Part shown: in pieces, positions 1 to 64,000 of the stretch
How positions within the stretch are numbered: position 1 is the first letter of the stretch
How the letters are laid out: every line of letters starts with the position of its first letter
Assembly: GCA_963575745.1 (NCBI GenBank)
Contig: CAUYUJ010020529.1
Span: 91,177 to 155,176 of the forward strand
DNA length: 64,000 bases
Origin: Prorocentrum cordatum
Lineage: Eukaryota > Sar > Dinophyceae > Prorocentrales > Prorocentraceae
Direction: 5' to 3'
Notes under the pieces: generated by a model
The model's input: only the letters and a program-made list of their open reading frames with translations
The model's database searches: none
What the model was told of the DNA's origin: nothing
Position numbers and translations under genes: made by a program

Positions 1-860
1 TGGGCCGTCTTGGGGCGATCTTGGAGGCCTCTTGGGCCGTCGTGGAACGTCCGGAAGACGAAAACACGATAATGCTAAAGTCATAGGAAAACCAAGTGGA
101 CATATGCAAGTTTGACCTGGTGGGGCCCTCTTAGGGGGCGTCTCGAAGGCTTCTTGAGCCATCTCGTGGCCATCTTGCAGTCTTGGACTGATTTTTCGGC
201 AATTCGGGGTCTTCTTGGACCGCATTGCGGGCCTCTTGGGACTGGCGGACGGTCCTCCGGTTTTCTATGGTTTTCGACTCCTCGGGCCCCGCTGGAGACT
301 CTTGGGATATCTCGGAGTCGTCTTGGAGCCTTTTCGGGGCTCTTTGGGCATTTGGATGTTCTAGGGCTTTCGGTTTTGATTATTTTTAGGCGTCTTGAGC
401 CGTCTGGAGGCCGAACTGAACCCTGGAAAGCCAAACAAGGGAGGACAATGTTCTGAGCCAACGCACTGCGAAGGGGGCCCTAGAAGCATTCAAGAAGGCG
501 TAACGGACAGCAGCTGTGCATTCTAACACGCCCCACCATGCCGCTGGCGCGGTGCGGGATTTTCAAGCAAGAGTAGGAGATGAGGAGGAGGGGGAGGCGG
601 ACCAGAGTTAACCCAAGATGCATCAACGATGCTGCCATACGCCCACCCGCCCCAAGTCCCCTCCTCCTAAGCCCCCACAGTGATCACTTTTTCACTGCGG
701 GAGGTACTCCCATGAAAGACGAGCGCTAATGGTCTTGCAATGCAGGCCAGAGCTCCGTTTTGAAAGCGAGTTGCCATCCATGCGTTAGCTACAAAGGCGG
801 TGTCGAGGCAGGATCATAAGGTTCTGCGACGTAGTCAGCATGAGCCTCGCTCTCACAAAG
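1..860. other. No gene recognised
   Basis: GC-rich sequence with short degenerate direct repeats built on 'tcttggg' and 'gcctctt' up to about position 420. Open frames on both strands here are short and have no recognisable motif. I see no gene, RNA or mobile element end. Confidence 0.5.
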
Positions 861-864
861 GTCA

Positions 865-1420
865 GTTCTCAATCCGTGCAATGGTTCTCCAATTTGCGAT
901 GTATGGTCGTAGACACTAAGGGAGTCTCAAGGGAGAGCCCCGATTTGAAAAGGAGCCGCACTCTATCTGTGTGACCACGAACAGTTCGTTTCAATAACCG
1001 ATGCGTACTCCATCCGTGCAACTGTGAAGATCTGTTCGACGAGTGTGCGCGGTGCTGGGGCGAGAGCCACATTTTGAATTTGCATGCAGCTTTCACGACG
1101 AATGTGCGCGGCGCTAAGATGACAACCACATTTTGGAAACGACTCCCATTCATCCGTGCAGCTGCTGGTAGCTTTTAAACCAGATGTGCGCGGCGCCATG
1201 GCGAGAGCCACATTTTTACAAAGACCCCCCTCCAATCGTGTAAGCGTTCGAAGTTTATGAGGCGAAGTAGTGCGGCGCTGAGGCGAGCGCCACATTCTGA
1301 AAACGATTCCTCCATCCGTGTAATTTTCGATAGCTTCTGAGACAATAGTGCCGGGCGCTGAGGCGAACACCATATTTGTTTGAACACTTCCCCCCGTCTA
1401 TCCATGTAGTTGGTAGTTTT
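865..1420. repeat. Degenerate minisatellite, units of about 56-83 bp
   Basis: At least five diverged units share the pattern 'tccatccgtgca', then 'gtgcgcggcgct', then 'gcgagagccacatttt'. The 'gtgcgcgg'-like block recurs near 1046, 1102, 1184, 1268 and 1347. The minus-strand open frames over it differ from unit to unit and are not a protein family. This is a non-coding tandem repeat that has drifted. Confidence 0.7.
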
Positions 1421-1613
1421 TTTTGTTTCTTTTCAAATTTTGCGGTCATAAGCGGGGGGGGAAGTCTCAGGCGAAACGCCTGGCCCATTCTACCACCGAC
1501 ACGTCTGATGGCTAGACGACGCGGGTTTACGTGTGAGGAAGGGACGCAGGAGGGGAATGGGGATGAGGAGGGGATGGGGCTGGGGATCGGGATCGGGATG
1601 GGGATGGGGATGT

Positions 1614-2151
1614 GAAGGATGATGATGATTATGATGATGTTGACGATGCTGATGTTGATGATGCTGATGATGATGATGCTGATGCTGATGCTGATGCTGA
1701 TGCTGCTGATGATGAGGATGGTGACGCTGATGATGATAAGGTTGATGATGCTGATGATGATGCCTGTGATGATGATGCTGATGAGGATGATGATGGTGCT
1801 GCTGCTGCTGCTGATGATGATGCTGATGCTGATGATGATGCTGCTGTTGATGATGATGCTGCTGTTGCTGATGCTGCTGCTGATGCTGATGGTGGTGGTG
1901 GTGGTGAGGATGATGGTGATGGTGATGATGATGGTGCTGATGCTGAAGCTGATGCTGCTGATGATGATGATTCTGATGGTGGTGGTGATGATGATGCTGA
2001 TTGTGATGATGCTTATGCTGCTGCTGCTGATTTGGATGATGATGCTCATGGTGCTGATGGTGCTGCTGATGCTGATGATGCTGTTGTTGATGATGATGCT
2101 GATGCTGCTGATGATGATGATGATGACGATGATGATGATGATGATGATGAT

Positions 2152-2206
<55 letters not shown>

Positions 2207-2276
2207 TTGCTGATGATGATGATAATGCTGATGATGATGGTGGTGGTGGTGATGATGATGATGCCGATACTGACTG

Positions 2277-2311
<35 letters not shown>

Positions 2312-2348
2312 CTGATGCTGATGCTGATGCTGCTGCTGATGATGCTGG

Positions 2349-2398
<50 letters not shown>

Positions 2399-2441
2399 GT
2401 GATGGTGACGATGATGATGCTGCTGCTGATGATGATGGTGC

Positions 2442-2480
<39 letters not shown>

Positions 2481-2690
2481 GGATGAGGATGAGGATGATG
2501 ATGAGGATGAGGATGAGGATGAGGATGAGGATCAGGATGAGGATGATGATGAGGATGACATGGATGACGATCATGACGAGGATGACGAGTATGACGAGGA
2601 TGAGGAGGATGACAAGGAGGGGAGGAGGAGGAGGAAGAGGAGGAGGAGGAGGAGGAGGAGGAGCAGAAGGAGGAGGAATTATCCAGGAGG
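1614..2690. repeat. 1.1-kb GAT/GCT trinucleotide microsatellite with a GAG-rich tail
   Basis: Almost uninterrupted GAT and GCT triplets with GGT and GAG variants. From about 2555 it grades into (GAG)n and (GAGGAT)n. The period of three keeps several frames open at once, giving poly-Asp, poly-Met/Leu, poly-His and poly-Ile readings. That is a consequence of the repeat and not evidence of a protein. Confidence 0.9.
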
Positions 2691-3310
2691 TTAGACAACC
2701 GTAAAAGGGACAGCCAGTGGGAGAGGGGGGAGGGGAAATCAGGAGGGGGTGGCATCGGAAGCTTTTTGTTCCTAGGCGGGCTGTGACGGCCACGCCTGGG
2801 CCTGCCGAGGGTACCTCCACAAATTCAGCCCTACAAATCTTCGGGCTCGGCCGCTGGCCCAGCTTGACGAGCATGAGCTTCAGCATGACGTGCCACTACG
2901 CTCCTCCCAAGCTCCTCTACCTCCGCACGGGCTTCGAAGCCAAATCGCAGGAGCATTGAGTCGATGCCCATCCGCATATCAGGGCCCGGCATCGAAAAGG
3001 GGGGAAGCTTTACACTTGAACCTGCATATCATCCTCCAGTGCCACGCCAACGGTGGCAGACCAACGTTCTCGGGTGGCCGCGGAGGAGACGCGACGCTGG
3101 GCTCGTCCAGGGCGACACGCGGGTCAGAAGGCGCAGGGGGCCTCTCAGACGCTTGCGAGCCGTGTAGGCTGCTACCTTTTATCTCGCGGCGCCCCCGGCA
3201 AGGCTTGCACATGCCTTTCTGGTGGGGCTGCGCAGCAAAACCCGTAGCATGTCGTGCAGAGAAGGATCGGGTCTCCTCCAGGACCCCACCCTCTAGGATA
3301 GCATTGCGGG
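2691..3310. other. No gene recognised
   Basis: Mixed-composition GC-rich DNA between two microsatellites. Several 60-140-residue open frames overlap on both strands. None has a recognisable domain or a consistent coding signal. Confidence 0.4.
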
Positions 3311-3312
3311 AT

Positions 3313-3432
3313 TATGGAGGATGAGGAGGAGGAGGACGAAGAGGAGGAGGAGAAGGAGGAGGAGGAGGAGGAGCGAGGAGGAGGAGCGAGGAGGAGGTGG
3401 TGGCGAAGGAGGAGGAGGAGGAGGAGGAGGGG
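3313..3432. repeat. (GGA)n microsatellite
   Basis: Purine-only triplet repeat. Similar GGA/TCC tracts recur at 4709-4782, 7328-7418, 29585-29740, 50083-50285, 51395-51515 and at the window end (63972-64000). Confidence 0.9.
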
Positions 3433-3938
3433 CATGCCCGCCGCCGCCCGTCCCCACCCTCCCCATTCTTCCAGAGGACGAGGAGCGCGACGAGATGCAG
3501 CAGCACCGTCGGCAGGTGTGGGAGCTGCTGAGCCAGAGCCAGGTCGGGGGTAACGATAGGGGGGGATCGACATAGGGGGGGGATGCAACGACCCCCAATC
3601 GCCCATTACTCGCCGATAGGGGCCCGATAGCCCCAACCTGCACAGGAAGGTGCGGATTCACTATCGGGGGCCCATCGCCGATCTATGGGCGATGTATCGC
3701 CGATTCCAGGTCGATGCATCCCCGCTGTGCAAGTCCCCCCTATCGCTGCCCACCACCAGGGTAGCCAAGAGCAGCAGCCTGTCCAGCAGCAGACGATCAG
3801 GACGCTGGGCAGCCCGAGTGGGGCCGCGTGCAGCAAAGCGCGTATGCACACGCGCTGGACGTGGGGGAGCGCGGAAAGCGCACATGCGGGAGTGCGGACA
3901 GACATGCGCGTCCGTTTGCGGACAAGGGCACACTACTC

Positions 3939-4102
3939 TCAGGAGGGAAAACCACACAGACACAATTAATCGACGATTCCCCATAAAATATGGGACAAAA
4001 ATGGGAAGTGGGGGGGAAGGCAAAAACCCAGAAAGTATATGGAAATATAGGGGGAATCCTGATATTTGTGTGTATTTGTTTGTCTGTCCCGGGGCCCCTT
4101 CA
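3939..4102 (+). mobile_element. Short interspersed element, '163-bp family', copy A
   Basis: Starts TCAGGAGGG and ends GGCCCCTTCA. The AT-rich interior carries paired 'aaatatggg' motifs. It is flanked by TACTC on the left (3934-3938) and TACCC on the right (4103-4107), a 5-bp target duplication with one transition. Three more copies in the same orientation lie at 50604, 52913 and 56980. It has no coding capacity, so it is a non-autonomous element. The transposase family is not visible. Confidence 0.85.
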
Positions 4103-4107
4103 TACCC

Positions 4108-5900
4108 TTTCTGCCGCATCCCCGCGTCCAGGATCCGGGTCGCCCAGGCTCCGAAGGAGGAGGAGGGCAGGGACGCATGCACGGAAGGAGGGAGGGGGGG
4201 GGGACGACAAGCGAGGGCCGAGAGGCGGGGGCGGAGGGCGCAGGGGAGGCGAGCGGCAGGAAGAGACGGCCGAGGTAACGCGGGCGAGGGGGCCAGGGCA
4301 CGTGCGCCGCTCGCGGCTGCCCTCTTAGGCGTCTGCCTAGATGTCGGGCAGGCGCCGGCGGTGTAACTTTTGTGAGACACGGTCAATGGAGAGGAGACGT
4401 ATTGCTGACTAGTTGCCAGATGTCTAACGCATGTGTGAAATTTGTTTCTGGAAACATGTTCCGAGCATGCTCGACGCGTGCAGAATCTGTTTTATAGAGA
4501 CGTGCTTAATGCAGTCATGGAACGATTAGAGTGTCCATTGCCATGGCATCCATACGTGTGACGCCCCGCCCCCGGGGACGGCGGAGCGGCCCGCGACGGC
4601 GCGCCTGCACGTGGCGTGCACGGGGCTGTGCAGCCGCACGCGAAGTGCACGGTCGCCCAGATGCGCGGGCCGCGCACGGCCGCGCACGGCAGTGGGCCGT
4701 GCATAGCCGCTCCTCCTCCTCCTCCTCTTCCTCCTCCTCCTCCTCCTCCTCCTTCTTCTCCTCCTCCTCCTCCTCCTCCTCCTCCCTAGGGTTCGTGGCG
4801 CTTTCCCCGGGGGCCGCGGTGCTCCGCCATGGGTCGGGAGCCTTGACGTGTCAATGCAAACAGGGGTCAGCCAGAGCGCCGGATCTTGCAGGATCCTGCA
4901 GGGCCAGGGTCGTATTGGCCCGGGTTTGGGTGCAGGATCCTGCGCACTGGCCCGGGTTTGGGTGCAGGACCTTGCAGGATTTTGCAAGGCCTGACTGGCC
5001 CAGGTCTGGATTGACCCGGGTCAGAAGATCCCCGAGCTCCGAACGAGCACCTGCGCCCGTGCACGCACGTTGGCGAACGTGGGTGCGGAATGGACGTTGG
5101 GGGGGGTCGGAGTGGGTGGTGAGGACTGGGGAGGATATCGTATGGCTGGGGCCACGACATCTCACCGATGCCATGGCCCTCTCTTCTTCTCCCAATATGT
5201 CCCCCTGCCCCCCCTGCTGTCCGCCCACATGCCCTGCGCCATGATGCGCGACCCCCGTCTTCGTGGCCCCGACAGCTGGGGTCGAAGAATCACGCCGCAT
5301 CGGCGATGCGACGCGCTGCAGAGCCCGATTTTCTTCACCCCGACGTCCTCGATGCATCCCTGATGCAATGGCGGTGCGGTGCGCTATCCCGACCCCGTCT
5401 GCTCTGGCCCCATCTGGGCGGCCTCCACAGGAGCCCGCAGGCCCGGCAGCAGACCTGGAAGCGGTCGCAGGTGGTCCCAGAGATGCAGCAGGACGAGTTC
5501 CTGCCAGCAGATGCCGCGGGCAGCGAGGACAGACGGGATCTGCCCGCCATGAAGGAAGAGGGTCCTGAGGGAGGCAGGTCTCAAGGGTTCTCGCAGTCTC
5601 TGGCCGCCTGGGGCCCTCCGCGCCCTCCACGGGCCCCTGGACCGTCAACAAAAATTTGCAGGGCGTAAGGCTGGTCTTGGGCAAGGCCCCTGGGTTCCAA
5701 GTCCCGGTTCCCTCAGGACCCGTTTCCTTCGTGCCAGGCCCGGCCACCCGAGCCCTGCCCATGCCTCTTCTCCGTCTTGCCCTCCCCCCTTTCTCTTCTT
5801 CTGCTGCTTACGCGACTGCGCACAGGCATGCGTGCACATTCACGTTCAACCAGCCAGGGGCCGACAGAGAGGGTGGATGGGTCTTAGTAGATCTCACGCA
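4108..5900. other. No gene recognised; TCC microsatellite and short degenerate repeats
   Basis: Contains the (TCC)n tract at 4709-4782 and, at 4870-5020, degenerate copies of 'gggtttgggtgcagga' interleaved with 'cttgcaggat'. Open frames are GC-rich shadows. No domain or splice pattern was recognised. Confidence 0.4.
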
Positions 5901-8077
5901 CGGTTTGTCATTATAAAATCACATCATTGGCAACATCGTGAGTACCATCGTGAGTGCCATCCTCACCTGGGAAACGCGTGCCGTAATATTGCACATATCC
6001 GGCGGGGTACGATGCCAAAGGAAGGCCCCCAGTTCGGGGGCAGCAAGCCTCAATGGTGGGGCCAGGGAAGTCCCCGAGGGCCGGGCCGACTTCCAGGCCG
6101 CCTCCGCCCCGATCGTGCCCGAAGGGCACCAGCAGGCCCGAGGAGAGCGCGCGTATCGGAGGTTGATAGAGACACCCCGCCCTTGCCAAGTCGATGATCG
6201 AAGTGCCCTCTTTCGTTTCTCGAGCGGGCGTCGCGGCCGCAGCCTCTGCGGTCGGTCTGGTCCCAGTCTGTTTTCACTAAAAGGTGCTCTGCTGCAGGGG
6301 ACTCTGTCCCCCCCCTCCCCCCCCCAGAGAGTAAGGGACACGAGGCCTCCCGAGGGGCCCAGCGACAGCTTGGACGCCTCCAAGAGGCTCTCAAACGGGC
6401 CCCAGGGGCCCGCCGAGGACTTCTTGAGAGAGGCCCACCCTGAGAGCAGCCTTCGTTCATTCTCTGCTGCTCTGCATGATTGCCGCGTGCTCCCCTTTCC
6501 AGAGCAAGAGCTGCCAAGACTGCCCAAGAGGCCCGCCAGATCGCACCAAGACGGTTTACGGGCCCCAAGACGTTCTGGGTCACACCACGTCTGGTTTCGG
6601 TAGCGCTTGCCTGGCATCATAAACACGCGTCTTCACCGCGAGGAAAAATAAAACAGAAGGGAGCAAGACTTTCCAAGATGCCCCTCCAGACGACCACCAC
6701 ACGGCCTCGAGAGACCCCTGGACACGTCGCCTGACACATCCCCTTGGGCCCCGAGACAACCCTCAGAGAGTCTTCGAGAAGGCACCCAGAACGACCCTCC
6801 GTTCCAAGCTTGTCTAACAAATTCAGTGTGCACGGCCGTTTGTCCCAGGCAGCTCTAAGGTCTCCCGTGCCACCCCCCTGATCCCGAGTGTAGCCCCCTC
6901 AGTGGTCCGCGAATGGTTCAGGATCGCCTCCCTGATGCCTCCGCAGCAGCCAGCGCAACAGCCCTGCTGGCTCGCAGCAGGACTTGACAAGAGAGGTGGT
7001 CGCATGTCGAAGGCATCGACCCCCACCCTGAGCAGATCGTAGGATAAAACGACCTGTTGCGCAGGTTGAACTGCTTGAGTGGGCAGCGAGAGAGAGATTC
7101 CTGATGCCTCCACATGCGCATGCACCGAATGCGTTCTGAAAGTGCTCTCTCCGTGCTTCCAGTTGTCCTCGAGGCGTGGACGATGCAAATGGTACGCCGA
7201 GCGGATGACCTCTGCCGTGGGTTACCTCATCCCTCTTCCTTCCTGCAATTCGTGCTCGCTTCGCTCATTCCGCCGGTCCATGTTGCATCTCTGTTGTTTT
7301 CTGTTGGCGTGCTCGTGGCGAGCAAGAAGGAAGAGGAGGAAGATGAAGTGGAGGAGGAGGAGGAGGAGGAGGGGGAGGAGGAGGAGAGGAGGAGGAGGAG
7401 GAGGAGGAGGAGGAGGATGCATCTCGATTTCTTCTTGGGGCACTCTCGGGACCAGATGGTGACGTGGACAAGACGCGTTGTCAAGAGGCTTCGTACTCTT
7501 GAGCTTTCACTGGGGATTCTTCTACGTCTCTGTGTGCGACGATGTCGCAGACGCTGCAGCAAGTTCTTTCTGGCCCCTGAGACGTCCATCACTGCACCCT
7601 GCGGTGATTGATTACGTGCGCAATCTTCGATTGGCCTAGTTGTAGATGTGTGTAGCATCTATCAAGTAACTCACACGCCAACCTGTGAGTGACATGTGAC
7701 ATTCTCAGTGGTGACGCCCGTCGATCCTGAGGCCACCGTGTGCCCGCATTCCATCTCTTGCCAGCGCGATGGAAGTGTGTTGGAAGAGGTGATCACCATT
7801 CAAATCCGTAAGGGCTTCGCCCCCTGTCGCCGGCCCCCTCTCTCGGAGAATGGGCCATGGAAGAGCTAAGTCATGAGGCTTTGGCGCTGTCGTGCAACAG
7901 TATCGGAACTTCATGCGAGGCCGATTCGCAATCGGCAAAACCAACTGATCACAAGAGGGGTTACCACACAGGGCGATTGGTAAGACGTGTATGGTTTACG
8001 AGCTTGGTTACCACACCTGGGGATTAAAGGGCCGAGGGAGTACTCGCAGTTTGGGTTACCACGCCTTGCGATGGATG
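5901..8077. other. No gene recognised
   Basis: GC-rich DNA with a (GAG)n tract at 7328-7418. A stretch near 7804-7835 ('atccgtaagggcttcgcccc') recurs near 60063, so it is probably part of a dispersed repeat. Minus-strand frames at 7227-7944 read plausibly in places but show no motif I can name. Confidence 0.35.
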
Positions 8078-8817
8078 TGCGTGAGGGGTGGCACCGAATT
8101 TCAGAAATGTGGCAAATCCCCTGTGTTTTTGGACCCTGACCCCGCGGATCTGCGTGAGGGGTGGCACCGAATTTCAGAAATGTGGCAAATCCCATGTGTT
8201 TTTGGACCCTGACCCCGCGGATCTGCGTGAGGGGTGGCACCGAATTTCAGAAATGTGGCAAATCCCATGTGTTTTTGGACCCTGACCCCGCGGATCTGCG
8301 TGAGGGGTGGCACCGAATTTCAGAAATGTGGCAAATCCCATGTGTTTTTGGACCCTGACCCCGCGGATCTGCGTGAGGGGTGGCACCGAATTTCAGAAAT
8401 GTGGCAAATCCCATGTGTTTTTGGACCCTGACCCCGCGGATCTGCGTGAGGGGTGGCACCGAATTTCAGAAATGTGGCAAATCCCCTGTGTTTTTGGACC
8501 CTGACCCCGCGGATCTGCGTGAGGGGTGGCACCGAATTTCAGAAATGTGGCAAATCCCATGTGTTTTTGGACCCTGACCCCGCGGATCTGCGTGAGGGGT
8601 GGCACCGAATTTCAGAAATGTGGCAAATCCCCTGTGTTTTTGGACCCTGACCCCGCGGATCTGCGTGAGGGGTGGCACCGAATTTCAGAAATGTGGCAAA
8701 TCCCATGTGTTTTTGGACCCTGACCCCGCGGATCTGCGTGAGGGGTGGCACCGAATTTCAGAAATGTGGCAAATCCCTTGTGTTTTTGGACCCTGACCCC
8801 GCGGATCTGCGTGAGGG
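8078..8817. repeat. 73-bp satellite, 10 near-identical head-to-tail copies
   Basis: The unit runs from 'tgcgtgaggggtggcaccga' through a run of five T to 'gaccccgcggatc'. Copies start every 73 bp. The only variation I can see between complete units is one base in 'aatccc[C/A/T]tgtg', which reads C A A A A C A C A T in order. 73 is not a multiple of three and the frame is lost at each unit boundary, so the repeated 65-70-residue open frames are not real. There are no spacers, so it is not CRISPR. Confidence 0.95.
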
Positions 8818-9557
8818 GCGTCGATTTCGAGCCCCCCCAGCAATTCAGACAACGCGCCCAGGGGGTGCTAAAAATCCCGTTTGGGCTTCCCCCCCCCTCG
8901 CGCGGTCAATCATCTAGTTACAGTAACCAGCAAGAAGCAGAACTGTAACACTGGAAACTACAACCTACGACTGGTACAGGAAACTGCGAACCTCGCGCCT
9001 ACAGCCTGGTGGCCCCACAAGGGGGCCGGCGGATTTCTATTTACAGGGGATCGATTGTCTTTGCCTCTTGAGGCCCTCTTGGGGGTCTCTTGGTGCCTTC
9101 TTGGGCGTCTTGGGGACGTCTTGACCAGTGTTCATTTTGGATGGTCTTGAGGCCTTTCCGGCGTGTTGGCGCCCGTATGGAGCTATCTTAGAAGGTTGAT
9201 TGAGCATCTTGGCGGCCACTAGAGGTGGATCGGAGGCTCCGAGGACCCCAGAAGTGCGTTGGGGAATTCGTGTGCCCCTCCTTTGGTGGGATTTTGGACC
9301 CCACGGGAAGGTTTCGAAAGGGGAAGGGCAAGCGGGGGTCGGCGGATTCATCCACCGCCACCGTCTCCCTTCTCCCACCTCCCTCCTCTAGCCACTTTTT
9401 TCTTCGTTGCCACTTTGTCGCTGTTCATCCCCCCCTCCCCCTGGTTTGACTCCACACCCCCTTCATCCTGACCTTCCCCTCATCACCACTGGTGGCGGAA
9501 ACGGTTTGCCTGCGAACGGCAGCGGGGCAAATCATTATATCCCTTTTTTTCTCCCGA

Positions 9558-9591
<34 letters not shown>

Positions 9592-9990
9592 CAGTGCCTT
9601 CATCCCAGTCCGGAAGCCGAGACTCACCATGATTTCAGACTCCAGCGCGCGGGCTTCCAAGCAAAGGACATGATTCTTCGAAAGAGCGCTTTCTGCCGCT
9701 ACTGGCAAGCCCCCCCCCCCCCCCCTGGTTCGAACCAGGGAGGGGGAGCTAAAACAGCATCCTATTCCGAATCAGGGTCCGAATCAGGGGGGGGACCCCG
9801 AAAATGGGATACATCACCACCAACTAGGACGGATTCCAACTTTCGGTACCAATCCAAAGCAGTTGGTGACAATTACAACCGCTTCGGAAGCTTCTGCGGT
9901 TCATTAAAGGTTGCTTCGAGGTTCCTTAGCGACCCCTCAGCGGCTCCGTGGAGGCTGTTTACCGGCCCCCTAGAGTTTCCTTCGATGTTC
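8818..9990. other. No gene recognised; (TA)n tract
   Basis: Non-coding-looking DNA with a (TA)n microsatellite at 9561-9591 and a C-run near 9711-9724. Open frames are short and overlapping, without motifs. Confidence 0.4.
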
Positions 9991-10690
9991 CTTCAAGGAA
10001 CTTCAAGGAATTCTGAAGGATTCTATATGACTTCTGAGGTTTCTGTGGGATTTCTGAGGATTCCCGAAGGAGTTTGGAAGATCTCTAAAACGGAGTTCTG
10101 AAGGAGTTCTGCAGGATTCCTGGGGATGTCTGAGGAATCCTAAGGATCCCCGACGCTTCCCGAGGATCTCTAAGAGATGTCTAAAGGATTTCTCAGGGTT
10201 CCTCCAGGATTGTAAAGGATTCCTGAAGGATTCTTATGGGATTCTTGAAGGATGCCTGCGACCTCCACAGGGATTCTCGAGGATTTTTTCTGATTCTGGA
10301 GGATTCCTGAGGGTTCCTGAAGACATTCCTGAGGACCCCTGAAGGATTTCGCAGGCTTGCGTCTGGATTTCTGGAGATTCCTGAGGATTCCCGAATGATG
10401 TTCAGGGTTCCTGATGTTTTTTTTTTTTTTTTTTTTTTTTTTTTTGAAAATGATGGATATCTGAAAATCGCGAAAGATTCCTGGGGATGTCTGAGGATTC
10501 CTGATGGATGCCCAAAGGATACGCGAGGAGTCCTGAGGAGTCCTGAGGGTTCCTGAAGGAGTCCTCAAGGATTTCTCAGGGTTGTTGAACGATGCTTCAG
10601 GGTTCTTGTGTTTTCCGCACAACCACAAGGATTTCGGTGGATTCATGCAGGATTGTTGAAGGATACCAGCCGTATCTTTAATTACAGCAC
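9990..10690. repeat. Degenerate short repeat built on TTCCTGAGGATTC, with poly-T
   Basis: Dozens of diverged ~10-15-bp copies of 'ttcctgaggattc' or 'gaaggattcctga'. A run of 29 T sits at 10417-10445. The long minus-strand frame across it is Asn/Pro/Lys-rich because of the repeat and is not a gene. Confidence 0.75.
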
Positions 10691-10837
10691 TTCTGAAGGA
10701 TTTGTTTTGCGGGTTCTTCAGGGGGATTCCTGAGGCTTTCGCGCCCTCGGGGGGTCGGGGAGCTCCCGAACCCATGAGGAGGGAGAGCGCGGCCCAACGA
10801 TTCCGATCCCATGAGGAGGAAGACCCCGAGGGCTACG

Positions 10838-11268
10838 CTTTCAATGAAAACGTTTCGTGCCTTCGGGGACTCGGTCGGCCCCCGAACCCATGGGGAGGGA
10901 CAGGGGTGGCGGATGGGTCGCTTTGCCCCGCGCCGCTGCCGCCGAGTCGTTCGGTTCCCGCCTCCTTCTCTTGCGGGCGCGGGCCCCCCCAAACCCCCGA
11001 GGACGACGCTTCCTATGGAAGCGTTTCGTGCCCTCGTGGGCCCAGATCGCTCTCGAGCCCACGGGGAGGGAAGGATGGCCGAACGAGTCGCCTTGCCCTC
11101 CGCCGCCGCCGCCGAGTCTTTTGGCCCCCGCCTCCTATCTTGGTGTCTCGGGATCCCCCCAAACCCCGAGGGCGACGCTTCCAATGGAAGCGTTTCGTGC
11201 CCTCGGGGGTTCGGAGAGCCTCCAAATCCATGGGCAGGGCGAGGATGGCTGAACGAGTCGCCTCCCCC
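10838..11268. repeat. Tandem repeat, period about 170 bp, ~2.5 units
   Basis: The block 'cgtttcgtgcc' recurs at 10851, 11022 and 11191 (spacings 171 and 169). It is followed each time by '(a/c)tgggagggc', 'gaacgagtcgcct' and 'ccgccgccgccg'. The third unit is cut after 'gtcgcctccccc' at 11268 by the LTR retrotransposon and resumes at 29254 with 'tccgccgccgccgcc'. This identifies the insertion site. Confidence 0.8.
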
Positions 11269-11464
11269 TGTGCATGGAACCCGTGTAATACCCTCATATA
11301 TACTCCTTATCCTTACCTCTCCCGCACCTGGCCGTTTGGGCTCAGGTACTGAGTTGGAGCGATCGTACCTTGATCGCTTGGGAGGGAAAGATATCCATCT
11401 ATCCCTCCATCTCTCTACCAACGGATCAGGGGTTCTGTACTCTTGTACTTCAACCCCATACACA
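11269..11464 (+). repeat. 5' LTR of the giant copia element
   Basis: 196 bp, TGTGCATGG...CATACACA. It contains 'tcatatatact', a possible TATA-like region, and 'ggccgtttgggctcagg', which resembles the 3' part of the dinoflagellate spliced leader. Across the whole length only one base differs from the 3' LTR. The first base after it starts 'ggttatcag', a weak match to a primer-binding site for initiator tRNA-Met (family pattern TGGTATCAG). Confidence 0.95.
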
Positions 11465-11528
11465 GGTTATCAGCCCTTTAACGCTCACCTTCACCGACTC
11501 GCCCGCGGTGACCTTGCATGCGAGCCCA

Positions 11529-14500
11529 ATGGAGCCGCTTCGGCGCATGCGCCGTAAGGGTTCCATTGGGGCTTCGCGTCCAAGCTCTCCCACGGTGCGA
11601 CGGCTCGGTGACGAGTTGGAGAGCATTAGTGCGGACTGTGTTGGTGTCCCCGATACCCCCCCCAGCTCCCGAGGACCCGAGGCGCGTCTAGCTGCTGAAC
11701 TTCGCCGCAGCGCCGCCCGCGGGGGGACAGGAGAAGGAGTAGGAACAGGAAGGAAGGAGTTTCACACGCCGACCTTTGATCCTCCCTCCCCTTCCCCGTC
11801 GGGAGCAATCCCAACCGCGTCAGGCGAAAGCCTTACCGGTCTCGATACTCCAGGGCGCTTCCGCGCTAACCGCCGATGGACCTCAGGTGCTGGAACCCCC
11901 AGCCCTGCGACCGTCCCTGTGGCGGAGCACGTAGCTACCTTCGAGGAACTCAGTAGACCAGTGTCGGCACAGCCACAGACGCGGTACCCCAAGGTATCAT
12001 CGGATGAGACATCACACACACATGGTCCGAGTCGCAGCTCGTCCGCGCGCAACCGCCGTGGAGCCCCAGGCCCATGCGGCGAGAGCAGGTCGAGCCCGCG
12101 CACTGCCTCTCAGAGGCCATGCACTCCCCGCGACAGGGGACACAGGGAAGCTGACGCTCCCCACCTCTCCATCTCAGACGACCAGCTGGCGGAGACGTCC
12201 GCCGCAGGTGACATAGCTGAGCTCAGAGACCAGGTTGAAACCTTCGTGTCCAGCCAATACTCTGGACTACTACAGAGCGTTCAGACGAATGCCACGGATA
12301 CTGCAGCCATACGCCGCGATCTTGACGGCGCCTTAGGGATCATCGATTCCAGGATCGCCGAAGATAGACGCATCATAGGAGAACTGCAGTACCAGGTTGA
12401 TCGTGAGGTGTCACACTCAGGTGAACGAACGGCGATGGTCGAGAACCTGCGCAACTATCTCGCGCAGATGGAGCAACAACTTGTGATCGTACGCGACACA
12501 GGCATTTCTGCGGTCAGGATTTTACACGATGAGATCCACGACCAGCTCCGTAACCGACCAACCCCAACCGAGGCCACAGACCTCGGCGACGTTCAGTCTC
12601 AGATCAATGATCTTCGATCTTACCTAGACCACACTACGGCGACGCTTCGTACCGAAGCACACACAAACTCGTCGAACCTGATCGACATGTTGCAGCGTAC
12701 TGAGAGAGTCATCACTCAAAGGCTTGATGCGACCAACGCTGTCGTGCAGCCACTCGCTAACCGGATCTCTGACATAGAGCAGCGTTTCCCTGGTGTACAG
12801 GACGCCCTGGCAGAGTTGCGTGTCGGACGAGCCCAGACTGATCAGCTGGATTCTCCTCCCACGGTTTACGATTTCGCCCGCCTCACTGACAGGTTGCAGG
12901 AGGTTGAGAAGGCGGCGGACCACACGCAGTTAGAGCTCTCCCAGGTTATTCATGAAAGAGATACTGAGAAGGTACGTGTTGAGAGTTATCTCGCACGTCT
13001 GGAAAGCGAGGTGGAGGCACTAAGCGCCCGTCTCCGAGCATGCGAGCATCGGCTTGATCGGTATTCCCAACGGTCTCGGGATACTGATGAGTATACACGC
13101 CAAAAGGTGGGTCAAATACAAGAAGACATGACGAGCTGGACGAATCAGCTGATCGACCACACTAACGACACCAACATTCACCTTCGACCTGCAGCCGACC
13201 CGCGCAGGCCGACGGCAGTGTCCGCCGAAGCACCACAAGCTTCAGCAGGACAACAACGACGCACATCTCCAGGAGCAGCCTCCGCGGCAGCTTCTGCACA
13301 GACACGCCATGTGTCTCCTGTGCGCACAGAACCAACCATCGACGGTGCACCGATACCCTCACAGCCAGCGTCTGCGGTGTCGGTCCATACTACGACGCCT
13401 ATCAAGGAGTCAGACACCGTCCGTGTACCTGTCTTGCCTAAGATCACGCAGCTGCTGGAGTGGCAGCAAAGGGTGCGGAAGAACTTCGGGGCCGCCTCAG
13501 GGCGACCATCCAAAGCATACGCCTTCCTATGCGTGGCAGAACAACCCGAATGCACATTCGAGGATTTACAAGACAGTGGAGACTTTGAGAGCATCGATTG
13601 CAAACTCGCAACCGCTCTGAGCGACATCTTATCCTCAGACTTACGCTACCAAATCAGGCTCATCGAGACCAGAGAGCACAAAGCAGGACGCATGCTCAAA
13701 GGACGCCAGATATACTGGCATATCCTACAGTCCTACAAAGTGACAGACGTCGACGACGACCTGCACGATTTCGAGCGCCTTAAAGAACTGAGGATGAGAG
13801 ACGAAGATTTGCAACGTTTCATTACCGATTGGGACGCCTTACTCTTGGAATGCCGAGAAGTACCCGATCCAAAGATATTGGAATCGCTATTCCGCACACA
13901 GATTCGTAGACATGCATGGATGAAACAAGACATGTACGAGTACCAGCGCATGAAGATGAGCGACCCGAATCGTACCTACGGTTGGCTTCGACAGCGTGTC
14001 CTGGACATACTGGAGATTAAACAATTGGAGAAAAATCAAAACAAGCTACGGTACGAACACGAGACACGATCTCAGGTTAACGTGTGCGTTGCATGGAAGA
14101 AAGGCAATTGTCGCAATGGTGAACGGTGCAAGGCTTTACATACATATTCCAGGGATTGGAAGAACAACAAATCTTCCAGAACATCAACGGCTGGTGGCAA
14201 CCCCCGCCGTAGTATGTCCACTCCTGCGAATCACAAGAAGCCAGCATCAAGGCCGTTCTGCTTCGATTTTGCCAAGCGCAACACATGTACCAGAGGTGAT
14301 AAGTGTAACTACCCGCACGTCGCACAGTGCAAGGATTTCGCACAGAACAAGTGCACAAAAGGCGACAAATGCAAATACGCTCATCTCGCACCTGGTGCAA
14401 AGACTCCTGAACGAAGCCCGAGTCGACCACGGACTTCCAGCCAGGACAGCCGTGGCCGATCACCATCCCGCGGATCAGGAAGCCAACGGTCTTCACAACG

Positions 14501-17500
14501 CGGGGGGTTTCGCTACGCAAGCGATTCGCGACAGGGACGTGACAACCGACGCCAATACGACCGATCCCGTTCCACATCCAGGAGGTCCCAAGACTCTCGC
14601 AGCCAATCGAGAAGTCGTTACGACAGATCTTCGAGATCTACCTCCCGAGGACGAGACAATCGTGGCGGCGGACGTGGCAGTCCACGCGGCCGGGATCGAT
14701 CATATGGCAGTGACGAAGGACGTGGCAAGCGGTATCCGAGCCGCGGATCGCCCCGTGGTTCACCCAACACTAGAGCACGTTCTCCTGCCAACTTTAGACA
14801 TTCACGCCGTTCAGACCGCAGCTACGTCATCCGCGACAAGACCCTCATGGCCAACACCAAGGCCACAACGACATCTACCAAGATACGTCGTCGGATACGC
14901 TTCGACGTACGCAACGTGGACTACTATTTTCATACCATACCTGGCAGAGCCAGACTGGACAGGTGGAAAGAACTGCCGAATGAGGGTGACATCGTCAAAG
15001 TACCAGATCCATTACCACAAAAATGGTGGGATGCTAGTGCAGAGGCCTTACGAGAATGTCAACAAGAGGCACAACTATGGTACGACGAACTGTACGACTA
15101 CCGACACAACAAAGAGTCGGTGGCCACACCAACTGCGATCCGAAAGCATGACGACACTGTCAAGCAGTCATCAAAGACTGCCCAGACGACAACAACGACA
15201 AAGCAAGTCGACACTCCACGCTCGACTGCAGCATTGACAAGGTCTTGGGTTCTTGACAGTGGTTCTGCCCATCATATTCAGGGAAAACATGAACTTACGC
15301 AGACCGAGTCGGATCGCATATCTATTCGCGAAGAGCATATTCTGGAAACTGCAAATGGTGATCGTACCGTCAACGAGCACTACGACATACGGCTACCCGA
15401 AGTTGGACTGCATAGTTCAGCCCTTGCTTTACCAGACTGCCCATCATTACTATCAGTTGGAAAATTGATCGAGGTTGATGGCTTTCGACAGCTTTGGGAT
15501 CCTGAGCTGGGCTACATGCTTCAGGATCCGGGGGGCCAATGGTATAAGATTCCAGTCAACAATCGAGTGCCAGAGTTACGGCTTGACGACTTAACACGGA
15601 TACCACCACCACGTTTATGCACTTCGTCGGCACCCCGCCGTCGTCAGCGAAAGCGTTCATCCGCCCGCTGTAACGACACTTATTGGTGCTGCAAAACTAC
15701 AGAGCAACCAACCACTGCAGACGAGCTACGACCCCACATAGGGACCTGCCCCAAGAGACCACATGTCGGAGAGGGAGGAGGAGCACGGACCATCACGGTC
15801 GAAGAACCTCCCGACACAAGAACAGACGAGACCAACGTGGACACGACCACCGACTCGCCTACGTCTCAGATGCAGTGTTCTCCTCCACAATGCGGGGGGT
15901 TCGATATAGCTCAAGCAGACAACGACATACCGACAGAGACACCCACACGAACGCATCCAGACAACGATCGAGTTCTGCCCAACAGACAAAAGAAACCGAT
16001 CGACCCGATGCATTACATGACTCACAGCCCAAAACATCCCGACTGTGAGATCTGTTCTCGTACGATGGCACAGAATGCCCCGTGTAGACGACAGCGCAAA
16101 CCACATTCACCGGCAGACCCCGCCGAAGAGGATCACGCCTACGAAGCTTTTGTCCCGAAGAAGTTCGGTGAAGCTCTAACTGCTGACCATATCGCACTGG
16201 CCAAAGACGATGCCGCGGACAAACATGGCGACACATATGCACTTGTTGTCCTTGACAGATATACTGGCATCTTCATGGCCTACCCAGCGCTACACAAAGA
16301 CGCAGCTACTACAAAGGCATCCTTTCAACAGTTCATCGCCGCGAACGATGAGGTGAAGCATATCTACACAGACAATTCTGGAGAGCTTCAGAAAGCTTGC
16401 CGCCAATTGGGATGGAGACACGACACGAGTACGCCACATCGTCCACAGACAAATGGATTGATTGAGCGCGTTGTCAAAATTGTCATCCTTGGTACCAGAG
16501 CTGTGTTACATATGTCTGGTCTGGGACACGAATGGTGGAAAGAGGCCATGCAAGCCTTTTGCTGTGGACACAACTTTGTGCATACATCCACGGGCGTTGC
16601 TGCCCTCAAAGAGGAGCATGCAGAAAAGACAGCTCATGAAATAAGATTTGGCGAAAGCTTTCCTGGGCACTGCATACCATTCGGTGCTCGGATATTTTGG
16701 AAATGCCTCAACCCCGAGATTAACAACGAGACTGCAAAATTTAAAGAAAACACTCGGGAAGGGTTATTCATGGGATACCACTCACACTCTGGTGGACGAT
16801 GGTCAGGTGACTACCTTGTTTTGGACACGGCTACATGCGCCAAGAACCCTGATGGTGATCTGTGCCATGTGCACAGAGTCAAAGACATCATCATCCCTGA
16901 TGGCAAGTTCACCTACCCCGTGAAAGATGGTACTCTACGACATCATAACCCTGAGGCACACGACGAGGTGAAGGCATCTACTTCTCGCCCCTTGGGTGAC
17001 AAGCCAATGCCTGACCCTCCACTTTCTTACCCTAAAGAATGGGATGATCCGTCTATGATGACAACGGAAGATAACGCTGTTGATATCCAGACATCGGCTT
17101 CTGAAGTTGCTGCACCAGCGCCGGAGCCAGACTACTGGGAACAGCGTGGATATTGCGTCATCAGACACATTCGTACCCCAAGAAAGAAACTATTCATCCC
17201 AACGGACGACGTCATGAATATACCAGTACCTGTTGACCAACTCGACGTGACACGAGATTTCAAAACGACTTCTACTTTCGAGGGCGAAAGTAACTTCCGA
17301 GATGTTTGGGATGGTGTTAGCGCCAACGACCACAGGGAGCTGAGCGAGCCGTGGACAGGCACGATTCAGTTCTATGAGCTTCCAAAAATAACGCCAGACG
17401 GCAAAATGGTGGTTCGTGGACGCGAGACACGTGTGCAGACTACTACACGTCCTGATCACGTTCTTCCCGAGCATTGGAAAACACTTTCCCGTGGACAGCA

Positions 17501-19052
17501 AAAGAAAGAGATCGATTACGCCAACGACGTTAAACGAGCCCGTGAAATTCGTGATCGTGCTGCATTGCGAGTGTGGACAAGACAGGATAAACAGGTCAAC
17601 AATTTCCGTACTACTACATCAGGCGGACCCACATGGAATACTGTGGAACGACGGATTACATACGACACTGACAATGGTGACGTCATCCGCGACGAGAATG
17701 TCAAAGGCGTGACAAACAAAGAAATACTGTATGCCAAATTACCTGGTGGGCCACGTGACATTACCACGGTACTATACTACCGTCAACTACCACAACAGCA
17801 CGATGGAGAAGAACGTGCTTTGGTATTTGTGGATAATGAAGGAACCGACTTTGGGACTTTGAACCCGCTCATACGCAAGTTCACCCAGTCGGTAGCAATA
17901 CCAACCATGCCACGTGAGACCAACTACATGCCGGCACACAGAGATAAAATACCAGATTCGACATGGTCACGCCCAGCATTAGTTACCAGAAACCTGAGTA
18001 AGAAAGAAGTTGCCGCAGAACCACGTGCACAAGAAGCCCTACGAAAAGAATACGAGAGATTGGAAATGAAACAAACATGGATGTTGGAGACTGTTGCAGA
18101 AAAAGCTGACATTGAGTCACAAGCTGTTCGCAATGGAACAAAGGGGCACTTCTTCAATATATTGGAATTATCTTCAGTCAAACATGAAGAACTTCCTCCT
18201 GATCTACGTAAATTCAAGGGCAGAGTGGTGGTTCAGGGCAATACAGGCAAAGATGAAACTGGTTTGGCCGCCATGTTCGCCGACGCCGCTTCCAGTGCTT
18301 CGCATATAGAGGCTTCCAAACTTTGCGATGCTACTGCATTATTACCGCAATATGCGGGAGAGCAAAGTGACGCACCTGGAGCTTACGCGCAGGCATTATT
18401 ATACGGCGACGGACGAATTGATCCAGTTGATACTTGGATTACTATACCTAAATGGCGACAACCGACATCATGGTCAAAATGCAATAACCCAGTGTGCCGA
18501 TTGCGATTGGCACTATACGGACACCCTCTTGCAGGTGTCTTTTGGGAACGAAAATGCCGTACATGCTTGGAAAGCGTCGGTTTCGAGCCTATTTCAGGAT
18601 GGGAATGTGTATGGAGACACAACAAACTGGGACTGATACTTTCAGTATATGTGGACGATTTCAAATTGGCCGGCCCAGCTCATAATCTACAGACTGGCTG
18701 GGATTATATTCGTAAAAGCGGTATCGATTTGGATCCACCTACTCCATACTCACAATATTTGGGTTGTGGACAACAAGCATATGACGTACCGCAGAGCATC
18801 TTCGACAAAAGAATGTCCACAATACGCCCTATGCTACCTGCACACAACGAGAAAGAATACAATACGGCAAAACACGTTCGTGGTATTCGACATGACATGC
18901 TTGGTTTTACAGATCAGTGCATTGAGCGGTACCTGGAATGCGCCTCCAAGCGCGCCCAGGGAAAAAGGGTCACGTCGGAAACGATCCGACTCGCCGAGGG
19001 CTTCGCGATCCAAATCGCCATCTTCCTCCGGGTCGGTCGCCAGACCTACTAG
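11529..19052 (+). CDS. Gag-Pol of copia element: Gag, protease, integrase, reverse transcriptase
   Basis: The frame is open from inside the LTR. I place the start at the ATG at 11529 (Met-Glu-Pro-Leu-Arg-Arg) because 11370 lies within the LTR. An acidic, coiled-coil-rich Gag region covers about 12200-13200. Three CCCH zinc fingers (C-x7/8-C-x5-C-x3-H) lie at 14085-14141, 14259-14318 and 14328-14384, where most copia Gags have a CCHC knuckle. An Arg/Ser-rich tract follows (14400-14830). The aspartic protease motif DSGS starts at 15255. The integrase has an HHCC-like stretch near 16010-16060 and catalytic Asp 16185, Asp 16371 and Glu 16464. RT shows 'RVVVQG' near 18220 and YVDD at 18648-18659. 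The frame ends at 19052, before RNase H, because of a +1 shift near 18945-18965. The element probably makes virus-like particles and integrates cDNA. Confidence 0.93.
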   Translation: MEPLRRMRRKGSIGASRPSSPTVRRLGDELESISADCVGVPDTPPSSRGPEARLAAELRRSAARGGTGEGVGTGRKEFHTPTFDPPSPSPSGAIPTASGESLTGLDTPGRFRANRRWTSGAGTPSPATVPVAEHVATFEELSRPVSAQPQTRYPKVSSDETSHTHGPSRSSSARNRRGAPGPCGESRSSPRTASQRPCTPRDRGHREADAPHLSISDDQLAETSAAGDIAELRDQVETFVSSQYSGLLQSVQTNATDTAAIRRDLDGALGIIDSRIAEDRRIIGELQYQVDREVSHSGERTAMVENLRNYLAQMEQQLVIVRDTGISAVRILHDEIHDQLRNRPTPTEATDLGDVQSQINDLRSYLDHTTATLRTEAHTNSSNLIDMLQRTERVITQRLDATNAVVQPLANRISDIEQRFPGVQDALAELRVGRAQTDQLDSPPTVYDFARLTDRLQEVEKAADHTQLELSQVIHERDTEKVRVESYLARLESEVEALSARLRACEHRLDRYSQRSRDTDEYTRQKVGQIQEDMTSWTNQLIDHTNDTNIHLRPAADPRRPTAVSAEAPQASAGQQRRTSPGAASAAASAQTRHVSPVRTEPTIDGAPIPSQPASAVSVHTTTPIKESDTVRVPVLPKITQLLEWQQRVRKNFGAASGRPSKAYAFLCVAEQPECTFEDLQDSGDFESIDCKLATALSDILSSDLRYQIRLIETREHKAGRMLKGRQIYWHILQSYKVTDVDDDLHDFERLKELRMRDEDLQRFITDWDALLLECREVPDPKILESLFRTQIRRHAWMKQDMYEYQRMKMSDPNRTYGWLRQRVLDILEIKQLEKNQNKLRYEHETRSQVNVCVAWKKGNCRNGERCKALHTYSRDWKNNKSSRTSTAGGNPRRSMSTPANHKKPASRPFCFDFAKRNTCTRGDKCNYPHVAQCKDFAQNKCTKGDKCKYAHLAPGAKTPERSPSRPRTSSQDSRGRSPSRGSGSQRSSQRGGFRYASDSRQGRDNRRQYDRSRSTSRRSQDSRSQSRSRYDRSSRSTSRGRDNRGGGRGSPRGRDRSYGSDEGRGKRYPSRGSPRGSPNTRARSPANFRHSRRSDRSYVIRDKTLMANTKATTTSTKIRRRIRFDVRNVDYYFHTIPGRARLDRWKELPNEGDIVKVPDPLPQKWWDASAEALRECQQEAQLWYDELYDYRHNKESVATPTAIRKHDDTVKQSSKTAQTTTTTKQVDTPRSTAALTRSWVLDSGSAHHIQGKHELTQTESDRISIREEHILETANGDRTVNEHYDIRLPEVGLHSSALALPDCPSLLSVGKLIEVDGFRQLWDPELGYMLQDPGGQWYKIPVNNRVPELRLDDLTRIPPPRLCTSSAPRRRQRKRSSARCNDTYWCCKTTEQPTTADELRPHIGTCPKRPHVGEGGGARTITVEEPPDTRTDETNVDTTTDSPTSQMQCSPPQCGGFDIAQADNDIPTETPTRTHPDNDRVLPNRQKKPIDPMHYMTHSPKHPDCEICSRTMAQNAPCRRQRKPHSPADPAEEDHAYEAFVPKKFGEALTADHIALAKDDAADKHGDTYALVVLDRYTGIFMAYPALHKDAATTKASFQQFIAANDEVKHIYTDNSGELQKACRQLGWRHDTSTPHRPQTNGLIERVVKIVILGTRAVLHMSGLGHEWWKEAMQAFCCGHNFVHTSTGVAALKEEHAEKTAHEIRFGESFPGHCIPFGARIFWKCLNPEINNETAKFKENTREGLFMGYHSHSGGRWSGDYLVLDTATCAKNPDGDLCHVHRVKDIIIPDGKFTYPVKDGTLRHHNPEAHDEVKASTSRPLGDKPMPDPPLSYPKEWDDPSMMTTEDNAVDIQTSASEVAAPAPEPDYWEQRGYCVIRHIRTPRKKLFIPTDDVMNIPVPVDQLDVTRDFKTTSTFEGESNFRDVWDGVSANDHRELSEPWTGTIQFYELPKITPDGKMVVRGRETRVQTTTRPDHVLPEHWKTLSRGQQKKEIDYANDVKRAREIRDRAALRVWTRQDKQVNNFRTTTSGGPTWNTVERRITYDTDNGDVIRDENVKGVTNKEILYAKLPGGPRDITTVLYYRQLPQQHDGEERALVFVDNEGTDFGTLNPLIRKFTQSVAIPTMPRETNYMPAHRDKIPDSTWSRPALVTRNLSKKEVAAEPRAQEALRKEYERLEMKQTWMLETVAEKADIESQAVRNGTKGHFFNILELSSVKHEELPPDLRKFKGRVVVQGNTGKDETGLAAMFADAASSASHIEASKLCDATALLPQYAGEQSDAPGAYAQALLYGDGRIDPVDTWITIPKWRQPTSWSKCNNPVCRLRLALYGHPLAGVFWERKCRTCLESVGFEPISGWECVWRHNKLGLILSVYVDDFKLAGPAHNLQTGWDYIRKSGIDLDPPTPYSQYLGCGQQAYDVPQSIFDKRMSTIRPMLPAHNEKEYNTAKHVRGIRHDMLGFTDQCIERYLECASKRAQGKRVTSETIRLAEGFAIQIAIFLRVGRQTY

Positions 19053-20601
19053 TGTGCTCAACGCACGGACAAGATCATCCAGCCCAGCAAAATCGATCGA
19101 CACAACTTCTACCAATACCATACCCGCCACATACCATGATCTACCCGACGCAGAGACCCCTGGCATCGAGGACACCTCCTTCACTGAGTCCGACTATTCA
19201 GACGAGGGCGTTCTCGGCCAGGACGCGGCAAGTGTGCTAATGAAGATCCTGTACTTGGCACGTTGCTGTCGTTTCGATCTTCTACATCCGGTATGTATGT
19301 TGGCCAGAGAAATTACCAAATGGAATACTACATGTGACAAACGTCTACATCGGTTGATATGCTACATCAAAACGACGCGTACACACTGCTTACACGGATG
19401 GATAGGCGATTCATCAGACAAGTTATCCATCATGCTGTTCACTGACGCCTCGTTCGCTGATTGCATTACATCATCCAAATCCACTACCGGTGTTTTTGCT
19501 GCGCTTGTTGGACCCAATACGTTCTTTCCAGTCAACGCTGTATGTAAGAAACAAACGGTTGTTTCACATTCATCTACTGAATCGGAGATCGTTGCTCTCG
19601 ATTCCGCACTACGACTGGAAGGGTTACCACTACTATCATTCTGGGAAGCCGTGGTGGGAGTTGCCAAAACATGCAAAGAGAAGAATACATGCCTGAGTTG
19701 CCATCGACACGTTGACCCGGCGATGTGTCCTACATTGGCAGCCAAAAAGAAGCGTAAACCATCGCCTCGCAAGGCACCCCCTACTCGGGGATCTTCTCCT
19801 AGCCGTAGGCAACTACCGCTAAATACGGATTTGCCTACGACTCCAAAGAGACGTACAATATCCCATGAAGGTACCGTACTACACGTGGATCCAGAGCCAG
19901 CTCCAGAGATCAGTGCACCGAAAGTACGACTTATCGTCTTGGAGGATAACCAGGCCGTTATCAAAATTGTCCAAAAGGGACGTACACCAGCACTTCGTCA
20001 TCTTCATCGTACTCATCGTATCAATCTGGATTGGATATGCGAAACATGTCAAATTGAACATATCGAGCTTAAATATGTAGGAACAAAAGAGCAGATCGCA
20101 GATATGATGACCAAACATTTCGAGACCAAGAAAGCAGACCTTTGGAAGGACCTCTTGGAACACTCGCTTATTTTTCCTGTTACTCCGATACAATGTCCGC
20201 CGATACGAGGGCCTCGGAGGCCCGACGGTTTACCTCATGAAGCGGAACCTCCTAAATTGAATGGATGCCCAGAAATATGCAAGATATTGCTGACGGAAAA
20301 AGAAAGATGGGGCGAGGTAGGATCAGAATGCGGATTTCAGTGTGTTGGACAAGCTAACCATGAGGGGCTATGTGCATGCATGTACCACTATGGCGTACCA
20401 GCCGCAGATACTGCGTCGCGCACACCTCGTTCACGCGCACGTTCACCGCACGGTAGACATCCTCGCCATCCTCCCTCACCTCAACGAGATGCAGAGAGAG
20501 TTAGGACATTGATTATTCGTTCACACCGCAGCAGTTTTACGACTCGAGCTGCAAAGCTTACAAAGCATCCTGTTTGCCGCTTGCGAGGCGAACATAAGTG
20601 A
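18940..20601 (+). CDS. Pol continuation: basic linker and RNase H
   Basis: Reads in the frame +1 to the upstream pol frame. The switch lies at or near 'gggaaaaaggg' (18959-18969), where a single inserted base would explain it. The segment begins with a Ser/Arg/Lys-rich linker (18970-19090), unlike typical copia pol. RNase H follows, with 'LFTDASFAD' (Asp at 19444), 'SSTESEIVAL' and the C-terminal 'VLEDNQAVI' and 'KEQIADMMTKHF' blocks. An insert of about 85 residues, Lys/Arg/Pro-rich with two Cys pairs, splits RNase H at 19680-19920. The C-terminal tail after RNase H is Cys-rich and then Arg/Ser-rich. Alternatives to mutation are programmed +1 frameshifting or a sequencing error in the homopolymer. 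Confidence 0.85.
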   Translation, partial: APPSAPREKGSRRKRSDSPRASRSKSPSSSGSVARPTSVLNARTRSSSPAKSIDTTSTNTIPATYHDLPDAETPGIEDTSFTESDYSDEGVLGQDAASVLMKILYLARCCRFDLLHPVCMLAREITKWNTTCDKRLHRLICYIKTTRTHCLHGWIGDSSDKLSIMLFTDASFADCITSSKSTTGVFAALVGPNTFFPVNAVCKKQTVVSHSSTESEIVALDSALRLEGLPLLSFWEAVVGVAKTCKEKNTCLSCHRHVDPAMCPTLAAKKKRKPSPRKAPPTRGSSPSRRQLPLNTDLPTTPKRRTISHEGTVLHVDPEPAPEISAPKVRLIVLEDNQAVIKIVQKGRTPALRHLHRTHRINLDWICETCQIEHIELKYVGTKEQIADMMTKHFETKKADLWKDLLEHSLIFPVTPIQCPPIRGPRRPDGLPHEAEPPKLNGCPEICKILLTEKERWGEVGSECGFQCVGQANHEGLCACMYHYGVPAADTASRTPRSRARSPHGRHPRHPPSPQRDAERVRTLIIRSHRSSFTTRAAKLTKHPVCRLRGEHK

Positions 20602-20635
20602 GATCGGTTCTAATCCCGACCCCTCCATCCACGAG

Positions 20636-23600
20636 ATGGATCAGGCGCAGCCGCTCAACCTCGTCGGCTGGCCCATCGGCTACGACAAGGAGTACGACCC
20701 GAACGCCAGGGACGATGACCGCGTGGGCTTTGCGTACCGCGCTCAAACTGGTCGGCCTCGTGATCCCGAAGATGGTTACATATACATACATCAACGGCGT
20801 GCCGATCGGAGCGGAGAATTTGATCTTCGAGTACCCGACGAGTCTTCTATCCGTGAACTTGCCCGCTTCGCGTCCGTCGAGGCTAAGAAATGGGCCAGCA
20901 CTGAGAGTGGATCCGTCGGCGGCAACGCCAACTACGAGTACAACGCGTTCACAGCTACGCCGTGGCTATCTTTCATGCGTGCTATGTGTATGATTTCCAG
21001 CCTTTTCAATCGTAATCCTTCAGTACAAGATAGTGTTCGTGGACTACATGATCATTTGAACGCGACGATCCCAGGATGAGACCGCAAATGTCCACCATCA
21101 ATTTTTACTACTATGATACTGAAGACGGAGTGGATGATGATTCACAACGATTGGTCCAAAATTGGCAGTGCAGTTCTGGGACAATACACCGAGGACAGCG
21201 TTACGGATACGCAAAACTATTACAACAATGGTCTGAGTGCACCATCCGATGTATACCAGAATGGATTGGTAACGCCATGCTATGCTCCTAAAATTGATCG
21301 TGCAATGGCCAAGCTACCTACTCGTCCACCTGGCATCGCCAGGACATCGGATACATCTGGGCACATCGGTCATATCGTCGAGGATAACTTGGTCACCAAC
21401 ACGAGAGCTTTTTCCGACCTTACCCAAACAAAGAAGTTCCGCCGCAAGCTTACTACATGGTTGACTGCGCGCGGAGGCTTTGGAAGTATCGGATCAAACT
21501 CCAAGACGGTGGCAACACCATCCGACCATCCGAATGGTTGGGTGGCGATATTGGATGATCCACAAGAGACAGAGCGTACCTATCGTTGGACACCATACAA
21601 CGAGGGCAACGACTTCTTCGGCGACGCTGCTGACCACATGGGTTCGAATGATCCTGGCATGACTCCTGGCAATGATGTGGACCCATTCGAGTTGGACCAC
21701 GCAAAATACAGTGTTTTCTGTGGTGGTCGCTTGGTTTCTACCCTATTGTCAGACAATGGGTGGCACTCCCTCGTACAAGAGGACTTGGGACTACTATTAC
21801 ATCATGCATTTGGGCCATCGGGTCATGCGTACAAATGGACCAACTTATACACGGACTCAACATGGATCATGCATCCGAAGAAAGGGGCTAAGGGTGCAAA
21901 ACACAAGAAGTACCCCACTTTCGGCATCGACGAGCTCAACGCTGCCCAGAAGAGAATCGACCTCGCCAAAGCATCAAATACTGCTCTTGTTCCGCTATTC
22001 ATGCCGTGCCTTAACCGCGCGGAATACATGGGTGGCGCTACTCTTGAGCACCTGTCGACCATGATCCGCGACGACATCATGATGTGGGCATTCTCTTTTG
22101 GCAATTACAGGGAATGGTTCAGACAGAATGATACGCCGATCGGTCAAGATTGCGTTCTCTTGCCTGAAGCTGGTTATGAGGGCGTACGATACGGAATGGA
22201 GGAACTACGCAAGCAACGTTTCGAGAAAGAGGAAAGCCGTATCAACGCTCTTCTCAACAATCAGTTTGAGAACACTCTCGAGCAGCGCAATATGATCAGG
22301 AAGATCCGCGAAGCCAGAGGCCTCATGTTTCAAAGCGACAACGCTTCCATCAAGAAGTGGCGCGAGCTGAACGAGACCATCTGGGAATACTGGGCCAATG
22401 ATTTCCCATCATCCATAAAACAAAGACACTATCACAGGGGACTCAATGCCATGGTAGTATGGAGTGCGAACGACATCGCATGTGCTAATCCTGGACAGAA
22501 CACCATCGACATGCGCCGACATCACAGTCGTGCTCCTACCAACGTACACGAGCTCCAAAAGATGGAATGTGAGGGCGGCGTCCCGACGCTCATGCCCGTG
22601 CACGTGCTCGTGGACGTATCACGTTTTGTCGATGTGATGCAGTATTTCCGCTGCCCCACGGTCATGGGACCTGGAAAAGCAGCGCAATGGGGCGTACACC
22701 CGAACTTTGATCACCACACGAGCGACTTGATCACTATCATGCAGAACCGTGGTATCACTGTTCTTCCATCCGACCATTGGGTGGATACGTACGACAGGGT
22801 TACCCCACAGGCTTGGCACGCCAAACAGAATAACCATAACATGGCAATGTTTACAACGCAATTCTGCGACGCAGTATGCTATCGCAATTTTTGCGCATTG
22901 ATACAGTCTCTTCCTTCTCAGCCATATCCATTCAGGCCGCCATTGCTGACTTCTGTCACGGACAACCAGGCCTACACTCAGGCCAAGGAAATCATGGCAG
23001 CCCTCGACTTCAGAGAAAAGTTGACAAACGAATGGAAAAGAGACCTCAGCCTCACAACATTGATGACACAGACGGCAAACGAGATGGCTCATTGTGCGTG
23101 GATGGCGTCATGTGCCGAGGGCACATTGCCGGCATCACTGCCTGCCGAGACGGGCGACACGACTGAGCCGACTCCTGGAAGGTCTACACGTACGCCAGCA
23201 ACGGACCCTAGCGATCCTGACCAAACCCTTCCTGATAATGATCCATGGGTTATGGCATACAATGACTTATTCCAGTACCTTATGCTGTTGATCAAAGAAT
23301 ACCCTGGGGCTTGGGCATCTTGGCATTCTCTTGAGAAAGATGAACTTCTAGAACCCAAGATCGTCAAAACAGTTGAAGATGCACATGCAGTTACTTGGGT
23401 TGTATTCGAGCAATTCTTACGTCAGATCAAAGAGTTGGATGGAGACGATAATGCGACCAAATCAAGACTCATTGCAGAAGAAAACAGATTGTCTTCTCAC
23501 CGCATCGGCCCAGCTGCCGAGAACGAGAAGAACATCGAGGCATGCAAAACATTCTTCAAACAGAATGCACTGGATCGAGTTGCTTTGGGTCATGACCCTA

Positions 23601-26600
23601 ATGTCCCTACAGCCGTATGGAGGGCAGCTGATGACACAGCACAGCCAGCCCCACCAGGCCCATTGCCTGATCCACTGCAACCTGGACCGCAATCGATCAA
23701 AGCGTCGCAACCATCGACTCCAGAGCCTAAAGCAGAACAACAACCAGCAGATCAGCTCCCAAAAGCTGAGGCGGTACCGATCCCTGATGACGGCACCGAC
23801 CTTGAGGCAATGGAGCTGGAGGCAACTCCTGCTGAGGAGGAGCCTTCTCCACATGAGATGAATATATTGTCATGGCAGGACAGTTGTGAGCGTTCCATGC
23901 ACGAGGATACCAGCAAGCTCGGGATCTTCGACAACTCATGCACTATTCGCGAATGGAAGTTACAGTATGGCGTCAAAGATGAACATCCATACATGTGCCC
24001 AATGTTGCGGGGCACGAAAGCGACCAATGGATTTGCCTGCATCGAAGACCAAGAGTGGTACGAGCAGCTACTGCATGATGATAGTGTAATTGCTCATGCG
24101 CCTGACATTGCACAATCTGGTTGTTTCCCAGAATGGAAATGGATACCATTACCACATTACGACGATGTACGTTATGGTCCTGAGCTAATTGATGAAGAAT
24201 GGCTGGGAACAAACAAATACATGAGCAAAGACATCACGACTATGTTACGCCATGAGATTCACTACAAAAAGTTTTGGATCAACCAATTTCATGACAGACG
24301 TATTAATATCTGGGACAAAACAACAAAGAATGATTGGAAGATCCCAAACAATTGGAAATCATTTAAAGAAATGGTTCAATGGAAATTCCGAGATCGCAAA
24401 GAAAGACACAATGGACCATCCATGGAAGCGGCAGTGGCACATTTCAAGAAAGACGGTGAACATGATGGATACACCGATTGGAACGACTATTATGCGATAT
24501 TCATTATTCGTGCGTTCCAGAAGCATATTGACCCGCAGAAAAACAGAATCGAGATATGCGCCAAGCCGATTCCTGACGGAGGTGACCCCAGCACTTTTGA
24601 CTGGAACAGCGTTATTGCTATTCGGTGCGTCGGTGGTCACAGTTGTGTCAACCCATCTTCAAAGCCATGGAACATGGGATGGGAGAGCTTACAGTGGACA
24701 GATATCAAATATCTCCATCATGGAACAGCATCCCGCGCCTGGAAGAACATACTGAAGACAGGGATCATTCCTGGATATGTTGAACCACATTCTCAGAGAG
24801 ACAGAACTTATAAACCATCGCAGCGATCTGAGGCATTCTTCAGTTCTAGCACATATTTGAACAACGTTCAAAAGAACCCACATACTTCAGTGGAATCGTA
24901 CAAGTTCAACAGCTACAAGAACGAAGTCGAGCTGGTGATCAACATGGAGATCGCCACAAAAGCAGGTTGCAGATTTTGGTTGGGTGCTCAGGGCGCTATC
25001 ATGACTGAGGACGTGGTACCCGCTGCGGCAATTATTGCAATTCGCCGCCTCAAACCACACCGCGTGCATGGCCAGCAGCTGTGGCCAGACGGCGACCCAT
25101 GGGACTACCCGCCATTGGCAGCCAGAGAGCCATTGAGCAAATACGAGATTTGCGTCTGCCTTCCTGGAGAACTTATTGACGACCCACCTGGATTGGCACC
25201 TATCGACCCCGACCAAGACATGGAGCCTCCAAGGATGACGCCAGCATCAGCACCCTCGGCCAGGCCGGGGGAAACCCCTGCTGGCCGTACATCCGCAGAG
25301 GACGCCTTGGACGAGCAAATAGTACGTGCTATGATCCAGGAGACCAATCACAAAGCAGATGATAAAGAATGGTTGATTGCATTATCACATTGTCGTGAAG
25401 CTCTTCGACCAATCACAGCAAAGATCATGCAAAAAGATTGGGATCGTCGTCCTGCATTTAACGATGTTCGAATGGGCGACTTCATTGTCATTAAGAATTG
25501 GGGTTCTACCAAATGCTTCCACTACGACAACCATTGGCCCAAAGGCAATCACAATACCAAGATTGCCTTGTCCAAGGGACACATATATGGTCCAATCATC
25601 CATTTCGGCATCTTCGACAAGTTCTTTGCGGTACAAGTACCTATTCTCAACTACGGTTTACGATGGGTAAATATCTGGTATAATGACAAAAGCATGCCCC
25701 TCAAGGGCGTTGTATTTGCATTGCCGATTCGTATCGAAGAACACGCCATCGATCCAACATGGATGGAGACTGCCCTGAAAGGCCCGACATCTTGCAGCGA
25801 GGACATACTGCAGCACAAGGTTAGCGGCAGCTTACCATACCTTGGAATGCCTAGCATCCATAGACCACGTATTCCGCGTACACCACCAAGAAGGCCCGCT
25901 CCACGGACACCTGATCCAGACGAGCTGGTGGCCACACCTGCCGAGGACAACGCTCAGACGGGCGACATTCCTCGACAGGGTACAGCATCATCGCATGATC
26001 CACTGATCACCGTAATCGTGGACATATCAAATATCGTTCTTACTGCAGATGAGAAAGCTGCGAACGACAACATGAGGGCAGACCTCTCGGCAGACATCCA
26101 AGCAGAAGAGCAGATCGAGGCAAGCATCCTCGATAACATCATTGATCCGCCATCGAATTTCCTTGACCATCCAGACTACGACCCCGACGAGGATTCAAGA
26201 TGGAGTAGACAGTCTGATGATTGCCGCGTGTATTGTTGGACATCGGCGCTATTGGTGGATTCGCCTATGATCAAGATGAGGCAGATCATTGAGATACACA
26301 GTGGCGCAGACAGAATTGTAATGGACAAAATTCAGTCACATTTACAATTTGAAATTCGATTTGGATCGAAAGCATGGAACGCGGAGTCATATCATTTGAA
26401 CTACAATCATACCCACAAGTGGGCACATGACTTACCCAACTGTGGTGCAGATCACTTCTTCAAAAAGTTGGTACACTACCTCGACCCGGAGACTATCGAG
26501 GAGTCGACCACTGGCATCTTTCAATGGATTTCCAAAGTATACCAGAACATCTTGAAATATAGTAGTGTGGAGCTACCAGATTTCGCCAAGGAAGTCATCC

Positions 26601-28306
26601 ATGACAACCATCCTGCACTTCAGGCATTGCGTGACCTATACAAAAATTGTACTGCGACATACGGTGATCCAGAGTTTCCTATGTGGGAAGAGCTGGTGGA
26701 AACACCTGCTGCGCCTCGAGAGGAGGGCGCTGAGCAGGATATTCCCCAGGACCCAGGCAGTGTTGCGTCTGCAGCTCCCGATCAGGAGACTATGGTACGC
26801 ATCATAGCTGAACAGACGGGACTCAAGCGCGAGGAGGGCGACAACGAGGCTAACTTGCAGAAGCAGGCTCGCCGTCTTCGTGAGGAGAACGTATGCCATG
26901 GCGGTACTGAGGATACCGACAACGTCAAGATAGAGTACAAAGGACTGCCAGGGGAAAGGTTGTCTCGGATCGAGATCGAGGGTTTAAGCAGATCGATCGC
27001 TTCCAGACCAAACACCGAGATCAATCGTGAGGCGATCAATCAGATCGGTCAGAGCCTCGCTCGCGGTCAGGACACCCGCTGGGGATCCCGCGATCACCTG
27101 ACTTCGGCAGGGGCCCCCGAGACGATCTTGCATCCCATACCGCTCTGTAACAATTGCGGTCGAGATCTGTCCCTCGGTATCGTCACAGGTGACGGCACAC
27201 TCTGTGATATATGTTGGCAATACACTGTGGCCGTAGGCGCCACAGGTAAGAGCACCGCCACACAGAGTGACCTCGCGTACCTCCAGAAGTTGACGAACTG
27301 GATCAAGACGACGTTGTCCGAGGACCAGGTCGCGAGATACATGAAGGATGGCGCACATGTCATTATGACGGGTGCGCGATCCCCCATAGGCACAGAGAAA
27401 GATCAGTTGCGGAGATTGGCCAATACGTCCAAGAAGAGGTATCAGAAGTGGGTCGAAGCCGGTAGCCCGCCTGCACACGAATGCAGATTAATGGGCGAAT
27501 CCGAGGACGACCGACCTCTGCACTACCCATACGCCAATCTCATTCAACGCTTTCTCAACGACCTCAGATTCCATCATCAGATGACAGGGGCCCGCGTGAA
27601 TGTCGGCAAGAAGCCCTGGAGAGTCGAGGACATGCGCGACGCGTGGGACATCCTTGACGTCAGTATTAGGACAGGACAGGCTGGTCGGAGAAAGTGGTGG
27701 CTGAACGAGGGACGCATTGACAGGCAGACGCGGCAGGCGCGCGGACTGATTACGGTTTCTCTCCCTCGAGGGGACGGAACCCGTGAACAGTTCACCCAGC
27801 GCAAGCTTGCCGCGATTGCCAACGAGCTGATAGGCTCCCTCGATCCGTCACACACTGACCAGAGGGGGGGTAGTACAGGGATGAGAACCGATCCAGATAC
27901 ACACTCCCAACAGTCCGATGACGCCATGGAGCCGCGGCCGCCGCCGCGGCCGCCGCCGCGCCCTGCTCCTGGCGACGCCGCTGCATCCAGCGCCTCAGGC
28001 GCAGAGGACTACATGCCCGCGATGCCGCGCGCCAAGAGAGCACGTACATCTGATTACGCTGCTTACTGGCGCCACAATCTCGAGGACAGCGATTGGGGTC
28101 TTCGATACTGGAGTTATTACATCAAATGTTGGATCTACATTGCGATCAACAACGACGAGTATGTGTACATCCAGGATATCACGTACAACGATTGGTTCCG
28201 CAACTGGATCCCGAGGACCACTTGGGAAACGTTTACGACAAGCTATGTGACGTACAACGGCCAGAGGGTGTGGGACCGCAGGTTCTACAAGGACGGCGAC
28301 GCGTAG
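20636..28306 (+). CDS. Second ORF of the copia element: giant protein with Tpt1/KptA-like domain, one internal stop
   Basis: One frame is open from ATG 20636 to 28306 apart from a single TGA at 21077-21079, giving about 147 and ~2,400 residues around the stop. It starts 35 bp after the pol stop in another frame. About residues 1,165-1,320 of the long part match the RNA 2'-phosphotransferase (Tpt1/KptA) family: 'IRCVGGHS' (~24617), 'HHGT' followed by 'AW..I...G' (HGT at 24719-24727), 'AFFSSS' and 'ITEDVVP'-like strand motifs. A zinc-ribbon-like C-x2-C...C-x2-C lies near 27150-27215. The remainder has no recognised family. The N-terminal half contains 'VVWSAND' and 'LPSDHW', which only vaguely recall SGNH hydrolase blocks. 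Tpt1 enzymes transfer a 2'-phosphate from RNA to NAD+. Whether this copy is active is unknown. Confidence 0.85.
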
Positions 28307-29052
28307 TGAGTCGGCCGCAAGGTCCACTGCTCAAGAGCAGAACTTCCGTTCATCAAAGTTCGCCTTGAGCGGTGGCTAATACATTCTTTTAGGCCACTTC
28401 AATCTTTCACACAAGTGGCCATACACACATATAGATATCTTTTGCGATCACCGAGGCAGCCTCCTAAGGAGCAACGCCAACGGGAGTCGCCAAACAGATT
28501 TTATACATCATTTTCGTGTTCATCAACACGACATTTTCTCCTGGCCAGGTACTTGCTTTAACACAGATTTGCATTTCTTTCAGGATCGTGTTCGTCAACA
28601 CGATCTTGGCATACATTTGCCTTTAGGCAGACTTGTGTTTGATTTCAAGATTGTGTTCGTCAACACGATCTTAGCATGCATATTTTAACAATTTAGCAAT
28701 ATTGCGTCGAGAATAATCTGATAGCTGGTGGCAACACCTGCCTCGCAAACCTTGCGAGGCGGTTTACGTTGCCTTGGTGCTCAGATCTTCTTTCTCCGCC
28801 TACCTTTGTCTCATTCTTCTCCTCCCTCGAGTGCCGAAGCGTTTTGGGGGGCGCACCGAGGGGGCGGCAAAGACCGCCTGGAGAAGAAAAAGAGACCCAA
28901 GGTATCTCTTCTTACCTCACTTTGCAGCTGTGGCTTCGCTGACTTTTAGCCCAGCTGCCTTTTCAGACTTAAGGTAAAGGAGTTCTGAGGTTACGGATTC
29001 CATCCTCCTGATCCCGAGTCCTGCCTTCACGGGCGGGATTCGGGACGGGGTG
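28307..29052 (+). other. 3' non-coding region of the copia element with four hairpins
   Basis: No open frame of note. Three similar stem-loops lie at 28514-28531, 28582-28607 and 28647-28672. Each has a stem of GTGTT/AACAC core and a CATC or CGTC loop, and the surrounding sequence also repeats with a ~65-bp period. A fourth perfect 9-bp stem with a 3-nt loop sits at 28740-28760 (GCCTCGCAA/TTGCGAGGC). The G-rich 'cgggacgggg' at 29041-29050, just before the 3' LTR, is the likely polypurine tract. Confidence 0.8.
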
Positions 29053-29248
29053 TGTGTATGGAACCCGTGTAATACCCTCATATATACTCCTTATCCTTAC
29101 CTCTCCCGCACCTGGCCGTTTGGGCTCAGGTACTGAGTTGGAGCGATCGTACCTTGATCGCTTGGGAGGGAAAGATATCCATCTATCCCTCCATCTCTCT
29201 ACCAACGGATCAGGGGTTCTGTACTCTTGTACTTCAACCCCATACACA
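29053..29248 (+). repeat. 3' LTR of the giant copia element
   Basis: 196 bp, identical to the 5' LTR except for T instead of C at the fifth base. It is followed directly by the CCCCC target duplication and then by the continuation of the interrupted ~170-bp repeat. Confidence 0.95.
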
Positions 29249-29253
29249 CCCCC

Positions 29254-29985
29254 TCCGCCGCCGCCGCCTTCTTCCCCACTTCCCTATCGAATGCACGTTC
29301 AAGCGAACGCATGAACGTTTGACGTTTCGCATATCCCCACCAGCCTGGCCAGTCACGACCGGAGGCTTTCTTGAGGCCTCTTGTTGGCTATGTTGAGCCT
29401 TGGTCTGCTAGAGGCTGTCGGTGGCTATCCTGGCCCATGTTCAGCTATCTTAGGTTATTCTGGGATTGATTTGAAGCCTCTTGGAGGTCTGTCGGGGGCT
29501 ATCCTGGGCCATGCTCGACCTCTTGGGACCAGCTCGGGGGTGGGAGGGTAGGGATGCGGCTGTTGCTGCTGATGATGTTATGAGGAGGAGGTGGAGGAGG
29601 AGGAGGAGGAGGAGGAGGAGGAAGAGGATGAGGAGTAGAAGGGCGAGGAGGAGAGGAGGAGGAGGAGGACGAGGAGGAGGAGGACGAACAGGAGGTATCA
29701 AAAGAGGAGTTATAGAGAGGAAGGAGGAGGGGGAATAATATGACGATATTGGTGATACGTATAAGGAGTGCGGCGCGAGGAAAAGAAGGGCGCGACGACC
29801 TTGGGGCAGAACATCAGCTTCATCCACGACTATGCTGGGTCGTGAGTTGCCTCCTTCGCCCGAATCCTCTCAGCCAGCGCACGGAGGCGATCATTGTCGA
29901 TCAGCCGCGCAGTGCCGGCCGAGGACGGCAGAGGGGCAGCAAGGAACATTGCCTTGGGCAGGGCTCGCGACACCGACTTGTCACC
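29254..29985. other. No gene recognised; GGA microsatellite
   Basis: A short remnant of the interrupted repeat is followed by (GGA)n at 29585-29740 and unassigned sequence leading to the 3' end of the minus-strand LINE. Confidence 0.4.
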
Positions 29986-32900
29986 CTATGAATTCAACCT
30001 GTAGCGAGGGTGAAGACCGCGGCCTATACGATCGAGGGCACTCTCACCAGAGGGCCCCAGGACCTTGGAACACTGTTGGCCCAAGAGGTGGCAGCGGTGA
30101 ATGGTATACGCAACACAGCGTGTGCAGAACAACCTAATCTTACCCGATCGGTCCAGTTCGGCGAAGCCCAGCTGGTGACCGCGGTCCGACTCAGCACCCT
30201 CGCGGCGCCTCAGGGCCGTCGGGGGCCCACGACAGCCGTTCATGGGTCTTTCGCCATTCTCGAACGCGGGAAACAGGAGCGGCACCGAAAACGGGTGCCC
30301 GACTCCAGTCTCTCCCAGACATGCCAGTCAGGCGGTGGTGTTACCCGCGGGGCACGTGCAGCCAAGGGTGGCCGCTGAAACTCAAGCTTCGGAAAGAGGG
30401 GCAGAACAGCCCCAAACATGCGGGCACAAGAACCAAGGAGCTGCACCTGACTATCCAACCTCTCAAGATCGGCAGGTGCAGCCTGAGGGTGGAGGGGGAG
30501 AGCGTATTTGGCCAGACGGTCGGCGTCATCATTGCCTAAAGCAATGCGCCTCTCGTCAGGAGGGAGCGCGTGGATGACATCTTCAGAGCGGTGTGCTGGC
30601 GTGCGCCACGCCTTGCCCGCAGCGCTGTATCCTACGGCCTGCTGGGCCGCGCGACGCACCCCCGCAAACATCTGCTTTGGTCCTAGTTGGGCCTGATCCG
30701 ACGCAGCGTGCAGTCGCACCGCCCCTTTGCAATCACTGCACGGGGTGTTGTGGCCAGACGTTAACATATTCACAGTTGCGAGCCCACCATTTTCCGCCGC
30801 CTGCGGCATCTGATGAAGATATGGCCACATCGGGGCCATCATCTTGGTCCGAACTTTGCACTCGGGCCCTGGCCCCCAAAAAACGGCAGCAAAACTGGCT
30901 CTCCTCAGATCAGCCATGATACATTGCGAGGCCGATCCATCGACCACGACGTCACAGTTAGCACTGCTCTCGACAAATTCCTGCAGGGACAGTGGGTTAC
31001 CGTCGCCGTCCTGGAGGAGATGGTCCGTCGCCGCCGAGGGAGGAGGGAATGTGTCAGGCGACGGCTGTGCCACCACCAGGCGCGCCCAGAATGCTAGATC
31101 TTCTGGCGGGCTGGCGCGGACACGCTCGACCGCGTCCTGCGAGATCATTTCAAGGCGCAGCTGCGCCACTGCTGGGGCCTCGCAGGCCCACTGGCGATGA
31201 AAAATGGAATCGGCCTGTCCACAGAGCGGGCACTTGCCAATGGAAATGTACCCAGAGGCTGCCAGGCGGTCTACCGTCCAGCATCCTTGGGCGAAACAGG
31301 CGCTGATCCAGTACGTTGCTCGCGGGGAGGTTCGCTTCGAACGCAGGAGGGCAAGACGGGGGTCAACCGAGGCACGATCGCCATCGAAGGAGGGGGTCGT
31401 CGTCGCGAGCCGTCTCTCATTGGACCCTTGCACCCCAGACTGTAGAAGACTTGAAACCATGACAGGCGAAGTATACATCAAATCCACTGCGCGCCCGAGA
31501 TCATCGAGCCACTGGTGGAAACTAAGGGCCTTCCATCCTATCCTGCGGAGGCTCAGGAGCATGCGGTGCCCAGTGCCTTTGGATGTCTTTTACTTGGTAG
31601 GGTCCATTTCGCTTTCAACATGAAGGGGCTCCAGGGCTCTCAACACGCGGATGTGCCCGCGGAAACTCAAAGGGCTGGAAGTCGGGGTCGTCAAACTTCT
31701 CCACGGCGAGCTGGCCCACTGTCGTGCTGGTGCCGTCGCCCGTAGCCAGGTCGGATCTCGGTGTAGGCATAGCTTCGCAATGAGCGAGGCACCTCGATGG
31801 GCTGACGTGCACCCCGCGAGCAACACTCTGCGCAGTTCGGTGAGTTCACCATCGGACATCCCCAGGATCATCGATCCGCAGCCCGCAGCGGGCCGAAGAA
31901 TCTCGTTCAACGTTCACCCTCGAGCGGTCCCTGGGCAACTTCTTGCGTAACGCCCGGGGAAACCCACGTATCGTCACCGTGTTGCGCACTCGATTTCTAC
32001 GTTTAGCCAAACCCTTCTTGCATGCTCGGGGTTGCTCTGGTGCGAAGTCGCTGCCTAAAGAAACGACTGAGTTGCAGGCAGCGGATGGGCAGATGATGGC
32101 CAGCTTCTCGGCTAGGCGGCTGGCGACTGTCTGCGAGGACGCGAGAGCGGTGGCCTTGCCATCGGCCAGTTTGACATCAAGTCGCTCATCAAAAATGCGC
32201 TTGAAGTCAGCAGCAGCAGCAGCACAGAGTGCGGGTAGTACAACCTCCCACCTCCTCCCTTCCTGGCATCGTCACCGTGTCGTCATCGATGTAGGACCCC
32301 AACGACATTGACGGGTTTCGATTGCAGAACTGGTCAAACTCAAACATCGCATACACCTTGACAAAGACGTCGTGGTAGATATCACCCGCAGGGAGCCCAG
32401 ACATCGCAAAGAGGGGAAGTGGACTATGATGAGCCCCGAGACGCAGTATCCTGGGGCTCCTACAGAGGTTGTGCAGTGTTTTGACGAGAACCCGCGGGAC
32501 TCCCCAATACTCGGCTCGGTCACGGAGCCAGTCCAGGCGAAAATAATCATAGTATTTCTGGTCGTCCCATATTAAGCCTGCAGTGATCTCGCCGCTACTG
32601 GCCGTTACCTCAGCTAACAAACATTGTTTCCAAACGGTGACTTCCGAGGTCTGCCCAGCCCCAAAGGACCAATGTGGTCTCGCCGATCGCTCAAGAAAAT
32701 CGTCAACAACAGGGCGTCGCAAACGTTCCCAGATCCGAACTGGGGCAGCACTCCTGCTGGCTCCCAGACAGCGTGTACTCTTAAAACGTTGGTTTGATGT
32801 CTGAATCGTCTTCAAATTTCGTACGACTAAAACGTATGGTCGGCTCAAGGTGGCTAGTTGGTACCAATTTGTTTGTTTTGCTGGTTGATCAATGGCCAGG

Positions 32901-33034
32901 TCGGTTGTAATTTGAACCAGTCGGTTGGAATCGGTCCAACTTGCGGGGATCGCCCCCCCTAGTTCGAAGCGTGGGGGTGTGTGAGAGCCCCCCCCCTTTC
33001 GGTTCAGAGCGGGCAGGGGGGGGGGGGGGGGCAA
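29986..33034 (-). pseudogene. Decayed LINE-type (non-LTR) retrotransposon: RT, zinc finger, RNase H
   Basis: Read on the minus strand from 33034. RT motif A-like 'WDDQKYYDYF', motif B-like 'GLPAGD' and motif C 'YIDDD' occur in 32207-33034. The thumb region ('RVLLAGCTSAHRG', 'WLRATAPARQW') lies in 31590-31910 in other frames. Next are a zinc-binding block 'CPLCG...H..W.C' and an RNase H-like region ('VVDGSA', 'DADRLAKYA') in 30240-31562, then a C-terminal 'CTRC..Y' and 'GLHPRY' module in 29986-30240. At least two frameshifts, near 32200-31910 and 30245, separate the parts. No endonuclease domain is visible. The 5' part is truncated or lost near the G-rich tract at 33035. Confidence 0.8.
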
Positions 33035-33800
33035 ACCCCCCCCAGGGTCCGAACGGGGGGGGGTGGGGGGGATGGGGACGGGGGGGATTCCGTTACAGCT
33101 GGAGCCAGCTCTAGCAGGGGTTCAGTTGAGTTGGATCGAGCTTTTGTAGGAACCCAGTAAAGCGGGATCGAAATCTCGTAGGGTTGTATTGAATAATGCT
33201 GGACGGACCCTTAGTAGGATTCTATTCGAGCTGCGTTCAGACCGTAGTATGACCCTACTACAGTTTTTTCAAGCATTATTCGGATCCTATCAGCCTGGAT
33301 CCAGCCCATAGTAGAATTCTGTCAAAGTTGAGTCGAGCATTCCGAGGATTTTGGTAAAGTTGGATCCAGCCTGCGGTCGTATGCTATCACAGTTGGATTG
33401 GGCCCCAGTATGATTCTAGTAGAGGTGGATCCAGCCCTAGTAGCAGGATTCGAGTCGAGCTGGATCCTGGCAGGATTCCGTTAGCGTTGGATCCAGCCTG
33501 GTAGTACCCCATGAGAGCTCGATCCAGCTGCTGCAGGGCTTGTCAGAGCTTGATCGAGCCCCGGTAGGGTTTCGACTGGATTCAACCCTACTGGCAGGAT
33601 TCGATTACAGCCAGTTCGAACGGCCCACCCCCCCGTCCGGTTCGGACTGGGGGGGAGGGGTTCGCATCCCCTCTCCCCGGTCTCGGGGAGGGCGGGTTCT
33701 TCCCCCCTTTCCCAGGGAAGGGATGACTTTTTACACCCCCCCCAGGGTTTCCCGGAGGGGGGGGGGTCCGGTCAGGCGACGGTAGATCGCGCTCCTCCCG
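33035..33800. repeat. G-runs and degenerate 'ggatccagcc' repeats
   Basis: Long G and C runs (33015-33085 and 33720-33770) bracket about 500 bp of diverged short repeats. The repeats combine 'gttggatccagcc', 'tagtaggattc' and 'gagctggatc' at roughly 40-50-bp spacing. No coding signal. Confidence 0.65.
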
Positions 33801-34004
33801 ATCATCCGGACACGGCCCCTCTGGCGCGCTGTATTCTAGGCCCCTGGGAAGTAGAACTTGGGCGTGCGCGATGGTTCTAGCACCATAATGTCGTAGTATC
33901 GTCGCAACTCATATATACACAAACATTAGATATGTGTGTAGACACGCGTCTGTCTGTATGCATGTGCGGATGTATGCTGTGCATGTGTGGATGTATGTAA
34001 CTAG

Positions 34005-34008
<4 letters not shown>

Positions 34009-34047
<39 letters not shown>

Positions 34048-34052
34048 AGTCA

Positions 34053-34122
<70 letters not shown>

Positions 34123-34456
34123 ATGCATGCATGCATGTGTGGATGTTTGTATGCATGCATACATGCATGCACGCACGCATGCATGCATGCATGTCTGTCT
34201 GTGTGTCTGCCTGCCTGCCTGTCTGTCTGTCCGTCTGTCGGTGTATATATATATAAGCATGCAGGTATGTATGTATGTATGCATGCATGCATGCATGCAT
34301 GCATGTATGTATGTGTGTATGTATGCATGCATGTATGTAATGTGTGTATGGTTACATGCATGTATGCATGCATGCATGCATGCATGCATGTATGTATGTA
34401 TGCATGTTTGTATGATTGTATGTTTGTATGGTTGTATGTTTGTATGGTTGTATGTA

Positions 34457-34499
<43 letters not shown>

Positions 34500-34589
34500 A
34501 TGTATGTATGTATGTATGTATGTATGTATGTATGTATGTATGTATGTATGTATCTATGTCTGTATGTATGTACATGTATATATATGTAT
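34009..34589. repeat. GTCT/GTAT/GCAT tetranucleotide microsatellite
   Basis: Pure (GTCT)n blocks alternate with (GTAT)n and (GCAT)n. The Cys/Val/Met-rich frames on the plus strand and the Thr/Asp/Arg or His/Ala frames on the minus strand are repeat artefacts. The tyrosine-recombinase retrotransposon starts immediately after it. Confidence 0.95.
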
Positions 34590-34690
34590 ATGGACGTGCT
34601 TGCACATGAATCTAAATCTTCGAAGCCAGGGAAGCTGGCCGCTCTGATGTTGTGATTTGCCCTCACCAACAGCTGTCCGTAGCAATCGCT
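34590..34690 (+). repeat. Split direct repeat A1
   Basis: Begins 'atggacgtgcttgcac' and ends 'cgtagcaatcgct'. The 101 bp are identical to A2 at 40671-40771. Confidence 0.92.
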
Positions 34691-34734
34691 AGGCTCGAGC
34701 AGGCTCGGGTTTCTAGCGCGCCACCCGGCAGTGG

Positions 34735-36301
34735 ATGGTCGACGCCCTCCTTGGCGCTGGAGTCCGTGTGGCGGAGCGCCTCCTGGTCGGGCCGGCGCTG
34801 CTCCTCTACAGCTCCCGCTGCCCCGAGGGGCCGGCGTGCCCGGCGTGCCCGGGGTGCCCAGAGTGTCCGCCGTGCCCGCAGATTCCTGCGTGCCCGGGCG
34901 CTCCACCGTTGCCTGATCCTCAACCAGACGTGCTGGAGGTTGGGGTCACCTCGTGGCCGCAGCTGGTCGCGGTGGCCTTCGGCTCGGCGCTGGTGACGTG
35001 GCTGCTCACCAGGCGAGGTCCCGCCGACGTGCGCTATGCCGCCCCTGGCTGGTCGTCAGGAGATGAGGTGGGTGTTCGTGTGGTTCGCGACGGCGGAGGC
35101 GCTGTGGCACCAGCGCTACGTCGTGGGCTCGGTGGGGTTGTCGGCGACTGACTTCCTCGTCACGACGCCCGACGAGGACACGTACGAGGAGTCGTACGCC
35201 GAGACCAACCCCGACATCGTGGGGGTGCGGTGGTCGGCGACGAGGTGGCCGCCGCCACCGGGGGTGCCCCGCGGGATGGTGTACCGCTTCCGCGGGGCGC
35301 CCACTGCTGCACAGATCGCGGGCTGGGAGAGGGCTGCAGACCAGAGGGCCCGGGCGCTCGGCACGACGGTGGGGGATCCTCCTCTCGAGCGCGGGGGAGG
35401 AGTTCCAGATGCTGGTGGAGGACCTGCGGCTCCAGCTGCTGCCCCCCGCCCTGCGGCGATCGACATGGCAGGGAAGGTCTGGGTGTCCGTGGAGACCCGC
35501 CACGGAGTGCAGCGCGGGTCGGTCGTGACGCTAGCGCCAGGGGCTCACATCGTCAAGGACAGGGCCCTCCAAGAGCACGGGGGGGAGCCGATGCTGCTGG
35601 CGCTGATCGACTCGGGCACGGAGGTGGAGTTCGCTGGCGCCGAGGCGGCGGCTGACGCGCGGCTCCTGCCGCTGAGGGGGACTGCTTCGAGTCGCGTGAG
35701 GTGGCTCTTCCGGGACGCCGTGGAGAAGGTCAGGGAGATCGCGCTCGGGGACTTTCCAGTGCCTGGGCCGAGGACGGCAGGCTGGTGCGTCTCCTTCCTC
35801 AACCGCAGAGGCGGCGGAGCAGTGGATCACCACAAGTGGTGGATGACGGCCTTCCGCCTTCAGTCTGATTGGTGGGGGGTCGCCGAGCACGGGCTGATCC
35901 TTCACGCGCTCGAGCTCGGGCTGTGCTACGACAGCCTCGACGTGCTGAACCTCGGGATCGTGGAGCTGCTCCTGCGGCGGGCCCAGCTCATCGAGTATTG
36001 CTATTCGGAGATGGGGCCAGCTAGCTTGGGCGACGCTGCTTCCGGGGCTCCAGGCGGGGACGCAGGAGGAGACAAGAACAAGAAGGGCGGTGGCCGCGGG
36101 AGAGGCCATGGTGGACCGGCCCTGCTGAGGGCCGGGATGTACGACGAGAGCGCCATCTTCCTGGGCGCCCACAAGGAGTTCGGGACCGTGATGGTGGCCC
36201 CCGAGCTCCTGGACTACGTGTCGAAGGAGGTGGAGAGGGACGCTTCGGTGCTGAAGCAAATCCGCAAGGCCCGCGAGGAGCGGGCCGCGGCATCCAAGTA
36301 G
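34735..36301 (+). CDS. Gag-like ORF1 of the YR retrotransposon, one frameshift near 35040
   Basis: The first part (34735 to about 35040) has a run of Cys-Pro pairs ('CPACPGCPECPPCP') and then a single hydrophobic segment ('AVAFGSALVTWLL') followed by Arg-Arg. Coding then continues in the next frame (35036-36301, 421 residues) with 'WHQRYVVGSVGLSATDF' and a long helical region, ending 'REERAAASK'. The RT ORF starts 14 bp after the stop. The position before RT suggests a structural, Gag-like protein. No known domain was recognised, and a membrane segment in such a protein is unusual. The frame change may be mutation or a missed short intron. Confidence 0.6.
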
Positions 36302-36314
36302 CCCTACGAGAGCG

Positions 36315-38520
36315 ATGGCCCCTCTTCCCAGCCGTGGAGAGGGGCCGCCCCGGGAGACCCCCGGGTTTCCCTGCATGTCTGAATTCAAACCTCGCGATGG
36401 CCGTCAGCGGGACCTGCTTCCTCTGCCGATCGCTGACGAGTTCGAGGATGATTTGAGCTGCTCCAACGCGGGCCGCCTCTCACGAAGTTGCAGGAGGCGC
36501 TGTCATCGACGGGCTCACGTCAACCAGTGGTCACGCGACATAGTGGTGGCTTTGAACGAGATGGCGGTCGGTCCGAGTGGGTCTTCCTCAGCTCCGTGCC
36601 GATCGTCCCCGACTCTTGGTCAGCAGCAGTGTCTTGACTACATCGCACAGTGCACCGAGGCGGCGGGGAAGCCACCCGACGACCTCGACGGCCCGGGAGC
36701 CCTGCGGGAGCTCTGGGCCCGCCGCGGCTACAATGGTGAATCTTGTACCGTGGCTCCCTTCGACGTCAGCCAGCTCGCCTTGCCGGAGAAGGGTCATCGG
36801 CCAGCGCCTTTGTCATCTCTGTGTGGGGCCGCCGGCGTTGAGCTTGCGAAGGGCCTAGTTGATAGAGTATTGCCAAATGAGGAGGCGGAGCGTCGTAAGG
36901 TGGCGACGGGAGTGAAGAGGCCTTTCAGTGATCCTCGGCTGCGAAGTCGTCGTGTCTATCGGGATCTTATCTCGAGGCTGTATGATTCGGGGTTGCTCGA
37001 ATTCAGGCGATCATGTCGAGAGCGAGTTGGCCTTTTTTCGGTTTACAAGAAGGACGGGAGACAGCGGTTGATAGTGGACGCCCGTTGGTCGAACTGCCAC
37101 TTTACGGATGGAGCTGACTTCAGCCTGGCGACAGGCCAGTCTTTTTCTTCAGTGGAAGTGGACCAGGGAGATCCCATTTTTCTCGGAGAGGTGGATATCA
37201 CTAATGCTTTCTACGTTTTGGAGCTACCATCAGAGTTGCGCACATTTTTTGGACTCGAGTCGGTACGTGCTGGCGACATCGGTGTGACTGGAACGGTCGA
37301 GGGGGCTGTTCAACCACACGAGCTGGTAGTACCTTGTCTTCGGGTTGTTCCCATGGGCTGGTCACATGCAGTGGAGATGTGCCAGACTATTCACGAGTAT
37401 CTTGTTGAGACAATTCCTGGACTACACGATCAGAATCGCATCAAGGATGGGCGTGCGGTCCCTCGACTGGACCCGCTCGCTCACACTGAGTACGTTGACA
37501 ACTTCGTGAGCTACTCCCAGGACGAGTCGGTCGCGAGGAGGGCTGCCGACGCCGTCGACCAGGTCTTCAAGCAGGTGGGGCTCCCCACGCACGGAGCGTC
37601 CTGCCAGGCGGGCGGGGACTCGCTCGGCTGGCGCTTCGAGGCGGATTCGGCGGCGGTCGCTGTCAATCCCCGGCGCCTCTGGCGGCTGCGGCTGGGCATC
37701 AGCGAACTGCTTCGCCGTGGCCGCTGCTCGGGGAGGGAGCTCGAGAGCTTGGTCGGGCACCTGACGTTCGGGGCGCTGCTCAGGCGGGAGTACTTGTCGA
37801 TCTTCAGCGCGGTGTACCTCTTCTCGGCCAAGTACAAGGAGGAGGGTGCCGAGTTGTGGCCGGCGGTCCGCCGCGAGCTCCGGTGGGCGGCCGCGTTGCT
37901 CCCGCTGCTGCGCCGGGACCTCTCGGCGAAGTGGGCCACGCAGGTCACCGCCTCTGATGCTTCGCCGTGGGGACGAGGGGTCACTGTGGCGAGCGTTGAC
38001 GAGGACTTGGTGAGGGCCGTCGGCCAGCACAACGAGCGCTGGCGTTTCTCCCGGAGCTCAGAGGAGGGCGCTCACGCCAGGACCCACGCCGCCTTGGCCG
38101 GGCACCAGCTCAAGGCCCAGAGCAAGGACGCTTGGGCCCCGAGCGACAGTGACAGCGCACATGATTTTCCAGAGGTCCCTGTCAAGCTGCTCGACCGCGG
38201 CTGGACGACCGTCTCGGCCGATCGGTGGGCAAAGACAGAGCACATGCCCTTGCTCGAGGCGCGTGCTCTTCTGTGGAGCCTCAAGCACCAGTTGCGGAAT
38301 TCAAAGAACCATCACAAAAGAATCTTGTTCCTCGCTGACGCGATGTCCGTTGTTCTCATGATGAGCAAGGGGAGGTCTTCGGTGCCTGGGATGAACCGTA
38401 TATGCCGTCAATGGGGAGCGTGGTGTTTATGCACGGGAGTATCTCCTCGGGTCCGATGGGTCTGCAGCGAGTCGAACCCAGCCGACGGGCCCTCCAGGTT
38501 GTATGCTCCGCCGCCGCGCT
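36315..38520 (+). CDS. Reverse transcriptase and RNase H of the YR retrotransposon
   Basis: RT fingers and palm: 'YKKDGRQRLIVDAR' near 37045, 'GEVDITNAFY' near 37185, 'PMGWSHAV' near 37350 and the active-site YVDN at 37491-37502, where the second catalytic Asp of the usual YxDD is Asn. RNase H follows from about 37945 ('TASDASPWGRG'), with 'LLEARALLWSL', 'FLADAMSVV' and 'SESNPADGPSR'. This domain set and order are those of DIRS/Ngaro elements. The frame stays open to 40508, but between about 38520 and 39735 it reads as GC-rich nonsense because the recombinase is coded in the next frame. I therefore end this product near 38520. Confidence 0.88.
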
Positions 38521-39732
38521 CTCTCGAGCGAGCTTTCGGGGCAGTCCTTGAGCCTCCGACGCCTCCGCACACACCTCGAGCGGATGCTGCGCCGGCCTCC
38601 ACCGGCCGAGACTGGGCGCGCGATGGCGCCCGGGCTGCTGACGAGGCCGCTGGCCTCGGGCCCCGCGACTGGGAAGCGGGGCCGCGGGCCGGAGGTGGCG
38701 CCCGACACGAGGGAGGCGAGGGCTCGGCAGCGAGCTCGCTTCCGAAGCGAGGCCGCCCTCTACGGCCTGCTGCAGACGGACCTGACCTACCTCGAGGCGC
38801 GGTCAGTCTCGCGGCCGATGGAGGACACGTACGGCAAGCTGATGGGCGACTTCATCAAGTGGGCGCGGAGCCACAGGTTCGAGCTGGGCACCGTGCCGGA
38901 GCGCGACTGGGCCCTGGCCAGCTACGGCACGGAGCTCTACTTCCAGGGGGCCACGGCGGCGGACTTCAGCAAGGTGAGGGCCGCGGCGGCGTTCACCTGG
39001 ACCGACATCTCCAAGGGCGGCGTCGAGCTCAAGCGGGCGCGGCGTGCCCAGATCGGGTTTCTCAAGAAGGCCCCGGAGCGGTCGCGCCTGCCCTGCCCGT
39101 GGCTGATGGCGGCCGCGATCGCTGCCGACATGGTGGAGCACGGGGAGAGCTGGATCCTGGCCGCCCTGGTGGTGCTCATCTTCCTGGGCTACCTCCGCCC
39201 GATCGATCTGAGGCCGATGCGGAGCCGGGACCTCGTTCCCCCGGTGGGCGGGGCCCGGAGTGGGGTGACGTGCTGGAGCCTCCTGCTCCACCCGGCCGAG
39301 TGCCGGGAGCCCAGCAAGACGGGGCTCTTCGACGAGGCCATGCTGCTGGACAACCCCGAGTTCGCCGACTTCAACCCCGTGTGGAAGCGCCTCCACGACC
39401 TGAACACGGACAAGCTGTTGAACGTGTCGCAGGCGAAGATGGCGAAGGCCTTCACGGCGGCGGCGGACCGGCTCGGCTACCGCGAGCTCGGCGTGCACCA
39501 CCTCTACCAGCTCCGGCACGGCGGCGTCTCCCACGAGCTGGCGCGCAAGGCCCGGAGCGTGGAGGAGGCCCAGCGGCGAGGACGGTGGCTGTCCAAAGCC
39601 AGCATGCACCGCTACGAGCAGGGGGGCCGCGTCGCCGAGGTGCTCCAGCGCCTGACGCCCGCGCAGCTGGAGAGGGCCATGAGGGCCCGCGAGTCTCTTT
39701 CCGTGATCCTTTGCAGTACCTCCCGGGGGTAG
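38503..39732 (+). CDS. Tyrosine recombinase (YR) of the retrotransposon
   Basis: Frame +1 to RT/RNase H. 409 residues. The N-terminal SAM-like arm ('TYGKLMGDFIKWARSH') is followed by the catalytic domain: Arg in 'GYLRPIDL' (codon 39196), the 'LRHGG' block (Arg 39514, His 39517), 'RGRWLSKASMHRY' and nucleophile Tyr (codon 39613). The residue set R...HxxR-like...Y fits phage-integrase-type recombinases used by DIRS/Ngaro elements to insert circular cDNA. The C-terminus runs into the methyltransferase segment, which returns to the RT frame near 39735. Confidence 0.88.
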   Translation: MLRRRALSSELSGQSLSLRRLRTHLERMLRRPPPAETGRAMAPGLLTRPLASGPATGKRGRGPEVAPDTREARARQRARFRSEAALYGLLQTDLTYLEARSVSRPMEDTYGKLMGDFIKWARSHRFELGTVPERDWALASYGTELYFQGATAADFSKVRAAAAFTWTDISKGGVELKRARRAQIGFLKKAPERSRLPCPWLMAAAIAADMVEHGESWILAALVVLIFLGYLRPIDLRPMRSRDLVPPVGGARSGVTCWSLLLHPAECREPSKTGLFDEAMLLDNPEFADFNPVWKRLHDLNTDKLLNVSQAKMAKAFTAAADRLGYRELGVHHLYQLRHGGVSHELARKARSVEEAQRRGRWLSKASMHRYEQGGRVAEVLQRLTPAQLERAMRARESLSVILCSTSRG

Positions 39733-39734
39733 CG

Positions 39735-40508
39735 AAGTCCTGCCCCAGGGGAGTGGCCCTGGAGTTGTTCAGTGGATCGGCAGCCTTTTCACGAGCTTGG
39801 AGAAGGGAGGCCGCTGTTTCGAATATCCCGATCTTTGAGTGGGACTTCATTCATGGGGACAAGTTCGATCTACTGAACAGACGCTGTCAATCTATAATTC
39901 GTGGGTGGATCATGTCGGGTTTCATCGCCGCACTTTGGATTGGCTTACCTTGCAATTCCTGGTCGATGGCTCGGAGGGCTACTCGTACTGGCCCTGGTCC
40001 TTTGAGGTCGTCAGAACATATTATGGGGCTCCCTGGACTGGGGCCCAAAGATCAACGGAAAGTCGACATCGGAAATATCCTGATGAAATTCGCTACCTCG
40101 CTCATCATGTTGTGTCGCCGTCTGTCTATCCCGGTTTCGGTCGAGAACCCGCATAGCTCGATGGTGTGGAGGACTCCTCAGTTCTTGCAGCTTTCCAACC
40201 TGCCCAGCGCCAACTCTGTTTACACGGATTTCTGCATGTTCGGGAAGCCCTGGAGAAAACGTACTCGTATTCTGTCTTTTCATGTTCAACACGAGGGGGC
40301 CGTTCGTCACTGTTCGTCGAGGAGGGGAATATGTGATCGCTCCGGTAAGCCCCATGAGATCCTAGAGGGCCGTAGGGATGGTAAGTTCCTCACAAAAATC
40401 GCTGAGCCATACCCCAATGGTCTGTGCTGTAAATTCGTGTGTTCTTTTGTCTCTGCGTTAGTTGCCCACAGAGTGGCAGCGCTAGAAAGATACGGCCTAA
40501 GCCAGTAG
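39735..40508 (+). CDS. C5-cytosine-methyltransferase-like domain carried by the YR retrotransposon
   Basis: In the same frame as RT, directly downstream of the recombinase. AdoMet motif I is 'ALELFSGSAAF' (~39760). Motif IV is 'GLPCNSWS' with the catalytic Cys codon at 39951. Motif VI-like 'VENPH' is near 40141, and motif VIII-like 'GKPWRKRTRI' (a QxRxR variant) is near 40240. The domain ends at a TAG at 40506-40508. About 255 residues is shorter than a full Dnmt (~350-400), and no separate target-recognition region is obvious. It is most likely made as a fusion with the recombinase through a -1/+2 frame change, or the frame was damaged. Capture of cytosine methyltransferases by retrotransposons has been described in dinoflagellates and other protists. 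Confidence 0.78.
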   Translation, partial: KSCPRGVALELFSGSAAFSRAWRREAAVSNIPIFEWDFIHGDKFDLLNRRCQSIIRGWIMSGFIAALWIGLPCNSWSMARRATRTGPGPLRSSEHIMGLPGLGPKDQRKVDIGNILMKFATSLIMLCRRLSIPVSVENPHSSMVWRTPQFLQLSNLPSANSVYTDFCMFGKPWRKRTRILSFHVQHEGAVRHCSSRRGICDRSGKPHEILEGRRDGKFLTKIAEPYPNGLCCKFVCSFVSALVAHRVAALERYGLSQ

Positions 40509-40537
40509 AATAACTTTGGCGGTGCTGCAGTGTCTTG

Positions 40538-40672
40538 GGTGATAGCCGTGGCAGTCTGTGTCAGTTCGAATGCATGCTTCCTCGCCGGCCTGATCCTGTG
40601 GAGTGGCGCGCCTCTGCCACGCTCTCTAGATAAACACGGCTGGCCGGCTGAGGAGGAGAGGTGATTGTAGAT
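40538..40672 (+). repeat. Split direct repeat B1
   Basis: 'ggtgatagccgtggcag' to 'gtgattgtagat', repeated as B2. It starts 30 bp after the methyltransferase stop and its last bases overlap the start of A2. Confidence 0.9.
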
Positions 40673-40771
40673 GGACGTGCTTGCACATGAATCTAAATCT
40701 TCGAAGCCAGGGAAGCTGGCCGCTCTGATGTTGTGATTTGCCCTCACCAACAGCTGTCCGTAGCAATCGCT
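40671..40771 (+). repeat. Split direct repeat A2
   Basis: Exact 101-bp copy of A1, located between B1 and B2. Confidence 0.92.
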
Positions 40772-40813
40772 CCCGCCGCGCCCACCCGCTCTGTCTTGCT
40801 CACACTCCAGCTT

Positions 40814-40948
40814 GGTGATAGCCGTGGCAGTCTGTGTCAGTTCGAATGCATGCTTCCTCGCCGGCCTGATCCTGTGGAGTGGCGCGCCTCTGCCACGCTC
40901 TCTAGATAAACACGGCTGGCCGGCTGAGGAGGAGAGGTGATTGTAGAT
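40814..40948 (+). repeat. Split direct repeat B2, right end of the YR retrotransposon
   Basis: 135 bp matching B1. It is followed at once by 'atatatacatac' and the (ATACAT)n microsatellite. Confidence 0.9.
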
Positions 40949-40956
40949 ATATATAC

Positions 40957-41008
<52 letters not shown>

Positions 41009-41010
41009 GG
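40949..41010. repeat. (ATACAT)n microsatellite
   Basis: Right flank of the YR retrotransposon. It resembles the reverse complement of the GTAT-type repeats on the left flank. Confidence 0.9.
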
Positions 41011-42172
41011 CACGGATACACAAGACAGTTTCAACCGCCCAGGCCTGTCACCAACCTGTAGCGGGAGGGTATCCACTGGATTTCAACTGGGTTCCAATAG
41101 CTCCTTTTGGATATCACGCGGTTAACGATAGGACGCCACTCGGGCACAATATGAGTCAAAGCGGACAGGCTTCTATTGAGTTGCGCTCGGGTCATGGTGA
41201 GATCCCAGTAGTATTCCCGTATGGATCGACAAGGAAGGATCCCGATTGTATTCCAATGCGGTATCTTTTGTGTTCTCCAATACTGTTCTGATGGGATTCC
41301 GAGAAAATGGTTCCTATTGTTTTCGAATGAAAACCCACAGTACACACCAGGTGCCCATATAGTACCTTCAGCGCTTTGCCCGCAGCATTCCAATAGGAAG
41401 GCTTCGATTGTAATCAAATGGGGTTTCCAATCCGTTTCCAGGAGGAAGTGCCCCAACGGGTTTCAATAGGAAACATCCCTATCGGATTCCAATAAGAAGC
41501 CGTAGGCCCCATATCGAGGAACTTCGTTGGCTACCAATGGGACTCATCTGGTGCCAACAGGATCCTCGTGGGAAGGGTACCAAATCCCATCAGGAATCCG
41601 CCTCGCTTCAGACGGGCCACTTTACAACCAACACGCTTCAGAGAGCGAAACGTCTCCCTTACGTGGGCCCACGGAGTCTTTTGAAATTGAAAAGCATGTG
41701 TCGCTTACGTGCGCCATGCCAGTTGCAAAGTGCCCCATCTGTTTGTAATGTTGCCGCTCTGGTTGCAATGTGACCCGCGCGCATGTTTTGGGGGCCTGTC
41801 GAGGCCAGCCGGGACGACCTGCGGGGGCTGTCACGGCGCAACCCGGAGCCTTACCATTGGTTTCCCCGGCTCGATGATCCTTAGGACGCGTTTGAACCCA
41901 ATGCATGCGTACCCCGTTCAGCTCCACAGGTAGCACACAGCCAGCGTCGGATCCGCGGCGTCGTATCGAAGGGCTTCGGTACACGCGATGGCGCATACGC
42001 CCGCTCTGATTGGCGGCGGGCGAAGGGAGGCAGTGAACAGTTCGGTGTCTTCGGGGAAGGCTTAGCAAACTTCTCCGAGCCTTCTGCGTGGGCCCGCCCC
42101 TTCTGACTTCGCCACCGGGTTCGCCGCCGATCTGAGGACCAGCGACAGAGCCTTCCCCCATCGCGGTCTGAG
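41011..42172. other. No gene recognised; degenerate TTCCAATAGG repeats
   Basis: Between about 41080 and 41620 the sequence is built of diverged 'ttccaataggaag' or 'gggttccaat' units. The following 500 bp show no motif. The next exon's acceptor (...gtctgag) ends at 42172. Earlier exons of the GLG1-like gene may lie here or upstream of the retrotransposon, but I cannot identify them. Confidence 0.45.
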
Positions 42173-42295
42173 GCCTGCGAGCGCGACGTGGAGCGGTTCT
42201 GCTCCGAGCAGGACGGGCCCGCGGCCGTGGCCTGCCTGAAGGCGCACAAGGCCGAGCTGTCCCCGCCGTGCTCGAAGAAGCTGTTCGTCGTCCAG
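42173..42295 (+). CDS. GLG1-repeat protein, exon 1 of those visible
   Basis: 41 codons, phase 0, after '...gtctgag' and before a GA-type donor (ccag|gagggc). It encodes 'ACERDVERFC', 'CLKAHKAELSPPC' and 'KKLFVVQ'. The spacing CL-x-x-H-x3-L-x3-C matches the cysteine-rich GLG1 repeat (Golgi apparatus protein 1 / MG-160 family; luminal, binds growth factors and selectins in animals; role in protists unknown). Joining it to the exon at 49865 keeps exactly 14 residues between the last Cys and the next conserved hydrophobic triplet, the spacing seen elsewhere in the protein. No signal peptide or start codon is visible, so 5' exons are missing. Confidence 0.82.
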
Positions 42296-42351
42296 GAGGG
42301 CCGCGACGATAAGACTGGCTCAACCCCAGCATTTTGTCATCGATATTCGTC

Positions 42352-42575
42352 CTGGACCCATTTTTGCCGGGCCCCGGCGGGATCCAGCAAAAGTGGGTCC
42401 CGGACGAGGAACCACTTGTGGGAAACTGCGCCCAGCGGCCCAGACCTTCAGCGTCTCGAGAACCTGACGCGGACGCTCTTCGCAGTTGTCGGCCTCCGGG
42501 GGCCCTGGGCGGTCCCCGGGGCCGTCAGAAAGCGTCCTGGGATCAAGAGCCAGCCCTGGGGCAAAAGGTCCAGAA
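42352..42575. mobile_element. TIR element of the 'CCAGAGGCCGAAAAC' group, minus-oriented
   Basis: Terminal inverted repeats 'tcctggacccatttttgcc' (left) and its imperfect reverse complement ending near 42575. The reverse complement of 42478-42535 matches the core of the elements at 47935 and 62086 ('tgacggyccc...gaggccga.aac'). It lies just inside intron 1. No coding capacity. Confidence 0.5.
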
Positions 42576-42589
42576 CTTTGTTTTAGGTA

Positions 42590-42739
42590 GGGGGCCACAT
42601 GCGAACCCGACCCCTACCCCCCACAATTTCTGAGGGGTAGGGCGGGGTTCACTTCGCTCGGGAGCTTCCGAACGAAGTGAACCCCACCCTCCCCCTTAAA
42701 AGTCATGGGGGGTAGGGGTAGGGTTCGCATGTGGCCCCG
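42590..42739. repeat. 150-bp near-perfect palindrome (foldback element)
   Basis: The left arm 'ggggccacatgcgaaccc' pairs with the right arm 'gggttcgcatgtggcccc'. A second inner stem ('ggggttcacttcg'/'cgaagtgaacccc') surrounds a 12-base centre. It could fold into a hairpin of about 70 bp. It may be a solo foldback transposon. Confidence 0.8.
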
Positions 42740-43159
42740 TATCAGGGGCCCGCAGGGAGAAGCTCAAAGCAGCGGCCGACTGGCCCCCCCGCCCCTCGCC
42801 GCGTGGGGGGGGGGGGGCGACGCGGCTCGTCTCGTCGGCGGAGCGCCGACGGGCCGGTGCCCACGAGCGGTTGTTGGCGCTGCTCCCCTTGAGCGCGGAT
42901 GCAGCGTGAGCGGAGAGCGCGATGGCCTTGTGGGCGCGAGTCCAGCGTGACCGCGTGACGGGCAGTGGCCATGAGGGCACGGACGTAGCTCTTTTTTTCC
43001 CTATATCCAGAGGAGGGGGTTCTTGTTATGCTCTGACCGCGCCGGATCAAGACACTCCCCCTCCTCCCTCTGCACCAGACAATGATGATGGTTGTCATGA
43101 TGATGACCATGGTATGGTGAGAGTGTGATGTGAGTATGATGGTGCTGGTAAATGATGGA

Positions 43160-43164
43160 TGGGT

Positions 43165-43226
<62 letters not shown>

Positions 43227-43400
43227 GGTGATGGTGATTGTGAGGGTGATGGGTGCTGTGGTGATGTGTGATGGTTATTGTGATGGTGATGGTGATGGTG
43301 ATGGTGAATGGTATGATGTGTGGATGATGACGACAGACGATGGTGATGACGATGACGATGACGATGAGAAGATGATGATGACGATGAGCAGATGATGAGG
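43160..43400. repeat. GAT microsatellite
   Basis: Pure (GAT)n at 43166-43225, then GGT/GAT/GAC variants. Confidence 0.9.
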
Positions 43401-43664
43401 ATGTCTCGAGGGGCTTGCTGGTTTTAGCACTCCTAAGGGGGGGCGCCAGGTGGTGTTGCACGGCCTCCGTTCGCGCCAACATGGCGGAGATGTCTCGAGC
43501 GGTTTGCCTGTTTGCATGCCCAACATCTTTCGTTTTCGGAGCAGACTTTGAGGATGTCTCGAGCGAGGCGCTCATGTTCGCCCCCAAGGGGGGACATATG
43601 TTGAGGATGTCTCGACCGGTTTGCTTATTTTGGTGGCCAGACTCGTGGGCACATATTCTCCCCA

Positions 43665-43925
43665 GGATGCCACTGGAGGCTCCAGCAGGCTCCAGGAGGC
43701 CCCAGGAGGCCGCATGAGGTCCCAGGAGGCAGCAGGAGGCCACAGGAGGACTCAAGAGGCCACAGGATGTCCCAAGTGGCTCCAGGAGGCCCCACGAAGC
43801 TCCAGGAGGCGTCAGGAAGCCCAAGGAGGCCCCAGGAGACCACAGGAAGCGCCAGGAGGCCCTTGAAGGCAACAGGAGGCCCCGAGAGGCCCCAGGAGCA
43901 AGAGGCCTCAAAAGGCAACAGGAGT
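43665..43925. repeat. CCAGGAGGC minisatellite
   Basis: About 25 diverged copies of a 9-10-bp unit 'ccaggaggc'. The same unit reappears at 44172-44260, just upstream of the LINE fragment. Confidence 0.85.
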
Positions 43926-44483
43926 GGCTCCAATCCCATGTGTTTTACGTGTGTTCCTATGGGTTGGGCCATACCTGGAGCACGAATCCTTGATGTCATG
44001 CGCAGGTTGCAATATATTGTCCTTTTCCTGTGTATGTAATCCTAGATGTTTTACGTATGTTCCTACATGTTGAGCCTCTTGTGAAGCACGAGTCTTTGGT
44101 GTCTCACGTGTGCTCCCATATATTGCTTTTCTTCTGCAGCTCCAATCCGCAATGTTTTATGTACGTCTGCTCCTCCCCAGGAGGCCCCAAGAGGTTCCTG
44201 GAGGCCCCAGGAAGCCCCAGGCAGTTTCAGGAGGCCCCAGGAGGCCCCAGGCCCATGCGCAGGAACGCGCTCGTACTACCGAGACTGACTCACATTCCAA
44301 TTCGTTCGCAGTTCGATTCATGATCAGACCGTCACAACTCAAGCCCGCTCATATTCGAAAACTCCTGCGCCTAGACACTCACGGCGGACAGGTCCATGCG
44401 AATAGATGCACAGATGGGGAGCGCCACGCCGTGAGTAGTTATTTTCCTCTTCCTCCTCCTCCTCCCTCACCTCCTCTTTCTCT

Positions 44484-46120
44484 TCCGTATACATGTTGGC
44501 TCAAGGTTTTGAGTTCCTTTGCGAAACACGTGGGTACCGCTAGTCCGCGGCCAGCTTTCACCATTCAGGAGGTCATCCGTCCCCTAGGCGCGATCAGGGG
44601 CTCCACGGGGGTGCACCCAGGGCCCAGGTTTTGCGAGCCTCCAAGAGATCCGTCGGTCTCCCCGCATGGCGCCCAAGAGTGCGCGGCCGTGGGTCCAGCC
44701 TGGACCGATGCGGAAGTGCACGAGCCGTGGGTGCGCCAAGAACCATGCGTCGTGGTACTGGCGCAAAAGGCTACAGCACCAGGAGCGACCAGCCGAGCGA
44801 GGCCCCAGCCCCCGTCCCCGCGGGCGATAGGCGGGCGACGGGCCGCGGCTTTTTTTGCTCAGGCGGACGGCGACGGCGGCGCTGCTGGGGGTGATGCGGT
44901 TCAGGCTGACGAGGTGGAGCCTGAGGAGGCCCACGGCCTGCGAGCCATGGCCTCCAAGATGGGCGACACCACCCTGGAGCGTCGCTGCCAGCAGGCCATC
45001 GCCGCCGAGCCGCTGGCGCCCCAGCTCTCCAGCGTCACCTGCGCCAGGGAGAGGCATGTCAGGAAGCTCGGGGCCGCCATCGCCCAGCTCGAGAAGCTCG
45101 GGAATGCGGCGGAGGAGCAGAGGGACCATATCGAACAGCCAAATCTACAGCTCGAGGAGCTCAAGCAGCAGCACGACCACGTGCTGGCGCAGCCCCACAG
45201 GACCAATGCCAAGGCCGCCGAGCCCGCCCTCGCCTTGGGCTCGCTCCTCGACGGCACGTGCGACACCATCAAAGTCGACATGGGCTCCATGTCGGACTTC
45301 GGAGATGAGGATGTGCCCCAGGAGGACATGGAGGAGGTTCAGCGGCGCCAGCGGGAGCTGGAGGAGCATATTACCACCATGGCCAGGGAGGTCTTCCAGC
45401 GGGCTGCAGACGTCGCGAAGGCGGTCCAGAAGCAGCATCAGGAGCACGCGGAGCGCATGGTCAATAAGAGGCGCGACGGCGGCGGCGCCGCCGCCAGTGG
45501 GGAGCATGCCGCTCCGACCGTCTTCAAGGGCGGAGGCGACGGGGCCTCGGCGGGCGCCGCCGCCACCGTCGCAGCCCCGGGCGCCGACGCCCAGCGCGCC
45601 TGCGCGCAGGCCAGAGCCGCCCATATTCTGGCCAAGCGCTCGGCGGCAGCGCGCGCGAGCGCTAAGCGCCCCTCGGCCCCCGCCCCCGAGCCCGCGGCAG
45701 AGGCGGGGGCCAGGCCGCGCTGAGCAGCGGGGCGGCGGGCCCCCCGGCCCAGGCTCGGCACCATGCGCCTCTCGTCGTGTCGAGCGGGGAGGTGAGTTGC
45801 GCGGCGCTGGCCCAGCTCGCAGCTGCTCGGCCGCGGTCTTCTTCAGTGACATCACAGAGTGGGGCCCGAGGTCTTTTGGCTTCCTAAGGGCCCAGGGCAG
45901 ACAGTATAATGCAGTGCGTTTCGTTGAGATGCACAAGAAGGCAGCAGATGTTCGGGGCATCCGCACGGAGTCGGGGAAAGACGGCTGGGGCGCATTGATT
46001 ACCCCCTTCCACTGCGTCGCACAAGTCCGCCCCGGGATGCCGTGGAGGAGAGGCTATCTTCTCCCTGAAGCATCTGGCTGCTACGTCCTGCGAGCGCGCG
46101 CTGAGTGTGTCAGCGCGTAA
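44484..46120 (+). pseudogene. 5' fragment of a LINE with a spliced-leader relic, frameshifted
   Basis: 44484-44505 matches the 22-nt dinoflagellate spliced leader at 19 positions and ends TTGGCTCAAG, as expected if a trans-spliced transcript was reverse-transcribed. A 5' UTR-like stretch leads to ATG 44666 ('MAPKSARPW'), then a C...C...HASWYW zinc-like motif. Coding moves to another frame (44870-45723) with a long charged coiled coil ('LEELKQQHDHVLAQ', 'VQRRQRELEEH') and an Ala-rich tail, then to a third (to 46120) with 'DITEWGPRSFGFL' and 'VRFVEMHKK'. The last motifs resemble the start of LINE apurinic endonuclease domains (inference). The 3' portion, including RT, is missing. It lies inside intron 1 of the GLG1-like gene. 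Confidence 0.65.
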
Positions 46121-47934
46121 CGTCTTCCAGGCGGTGACCCCCCACCTGCAGAGAGGGAGTGTCGCTGTCATAGCGTTAGGTCGAGGGTCGAGCAGGTCGA
46201 AGCCCAGGTCGAGGGTCGAGAGGGCCAGGTCGAGGGTCGAGGACCAGGTCGAGGGTCGAGAGGGCCAGGTCGCCAGGTCGACGGTCGAGAGGGCCAGGTC
46301 GCCAGGTCGAGGGGCAGGAGCATGGGGGGGACCTCTTCGAGACCTCGTGGGGCCTTTCGGGGGCCTCGTGGGCCGCGTGGCCCCCTCGGAGGCCGTGTTG
46401 GGGACCTCTCGGGGCCGTTCTGAGGCTTTCCTGTGAGTCCTCTTCAGCCGTTTTGGGGGCGTCCTAACCCGTTCTGGCGGGTGCTGATCTTTGTCGCCTT
46501 TCTTTGTCCAGATGCGTTCGCCCTTGCTTAATTCGTTGCGCACTGAGCCTGGGTCGACCTTTTTTTTTGTGGCGCGTTTTTGTCACCGAGCGCTACAAGC
46601 CTTGGACTTGGAGACCGCCCAACTGCAAAAGAGGGGGGTATTGAGCTGGGAAGTTTTCTGCTTCTTAGGAGCCTACTGGAAAGCCCTCGTCACCACAGGA
46701 GAGAGTCTATGTGTTCAACCGTCCCCGCTCGTATTTTTGATAATCGTAAACTTGGCGGTCGAGAGTGAAAATCTCTGGCTGGGGGCAACAATCCACCTTT
46801 CGCGAGGAAGACCGTCATAGTCCGCCGAGCATCGAGGATCGAGAAATAACTCGAGGATCAGGTCGATGATCGATGGTCAAGTCGAGGATCGAGGACCAAG
46901 TCAAGGATCAAGGATGAAATCGAGGATCGAGGGGTCGGGCTCTTCGTCGTTCAGGAGACCCGCCACCGCCACTGGAGAGAGGAGGAGGATGCACGAGGAG
47001 GAGGAGGAAAAGGAGGAGGAGGAGAAGAAAAGAAACACAAACGAACAACTGATATAACAATCAATTGTCTTGGGTCCGATCGGATTTCTTTGATCGGATC
47101 TGAGCCCCTCTCACGCGCGGAGCGCGCCAGGGGCGGCGCCGCCAGGAACTTCCAGCGCCGATCCAGGAATTCCGCGCGAATATCCGACAGTTGTTGTGCT
47201 TACGGCGTTGTGTTCTCTTCGAGAGGATGAGAATACTTTCACGATTCGTCCTCATCCTCCTCGTGCGTCTTCCTCCCCGTCCCAACGTGTTCGTCGGCGT
47301 CCAGGACAGGTGCCCTCTGACCACGAAAGAATCAAACACTGAGGCTCAGATCGAGGATCGGCCTCGTCGTCCAGAGACGGCACTGCTCACAGAGAGAGGA
47401 GACTGCATCCCACTTCTCCATGCGTTCTCCTGATCAATAACTCCTCTTTGTCGCACCCGCCGGCGCGTCCGTAGGGCGGGCTGGGCGTTTTGCCTGAGAC
47501 GTCCTGACCATGTGGGACCCTCAAGCATGAAGTCGGCAACAGTGTCACGGGTGGTCGTTTTCAAACTGTGGTCATCGTTTTCGCGCCACGTGTATCTGGA
47601 ATTTTTGAGGGTGTTTCACGGGTGGGGAAGATGTGTTTCTCGCCTCATCGCCCAGCACGTTCGTCTTCAAAGGTTGCAGTTGCTTCTCGCCTTAGCGCCG
47701 CGCATGTTGACTCCCCATGTTTGCAACCGTTTCACGGAGGGAGGGCGGTTCCCTTTTCGAAATGTGTGGAGTGGGGGGGGGGGCGTGACAGACGACAGGC
47801 GGAACGAACGAACACCGGAGGTTACTCAACCTCGGTCGTCTGCTCCACCTCTGGCGCTGCTTCTCGGCCCGGGGCCGTTTTTTTTCGACCGGGGCGCCCT
47901 CCTGGCGGCATCCTGGCGCCACCACGCCCGCGCC
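46121..47934. other. No gene recognised; GGTCGAG minisatellites
   Basis: 'ggtcgagggtcgag' repeats at 46180-46315 and 'gaggatcgagg' repeats at 46825-46935. The rest is unassigned intron sequence. Confidence 0.5.
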
Positions 47935-48121
47935 CCAGACATCCGACGTCCCGATTTTTTCGAGACACGGGCCCCCAACCTCCCGACCACTTCCCCGGGG
48001 CCGGTTTTTCATCCCGAGTCGTTTTTTGACGGTCCCGAGGCCCGGCGAAGGCCTCCAGAGGCCGAAAACGATGAAAAACCTTTGTCTCGATTTTTTCGAG
48101 ACGCCCGATGTCTGGGGCCCC
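47935..48121 (+). mobile_element. TIR element of the 'CCAGAGGCCGAAAAC' group, copy 1
   Basis: Left end 'ccccagacatccgacg' pairs with right end 'cgatgtctgggg'. Sub-terminal 'gattttttcgagac' occurs at both ends. The core contains 'ccagaggccgaaaacga' (48055-48071). No open frame. A related copy follows in inverse orientation at 48276. Confidence 0.65.
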
Positions 48122-48275
48122 CCCCTCCGGGCCGCCCGAGGCGGGCGCGAGGAGCACCCGCGCGCCGCTCGTCGTGTGGCCTGGGGCCGGAGCGGCCGCC
48201 CGTGTGCCGGGGCAGGCGGCGCGGGGGCGCGGAGACCCCGGCGCATCGCGGGGCGCGAGGGCGCGAATCGGATGT

Positions 48276-48475
48276 TGGTACCCAGACAATGATGGCGTCG
48301 TAAAAAAATCAGGACGGGCGGTTTTTGAATATTTTCGCCCTCTAGAGGTCCTCGCCGGGCCTCGGGACCGTCAAAAAACGACTCAGGACGAAAAACCGGT
48401 CCCGGGGAAAGGGTCGGGACTTGCGGGGACGCCGTCCTGAAAAAATCAGGACGTCGCATGTCTGGGTAGACCTCG
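48276..48475 (-). mobile_element. TIR element of the 'CCAGAGGCCGAAAAC' group, copy 2, inverted
   Basis: The reverse complement aligns over most of its length with 47935-48121, including 'gtcgttttttgacggtcccg'. Ends are 'acccagaca' and 'tgtctgggt'. Together the two copies form a large interrupted palindrome with a ~155-bp spacer. Confidence 0.65.
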
Positions 48476-49864
48476 TCGATCAAGGCATTGGCCGTTTTCA
48501 GTTCGCGAGAGGGCGTCGCGGTCGTCATTCTTGCGGGTCCAGGTCCGTCGGTTTCGGTCCCGGGCCGGTTTTCACCAAGGGGAGGTTTGCGAAAGGGAGG
48601 TTTGTCCACCGCCGAGCGAAGTTGGGCGACCTGGGGATCGGGGGCTCGGGTCGGGCGACGTGTCTTGCTTTTCGTCCCGGTCAGGGGAGGCGCGGGAAAA
48701 AATTGGCAGAGCAGAACGAAAAGCAGAACGAAGCGGGGACGAACAACATCGTGTTTGGGTCCATCCCTGGGGGGAGACGGGGCCCACGAGGTGCGACGTT
48801 CGCGGCGTGCGGCTGGTCTCGGCCCCGCAGCCCGGCGCCTCGCCTCGATGCATGCGGCGCCTCCTGCGCAGGGAGGCGCCGGAGAAATCAGGTGCGGTCG
48901 GACCGAGGTATAAGATCGAGGTCGGTTCGGGGAGGGCCACCTCAGAGTGTTTCTAGTTTTAGACCCCCCCTTCTTTTTCTCTCGGCGGTGATGGTGCTAA
49001 AACCTTCGCGCCGCGGCGGAGACTGTTTTCCCTCCACTGTTGGGCGGACTGGACAATGTTGGGAGGCTTCTTCTCCCAGGGAATCATGCTCTCTGGGCAA
49101 CCCTGCACGACAGAGGAGTTTTGAGCACGTTTGTAAGATGATTACGATATAGATCGACATACTCTTCGCCGAGGGCGTTCCTCGCCATCCCCTCCTTCGT
49201 CTCGTCGTGCTTGTTAGAGGATTGCACCATGCGCTCATATACATTTGCAATGAACACGCGCATCTTCAGCGTCAGCGCCAAGATTTTCTATGAGAGCGCT
49301 CCGGAGTCGTAATTTTCAGTAGCCGTCGTAGTCGCAATCGTAGTCGTAGTCGCAATCGTAGTCGTAGTTGTGGGCGTCGTTGTTGCGCGGCGGGTGCCGC
49401 GGAGAAATTATAACTAGTTTCCCCTACTGGTGAAACACCAATCCGTGAATAAGGTCGCCGAACAAATAATTTCTACCTTATTGGGGGGGTGGTCTGAAGA
49501 CCCTTCCCAGTTACTCTAATGTTCTTCGTGTTCGTCGGATGTGTTTGTTGTACATCCTGGGGGAGGGCACCCTCGAGTGATCTTATGGTTTGGGGTGTTT
49601 TGGCCGGCGGAGGGTCTCACGTTCTTGAAGGATGTTCTCGTGTCCTAGGTCTGGCCGTACTTGGGCATCATCTACCCTGACATCCACCCGGCCCCGAGGT
49701 TGGGCGCGATGCGCGAAGTTGGATGACTTGGCGCAAGCCTTGATGCTCGAGGCTTGAGCGTGCGCACGCGCGCTCCAACACTTCTGAGTGGCCACAGCGT
49801 CGAGCGAGGCTGGCGAACAAGAGCTCCTCTCTTATCTCACACTCCCACACTCCGCGCCGATCAG
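48476..49864. other. Rest of intron 1; GTAGTC repeat; possible minus-strand coding scrap
   Basis: A (GTCGTA)n-like tract lies at 49317-49378. On the minus strand 49281-49084 a 65-residue frame reads with protein-like composition ('FIANVYERMVQSSNK', 'EEYVDLYRNHL'), but I cannot name it and it has no visible neighbours. The polypyrimidine-rich acceptor for exon 2 ('ctcctctcttatctc...gatcag') ends at 49864. Confidence 0.35.
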
Positions 49865-50023
49865 GAGATGCAGGCGGGCGACATGACTCTCGACATCCCC
49901 TTGTTCGAGGCCTGCCGCGAGGACCTCTCCGACGGCACCGCCTGCGGTAGGGCGCCCGTCGGCCTCCGCAGAAAGTGCCTCCTGTCGCCGAAGAACCGGG
50001 ACACGCTGTCCGAGAAGTGCAAG
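49865..50023 (+). CDS. GLG1-repeat protein, exon 2
   Basis: 53 codons, phase 0 at both ends, between 'gatcag' and a GC donor (aag|gcccgg). It reads 'EMQAGDMTLDIPLFEAC', 'LSDGTAC' and 'KCLLSPKNRDTLSEKC', a complete C..D...C...CL...LxxxC unit of the GLG1 repeat. A strong pyrimidine tract precedes it. If coding ran on past 50023 it would enter the (TCC)n microsatellite. Ending at AAG instead preserves the 14-residue spacing when joined to exon 3. Confidence 0.82.
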
Positions 50024-50603
50024 GCCCGGAGAGACCTCCGCCTTTCTACGGATCTCCGACCTGGTCATGCTAATCCTCCTCCGCTTCTTCCTCCTCCTCC
50101 TCCTCCTCCTCCTCCTCCTCCTCCTCCTCCTCCTCCGCCTCCCCTCCTCCGTCCCCTCCGCGTCCTCCTCCTCCTCCTCCTCCTCCTCTTCCTGCTCCTC
50201 CTCCTCCTCCTCCTCCTCCTCCTCCTCTTCCTCCTCCTACTCCTCCTCCCCCTCCTCCCCCTCCTCCTCCTCCTCCTCCGCCTCCCAGCTGTTGGGGGTC
50301 CGGGCTCAACCCCCGTGTGCTGCGCGGCGCTGCCCCCCCATGAGCAACCGCTGCCCAGAGCGTGCCCGGCCGCCACGCCGCGGCCGCCCGGGGAGTTGCG
50401 CGGGCCGGGGCCCGCAGCAGGGCGCACCCGACGACCTGGCGTCCAGCAGGAGCGGGACGTCGGCCGCGGGCGCCGGCCGCCCCTCGCCGCCGCCCAGTGC
50501 ACGCCGCCGCCGCAGCCGAGCGCCGGGGTGCCGCAGCCCAGCGCCCCGCCCCCCATCACCGACCGCCAGCCGCCAGCGCCCGTCGCGCGCTGCGCGCTCA
50601 TGA
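50024..50603. repeat. Start of intron 2: TCC microsatellite and unassigned GC-rich DNA
   Basis: (TCC)n at 50083-50285 creates long Ser/Leu/Pro-rich frames on the plus strand and poly-Arg/Gly/Glu frames on the minus strand, all artefacts. The rest has no recognised content. Confidence 0.7.
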
Positions 50604-50765
50604 TCAGGAGGGAAAAAAACACACAGACACAATGAATCCTCGATTCCCAGGAAAATATGGGAAAATATGGGAAGTGGGGGGAAGACAGAAACCCAGAAAA
50701 TATGGGAAAATATGGGGGATTTTTTTATTTGTGTGTATTTATTTGTGTGTCCTGGGGCCCCTTCA
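50604..50765 (+). mobile_element. 163-bp family, copy B
   Basis: TCAGGAGGG...GGCCCCTTCA, 162 bp. Flanks are CATGA (left) and CATAA (right), a 5-bp duplication with one transition. Intron 2 of the GLG1-like gene. Confidence 0.88.
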
Positions 50766-50770
50766 CATAA

Positions 50771-51820
50771 GAAGCGCCCCGCCCCGCCTCGGCGCAGCGG
50801 GGCCCCGGGCCCGTCGGCCAGGGGACCGCGCCCGCCCAACCGCGCAGCTCAGCGCACAGTTCAGCGGCACGCCCGAGCTGGCGCGCCACTCGGCGCGGCA
50901 GCGCGCAGCTGGACGCCGTGTGTTAGCGGGCGAAGGAGGGTACGCAGTAAACTTTCCACCGCCGGGGACGCCTGCCCTCCAGGCGGCTGCAAAGTTTATG
51001 CCCCCACGGTGCCACGTAGGATCGTAAGCTTTGCAGCCTCCCGAGGGCCAGGCGTCCGAGACAGCGGAAGCAGCTTACTTTTCTACCGCTCTTCGCCCGC
51101 CAATGGTGGGCGCGCGCCAGCTCCTTCGGCGGCGTGCCCTCGGGGAGCTCGCGCGTCTGCCCAAGCGGCCGCTGCCGCGCCTCGGCTCCCGGGCGGCCTG
51201 AGGCCTCCGGGGCGGACGCCGTCGAGCGCCCGGGTGCCTCCCGTGCTCCTCGCGCTTGGCGTAGCCTCGCCTGGTCGTCGCGCCGCGGCCGGGAGCGCCG
51301 AGTCGTTGCCGGCCGCCGGGCGGCGGCGTCGTGTCCACCACGTCCACCAACCAGGGGCCGTCCTCCTCCTGTGGGGATCGTGGGGGTCGAGGATCGCCCC
51401 TCCTCCTCCTCCTCCTCCTCCTCGTCCTCCTCCTCCTCCTCCTCCTCCTCCTTCTCCTCCTCCTCCTCCTCCTCCTCCTCCTCCTCCTCCCTCCTCTACC
51501 TCCTCTCCTCCTGTCCCTCTCTTCCCTCCTCGAGCCGCGCTTCTCGACGGTCTTGGCAGCTCCGCATTATTTCGCAGGGGCCCGCTCTCAGGCTTTCAGT
51601 CTTCGCACCACGGCCCCCGAGGCCTTTCCCTCTGCCTTGACCTTTACCTTTACTCGCCTCTGCTCGAGCGACGGATGACAGCTCACTGAGTTCAGTCCCT
51701 TCTCAGGAGCACAAGGGGTGGCGGCATGTCAGTCGAGCACGTGCCTTCAACGGCCATACAATGAAGATACCCAGCGACAACTGTCATCTGCAGTATCAAC
51801 ACTACATGATGAATGATGAT
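50771..51820. other. No gene recognised; second TCC microsatellite
   Basis: GC-rich intron sequence with (TCC)n at 51395-51515. No domain or mobile-element ends seen. Confidence 0.45.
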
Positions 51821-51824
51821 GATT

Positions 51825-52115
<291 letters not shown>

Positions 52116-52912
52116 CGACTGGCCCCGGTCGTAATCCATCCGCTTTTGGATGTGATTCGTGGTTGACGAGTCCACCACGTAGGTTGGATGTGGTACAGCC
52201 TGCTGAGAAGCCGGCGCTCTTTATCCATCCCATTGCATTGGCTCCATAGGTACCGGGCACTCGGGTAGAGCGCTCCGCACAACGCACACCTGGTGTTGGC
52301 ATCGTTGCTGGCGCGGGTCTGTCTGCGTATGGCTCCACACTGGAAGATGTTGAGAGCCTGCTACTCGGCGGCCATCAGGCTTTCCGAGAGCTTGCTCCAC
52401 CGGGGGTCGCTGGAGACCTCGACATCGATCTTCTCCACGCCCTCCACGTCGTTGCGGCTGTGGGCGCACTGCTGCAGGCAGCTAATGCGGCACACAAGCC
52501 TGGCGCAATGTTGAGCTTCTGTGGACCGTGTCCAAAAATATGAGCGGCCCTGGCGCACGCTCTCTGTGAACTTCCGAACCCTCGGGTTGTCCCCCAGGAG
52601 CACCTCCAGGCACAGGCCAAAATACGGGTTGTGGTCTCGTAAGCCCAGCCCCAGCCGACCCACGGCAGCTCGTACCTGCGTCTCCACATGGGGACTCCAG
52701 CTGAATTCAGGATCAAGCACAACCTTGAGCCCACGAAGAATTGAACCGTAAAGAGGGTGTAGGTTGAGTCGACTGGCCCACCACCGGCCCCTGCACCACC
52801 AGGAGCAGCCCGTGCGCAGCACAGCCTTCATGACCAAGGGCGTGATGTTCGGCGGTGGTGGCGCCACCACGGGTGCTGCCCACAGACACATCGGCGAGGC
52901 GTAAGCCATGGT

Positions 52913-53074
52913 TCAGGAGGGAAAGAAACACACAAACAGAATTCAGCGTCGATTCCCAGGAAAATATGGGAAAATATGGGAAGTGGGGGGAAGACAATGA
53001 CCCAGAAAATATGGGAACTTATGGGGAATCCTGTTATTTGTGTCGACTTACTTGTGTGTCCCAGGGCCCCTTCA
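52913..53074 (+). mobile_element. 163-bp family, copy C, inside the LINE
   Basis: TCAGGAGGG...GGCCCCTTCA with perfect 5-bp duplications ATGGT at 52908-52912 and 53075-53079. Excision plus loss of one ATGGT joins '...VREALT' to 'MAYASP...' of the LINE in frame, which defines both ends to the base. Confidence 0.93.
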
Positions 53075-53214
53075 ATGGTCAGGGCTTCCCTGACTCTGGC
53101 GGGCCCAGGGAGCGTGCCCAGGGCGGCGTCTTGTCTCCCGCACAGGGTCCCACCCGAAGCGAGGCTCGATGGGATCCCCTGGGGAGCCCGGCACAGCGGA
53201 GATACCCAAGTGTT

Positions 53215-53587
53215 AAGTCGGGCCTGTCCCTCGACAGGGGGAACATTCAAGAATAGTCAGGGGACGATTTTGTTTTTACTATTTGTGAATATTTTTTGGG
53301 GGGATTTCTGGAGATTTTGTTTTATTTTAGTGGCCTCCGGCCAGTGCCGCCGATCCGGGGCGCTCCGGGTGCCTGTGGAAATGAACGACGACGAGGAAGA
53401 CGAAAACGACGACGAAAACGAATACGTCGACGACGACGACGACGAGAGCGACCGACCGACCAACGACCACGACGACCGACGACCAGGACGACGTACGGCG
53501 AATGCATCTCGACGACGCCAGCGACCGACGACGACGACGACGACGACGACGATGAAAGCGAGCGACGACGCACGACTAACGACACGC

Positions 53588-53619
<32 letters not shown>

Positions 53620-54502
53620 ACGGGTAAGGGAGCTGGGTTTGCATGTGGGTGGGTCGGCTCTGCAGGGGGGTCCCGCTCGGCAGAGGGAGGGGCTTCCGGT
53701 GAGAGGGTGGGTCCGCTCTGCAGAGGGGTGGGGGCTGCAGCGCGGGTTGGTCTGACTCTGCATGGGGGGGGGGGGTGCAAGGGAGGGGGGGGGGGGCTCT
53801 CGCTCTGCATGGGGGAGGCGGTTTGCGCCGGGGGGGGGGGTCGTTTGGGGTCCGCTCGCAGGGGGGTTGGGGGGGTGGGGGGGGGGTGGGGGGGGGGGGG
53901 GCTGGGCTGCAAGAAGGGGAGGGGGGGGGTCCGCTCTGCAGGGGGGGGGGGGGGTGGGGTGCTCTGCGGGTGAGAGGTGCATGAAAGGGGGGTCTGCTCT
54001 GCAGGGTGTGTGTTACAGCGAAGGGGGGGGTCTGCTCTGACTGCTCTGGCAGGGGGGAGGGGGGGGGCTGCAGGGGGAGAGGTTCGCTCGGCACAGGGGG
54101 GAAGGTCCTGCTCAGCTCCGGGCGATGCCATTATGGGAGGGCTTCAGGGGTGGGTTGGGGCGGTGCCGCTCTGAGTTGTGGGGCGGGGGGGGGGAGGGGG
54201 CGTGGGGGGGGGGGGGCTGTGCAGGGGGGGGTCCGCTCTGCATGGGCAAGGGGGGGGGGCGACTGCAGAGGGAGGGGGGGCGGCCCTCTGCAGGGGGGGG
54301 GGGGGGGGGGGGGGGGTCCGCTCTGGAGGGGGGGGTGGGGCGAAGCACTGAATTAGGTCGGAAATAGGTCGGAAATGAGGTCCCCCCCCCTCGGCAGAGC
54401 GAAGCTTGAGCGAGCTCAAGCCCACGCTCTCAGAAACTCTCACGCCGGATCGGCGGATTTTTCGCCCAAACTTCTCCTGTAGGGGGACAGGCCCGACTCA
54501 AG
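53215..54502. mobile_element. TIR element of the 'AAGTCGGGC' family, expanded to 1.3 kb
   Basis: Left end 'aagtcgggcctgtccc', right end the reverse complement of 'cttgagtcgggcctgtcccc'. Perfect 9-bp duplications CCAAGTGTT lie at 53206-53214 and 54503-54511. The interior holds a (GAC)n tract (53376-53630) and ~700 bp of 'gctctgcagggggg' repeats with long G runs. No transposase is recognisable. Removing it with one duplication joins 'GGERAEHL' to 'GISAVP' of the minus-strand LINE in frame. Confidence 0.85.
53640..54345. repeat. G-run minisatellite (potential G-quadruplexes)
   Basis: Repeated '(g)tccgctctgca' followed by 6-20 G, at irregular 25-60-bp spacing, all G on the plus strand. It lies wholly inside the 1.3-kb TIR element. 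Gly-rich and Pro-rich frames over it are artefacts. Confidence 0.85.
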
Positions 54503-55173
54503 CCAAGTGTTCAGCTCGTTCACCTCCTGCCGTTGTCCATCTCTGCCGCCCGCCGCTGTTCTCGGCGAAGTTGGCGGCAGTGTCGAAGTCCTGCGTGCAT
54601 TCGAGGGCGTCGTGCAGCTTGGTGGCGGCCGCCGGCGCGCCTACGGTCATCGACCGGTCGTCCATGAAAGCGAAGGGTGTCACGTCCTGGGGCTGCCACT
54701 CGCCGAGCGCGTTCCGCTACTCGCAGAGTGCCTACGTACTCGCAAACGTCCGAAATCAACAACCACACGTCTGCCTCGGTGTCGTTTGTCGCACGTTCCC
54801 TGCCCCAGATCCAGGCCACTGGCGAGCAGCGGCTTTGCGAGCAGTGGAACGCGCTTGTCTCGGGAGCGAAAGAAGGACGTAGATGTGCATGAATCCACGC
54901 TGGTTTCGAGAGCACGCATTGCACAAATGTTCGTATCACGCGGCGGGTCTCGTGAATCGAGGGGCCGTGTTCATGTACATAGCTGGGCGCGTACGTCCTT
55001 TGTGGGCTCCCTATTGTCGCGCCACGGCGCCAGGGTGGCCACCGTGCCAGTTGGCGCACCAGACCCGCCCTGCGGGAGCCCGCAGTAGGGGCGTGACCGG
55101 GGAGGAGCTCGGCGCCCCCTCGACCTGGCGGCACCCGGGGGCCCCGCCAGGGGCAGCGGAGCAGACACTGCAG

Positions 55174-55637
55174 GTAAGTCGGGCCTGTCCCCCTACAGGG
55201 GGATTTTGGGCGAAAAAAATAAAAAATACTCAAAACATGCCCCCCAAATGCTCAAGAGTAGTCCACAACCTCGTCCCCAGGCTGGGTAGTCGAAGGCCAG
55301 ACTGTCAGATTGGATTGGGCCCCAAGGGCCAATCTGGCCTGGCCAAACTGGAGGATTTGGGTTATTCGCCAGACTGGATTCGCGTTGGCTCCCTCGCCAG
55401 ATTGCCCCCGTTTGCCAGATTGGGCCTGCCAGATTGGCGCCAGATTGGCTTCGACTACCCAGGCAGACACTGCAGGTAAGTCGGGCCTGTCTCCCAACAG
55501 GGGGATCTTGGGCGAAAAAAAGGAGATACTCGAAACATGCCCCCCAAATGCTCAAAAGTAGTCAACAACATCGTCCCCAGACTATTTTGTTGGTCTAGTT
55601 TGGCACATTCCCCCTGTAGAGGGACACGCCCGCCTTA
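55174..55637. mobile_element. TIR element of the 'AAGTCGGGC' family with internal 302-bp tandem duplication
   Basis: Left end 'gtaagtcgggcctgtccc', right end 'gagggacacgcccgcctta'. 9-bp duplications ACACTGCAG lie at 55165-55173 and 55638-55646, with a third copy at 55467-55475 marking a tandem duplication of the left part. Between the duplicated parts is a palindrome (55278-55462; 'ctgggtagtcgaag'/'cttcgactacccag') rich in 'ccagattgg'. Removing the element joins 'GWPRHLQC' to 'LLRCPW' of the minus-strand LINE in frame. Confidence 0.88.
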
Positions 55638-56352
55638 ACACTGCAGGTGCCGAGGCCAACCTTCACGGTCCAGTGCCTCTGCTGCCAGTAGGTGATCATT
55701 TCGGTCGTACGCTTTGGTGAGGTTAAGGCTCACAGCCTTCTTCCGCATCCGCCGCCGCACTCAGCCAGGAGGAAATGGCGTGCACCACGGATACTCCAGG
55801 GCGCGTGGCCCACTGCGTGTCCACTGAGTGGGGCGTGATGGCCGCGCAGGCACTAAGCCACACCCGCACGAGGTAGGACGCCACCGAGACAGGACGGGAG
55901 ATGTCTGTCTTTGGCTTGGTGATGCCCACCACCCGCCAGCAGAGGAGGAAGTCGACCAGGTCCTCCGGGAGGCCGGCCGATTCTCCAGCGGCGCGCGTGG
56001 TTGCCACCCACCCATGTACAGCTCCTTCCTTCGGGAAATCGAAGCGCCGCGTCAGAGCTCCCGCCTCTGTGGCTGACCCGCCGTCGAAGCCGGCCTACCC
56101 CCCGCACTTCTTGAAGGCGGCGGAGAGGGCCTCGTAGTCGGGGATCCAGTCGGCCGCGACCCCACACTGCGGGAAGGCGGCCTTGCCCGCGCAGGTGCAC
56201 CACGCTGCCCAGATGGCCTCTGGGTGGCAGTCCGGCGGGTTCCAGAGCGGCTCCCACTCCGCCCGCATGGAGTCGGGCGTGAACGTCGGCGCCTCAGGGC
56301 CCGGCTTGATGACGGGACCGGCGGCGGCGCACGTGTTCGACTATACGTGATT

Positions 56353-56513
56353 AAGAGTGACCTTTCGCCGGAGTGACCTTTGGTGCGGGCACAGATGGGT
56401 CCCCAGATGGCTGAAAACGAAGCGGTAGCAGCGGCTTGCGCACCCAGGTTTGGTCTCCCCGCGGCCCCCAAAAAGCCGCGCACCAAAGGTCACTCTTACC
56501 CAGGGTCACTCTT
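56353..56513. mobile_element. TIR element 'AAGAGTGACC' in the LINE
   Basis: Doubled terminal inverted repeats: 'aagagtgacctttcgcc' and 'gagtgacctttggtgcg' on the left, the reverse complements on the right. Possible duplication CACG/CGTG at the edges is weak. A related element lies at 62086-62616. This is the one insertion in the LINE where my joined frame is not restored. Confidence 0.65.
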
Positions 56514-56681
56514 GCGTGTAGCCCATGTGTCCCGAGTGAGTTCGGTGAAGCGTGGTTCCCATTGGCGGCCGCGGGCGCCCGCGCCCTTCCGCTCCTCCTT
56601 GGTGATGCTGGCACTGATGAGGTCGACTGCGGCGGCGTGCGTCGGCCACAGCGGCGGGGCGGCAGGCCACTTCGCGTGGAG

Positions 56682-56818
56682 TGATGGGCCGAATTTCCAC
56701 CACCACCACCATGGGTAGGAGAGGAAAGAGGAGGAGGAGGAGGAGGAGGAGGAGGAGGAGGAGGAGGAGCAGAAGGCCGTCCTACCTATGGTAGCGGTGG
56801 TGGAAAATGCGCCCATCA
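56682..56818. mobile_element. TIR element 'TGATGGGC', copy 1, in the LINE
   Basis: Ends 'tgatgggccgaatttccacc' and its reverse complement 'ggtggaaaatgcgcccatca', with (GAG)n in the middle. Perfect 5-bp duplications TGGAG at 56677-56681 and 56819-56823. Excision joins 'LQGALH' to 'AKWPAAPPLW' in frame on the minus strand. A second copy is at 62821. Confidence 0.9.
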
Positions 56819-56979
56819 TGGAGGGCCCCCTGGAGGGCCGCCGCTCCGAAGTCGTGCAGGCGCTCGGGGGGCAGGCGCTCCGAGTCCGCTCCCGCGGTCT
56901 TTCCGTGGGCGAGCCGGCGGTGCAGCCGTCGCAGCTGTCGAAGAGCGATCGCTACATCCACCCGGTGCTGGGCCGAGCT

Positions 56980-57144
56980 TCAGGAGGAAAAGAAACACAC
57001 AGACACAATGAATCCTCGATTCCCCCGAAAATATGGGAAAATATGGGAAGTGGGGGGGAAGACAAAAACCAAAAACAAATATGGGAAAATATGGGGAATC
57101 CTTTTATTTGTGTGTATTTATTTGTGTGTCCCAGGGCCCCTTCA
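56980..57144 (+). mobile_element. 163-bp family, copy D, in the LINE
   Basis: TCAGGAGG...GGCCCCTTCA, 165 bp, flanked by GAGCT and GAGTT (one transition). Excision joins 'ESRQCANS' to 'AQHRVDVAI' of the LINE in frame. Confidence 0.9.
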
Positions 57145-57358
57145 GAGTTGGCGCACTGGCGGGACTCGGGTGGGGAAGCTTTCGGCCGCTCCCCGGTGCG
57201 AGTCATCTCCAGGAAGTCCCGGCGAAGTGCCAGGCGGGCCACAGTCTCGGCCTGGGCGTGCCACCGCTTCCCCTTGTCCAGCAGCGGGAAAGAGGCCTCC
57301 AGGACAGGGTACTCGGCATTGACGGCGGATTCGATGTCCCCCGCATCGGCCGGAGCAT

Positions 57359-58330
57359 AATTGTATTGTCATTCCAAGCGCCTCTTTCTCCTCCCTGCTC
57401 CTCCCTCCTTCCTTCTCCTCCCTTCTCCTTCACCTTTACCTTTACCGCCTCCTTCTCCTGTAATGCCCCCCGCGGGCACATCGGCACGAGTGCTAGCGTC
57501 GGCGGCGCTGTGTCTTGTCATCCTGCTGTTTTTTCCTTCGTGTTGGCCTGGGGGAGGGCCGCTTTTCAGGACCCGGGGTCGTCGCAGATGGTGGCCAAAG
57601 GTGCTCCCGGGGGGAGGGGTCCGAGGCTGCGGGGCCACGCACGGGTCGACCAAACCACATCGTTGGGCGTCTGGGATGAACACCTGGTCCGAGGGGAAGG
57701 AACTCCCAGGGATCCAGGACCCGGCTCCCGCATTACTTGTTGTTCTTTCATGTTGATCCTCCCACTCCTCCTATTCATTCTCTTCCCCCCCGTCCTCCTC
57801 CTACTCACCAGCATCATCATACTCGTCATCATCAGCATCATCATCAGCAGCATCATCAGCATCAGCAGCACAATCAGCATCATCATGATCATGACGAAAC
57901 TCATGAGCATGATGAAATTCAGAATCGTAATCATCAGCATAACCGACCGCGGGCGATAATAACATACCCCCCCTTTCCCCCTCTATTTTTATCCCCGTTC
58001 CTGGATTGGGGCGCGGAGGCCGAACTTTCTAATCCACGGGGTAAATTGCGAATCGAAGTTGCTGTCATCTCATGTTGACTAGCAACTGCATCCCTCCCCT
58101 GCAAGGACGGCTTCAAAGCGTGCCGCGCCTGCATGGGGGAGTGGTTCGAAGTCCAGCGCAAGAGAGGTTTCTTGGCCAGAACGGCCAAGGACCGCTCTTG
58201 CGCTGGCAAGTTGTAGGCACGAGTCTCGAGATTTCTTGAGTCAGTCTTGTGCCGAGCGCCCGCTGGCAAGTTGTAGCCACGAGCATCGAGATCTCTCGAG
58301 TCAGTCTTGTGCCGAGCGCGCAGGATCACT
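57359..58330. other. Intron 2 continued; no gene recognised
   Basis: Pyrimidine-rich stretches, an ATC/ATG-rich tract at 57815-57950, and a short direct duplication near 58195-58315 ('gctggcaagttgta.gcacgag' twice). No coding signal on either strand that I can name. Confidence 0.45.
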
Positions 58331-58334
58331 ATCA

Positions 58335-58610
<276 letters not shown>

Positions 58611-58649
58611 TCATCCCCGCGTTGGCGCCAACTTCTGGGCATCCGACAG

Positions 58650-58943
58650 GTGGCCCTCTTCAAGAAGGAGGTGGAGGAGTCCGAGGACCTGCGCCTCAGC
58701 ACGGACGTGCTCAAGGTCTGCGGGACGGCGATCTCGGCGGAGTGCAGCGACATCCCGTTCGGCGAGGCCAGGATGCTGATGTGCCTGTGGGACAAGGTCG
58801 TCGCCGCCAAGCGCGAGGAACACGAAGAGTGTGCGGGCAAGGTGACCGACCTCATCGGCAGACAGGTGAGTCACTATCAGCTGGACTTCCGGGTGCGCAC
58901 CAGGTGCGCTGACGACATCGGGAGGCATTGCGCAGCGGAGAAG
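58650..58943 (+). CDS. GLG1-repeat protein, exon 3
   Basis: 98 codons, phase 0 at both ends. Acceptor 'catccgacag|gtggcc', donor of GA type (aag|gatcgg). It reads 'VALFKKEVEESEDLRL', 'VCGTAISAEC', 'CLWDKVVAAKREEHEEC', 'LIGRQVSHYQLDF' and 'RCADDIGRHC', two successive GLG1 cysteine units. A consensus-looking 'cag|gtgagt' at 58866 inside the exon is probably not used: no acceptor follows at a workable distance, and the frame beyond it continues the repeat. Confidence 0.88.
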
Positions 58944-59032
58944 GATCGGTGCTGCAACTGGGGGGGGTCGGTCTGGCGCGCGGAGGACGGGGGCGGCGGC
59001 GGTCTGGGAACCCTCCGGCCTGCCAATTAGGA

Positions 59033-59200
59033 TTAAGTCGGGCGTGTCCCTCTACAGGGGGAATATTCAAAAGTAGTCAAAAAATAGTCTGGGGACGATC
59101 TTTTGAGTATTTTGTGCCCATTTGGGGGGCATTGTTTGGGTGTTCTTCGTTTTTCATTTCTCGCCCAAGTTCCCCCTGCAGGGGAACATGCCCGCCTTGG
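59033..59200. mobile_element. TIR element of the 'AAGTCGGGC' family, 168 bp
   Basis: Left end 'ttaagtcgggcgtgtccc', right end 'ggggaacatgcccgccttgg'. 8-bp duplications AATTAGGA at 59025-59032 and 59201-59208. Compact, non-coding member of the family seen at 53215 and 55174. It lies in intron 3 of the GLG1-like gene. Confidence 0.9.
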
Positions 59201-59961
59201 AATTAGGAAGCCTACTGCGAAGCCTCCGAGCCCTCCCGAGAAGCCCCCATGGCTCCCGAGAGTGTCCCGCCGCCCTCTGCCCCTCTGGGTCGGGCCAGGA
59301 GGCCGAGGCCGCTCGAGGGCCTCGGTCTTCGACCTCGGTGCTCCGCCCGGAGGCCTCGATCCTCGGCCCTCGGCCTCGACCTTGTAACCACTGCTGTTTC
59401 CCTTCATTTCTGTTTGGGATAATTTCGGAACTTCTCCACGTGAATGATTTTGTGCGTCTCCTGTGCCGTTTCTTTGCGGTTTGGTGCCAGGAAAGGAAAA
59501 CAAGAAATACACATCGTTTTTCATTCCCGTAATGACCTTAAACATATATCACATTAGGATTTATTTGTATGTGTGTGGTTTCTCCTTAAGAAACTATGTA
59601 CACACCTGTATTTCAAAAAAGAATACAGAGATAACATCAACACAAAAGGGGTAAAATGTTGAGATATGGGCTCTCGCTTTGAATAGAGCACTGCAGTCGC
59701 ACCCCCCCCCCCGTGGTGGCCGGCCGCCAAAGGAGCTGGTGGACAGCCTTCCCATCGACAAGCTCTTCGGCAAAGAGGGCCAGGGCGGTAAGGTCGGGCA
59801 TGTGCCAGCTGGTGCACCTCTGCACACGTACTGGCCGGGCCCATCCTGTGGCCTGCGGCCCGGATTGGTGCACGCGCCCTTCTGGCCGTGCCAGGAGGGC
59901 GCTAATCATTGACTGTGCACCGACCCTGGGCCCGGGAGGGGCCTGGCCAGCGTTGGTGCAG

Positions 59962-60021
59962 GAGCACTGGCGTCCTCCCGAGGTCCTCAAGTGCCTGAAG
60001 GAACACGTCGTAGACCTCCAG
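59962..60021 (+). CDS. GLG1-repeat protein, micro-exon 4
   Basis: 60 nt (20 codons; 39 nt if the acceptor at 59982 is used), phase 0 both sides, 'gcag|gagcac' to 'ctccag|gccttc' (GC donor). It ends 'VLKCLKEHVVDLQ'. Joined to the next exon it gives CLKEHVVDLQADC, the same CL-x2-H-x3-L-x3-C spacing as in exons 1, 5 and 7. It also supplies the CL segment missing between exons 3 and 5. It is far too small for gene finders. The opposite strand also has a moderately long open frame, a possible competing reading. Confidence 0.68.
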
Positions 60022-60561
60022 GCCTTCGCGGTCCTTGGAAACATCAGGGCCATGTTTTGAATATCCGTAAGGGCTTCGCCCCTTGCCGCCGGCCTCCTTC
60101 CTGGCGACTTTGTGGATCGCGGGCGCTGGTACTAGCCCCCATGGCTGCCTGCCTGTTTCGCCCGCGTTCGACCGAGCTCGAGGCGTCTGCTCTTGCCCGC
60201 CTGCCGTCGGCAGGCCTTCTGACGCCACGGGTGGAGCGCCCAGCGGCATGCGCAGAAAAACGTGGGACTACAAGATGGGAGATTTGAAGCTGGAACTGGA
60301 GCAGGGAGCAGCAGGCCTAACCCGCGGAGCCTTGTGGCCCCACAAGAAGGGGGCTGGCGGAAATTGATTGTGAGTATGAAGGCGGTAACAAACATGGTCG
60401 AAGCGGCAAAATCGGCTCTGGGACTGAAGCCAGGGCTGGAACTGGAAAAGCAACGGCGACGGAATTGAGCAACAAAAACAGCGCCAGGACAGGGAATACA
60501 GACGGCAAAACGAAAACTGTAAACCAGTGCCTTGTCGTTTTCACGAACCACTGAGCTCCAG

Positions 60562-60759
60562 GCGGACTGCCGGAGCGAGATGGCCCGGGTGGCGCGCGTC
60601 CAGTCGATGCATGCGGACCTCGATCCCCAGGTCCAGCGCAAGTGCAGCTCGGAGGTGGCGAAGTACTGCGGCGACACGCCGCGGGAGGACCTGCACTTGT
60701 GCCTACGGCGGCACTTCAAGGACCTGGGCCCGGAGTGCCAGAAGGCGGAGGGCCTGCAG
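60562..60759 (+). CDS. GLG1-repeat protein, exon 5
   Basis: 66 codons, phase 0 both ends, 'gctccag|gcggac' to 'ctgcag|gccagc' (GC donor). It reads 'ADCRSEMARVARVQSMHADL', 'QRKCSSEVAKYC', 'LCLRRHFKDLGPEC' and 'QKAEGLQ': one full GLG1 unit plus the start of the next. Confidence 0.88.
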
Positions 60760-61052
60760 GCCAGCCGCAGAGGGCAGTTGCACGCCACCACCCCTGGCCA
60801 GGTCCACACTCTGCCCTGCCAGGTGCCGCAGCCAAGACGCTGAGACAGGGGCCGCCTTGGGTTCCGAGCCGTTCCGTAGGTCTGGGTCGGGAAACCCAAT
60901 CGTGGCCGCGGCCGAGGCTCGCCGCGGCCAGAAAAGCCTCTTCGTTCTTTGTTCGGCGCTGCTTCTGGCAGCACGATGACTGCACACGCACCCGGGGGCC
61001 CCGGACGGCGCTGGCCAGGGACGGCGGTGGTACATGGCTGCCGCTTCCGAAG

Positions 61053-61207
61053 GCCCGGATGGAGATCGAGACCTCGGTCATGAGGCCGAAGACGAGTGTG
61101 GTCTGCAGGCGGGCCTCGGACGTGTTCTGCAGCGGCAGGGGGTCAAGGGAGCTGCGCGGGTGCCTGGAAGAGAGCATGCACAAGGATGCGTTCCCTGTGG
61201 CCTGCAG
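61053..61207 (+). CDS. GLG1-repeat protein, exon 6
   Basis: 155 nt, phase 0 in and phase 2 out. 'ccgaag|gcccgg' to 'ctgcag|gcaagc' (GC donor). It reads 'ARMEIETSVMRP', 'VVCRRASDVFC', 'RGCLEESMHKDAFPVAC'. The junction with exon 5 keeps 14 residues between Cys and the next conserved hydrophobic triplet. Confidence 0.88.
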
Positions 61208-61447
61208 GCAAGCCGACCCGCGCGGGGCGCCGCCCCGTCTTCCCTCCCTTCGTCGTCCTCGTCGTCTCTGTCGTCGTCCTCGTCGTCTACATCGTCGCAC
61301 TTCCCCTTCGTCGTCCTCGTCGTCCTCGTCGATCCTCGCCGCCCTTCCCCCCTCGTCATCCTCTCCGTCTTTGTCGGTCGTCCCCTTTCACCTTGCCGCT
61401 GGGCTCCTTCGCGCTGGTACAGCAAAAGTGTTCTCTGTGACCTGAAG

Positions 61448-61920
61448 GCAAGCCCTCACCGAGGACATGGAGGCGAGCAACCACGACTGGCAGCTGAAAT
61501 TCGGCATCTCCACCGAGTGCCAGGAGGACGTGCACGCTCACTGCAGGGAGGAGTCGGGCACTCCTGGGACGGGTGTGCTGAACTGCCTGTCCAGAAAGCA
61601 CCTCGCGAACGAGCTGATCCGGTCGGGCTGTCAGGAAGAGGTCACGCGATACCTCAAGGCTGGCGCGCAGAACATCAGGGTCCTCCCAGATGCCTTCGAG
61701 GCGTGCCAGACGGACGTGGCCTCGTACTGCCCAGGAGTGCCAGCTGGTCAGGGGCGCGTGCACGCCTGCCTGATGAAGCACAAGAGCTCTCTGTCGCAGG
61801 AGTGCGCGGCCAGCGAGTTCCGGAACCAGGCGGCGCAGGCCAAAGACATCCGGATGAGCCCCGAGGCCATGAAATATTGCGGGCCGGTCATGACGAAGTT
61901 TTGCCCGGGTGTGGAGCCAG
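61448..61920 (+). CDS. GLG1-repeat protein, exon 7
   Basis: 473 nt, phase 2 in and phase 1 out. 'cctgaag|gcaagc' to 'agccag|gctcga' (GC donor). It contains nearly three GLG1 units: 'CQEDVHAHC', 'CLSRKHLANELIRSGC', 'CQTDVASYC', 'CLMKHKSSLSQEC', 'DIRMSPEAMKYC' and 'KFCPGVEPG'. The open frame alone would continue to a TAG at 61932, but splicing to 62648 continues the repeat with the CL segment exactly where expected. Confidence 0.9.
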
Positions 61921-62085
61921 GCTCGATTGCATAGCACGGCGCCGGGTTGCGCACAGGCAGCCCCCCCCCACGGTAGCTTGGTAGCCCCAGCTGGCCTCAG
62001 CAGGCCTCCCGACTAGTCCCAGCTGGCCTCGAGTAGTCCAGGGGGGTTGTCCGTGCGCAGCCCGACGACCCACCACGGCCGAGCG

Positions 62086-62616
62086 TAAGAGTGGCGCTTC
62101 GCCAGAGTGGCCTTTGGTGTGCGGTTTTCTCGGGGGCGTGGTCCGAGGCTCGCGCGAAGACTTGTTGGTGGAGGCCCATCGAAGAGGACATCTTTGTGAC
62201 TTCGCCAGGGCTCGACTAGACTTCCCCTGGCAAGGGCCGGCGACAAGGCCTTCCCCAGGCAGTCTGGCCAGGGATGTTTGCCTGGCAACAGGGCAAGAGG
62301 CGACAGGATCCCGCGGACGCCCTAATTCTGGGAGAGGGGGAGCCAGGAGCAAGGACCACACCCAAGCGTGTAGGTCGCCACTCCCCGACACCCGATGTCT
62401 TGACTTTCCCAGGCTCCACTGGAGGTCTGGCCCTGATCACCAGGGCCAGCTCCTCCTCCTGAGCCTCTGCTTTACGATCCAGAGGGGCCAGTGAGGCCCC
62501 CAGAGGCCGAAAACCACGACGCGCCTCCTCCTCCTCGAGCTTCTCGAGGCGTTGAGGCTCTGGGCCGCATCGCACGCAGGGAGCGGCAGGCGGCCGCGCA
62601 CCAAAGGGCCCTCTTG
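62086..62616. mobile_element. TIR element 'AAGAGTGGC', nearly filling intron 7
   Basis: Left 'taagagtggcgcttcgcc' and 'gagtggcctttggtg', right 'caccaaagggccctcttgc'. A 9-nt repeat CACGGCCGA lies just outside both ends (62073-62081 and 62635-62643). The interior has the core 'ccagaggccgaaaac' shared with the elements at 47935 and 48276. Confidence 0.6.
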
Positions 62617-62647
62617 CCCGGGGCCGACGCCCGCGCACGGCCGACAG

Positions 62648-62820
62648 GCGAGGGCAGGATGTGGGCGTGCCTCTTCGAGCACCGGTCCAGCCCGGCCATG
62701 CCCGAGCAGTGCGCCGAGGCCCTGAAGGGCCACGCCAAGCTGAAGCAGTCCGAGTTCTTCCTGAACCCCGGCATCCTCGCGAAGTGCAAGGGGGAGGCCT
62801 CGACGAGGGGCCCTCCAGAC
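62648..62820 (+). CDS. GLG1-repeat protein, exon 8, 3' end uncertain
   Basis: Acceptor 'cgacag|gcgagg', entering in phase 1. It reads 'GEGRMWACLFEHRSSPAMPE', 'QCAEALKGHAK', 'EFFLNPGILAKC' and 'GPPD', then hits TGA in the terminal repeat of the element at 62821. GLG1 units should continue, so the exon probably ends between 62780 and 62820 and later exons lie outside the window. Alternatively the protein ends here by element insertion. Confidence 0.78.
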
Positions 62821-62983
62821 TGATGGGCCTGTTCTCCACCACCACCACCATAAGTTGGAGGGGGAGGGGGTCCTCCTCCTCCTCCTCCTCCTCCTCCTCC
62901 TCCTCCTCCTCCTCCTCCTCCTCTTACTCGTCCCCCTTCCCCCCTCCAACTTATGGTGGTGGTGGTGGAAAACAGTCCCATCA
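62821..62983. mobile_element. TIR element 'TGATGGGC', copy 2
   Basis: Ends 'tgatgggcctgttctccacc' and 'ggtggaaaacagtcccatca', arms of about 45 bp, with (TCC)n between. Perfect 5-bp duplications CAGAC at 62816-62820 and 62984-62988. Inserted directly at the end of the last readable GLG1 coding. Confidence 0.92.
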
Positions 62984-62988
62984 CAGAC

Positions 62989-64000
62989 GGCGCGGTGGCC
63001 ACGCCGTGTGGTGAGCCATCGGGGATTCCTGGGGGCTCGGACGTTGTCGCCGATTCCCCAGGGGGCTTTCCTGCCTCGGGATGCGTCGAAAGCAGCGGCG
63101 CCTCGCCGAGGGCAATCCGGGGGTGCCCGAACGGCTGTCGGAGATCCGAGCTACAGTCGGCCCGGATTAGTTGGTTGACCCTGCTGGATCGAGGGTACCC
63201 ATCGGTCGTCGAAAGTAGGTATTTTTGGACTCCCAGATTCCAATCTACTTTTTGCGCCTTCCTACTTCAAGGATCGACTGGCTTCCTTCTTGCCTCCTCA
63301 TCAGGGGGCGGGCGGAGGCCCAATCTACTTCCAGTGCCTTCCTACTTCATAGCTCTACCTACTTCTTCCTACGTCCCCTTGTGTCCTGCGTCTCCTAGCT
63401 CCATAGCTGGGTACCCTTGTGTCCTGCGTCTCGCCACCCATGCCTCCTACCTTCCAGTGGCAACGTGGCCCTCGGAAGGGTCTCGTGTCCTCTCGCGTGT
63501 CCTCTCGCGTGTCCAAGCCGAACGTTTGGAGGAGGGCCGGCGTGGTGAGTCGGTGGGTATTTGGGGCGGCCGCACGGTTTTGGGGCTCGGGCCGTTCTCC
63601 GAGGGCATGCCTTGGGCGAGCGGGGGCCTCCAAGATCTCGCAGCCGCGGGGTGGCAGGCCGTGCGGTGAGGCCTCTGGGGGTTTTGCAGTTTGGAGCCCC
63701 AGGCGGTCGTTCGAGTGTTGGTCGGCGGCGAGCCGGGGGGGGGGGGAGTGAGAAGGGGCGGGCCTTCGCAGAAAGCTCAGAGGTCCCCCCGGGGGCCTGC
63801 CGAGAAGTTCTCGGAGCCTTCCCCGAGGGCGCGGGGAGCCTCTCGGGCGGCCCGAGGGCTCCGAGGAGCCCGGGCGCCCTCGAAGGAGGCCTGCGCCTCC
63901 TCGCCTGCCCCGCCGGGGCTCGCCGCCGAGCTGGGGGGCGGCCTGCCTGGCCTGGGCCTCGGCCTGCGCCTGCGCCTCCTCCTCCTCCTCCTCCTCCTCC
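62989..64000. other. No gene recognised
   Basis: Unassigned sequence with small direct repeats near 63235-63345 ('ccaatctactt'...'gccttcctacttca' twice) and 63377/63413 ('cccttgtgtcctgcgtctc' twice), ending in a (TCC)n tract that runs off the window. Confidence 0.45.

Follow-up and report, generated by a model that had tools for sequence, protein, structure and literature searches.

The RNA 2'-phosphotransferases of the Tpt1/KptA type take 2'-phosphates off RNA, with an Arg-His-Arg-Arg tetrad as the catalytic set (PMC6333775), and KptA domains embedded in RNA-virus polyproteins have been described for a Beihai picorna-like virus and a nidovirus (PMC9503650). The capture of enzymes by retrotransposons is also already known, as in the dinoflagellate LINE and DIRS elements that bear a captured DNMT (PMC5890265), the rotifer LTR elements that carry an ORF3 with GDSL and DEDDy (PMC5408684), and the orchid Gypsy elements with an m6A demethylase domain (PMC9289625). 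Among copia elements, those of the half-tRNA-primed Hemivirus class (copia, 1731, Osser and Ty5) prime from tRNA nt 40 (PMC1181622). Searches of the open-licence literature brought up no LTR retrotransposon with a Tpt1-type domain, in agreement with the preliminary description of the locus analysed here; the word "phosphotransferase" is absent from the main text of both PMC5890265 and PMC5408684.

The window, a stretch of 64,000 nucleotides from the dinoflagellate Prorocentrum cordatum, contains an 18-kb copia-type LTR retrotransposon that holds ORF3, the frame with the Tpt1-like domain (Table 1). The location in an LTR retrotransposon, proposed beforehand from the letters of the sequence, was thus borne out by 196-bp LTRs and a 5-bp target-site duplication. 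As in Ty1/copia elements, the LTRs have TG..CA ends and the integrase precedes an RVT_2-type reverse transcriptase, both of these matches lying under the curated cut-offs. With a single difference between its two 196-bp LTRs, the window copy is probably a recent insertion, and it is now a frame-broken copia-type LTR retrotransposon of a dinoflagellate. ORF1 as listed starts within the 5' LTR, and the listed start was not taken as the true one. ORF2 alone gave no Pfam match, and neither Rfam families nor tRNA genes were found within the window. In support of a dinoflagellate host, the dinoflagellate spliced leader is present in the genome in 7201 + 7017 exact copies (control, 0).

Table 1. Features of the retrotransposon, numbered from the first nucleotide of the window.
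Feature	Position	Strand	Remarks
5' target-site duplication CCCCC	11264..11268	.	partner, 29249-29253
5' LTR, 196 bp, TGTGCATGG...CCATACACA	11269..11464	+	1 mismatch to 3' LTR
ORF1: gag and first part of pol, frame 0	11370..19052	+	from ORF list
Primer-binding site GGTTATCAGCCC	11465..11476	+	complement of tRNA-Met(cat) nt 29-40, mismatch at nt 34
gag CCCH zinc fingers, ORF1 aa 906-1012	14085..14405	+	Pfam zf_CCCH_4, 39.7 bits (cut-off 29)
Integrase core (rve), ORF1 aa 1617-1692	16218..16445	+	E 2.3e-6, 28.2 bits, below cut-off 32.6
Copia-type reverse transcriptase (RVT_2), ORF1 aa 2281-2466, YVDD	18210..18767	+	E 9.9e-6, 25.7 bits, below cut-off 31.6
ORF2, frame 1: end of reverse transcriptase and RNase H	18649..20601	+	TESE motif, by eye
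147-aa ORF, same frame as ORF3	20636..21079	+	stop-interrupted in window copy; 98.6% identity to part of the L123 single frame
ORF3, 2397 aa, C-terminal part of polyprotein	21113..28306	+	sole significant Pfam match, the Tpt1-like domain
Possible RNA-lobe equivalent, aa ~1079-1173	24347..24631	+	three helices and hairpin, low-confidence model (pLDDT 37.7)
Tpt1/KptA-like match, ORF3 aa 1166-1299	24608..25009	+	Pfam PTS_2-RNA profile positions 71-176 of 177
HHGT, ORF3 aa 1202-1205	24716..24727	+	NAD-binding HGT motif of Tpt1
Arg1238, proposed Tpt1 Arg121 equivalent	24824..24826	+	28/30 diverged copies
Polypurine-tract-like CGGGACGGGGTG	29041..29052	+	ahead of 3' LTR
3' LTR, 196 bp	29053..29248	+	
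3' target-site duplication CCCCC	29249..29253	.	

The window family is multi-copy in the genome, and of 126 places, counting that of the window, 11 have an open frame of more than 5500 aa. In copy L123, all of the 3330 codons fetched, from before the integrase to ORF3 aa 1613, are open, and the integrase, reverse transcriptase, RNase H and Tpt1-like domain share one frame. The initial wording "retrotransposon ORF" was therefore right as to the element but understated the arrangement, since the domain of L123 stands in the same frame as pol. Of five other copies examined, four showed both LTRs in the stretches read, each flanked by a perfect 5-bp duplication that differs from CCCCC. Purifying selection has acted on the domain's relatives in this genome as they diverged, for the diverged copies gave a median dN/dS of 0.27 over 259 pairs, none of them at 1 or above; pairs with the window copy, for which the comparisons are saturated (pS 0.66-0.85 against pN 0.15-0.27), were excluded. 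A spread of the domain to a green alga, considered for EukProt proteins labelled Pyramimonas, was dropped, because P0001, checked individually among these 42 proteins, matches the window's own genome at 100%.

The motif strings first quoted for the domain are all in frame in ORF3, with IRCVGGHS at aa 1170 (nt 24620), HHGTASR at aa 1202 (nt 24716), SYKNEVEL at aa 1267 and GCRFWLG at aa 1285 (nt 24965). The proposed Tpt1/KptA homology also held. Pfam PTS_2-RNA (PF01885) matched the whole ORF3 with E 6.3e-5 and 23.5 bits, under the cut-off of 26, and the domain pieces alone with 26.8 bits (288 aa) and 27.0 bits (311 aa), over it. Against the homology, only 4 of the 11 sequences in alignment A1 matched the same profile at E <= 1. 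PHROGs assigned part of the domain stretch to RNA 2'-phosphotransferase (E 0.007), and BLASTP of the domain against E. coli KptA, as a single comparison, gave 37% over 52 aa (E 1e-5). A custom Tpt1 profile, made from 35 bacterial loci (80 fetched and 37 chosen, 2 being left out for internal stops) and the 4 sequences of alignment A2, scored 16.3 bits on the domain, a value reached by none of 5000 shuffles (best 9.3). Profile-profile comparison with bacterial Tpt1 gave 92.7% in one comparison and 83.2% in a second, the latter with a score of 43.2 against 13.3 for the reversed control and at most 24.7 for 40 column shuffles. A sequence search of solved structures with the domain returned no Tpt1 chain, the NCBIfam scan gave no match for it, none of 191 candidate long proteins bore it at E <= 0.01, and viral contigs searched with the window domain and with E. 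coli KptA yielded nothing. Taken together, homology, conservation and position show that a predicted divergent Tpt1/KptA-type domain sits after RNase H in the polyprotein.

The preliminary description had also called for a check of the Arg-His-Arg-Arg set, which turned out to be incomplete in the window family, with two Arg kept, one uncertain, and the His unconserved. Arg1171, the Arg68 equivalent, is kept in 29 of 29 diverged copies, and the HGT motif is largely retained (H1203 in 29/29, G1204 in 26/29, T1205 in 24/29). The putative equivalence of Arg1238 to Arg121 is based on spacing and a non-significant alignment to a second element family, and the bacterial Tpt1 alignments do not put Arg1238 on Arg121. 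For Arg18, position alone points to Arg1095 (27 of 28 diverged copies) as the best candidate, and no conserved His adjoins it: position 1096 is Arg in 16 and Gly in 12 copies, and His1099 occurs in 2 of 29. An Arg1098-His1099 pair, taken from a mixed alignment, was accordingly rejected, as His1099 is unconserved. At the position of Arg139, the window's subfamily has Ser, and the copies elsewhere have His in 23, Arg in 6 and Asn in 1 (n = 30). The key residues are present in all 29 near-identical full-length loci (the window's own included), and the distant relative P0041 is without the HGT and without the Arg. Since the Arg18-His19 pair is not preserved, the ORF3 domain is, by its residues, best described as a divergent Tpt1/KptA relative and not a textbook Tpt1. 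A structure model from alignment A3 (11 sequences) reached a pLDDT of 37.7, too low for fold comparison; at this confidence, its order of secondary structures is compatible with a winged-helix RNA lobe followed by an ADP-ribosyltransferase lobe, and Arg1095, Arg1133, Arg1145 and Arg1171 are conserved residues in the possible RNA-lobe equivalent. Visual inspection of KKDGE had suggested a ligase-like KxDG motif, which was discarded because its first Lys varies among relatives.

A genome scan with PF01885, in which at least 150 matches were scored from 2877 loose candidates and not all matches lay within long frames, uncovered a second family, unrelated to that of the window, whose Tpt1 domain is full-length and has the complete tetrad. 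The domain of this family scored 87 bits (profile 4-177), and its Ser, Lys, Arg, His, Arg, HGT and Arg columns are invariant in alignment A6, which comprises five of six members read, those in which the RNA lobe is complete, from at least 143 family-like matches. In one copy read further, a copia-type RVT_2 match over the cut-off lies downstream of the domain and shares its frame, stops separating the two. The earlier suggestion that Tpt1-like expansions of dinoflagellate genomes lie in LTR retrotransposons thus fits the second family as far as this in-frame reverse transcriptase of one copy, the LTRs falling outside the stretch read. Similarity of the window domain was not significant either to the domain of the second family (5 sequences; best BLAST E 0.58, profile-profile 4.2%) or, by profile-profile comparison, to two host-like Tpt1 genes (1.6%), and the intact site of the second family is therefore not transferable to the window domain. 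Because the second family carries an apparently intact Tpt1 active site, it shows that the predicted Tpt1-retrotransposon association is not a single accident, and its four intact key catalytic residues suggest that such elements may perform their own RNA-end chemistry.

We consider it likely that the window element carries a divergent Tpt1/KptA-type ADP-ribosyltransferase domain in its copia polyprotein which does RNA-end processing for the element. The domain would bind NAD+ through the HGT motif, Arg1171 and Arg1238 would hold the RNA phosphate, and the phosphate at RNA ends would be removed or ADP-ribosylated in the service of the element. The most likely substrate would be an RNA handled in the particle, for instance the primer tRNA half or the ends of the element RNA, and our best guess is that the primer may be among the substrates. 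The rival view, in which catalysis has been lost from an ancestral Tpt1 and the domain now serves the polyprotein by binding RNA or nucleotides, appears rather doubtful. It would account for the lack of a conserved Arg-His pair, the changed Arg139 position, the weak Pfam score and the insertions relative to bacterial Tpt1, but most diverged copies retain HGT, Arg1171 and Arg1238, for which a mere scaffold would have no need. It is very improbable that the resemblance arose by chance or that the domain came from another ADP-ribosyltransferase lineage: although single-sequence scores are low, no structure confirms the fold, and the second family and the host-like genes gave no significant profile match, scores fall far short with shuffles and with reversed or column-shuffled profiles, Pfam and PHROGs agree, and the matched stretches follow the Tpt1 order.

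Processing of RNA ends for the element would include, as a special case, the healing of its primer: once an anticodon nuclease had cut initiator tRNA-Met, the domain would strip the remaining 2'-phosphate, and reverse transcription could begin at nt 40. Eleven of the 12 positions of the primer-binding site pair with the anticodon arm of the tRNA-Met(cat) encoded in the genome, the match ending exactly at nt 40; the site is the sole one of its kind in the window at up to one mismatch and is identical in all five other element copies read. The candidate site thus matches the half-tRNA-primed (Hemivirus) class, and makes a primer-tRNA role more concrete, not proven. Nevertheless, primer healing seems unlikely to us, since an RNase P cut yields a 3'-OH and requires no healing, and, to our knowledge, copia and Ty5 prime from half-tRNAs without any Tpt1-type domain. 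The cut of the Ty5 primer tRNA has been attributed to host RNase P (PMC5371799), while the start of half-tRNA elements at nt 40 (PMC1181622) and the removal of RNA 2'-phosphates by Tpt1 (PMC6333775) speak for healing. Similarly improbable is an anti-defence function, also a special case, by repair of RNAs that host nucleases have cut or by capping or modification of RNA ends through ADP-ribosylation; RNA-processing roles have been proposed for the KptA domains of the Beihai picorna-like virus and nidovirus polyproteins (PMC9503650), but the Pfam and PADLOC scans of ORF3 found no ligase, 2H or Macro partner, and nothing observed here ties the domain to a defence system. We would hardly expect that two unrelated copia families each built in a Tpt1-type enzyme that unblocks a nuclease-cut tRNA-half primer by phosphate removal; if so, the retroelement would repair its own primer, and the enzyme would be part of reverse transcription. 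Should the predicted RNA-end processing domain be active, NAD+-dependent RNA-end chemistry would join the retroelement toolkit, and many of the PF01885 matches in this dinoflagellate genome would be explained. It would also offer a concrete handle on the old question of how half-tRNA primers acquire a 3' end that reverse transcriptase can extend.

Compared with E. coli KptA and Clostridium thermocellum Tpt1, the window domain shares the IRxxxGHS and HGT motifs, the stretch after HGT and, in the same order, the C-terminal G-x-x-F and T-E/S-x-V blocks, whereas it is embedded in a retrotransposon polyprotein, has insertions, lacks the conserved Arg-His pair of the RNA lobe, and is changed at the Arg139 position. 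The element resembles those of Hemivirus in having integrase ahead of reverse transcriptase, 5-bp duplications and a primer site against tRNA nt 29-40, but differs in the open frames of ~5.7 thousand residues in some copies, the CCCH-type gag fingers, and the long C-terminal extension that bears the Tpt1-like domain. As in the RNA-virus KptA polyproteins described in PMC9503650, a Tpt1-type domain forms an extra part of the polyprotein of a replicating element; those are positive-strand RNA viruses, whereas here the carriers are multi-copy LTR retrotransposons of two families. Finally, the retrotransposons reported with a captured DNMT, GDSL/DEDDy or m6A demethylase likewise have an enzyme domain fixed in a family, but the enzyme is a different one.

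All of the motif strings that the preliminary description had read as a Tpt1/KptA RNA 2'-phosphotransferase domain lie in frame in ORF3, and a search with the Pfam profile PF01885 (PTS_2-RNA) upheld the assignment, matching residues 1166-1299 with an E-value of 6.3e-5 against the full 2397-aa ORF. The score was 23.5 bits against the full ORF, below the 26-bit cut-off, and 27.0 bits against the excised region. Independently, PHROGs annotated part of the same residues as RNA 2'-phosphotransferase (E 0.007), and BLASTP aligned 52 residues of the domain with E. coli KptA at 37% identity. A profile of 39 Tpt1 sequences picked out two collinear blocks of the domain, of which the second was weak, and none of 5000 shuffles scored as high as the real sequence. 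Compared profile to profile with bacterial Tpt1, the domain gave 92.7%, and a profile of the window with 30 diverged genome copies gave 83.2% with a score of 43.2; the reversed profile scored 13.3, and none of 40 column shuffles exceeded 24.7. The ORF3 domain is, as judged from these sequence comparisons, a homologue of Tpt1. A search of solved structures by sequence found no Tpt1 chain, and a single AlphaFold model had a pLDDT of 37.7 and cannot count as evidence of the fold; the order of secondary-structure elements in that model (three helices, hairpin, helix, strands) would fit a winged helix together with an ADP-ribosyltransferase lobe.

The domain lies in a copia-type LTR retrotransposon (see the table). 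The LTRs that enclose ORF3 differ by one base, with CCCCC flanking the element at either end, and Pfam placed CCCH fingers (gag), integrase and RVT_2 reverse transcriptase in copia order, with E-values of 2.3e-6 for integrase and 9.9e-6 for reverse transcriptase, both scores being below the curated cut-offs. Among five other copies inspected, four have an LTR pair at the expected spacing, each with a perfect 5-bp duplication (CTTCT, TCTTG, GGTTT, TGGGG), and in the fifth the 5' LTR alone was found at the places read. The window copy is damaged: its coding region is broken across three frames, and a stop separates a 147-aa ORF from ORF3. In another copy, L123, the same region is one open frame through all 3330 codons fetched, from ORF1 residue 1531 to ORF3 residue 1613; it starts before the integrase match, spans YVDD, the ORF2 region and the 147-aa stretch, and is 98-99% identical. 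Open frames longer than 5500 aa occur at 11 of 126 scored genome places (among the matches listed, counted by hand). The Tpt1-like domain is therefore part of the polyprotein, C-terminal to RNase H.

Features in the window and in other stretches of the same genome
Feature	Position	Strand	Remarks
73-bp unit in tandem array	window 8000-8956
5' LTR	window 11269-11464		196 bp
CCCH-type fingers of gag	window 14085-14405		Pfam reported no CCHC knuckle
ORF3	window 21113-28306	+
Near-copies of hairpin-like ATCGTGTT-CGTC-AACACGAT	window 28514-28681		3' untranslated part, upstream of polypurine tract; noticed by eye, also detected as direct repeat
3' LTR	window 29053-29248		196 bp
440-aa ORF	window 30240-31562	-	By eye like zinc-finger + RNase H end of dinoflagellate LINE; no Pfam match
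Second copia-type family	L165 with L173 (G000:C10025:500-17200)		Complete Tpt1 domain between CCHC-knuckle gag and RING finger; numerous, known from coding regions
RING finger of second family	L173:326-490		aa 109-163 of L173:2-2236; PF17123, 35.2 bits (cut-off 27)
Initiator-tRNA-like gene	L112:1473-1545		Anticodon AAT; ARAGORN call tRNA-Ile

We searched the 4.13-Gb assembly (21,875 contigs, including the window). The dinoflagellate spliced leader has 7201 + 7017 exact matches and its control none, which marks the host as a dinoflagellate. The window domain belongs to a multi-copy family: at least 126 places, the window's own among them, were scored out of 2967 first-look candidates and are 94-100% identical; the 316-residue domain stretch is stop-free in 118 of the 126 (among the matches listed, counted by hand). 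Protein searches gave 43 relatives (P0001-P0010 and P0013-P0045), 42 of them in a EukProt set labelled Pyramimonas. Since P0001, the member checked singly, has a 100% match in the window's genome, we treated this set as coming from the same genome. The resemblance of these "Pyramimonas sp." proteins to this dinoflagellate genome suggests that the data set is mislabelled or mixed. P0041, from elsewhere (a 719-bp contig), is 35% identical, with HRAT where the window has HHGT and without Arg at the 1238 position. A genome search with P0001 yielded a more diverged set, in which at least 150 places were scored (from 1368 candidates) and identity to P0001 is 60-100%. The best 30 of the 150 listed, some of them near-duplicates (three on contig C9757), formed with the window 465 pairs. 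Of these, 435 share at least 150 codons, and 176 of the 435 were excluded because of saturation or too little divergence. Over the remaining 259 (pS 0.02-0.6), which share ancestry and hence are not independent, the median dN/dS was 0.27 (quartiles 0.21-0.35, maximum 0.98), pointing to constraint on the domain among the diverged copies; the window copy is in none of these pairs, its 29 comparisons having pS 0.66-0.85 and pN 0.15-0.27. In the youngest pairs dN/dS nears 1, as expected for dead copies, and 29 of 30 near-identical loci (one shorter dropped, the window's own included) have 13, 3 and 18 variable sites at codon positions 1, 2 and 3.

The diverged copies keep residues that in Tpt1 serve NAD+ and phosphate binding. 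The essential tetrad of Tpt1 is Arg18, His19, Arg68 and Arg121; NAD+ is contacted by HGT and has its phosphates caged with the help of Arg139 (PMC6333775, in excerpt). Arg1171, by its motif the Arg68 equivalent, and Arg1208 are each kept in 29 of 29 copies, HGT as His1203 in 29, Gly1204 in 26 and Thr1205 in 24 of 29, Arg1095 in 27 of 28 and Arg1133 in 28 of 29. Arg1238 (28 of 30), in R-x3-F-x-S, is by spacing the proposed equivalent of Arg121 (R-x3-H-x-S); a non-significant alignment to the second family puts it on Arg121, and alignments with bacterial Tpt1 did not. As for the catalytic Arg-His-Arg-Arg set singled out in the preliminary description, it is incomplete in the window's family, since the diverged copies have no conserved Arg-His pair; we thus do not class the window domain as a Tpt1 enzyme, while the second family's domain retains the tetrad. 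The column aligned with Arg139 holds His in 23, Arg in 6 and Asn in 1 of the 30 copies, and Ser in the window's subfamily; with Asp in the second family and mostly His in the window's relatives, both families largely gave up Arg there.

This second family emerged from a PF01885 scan of the genome, which scored at least 150 places (of 2877 candidates), all 150 listed exceeding the cut-off and the window's own place absent among them. By score, seven look like host genes (95-186 bits); the other 143 (71-91 bits) cover the profile nearly completely in 123 cases and at positions 59-177 alone in 20, many in long frames (2926-2943 aa recurrently, 4482 aa twice, some merely a few hundred). The six read among the 143 form one family, with the motifs KxLSKAxSRICRHAP, F[IV]RASQGHS, MHGT and TGRSHIHF; in an alignment with KptA and two host-like genes, the five members that include the RNA lobe show no variation in the Ser, Lys, Arg, His, Arg, HGT and Arg columns. 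As a point against the homology of the window's domain, the window-plus-30-copies profile gave no significant match to the domain of the second family (4.2%) or the two host-like genes (1.6%), each of which supplied a thin profile. In the one copy read further, on contig C10025, the frame holds a CCHC knuckle (18.6 bits, below the cut-off of 20.8) and the Tpt1 domain (87 bits); an RVT_2 reverse transcriptase (41 bits, cut-off 31.6) lies downstream in that frame, from which stops separate it in this copy; protease- and integrase-like motifs seen by eye were unconfirmed by Pfam. The RING finger of this polyprotein frame may be a ubiquitin ligase domain in a retrotransposon. Stretch L165 of this family showed no significant resemblance to proteins of the window element. 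Two different copia-type coding regions thus hold Tpt1-type domains, which sit before the reverse transcriptase in the second family and after RNase H in the window element.

Directly 3' of the 5' LTR lies GGTTATCAGCCC, the putative primer site, whose complement, GGG-CTGATAA-CC, can be read as an anticodon arm. An initiator-tRNA pattern occurs at 11 places in the genome (reversed control, 3), nine of them on one contig, with GGGCTCATAACCC; ARAGORN, run on four of the 11, called two tRNA-Met(cat), one tRNA-Ile(aat) and no tRNA at one. Nucleotides 29-40 of the tRNA-Met read GGG-CTCATAA-CC, and the primer site matches 11 of 12, with the sole mismatch at nt 34 and its end exactly at nt 40; by eye, pairing extends past a small internal loop to another five bases, AGCGT (nt 21-25). 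The GGG-CCC anticodon stem of this tRNA-Met, a hallmark of initiator tRNA, suggests that it is the initiator. The site is the only one of its kind within the 64 kb (≤1 mismatch) and is identical in all five other copies. Along the contig with nine pattern sites (G000:C19152, L114-L122) these are repeated, and at two checked loci the neighbours are Ser, Ala and Leu tRNA genes (Thr too in one). In the half-tRNA elements copia, 1731, Osser and Ty5, DNA synthesis starts at the 3'-OH of nt 40 (PMC1181622, in excerpt).

The domain would work, if at all, like a Tpt1, and its residues suggest that it may bind NAD+ and may act on RNA phosphates. A half-tRNA primer needs a 3'-OH end, the ends cut by many anticodon nucleases carry cyclic, 2'- or 3'-phosphates, and Tpt1 enzymes take off 2'-phosphates, so healing of the primer by the domain is an attractive but unproven role. 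Cutting of the primer tRNA by RNase P, to which the Ty5 primer cut is ascribed (PMC5371799, in excerpt), would however make healing needless. The main rivals to primer healing are a non-catalytic binding role and a role in protecting RNAs from host nucleases or repairing them; by analogy the domain might do the latter, in line with functions suggested for KptA domains within the polyproteins of RNA viruses (PMC9503650, in excerpt).

The open-licence literature searched gave no description of Tpt1 in LTR retrotransposons. Retrotransposons with captured enzymes are already known (PMC5890265 and PMC5408684, in excerpt; PMC9289625); the elements described here resemble them in having an enzyme domain inside a retrotransposon, and Tpt1 is the feature of the present elements.
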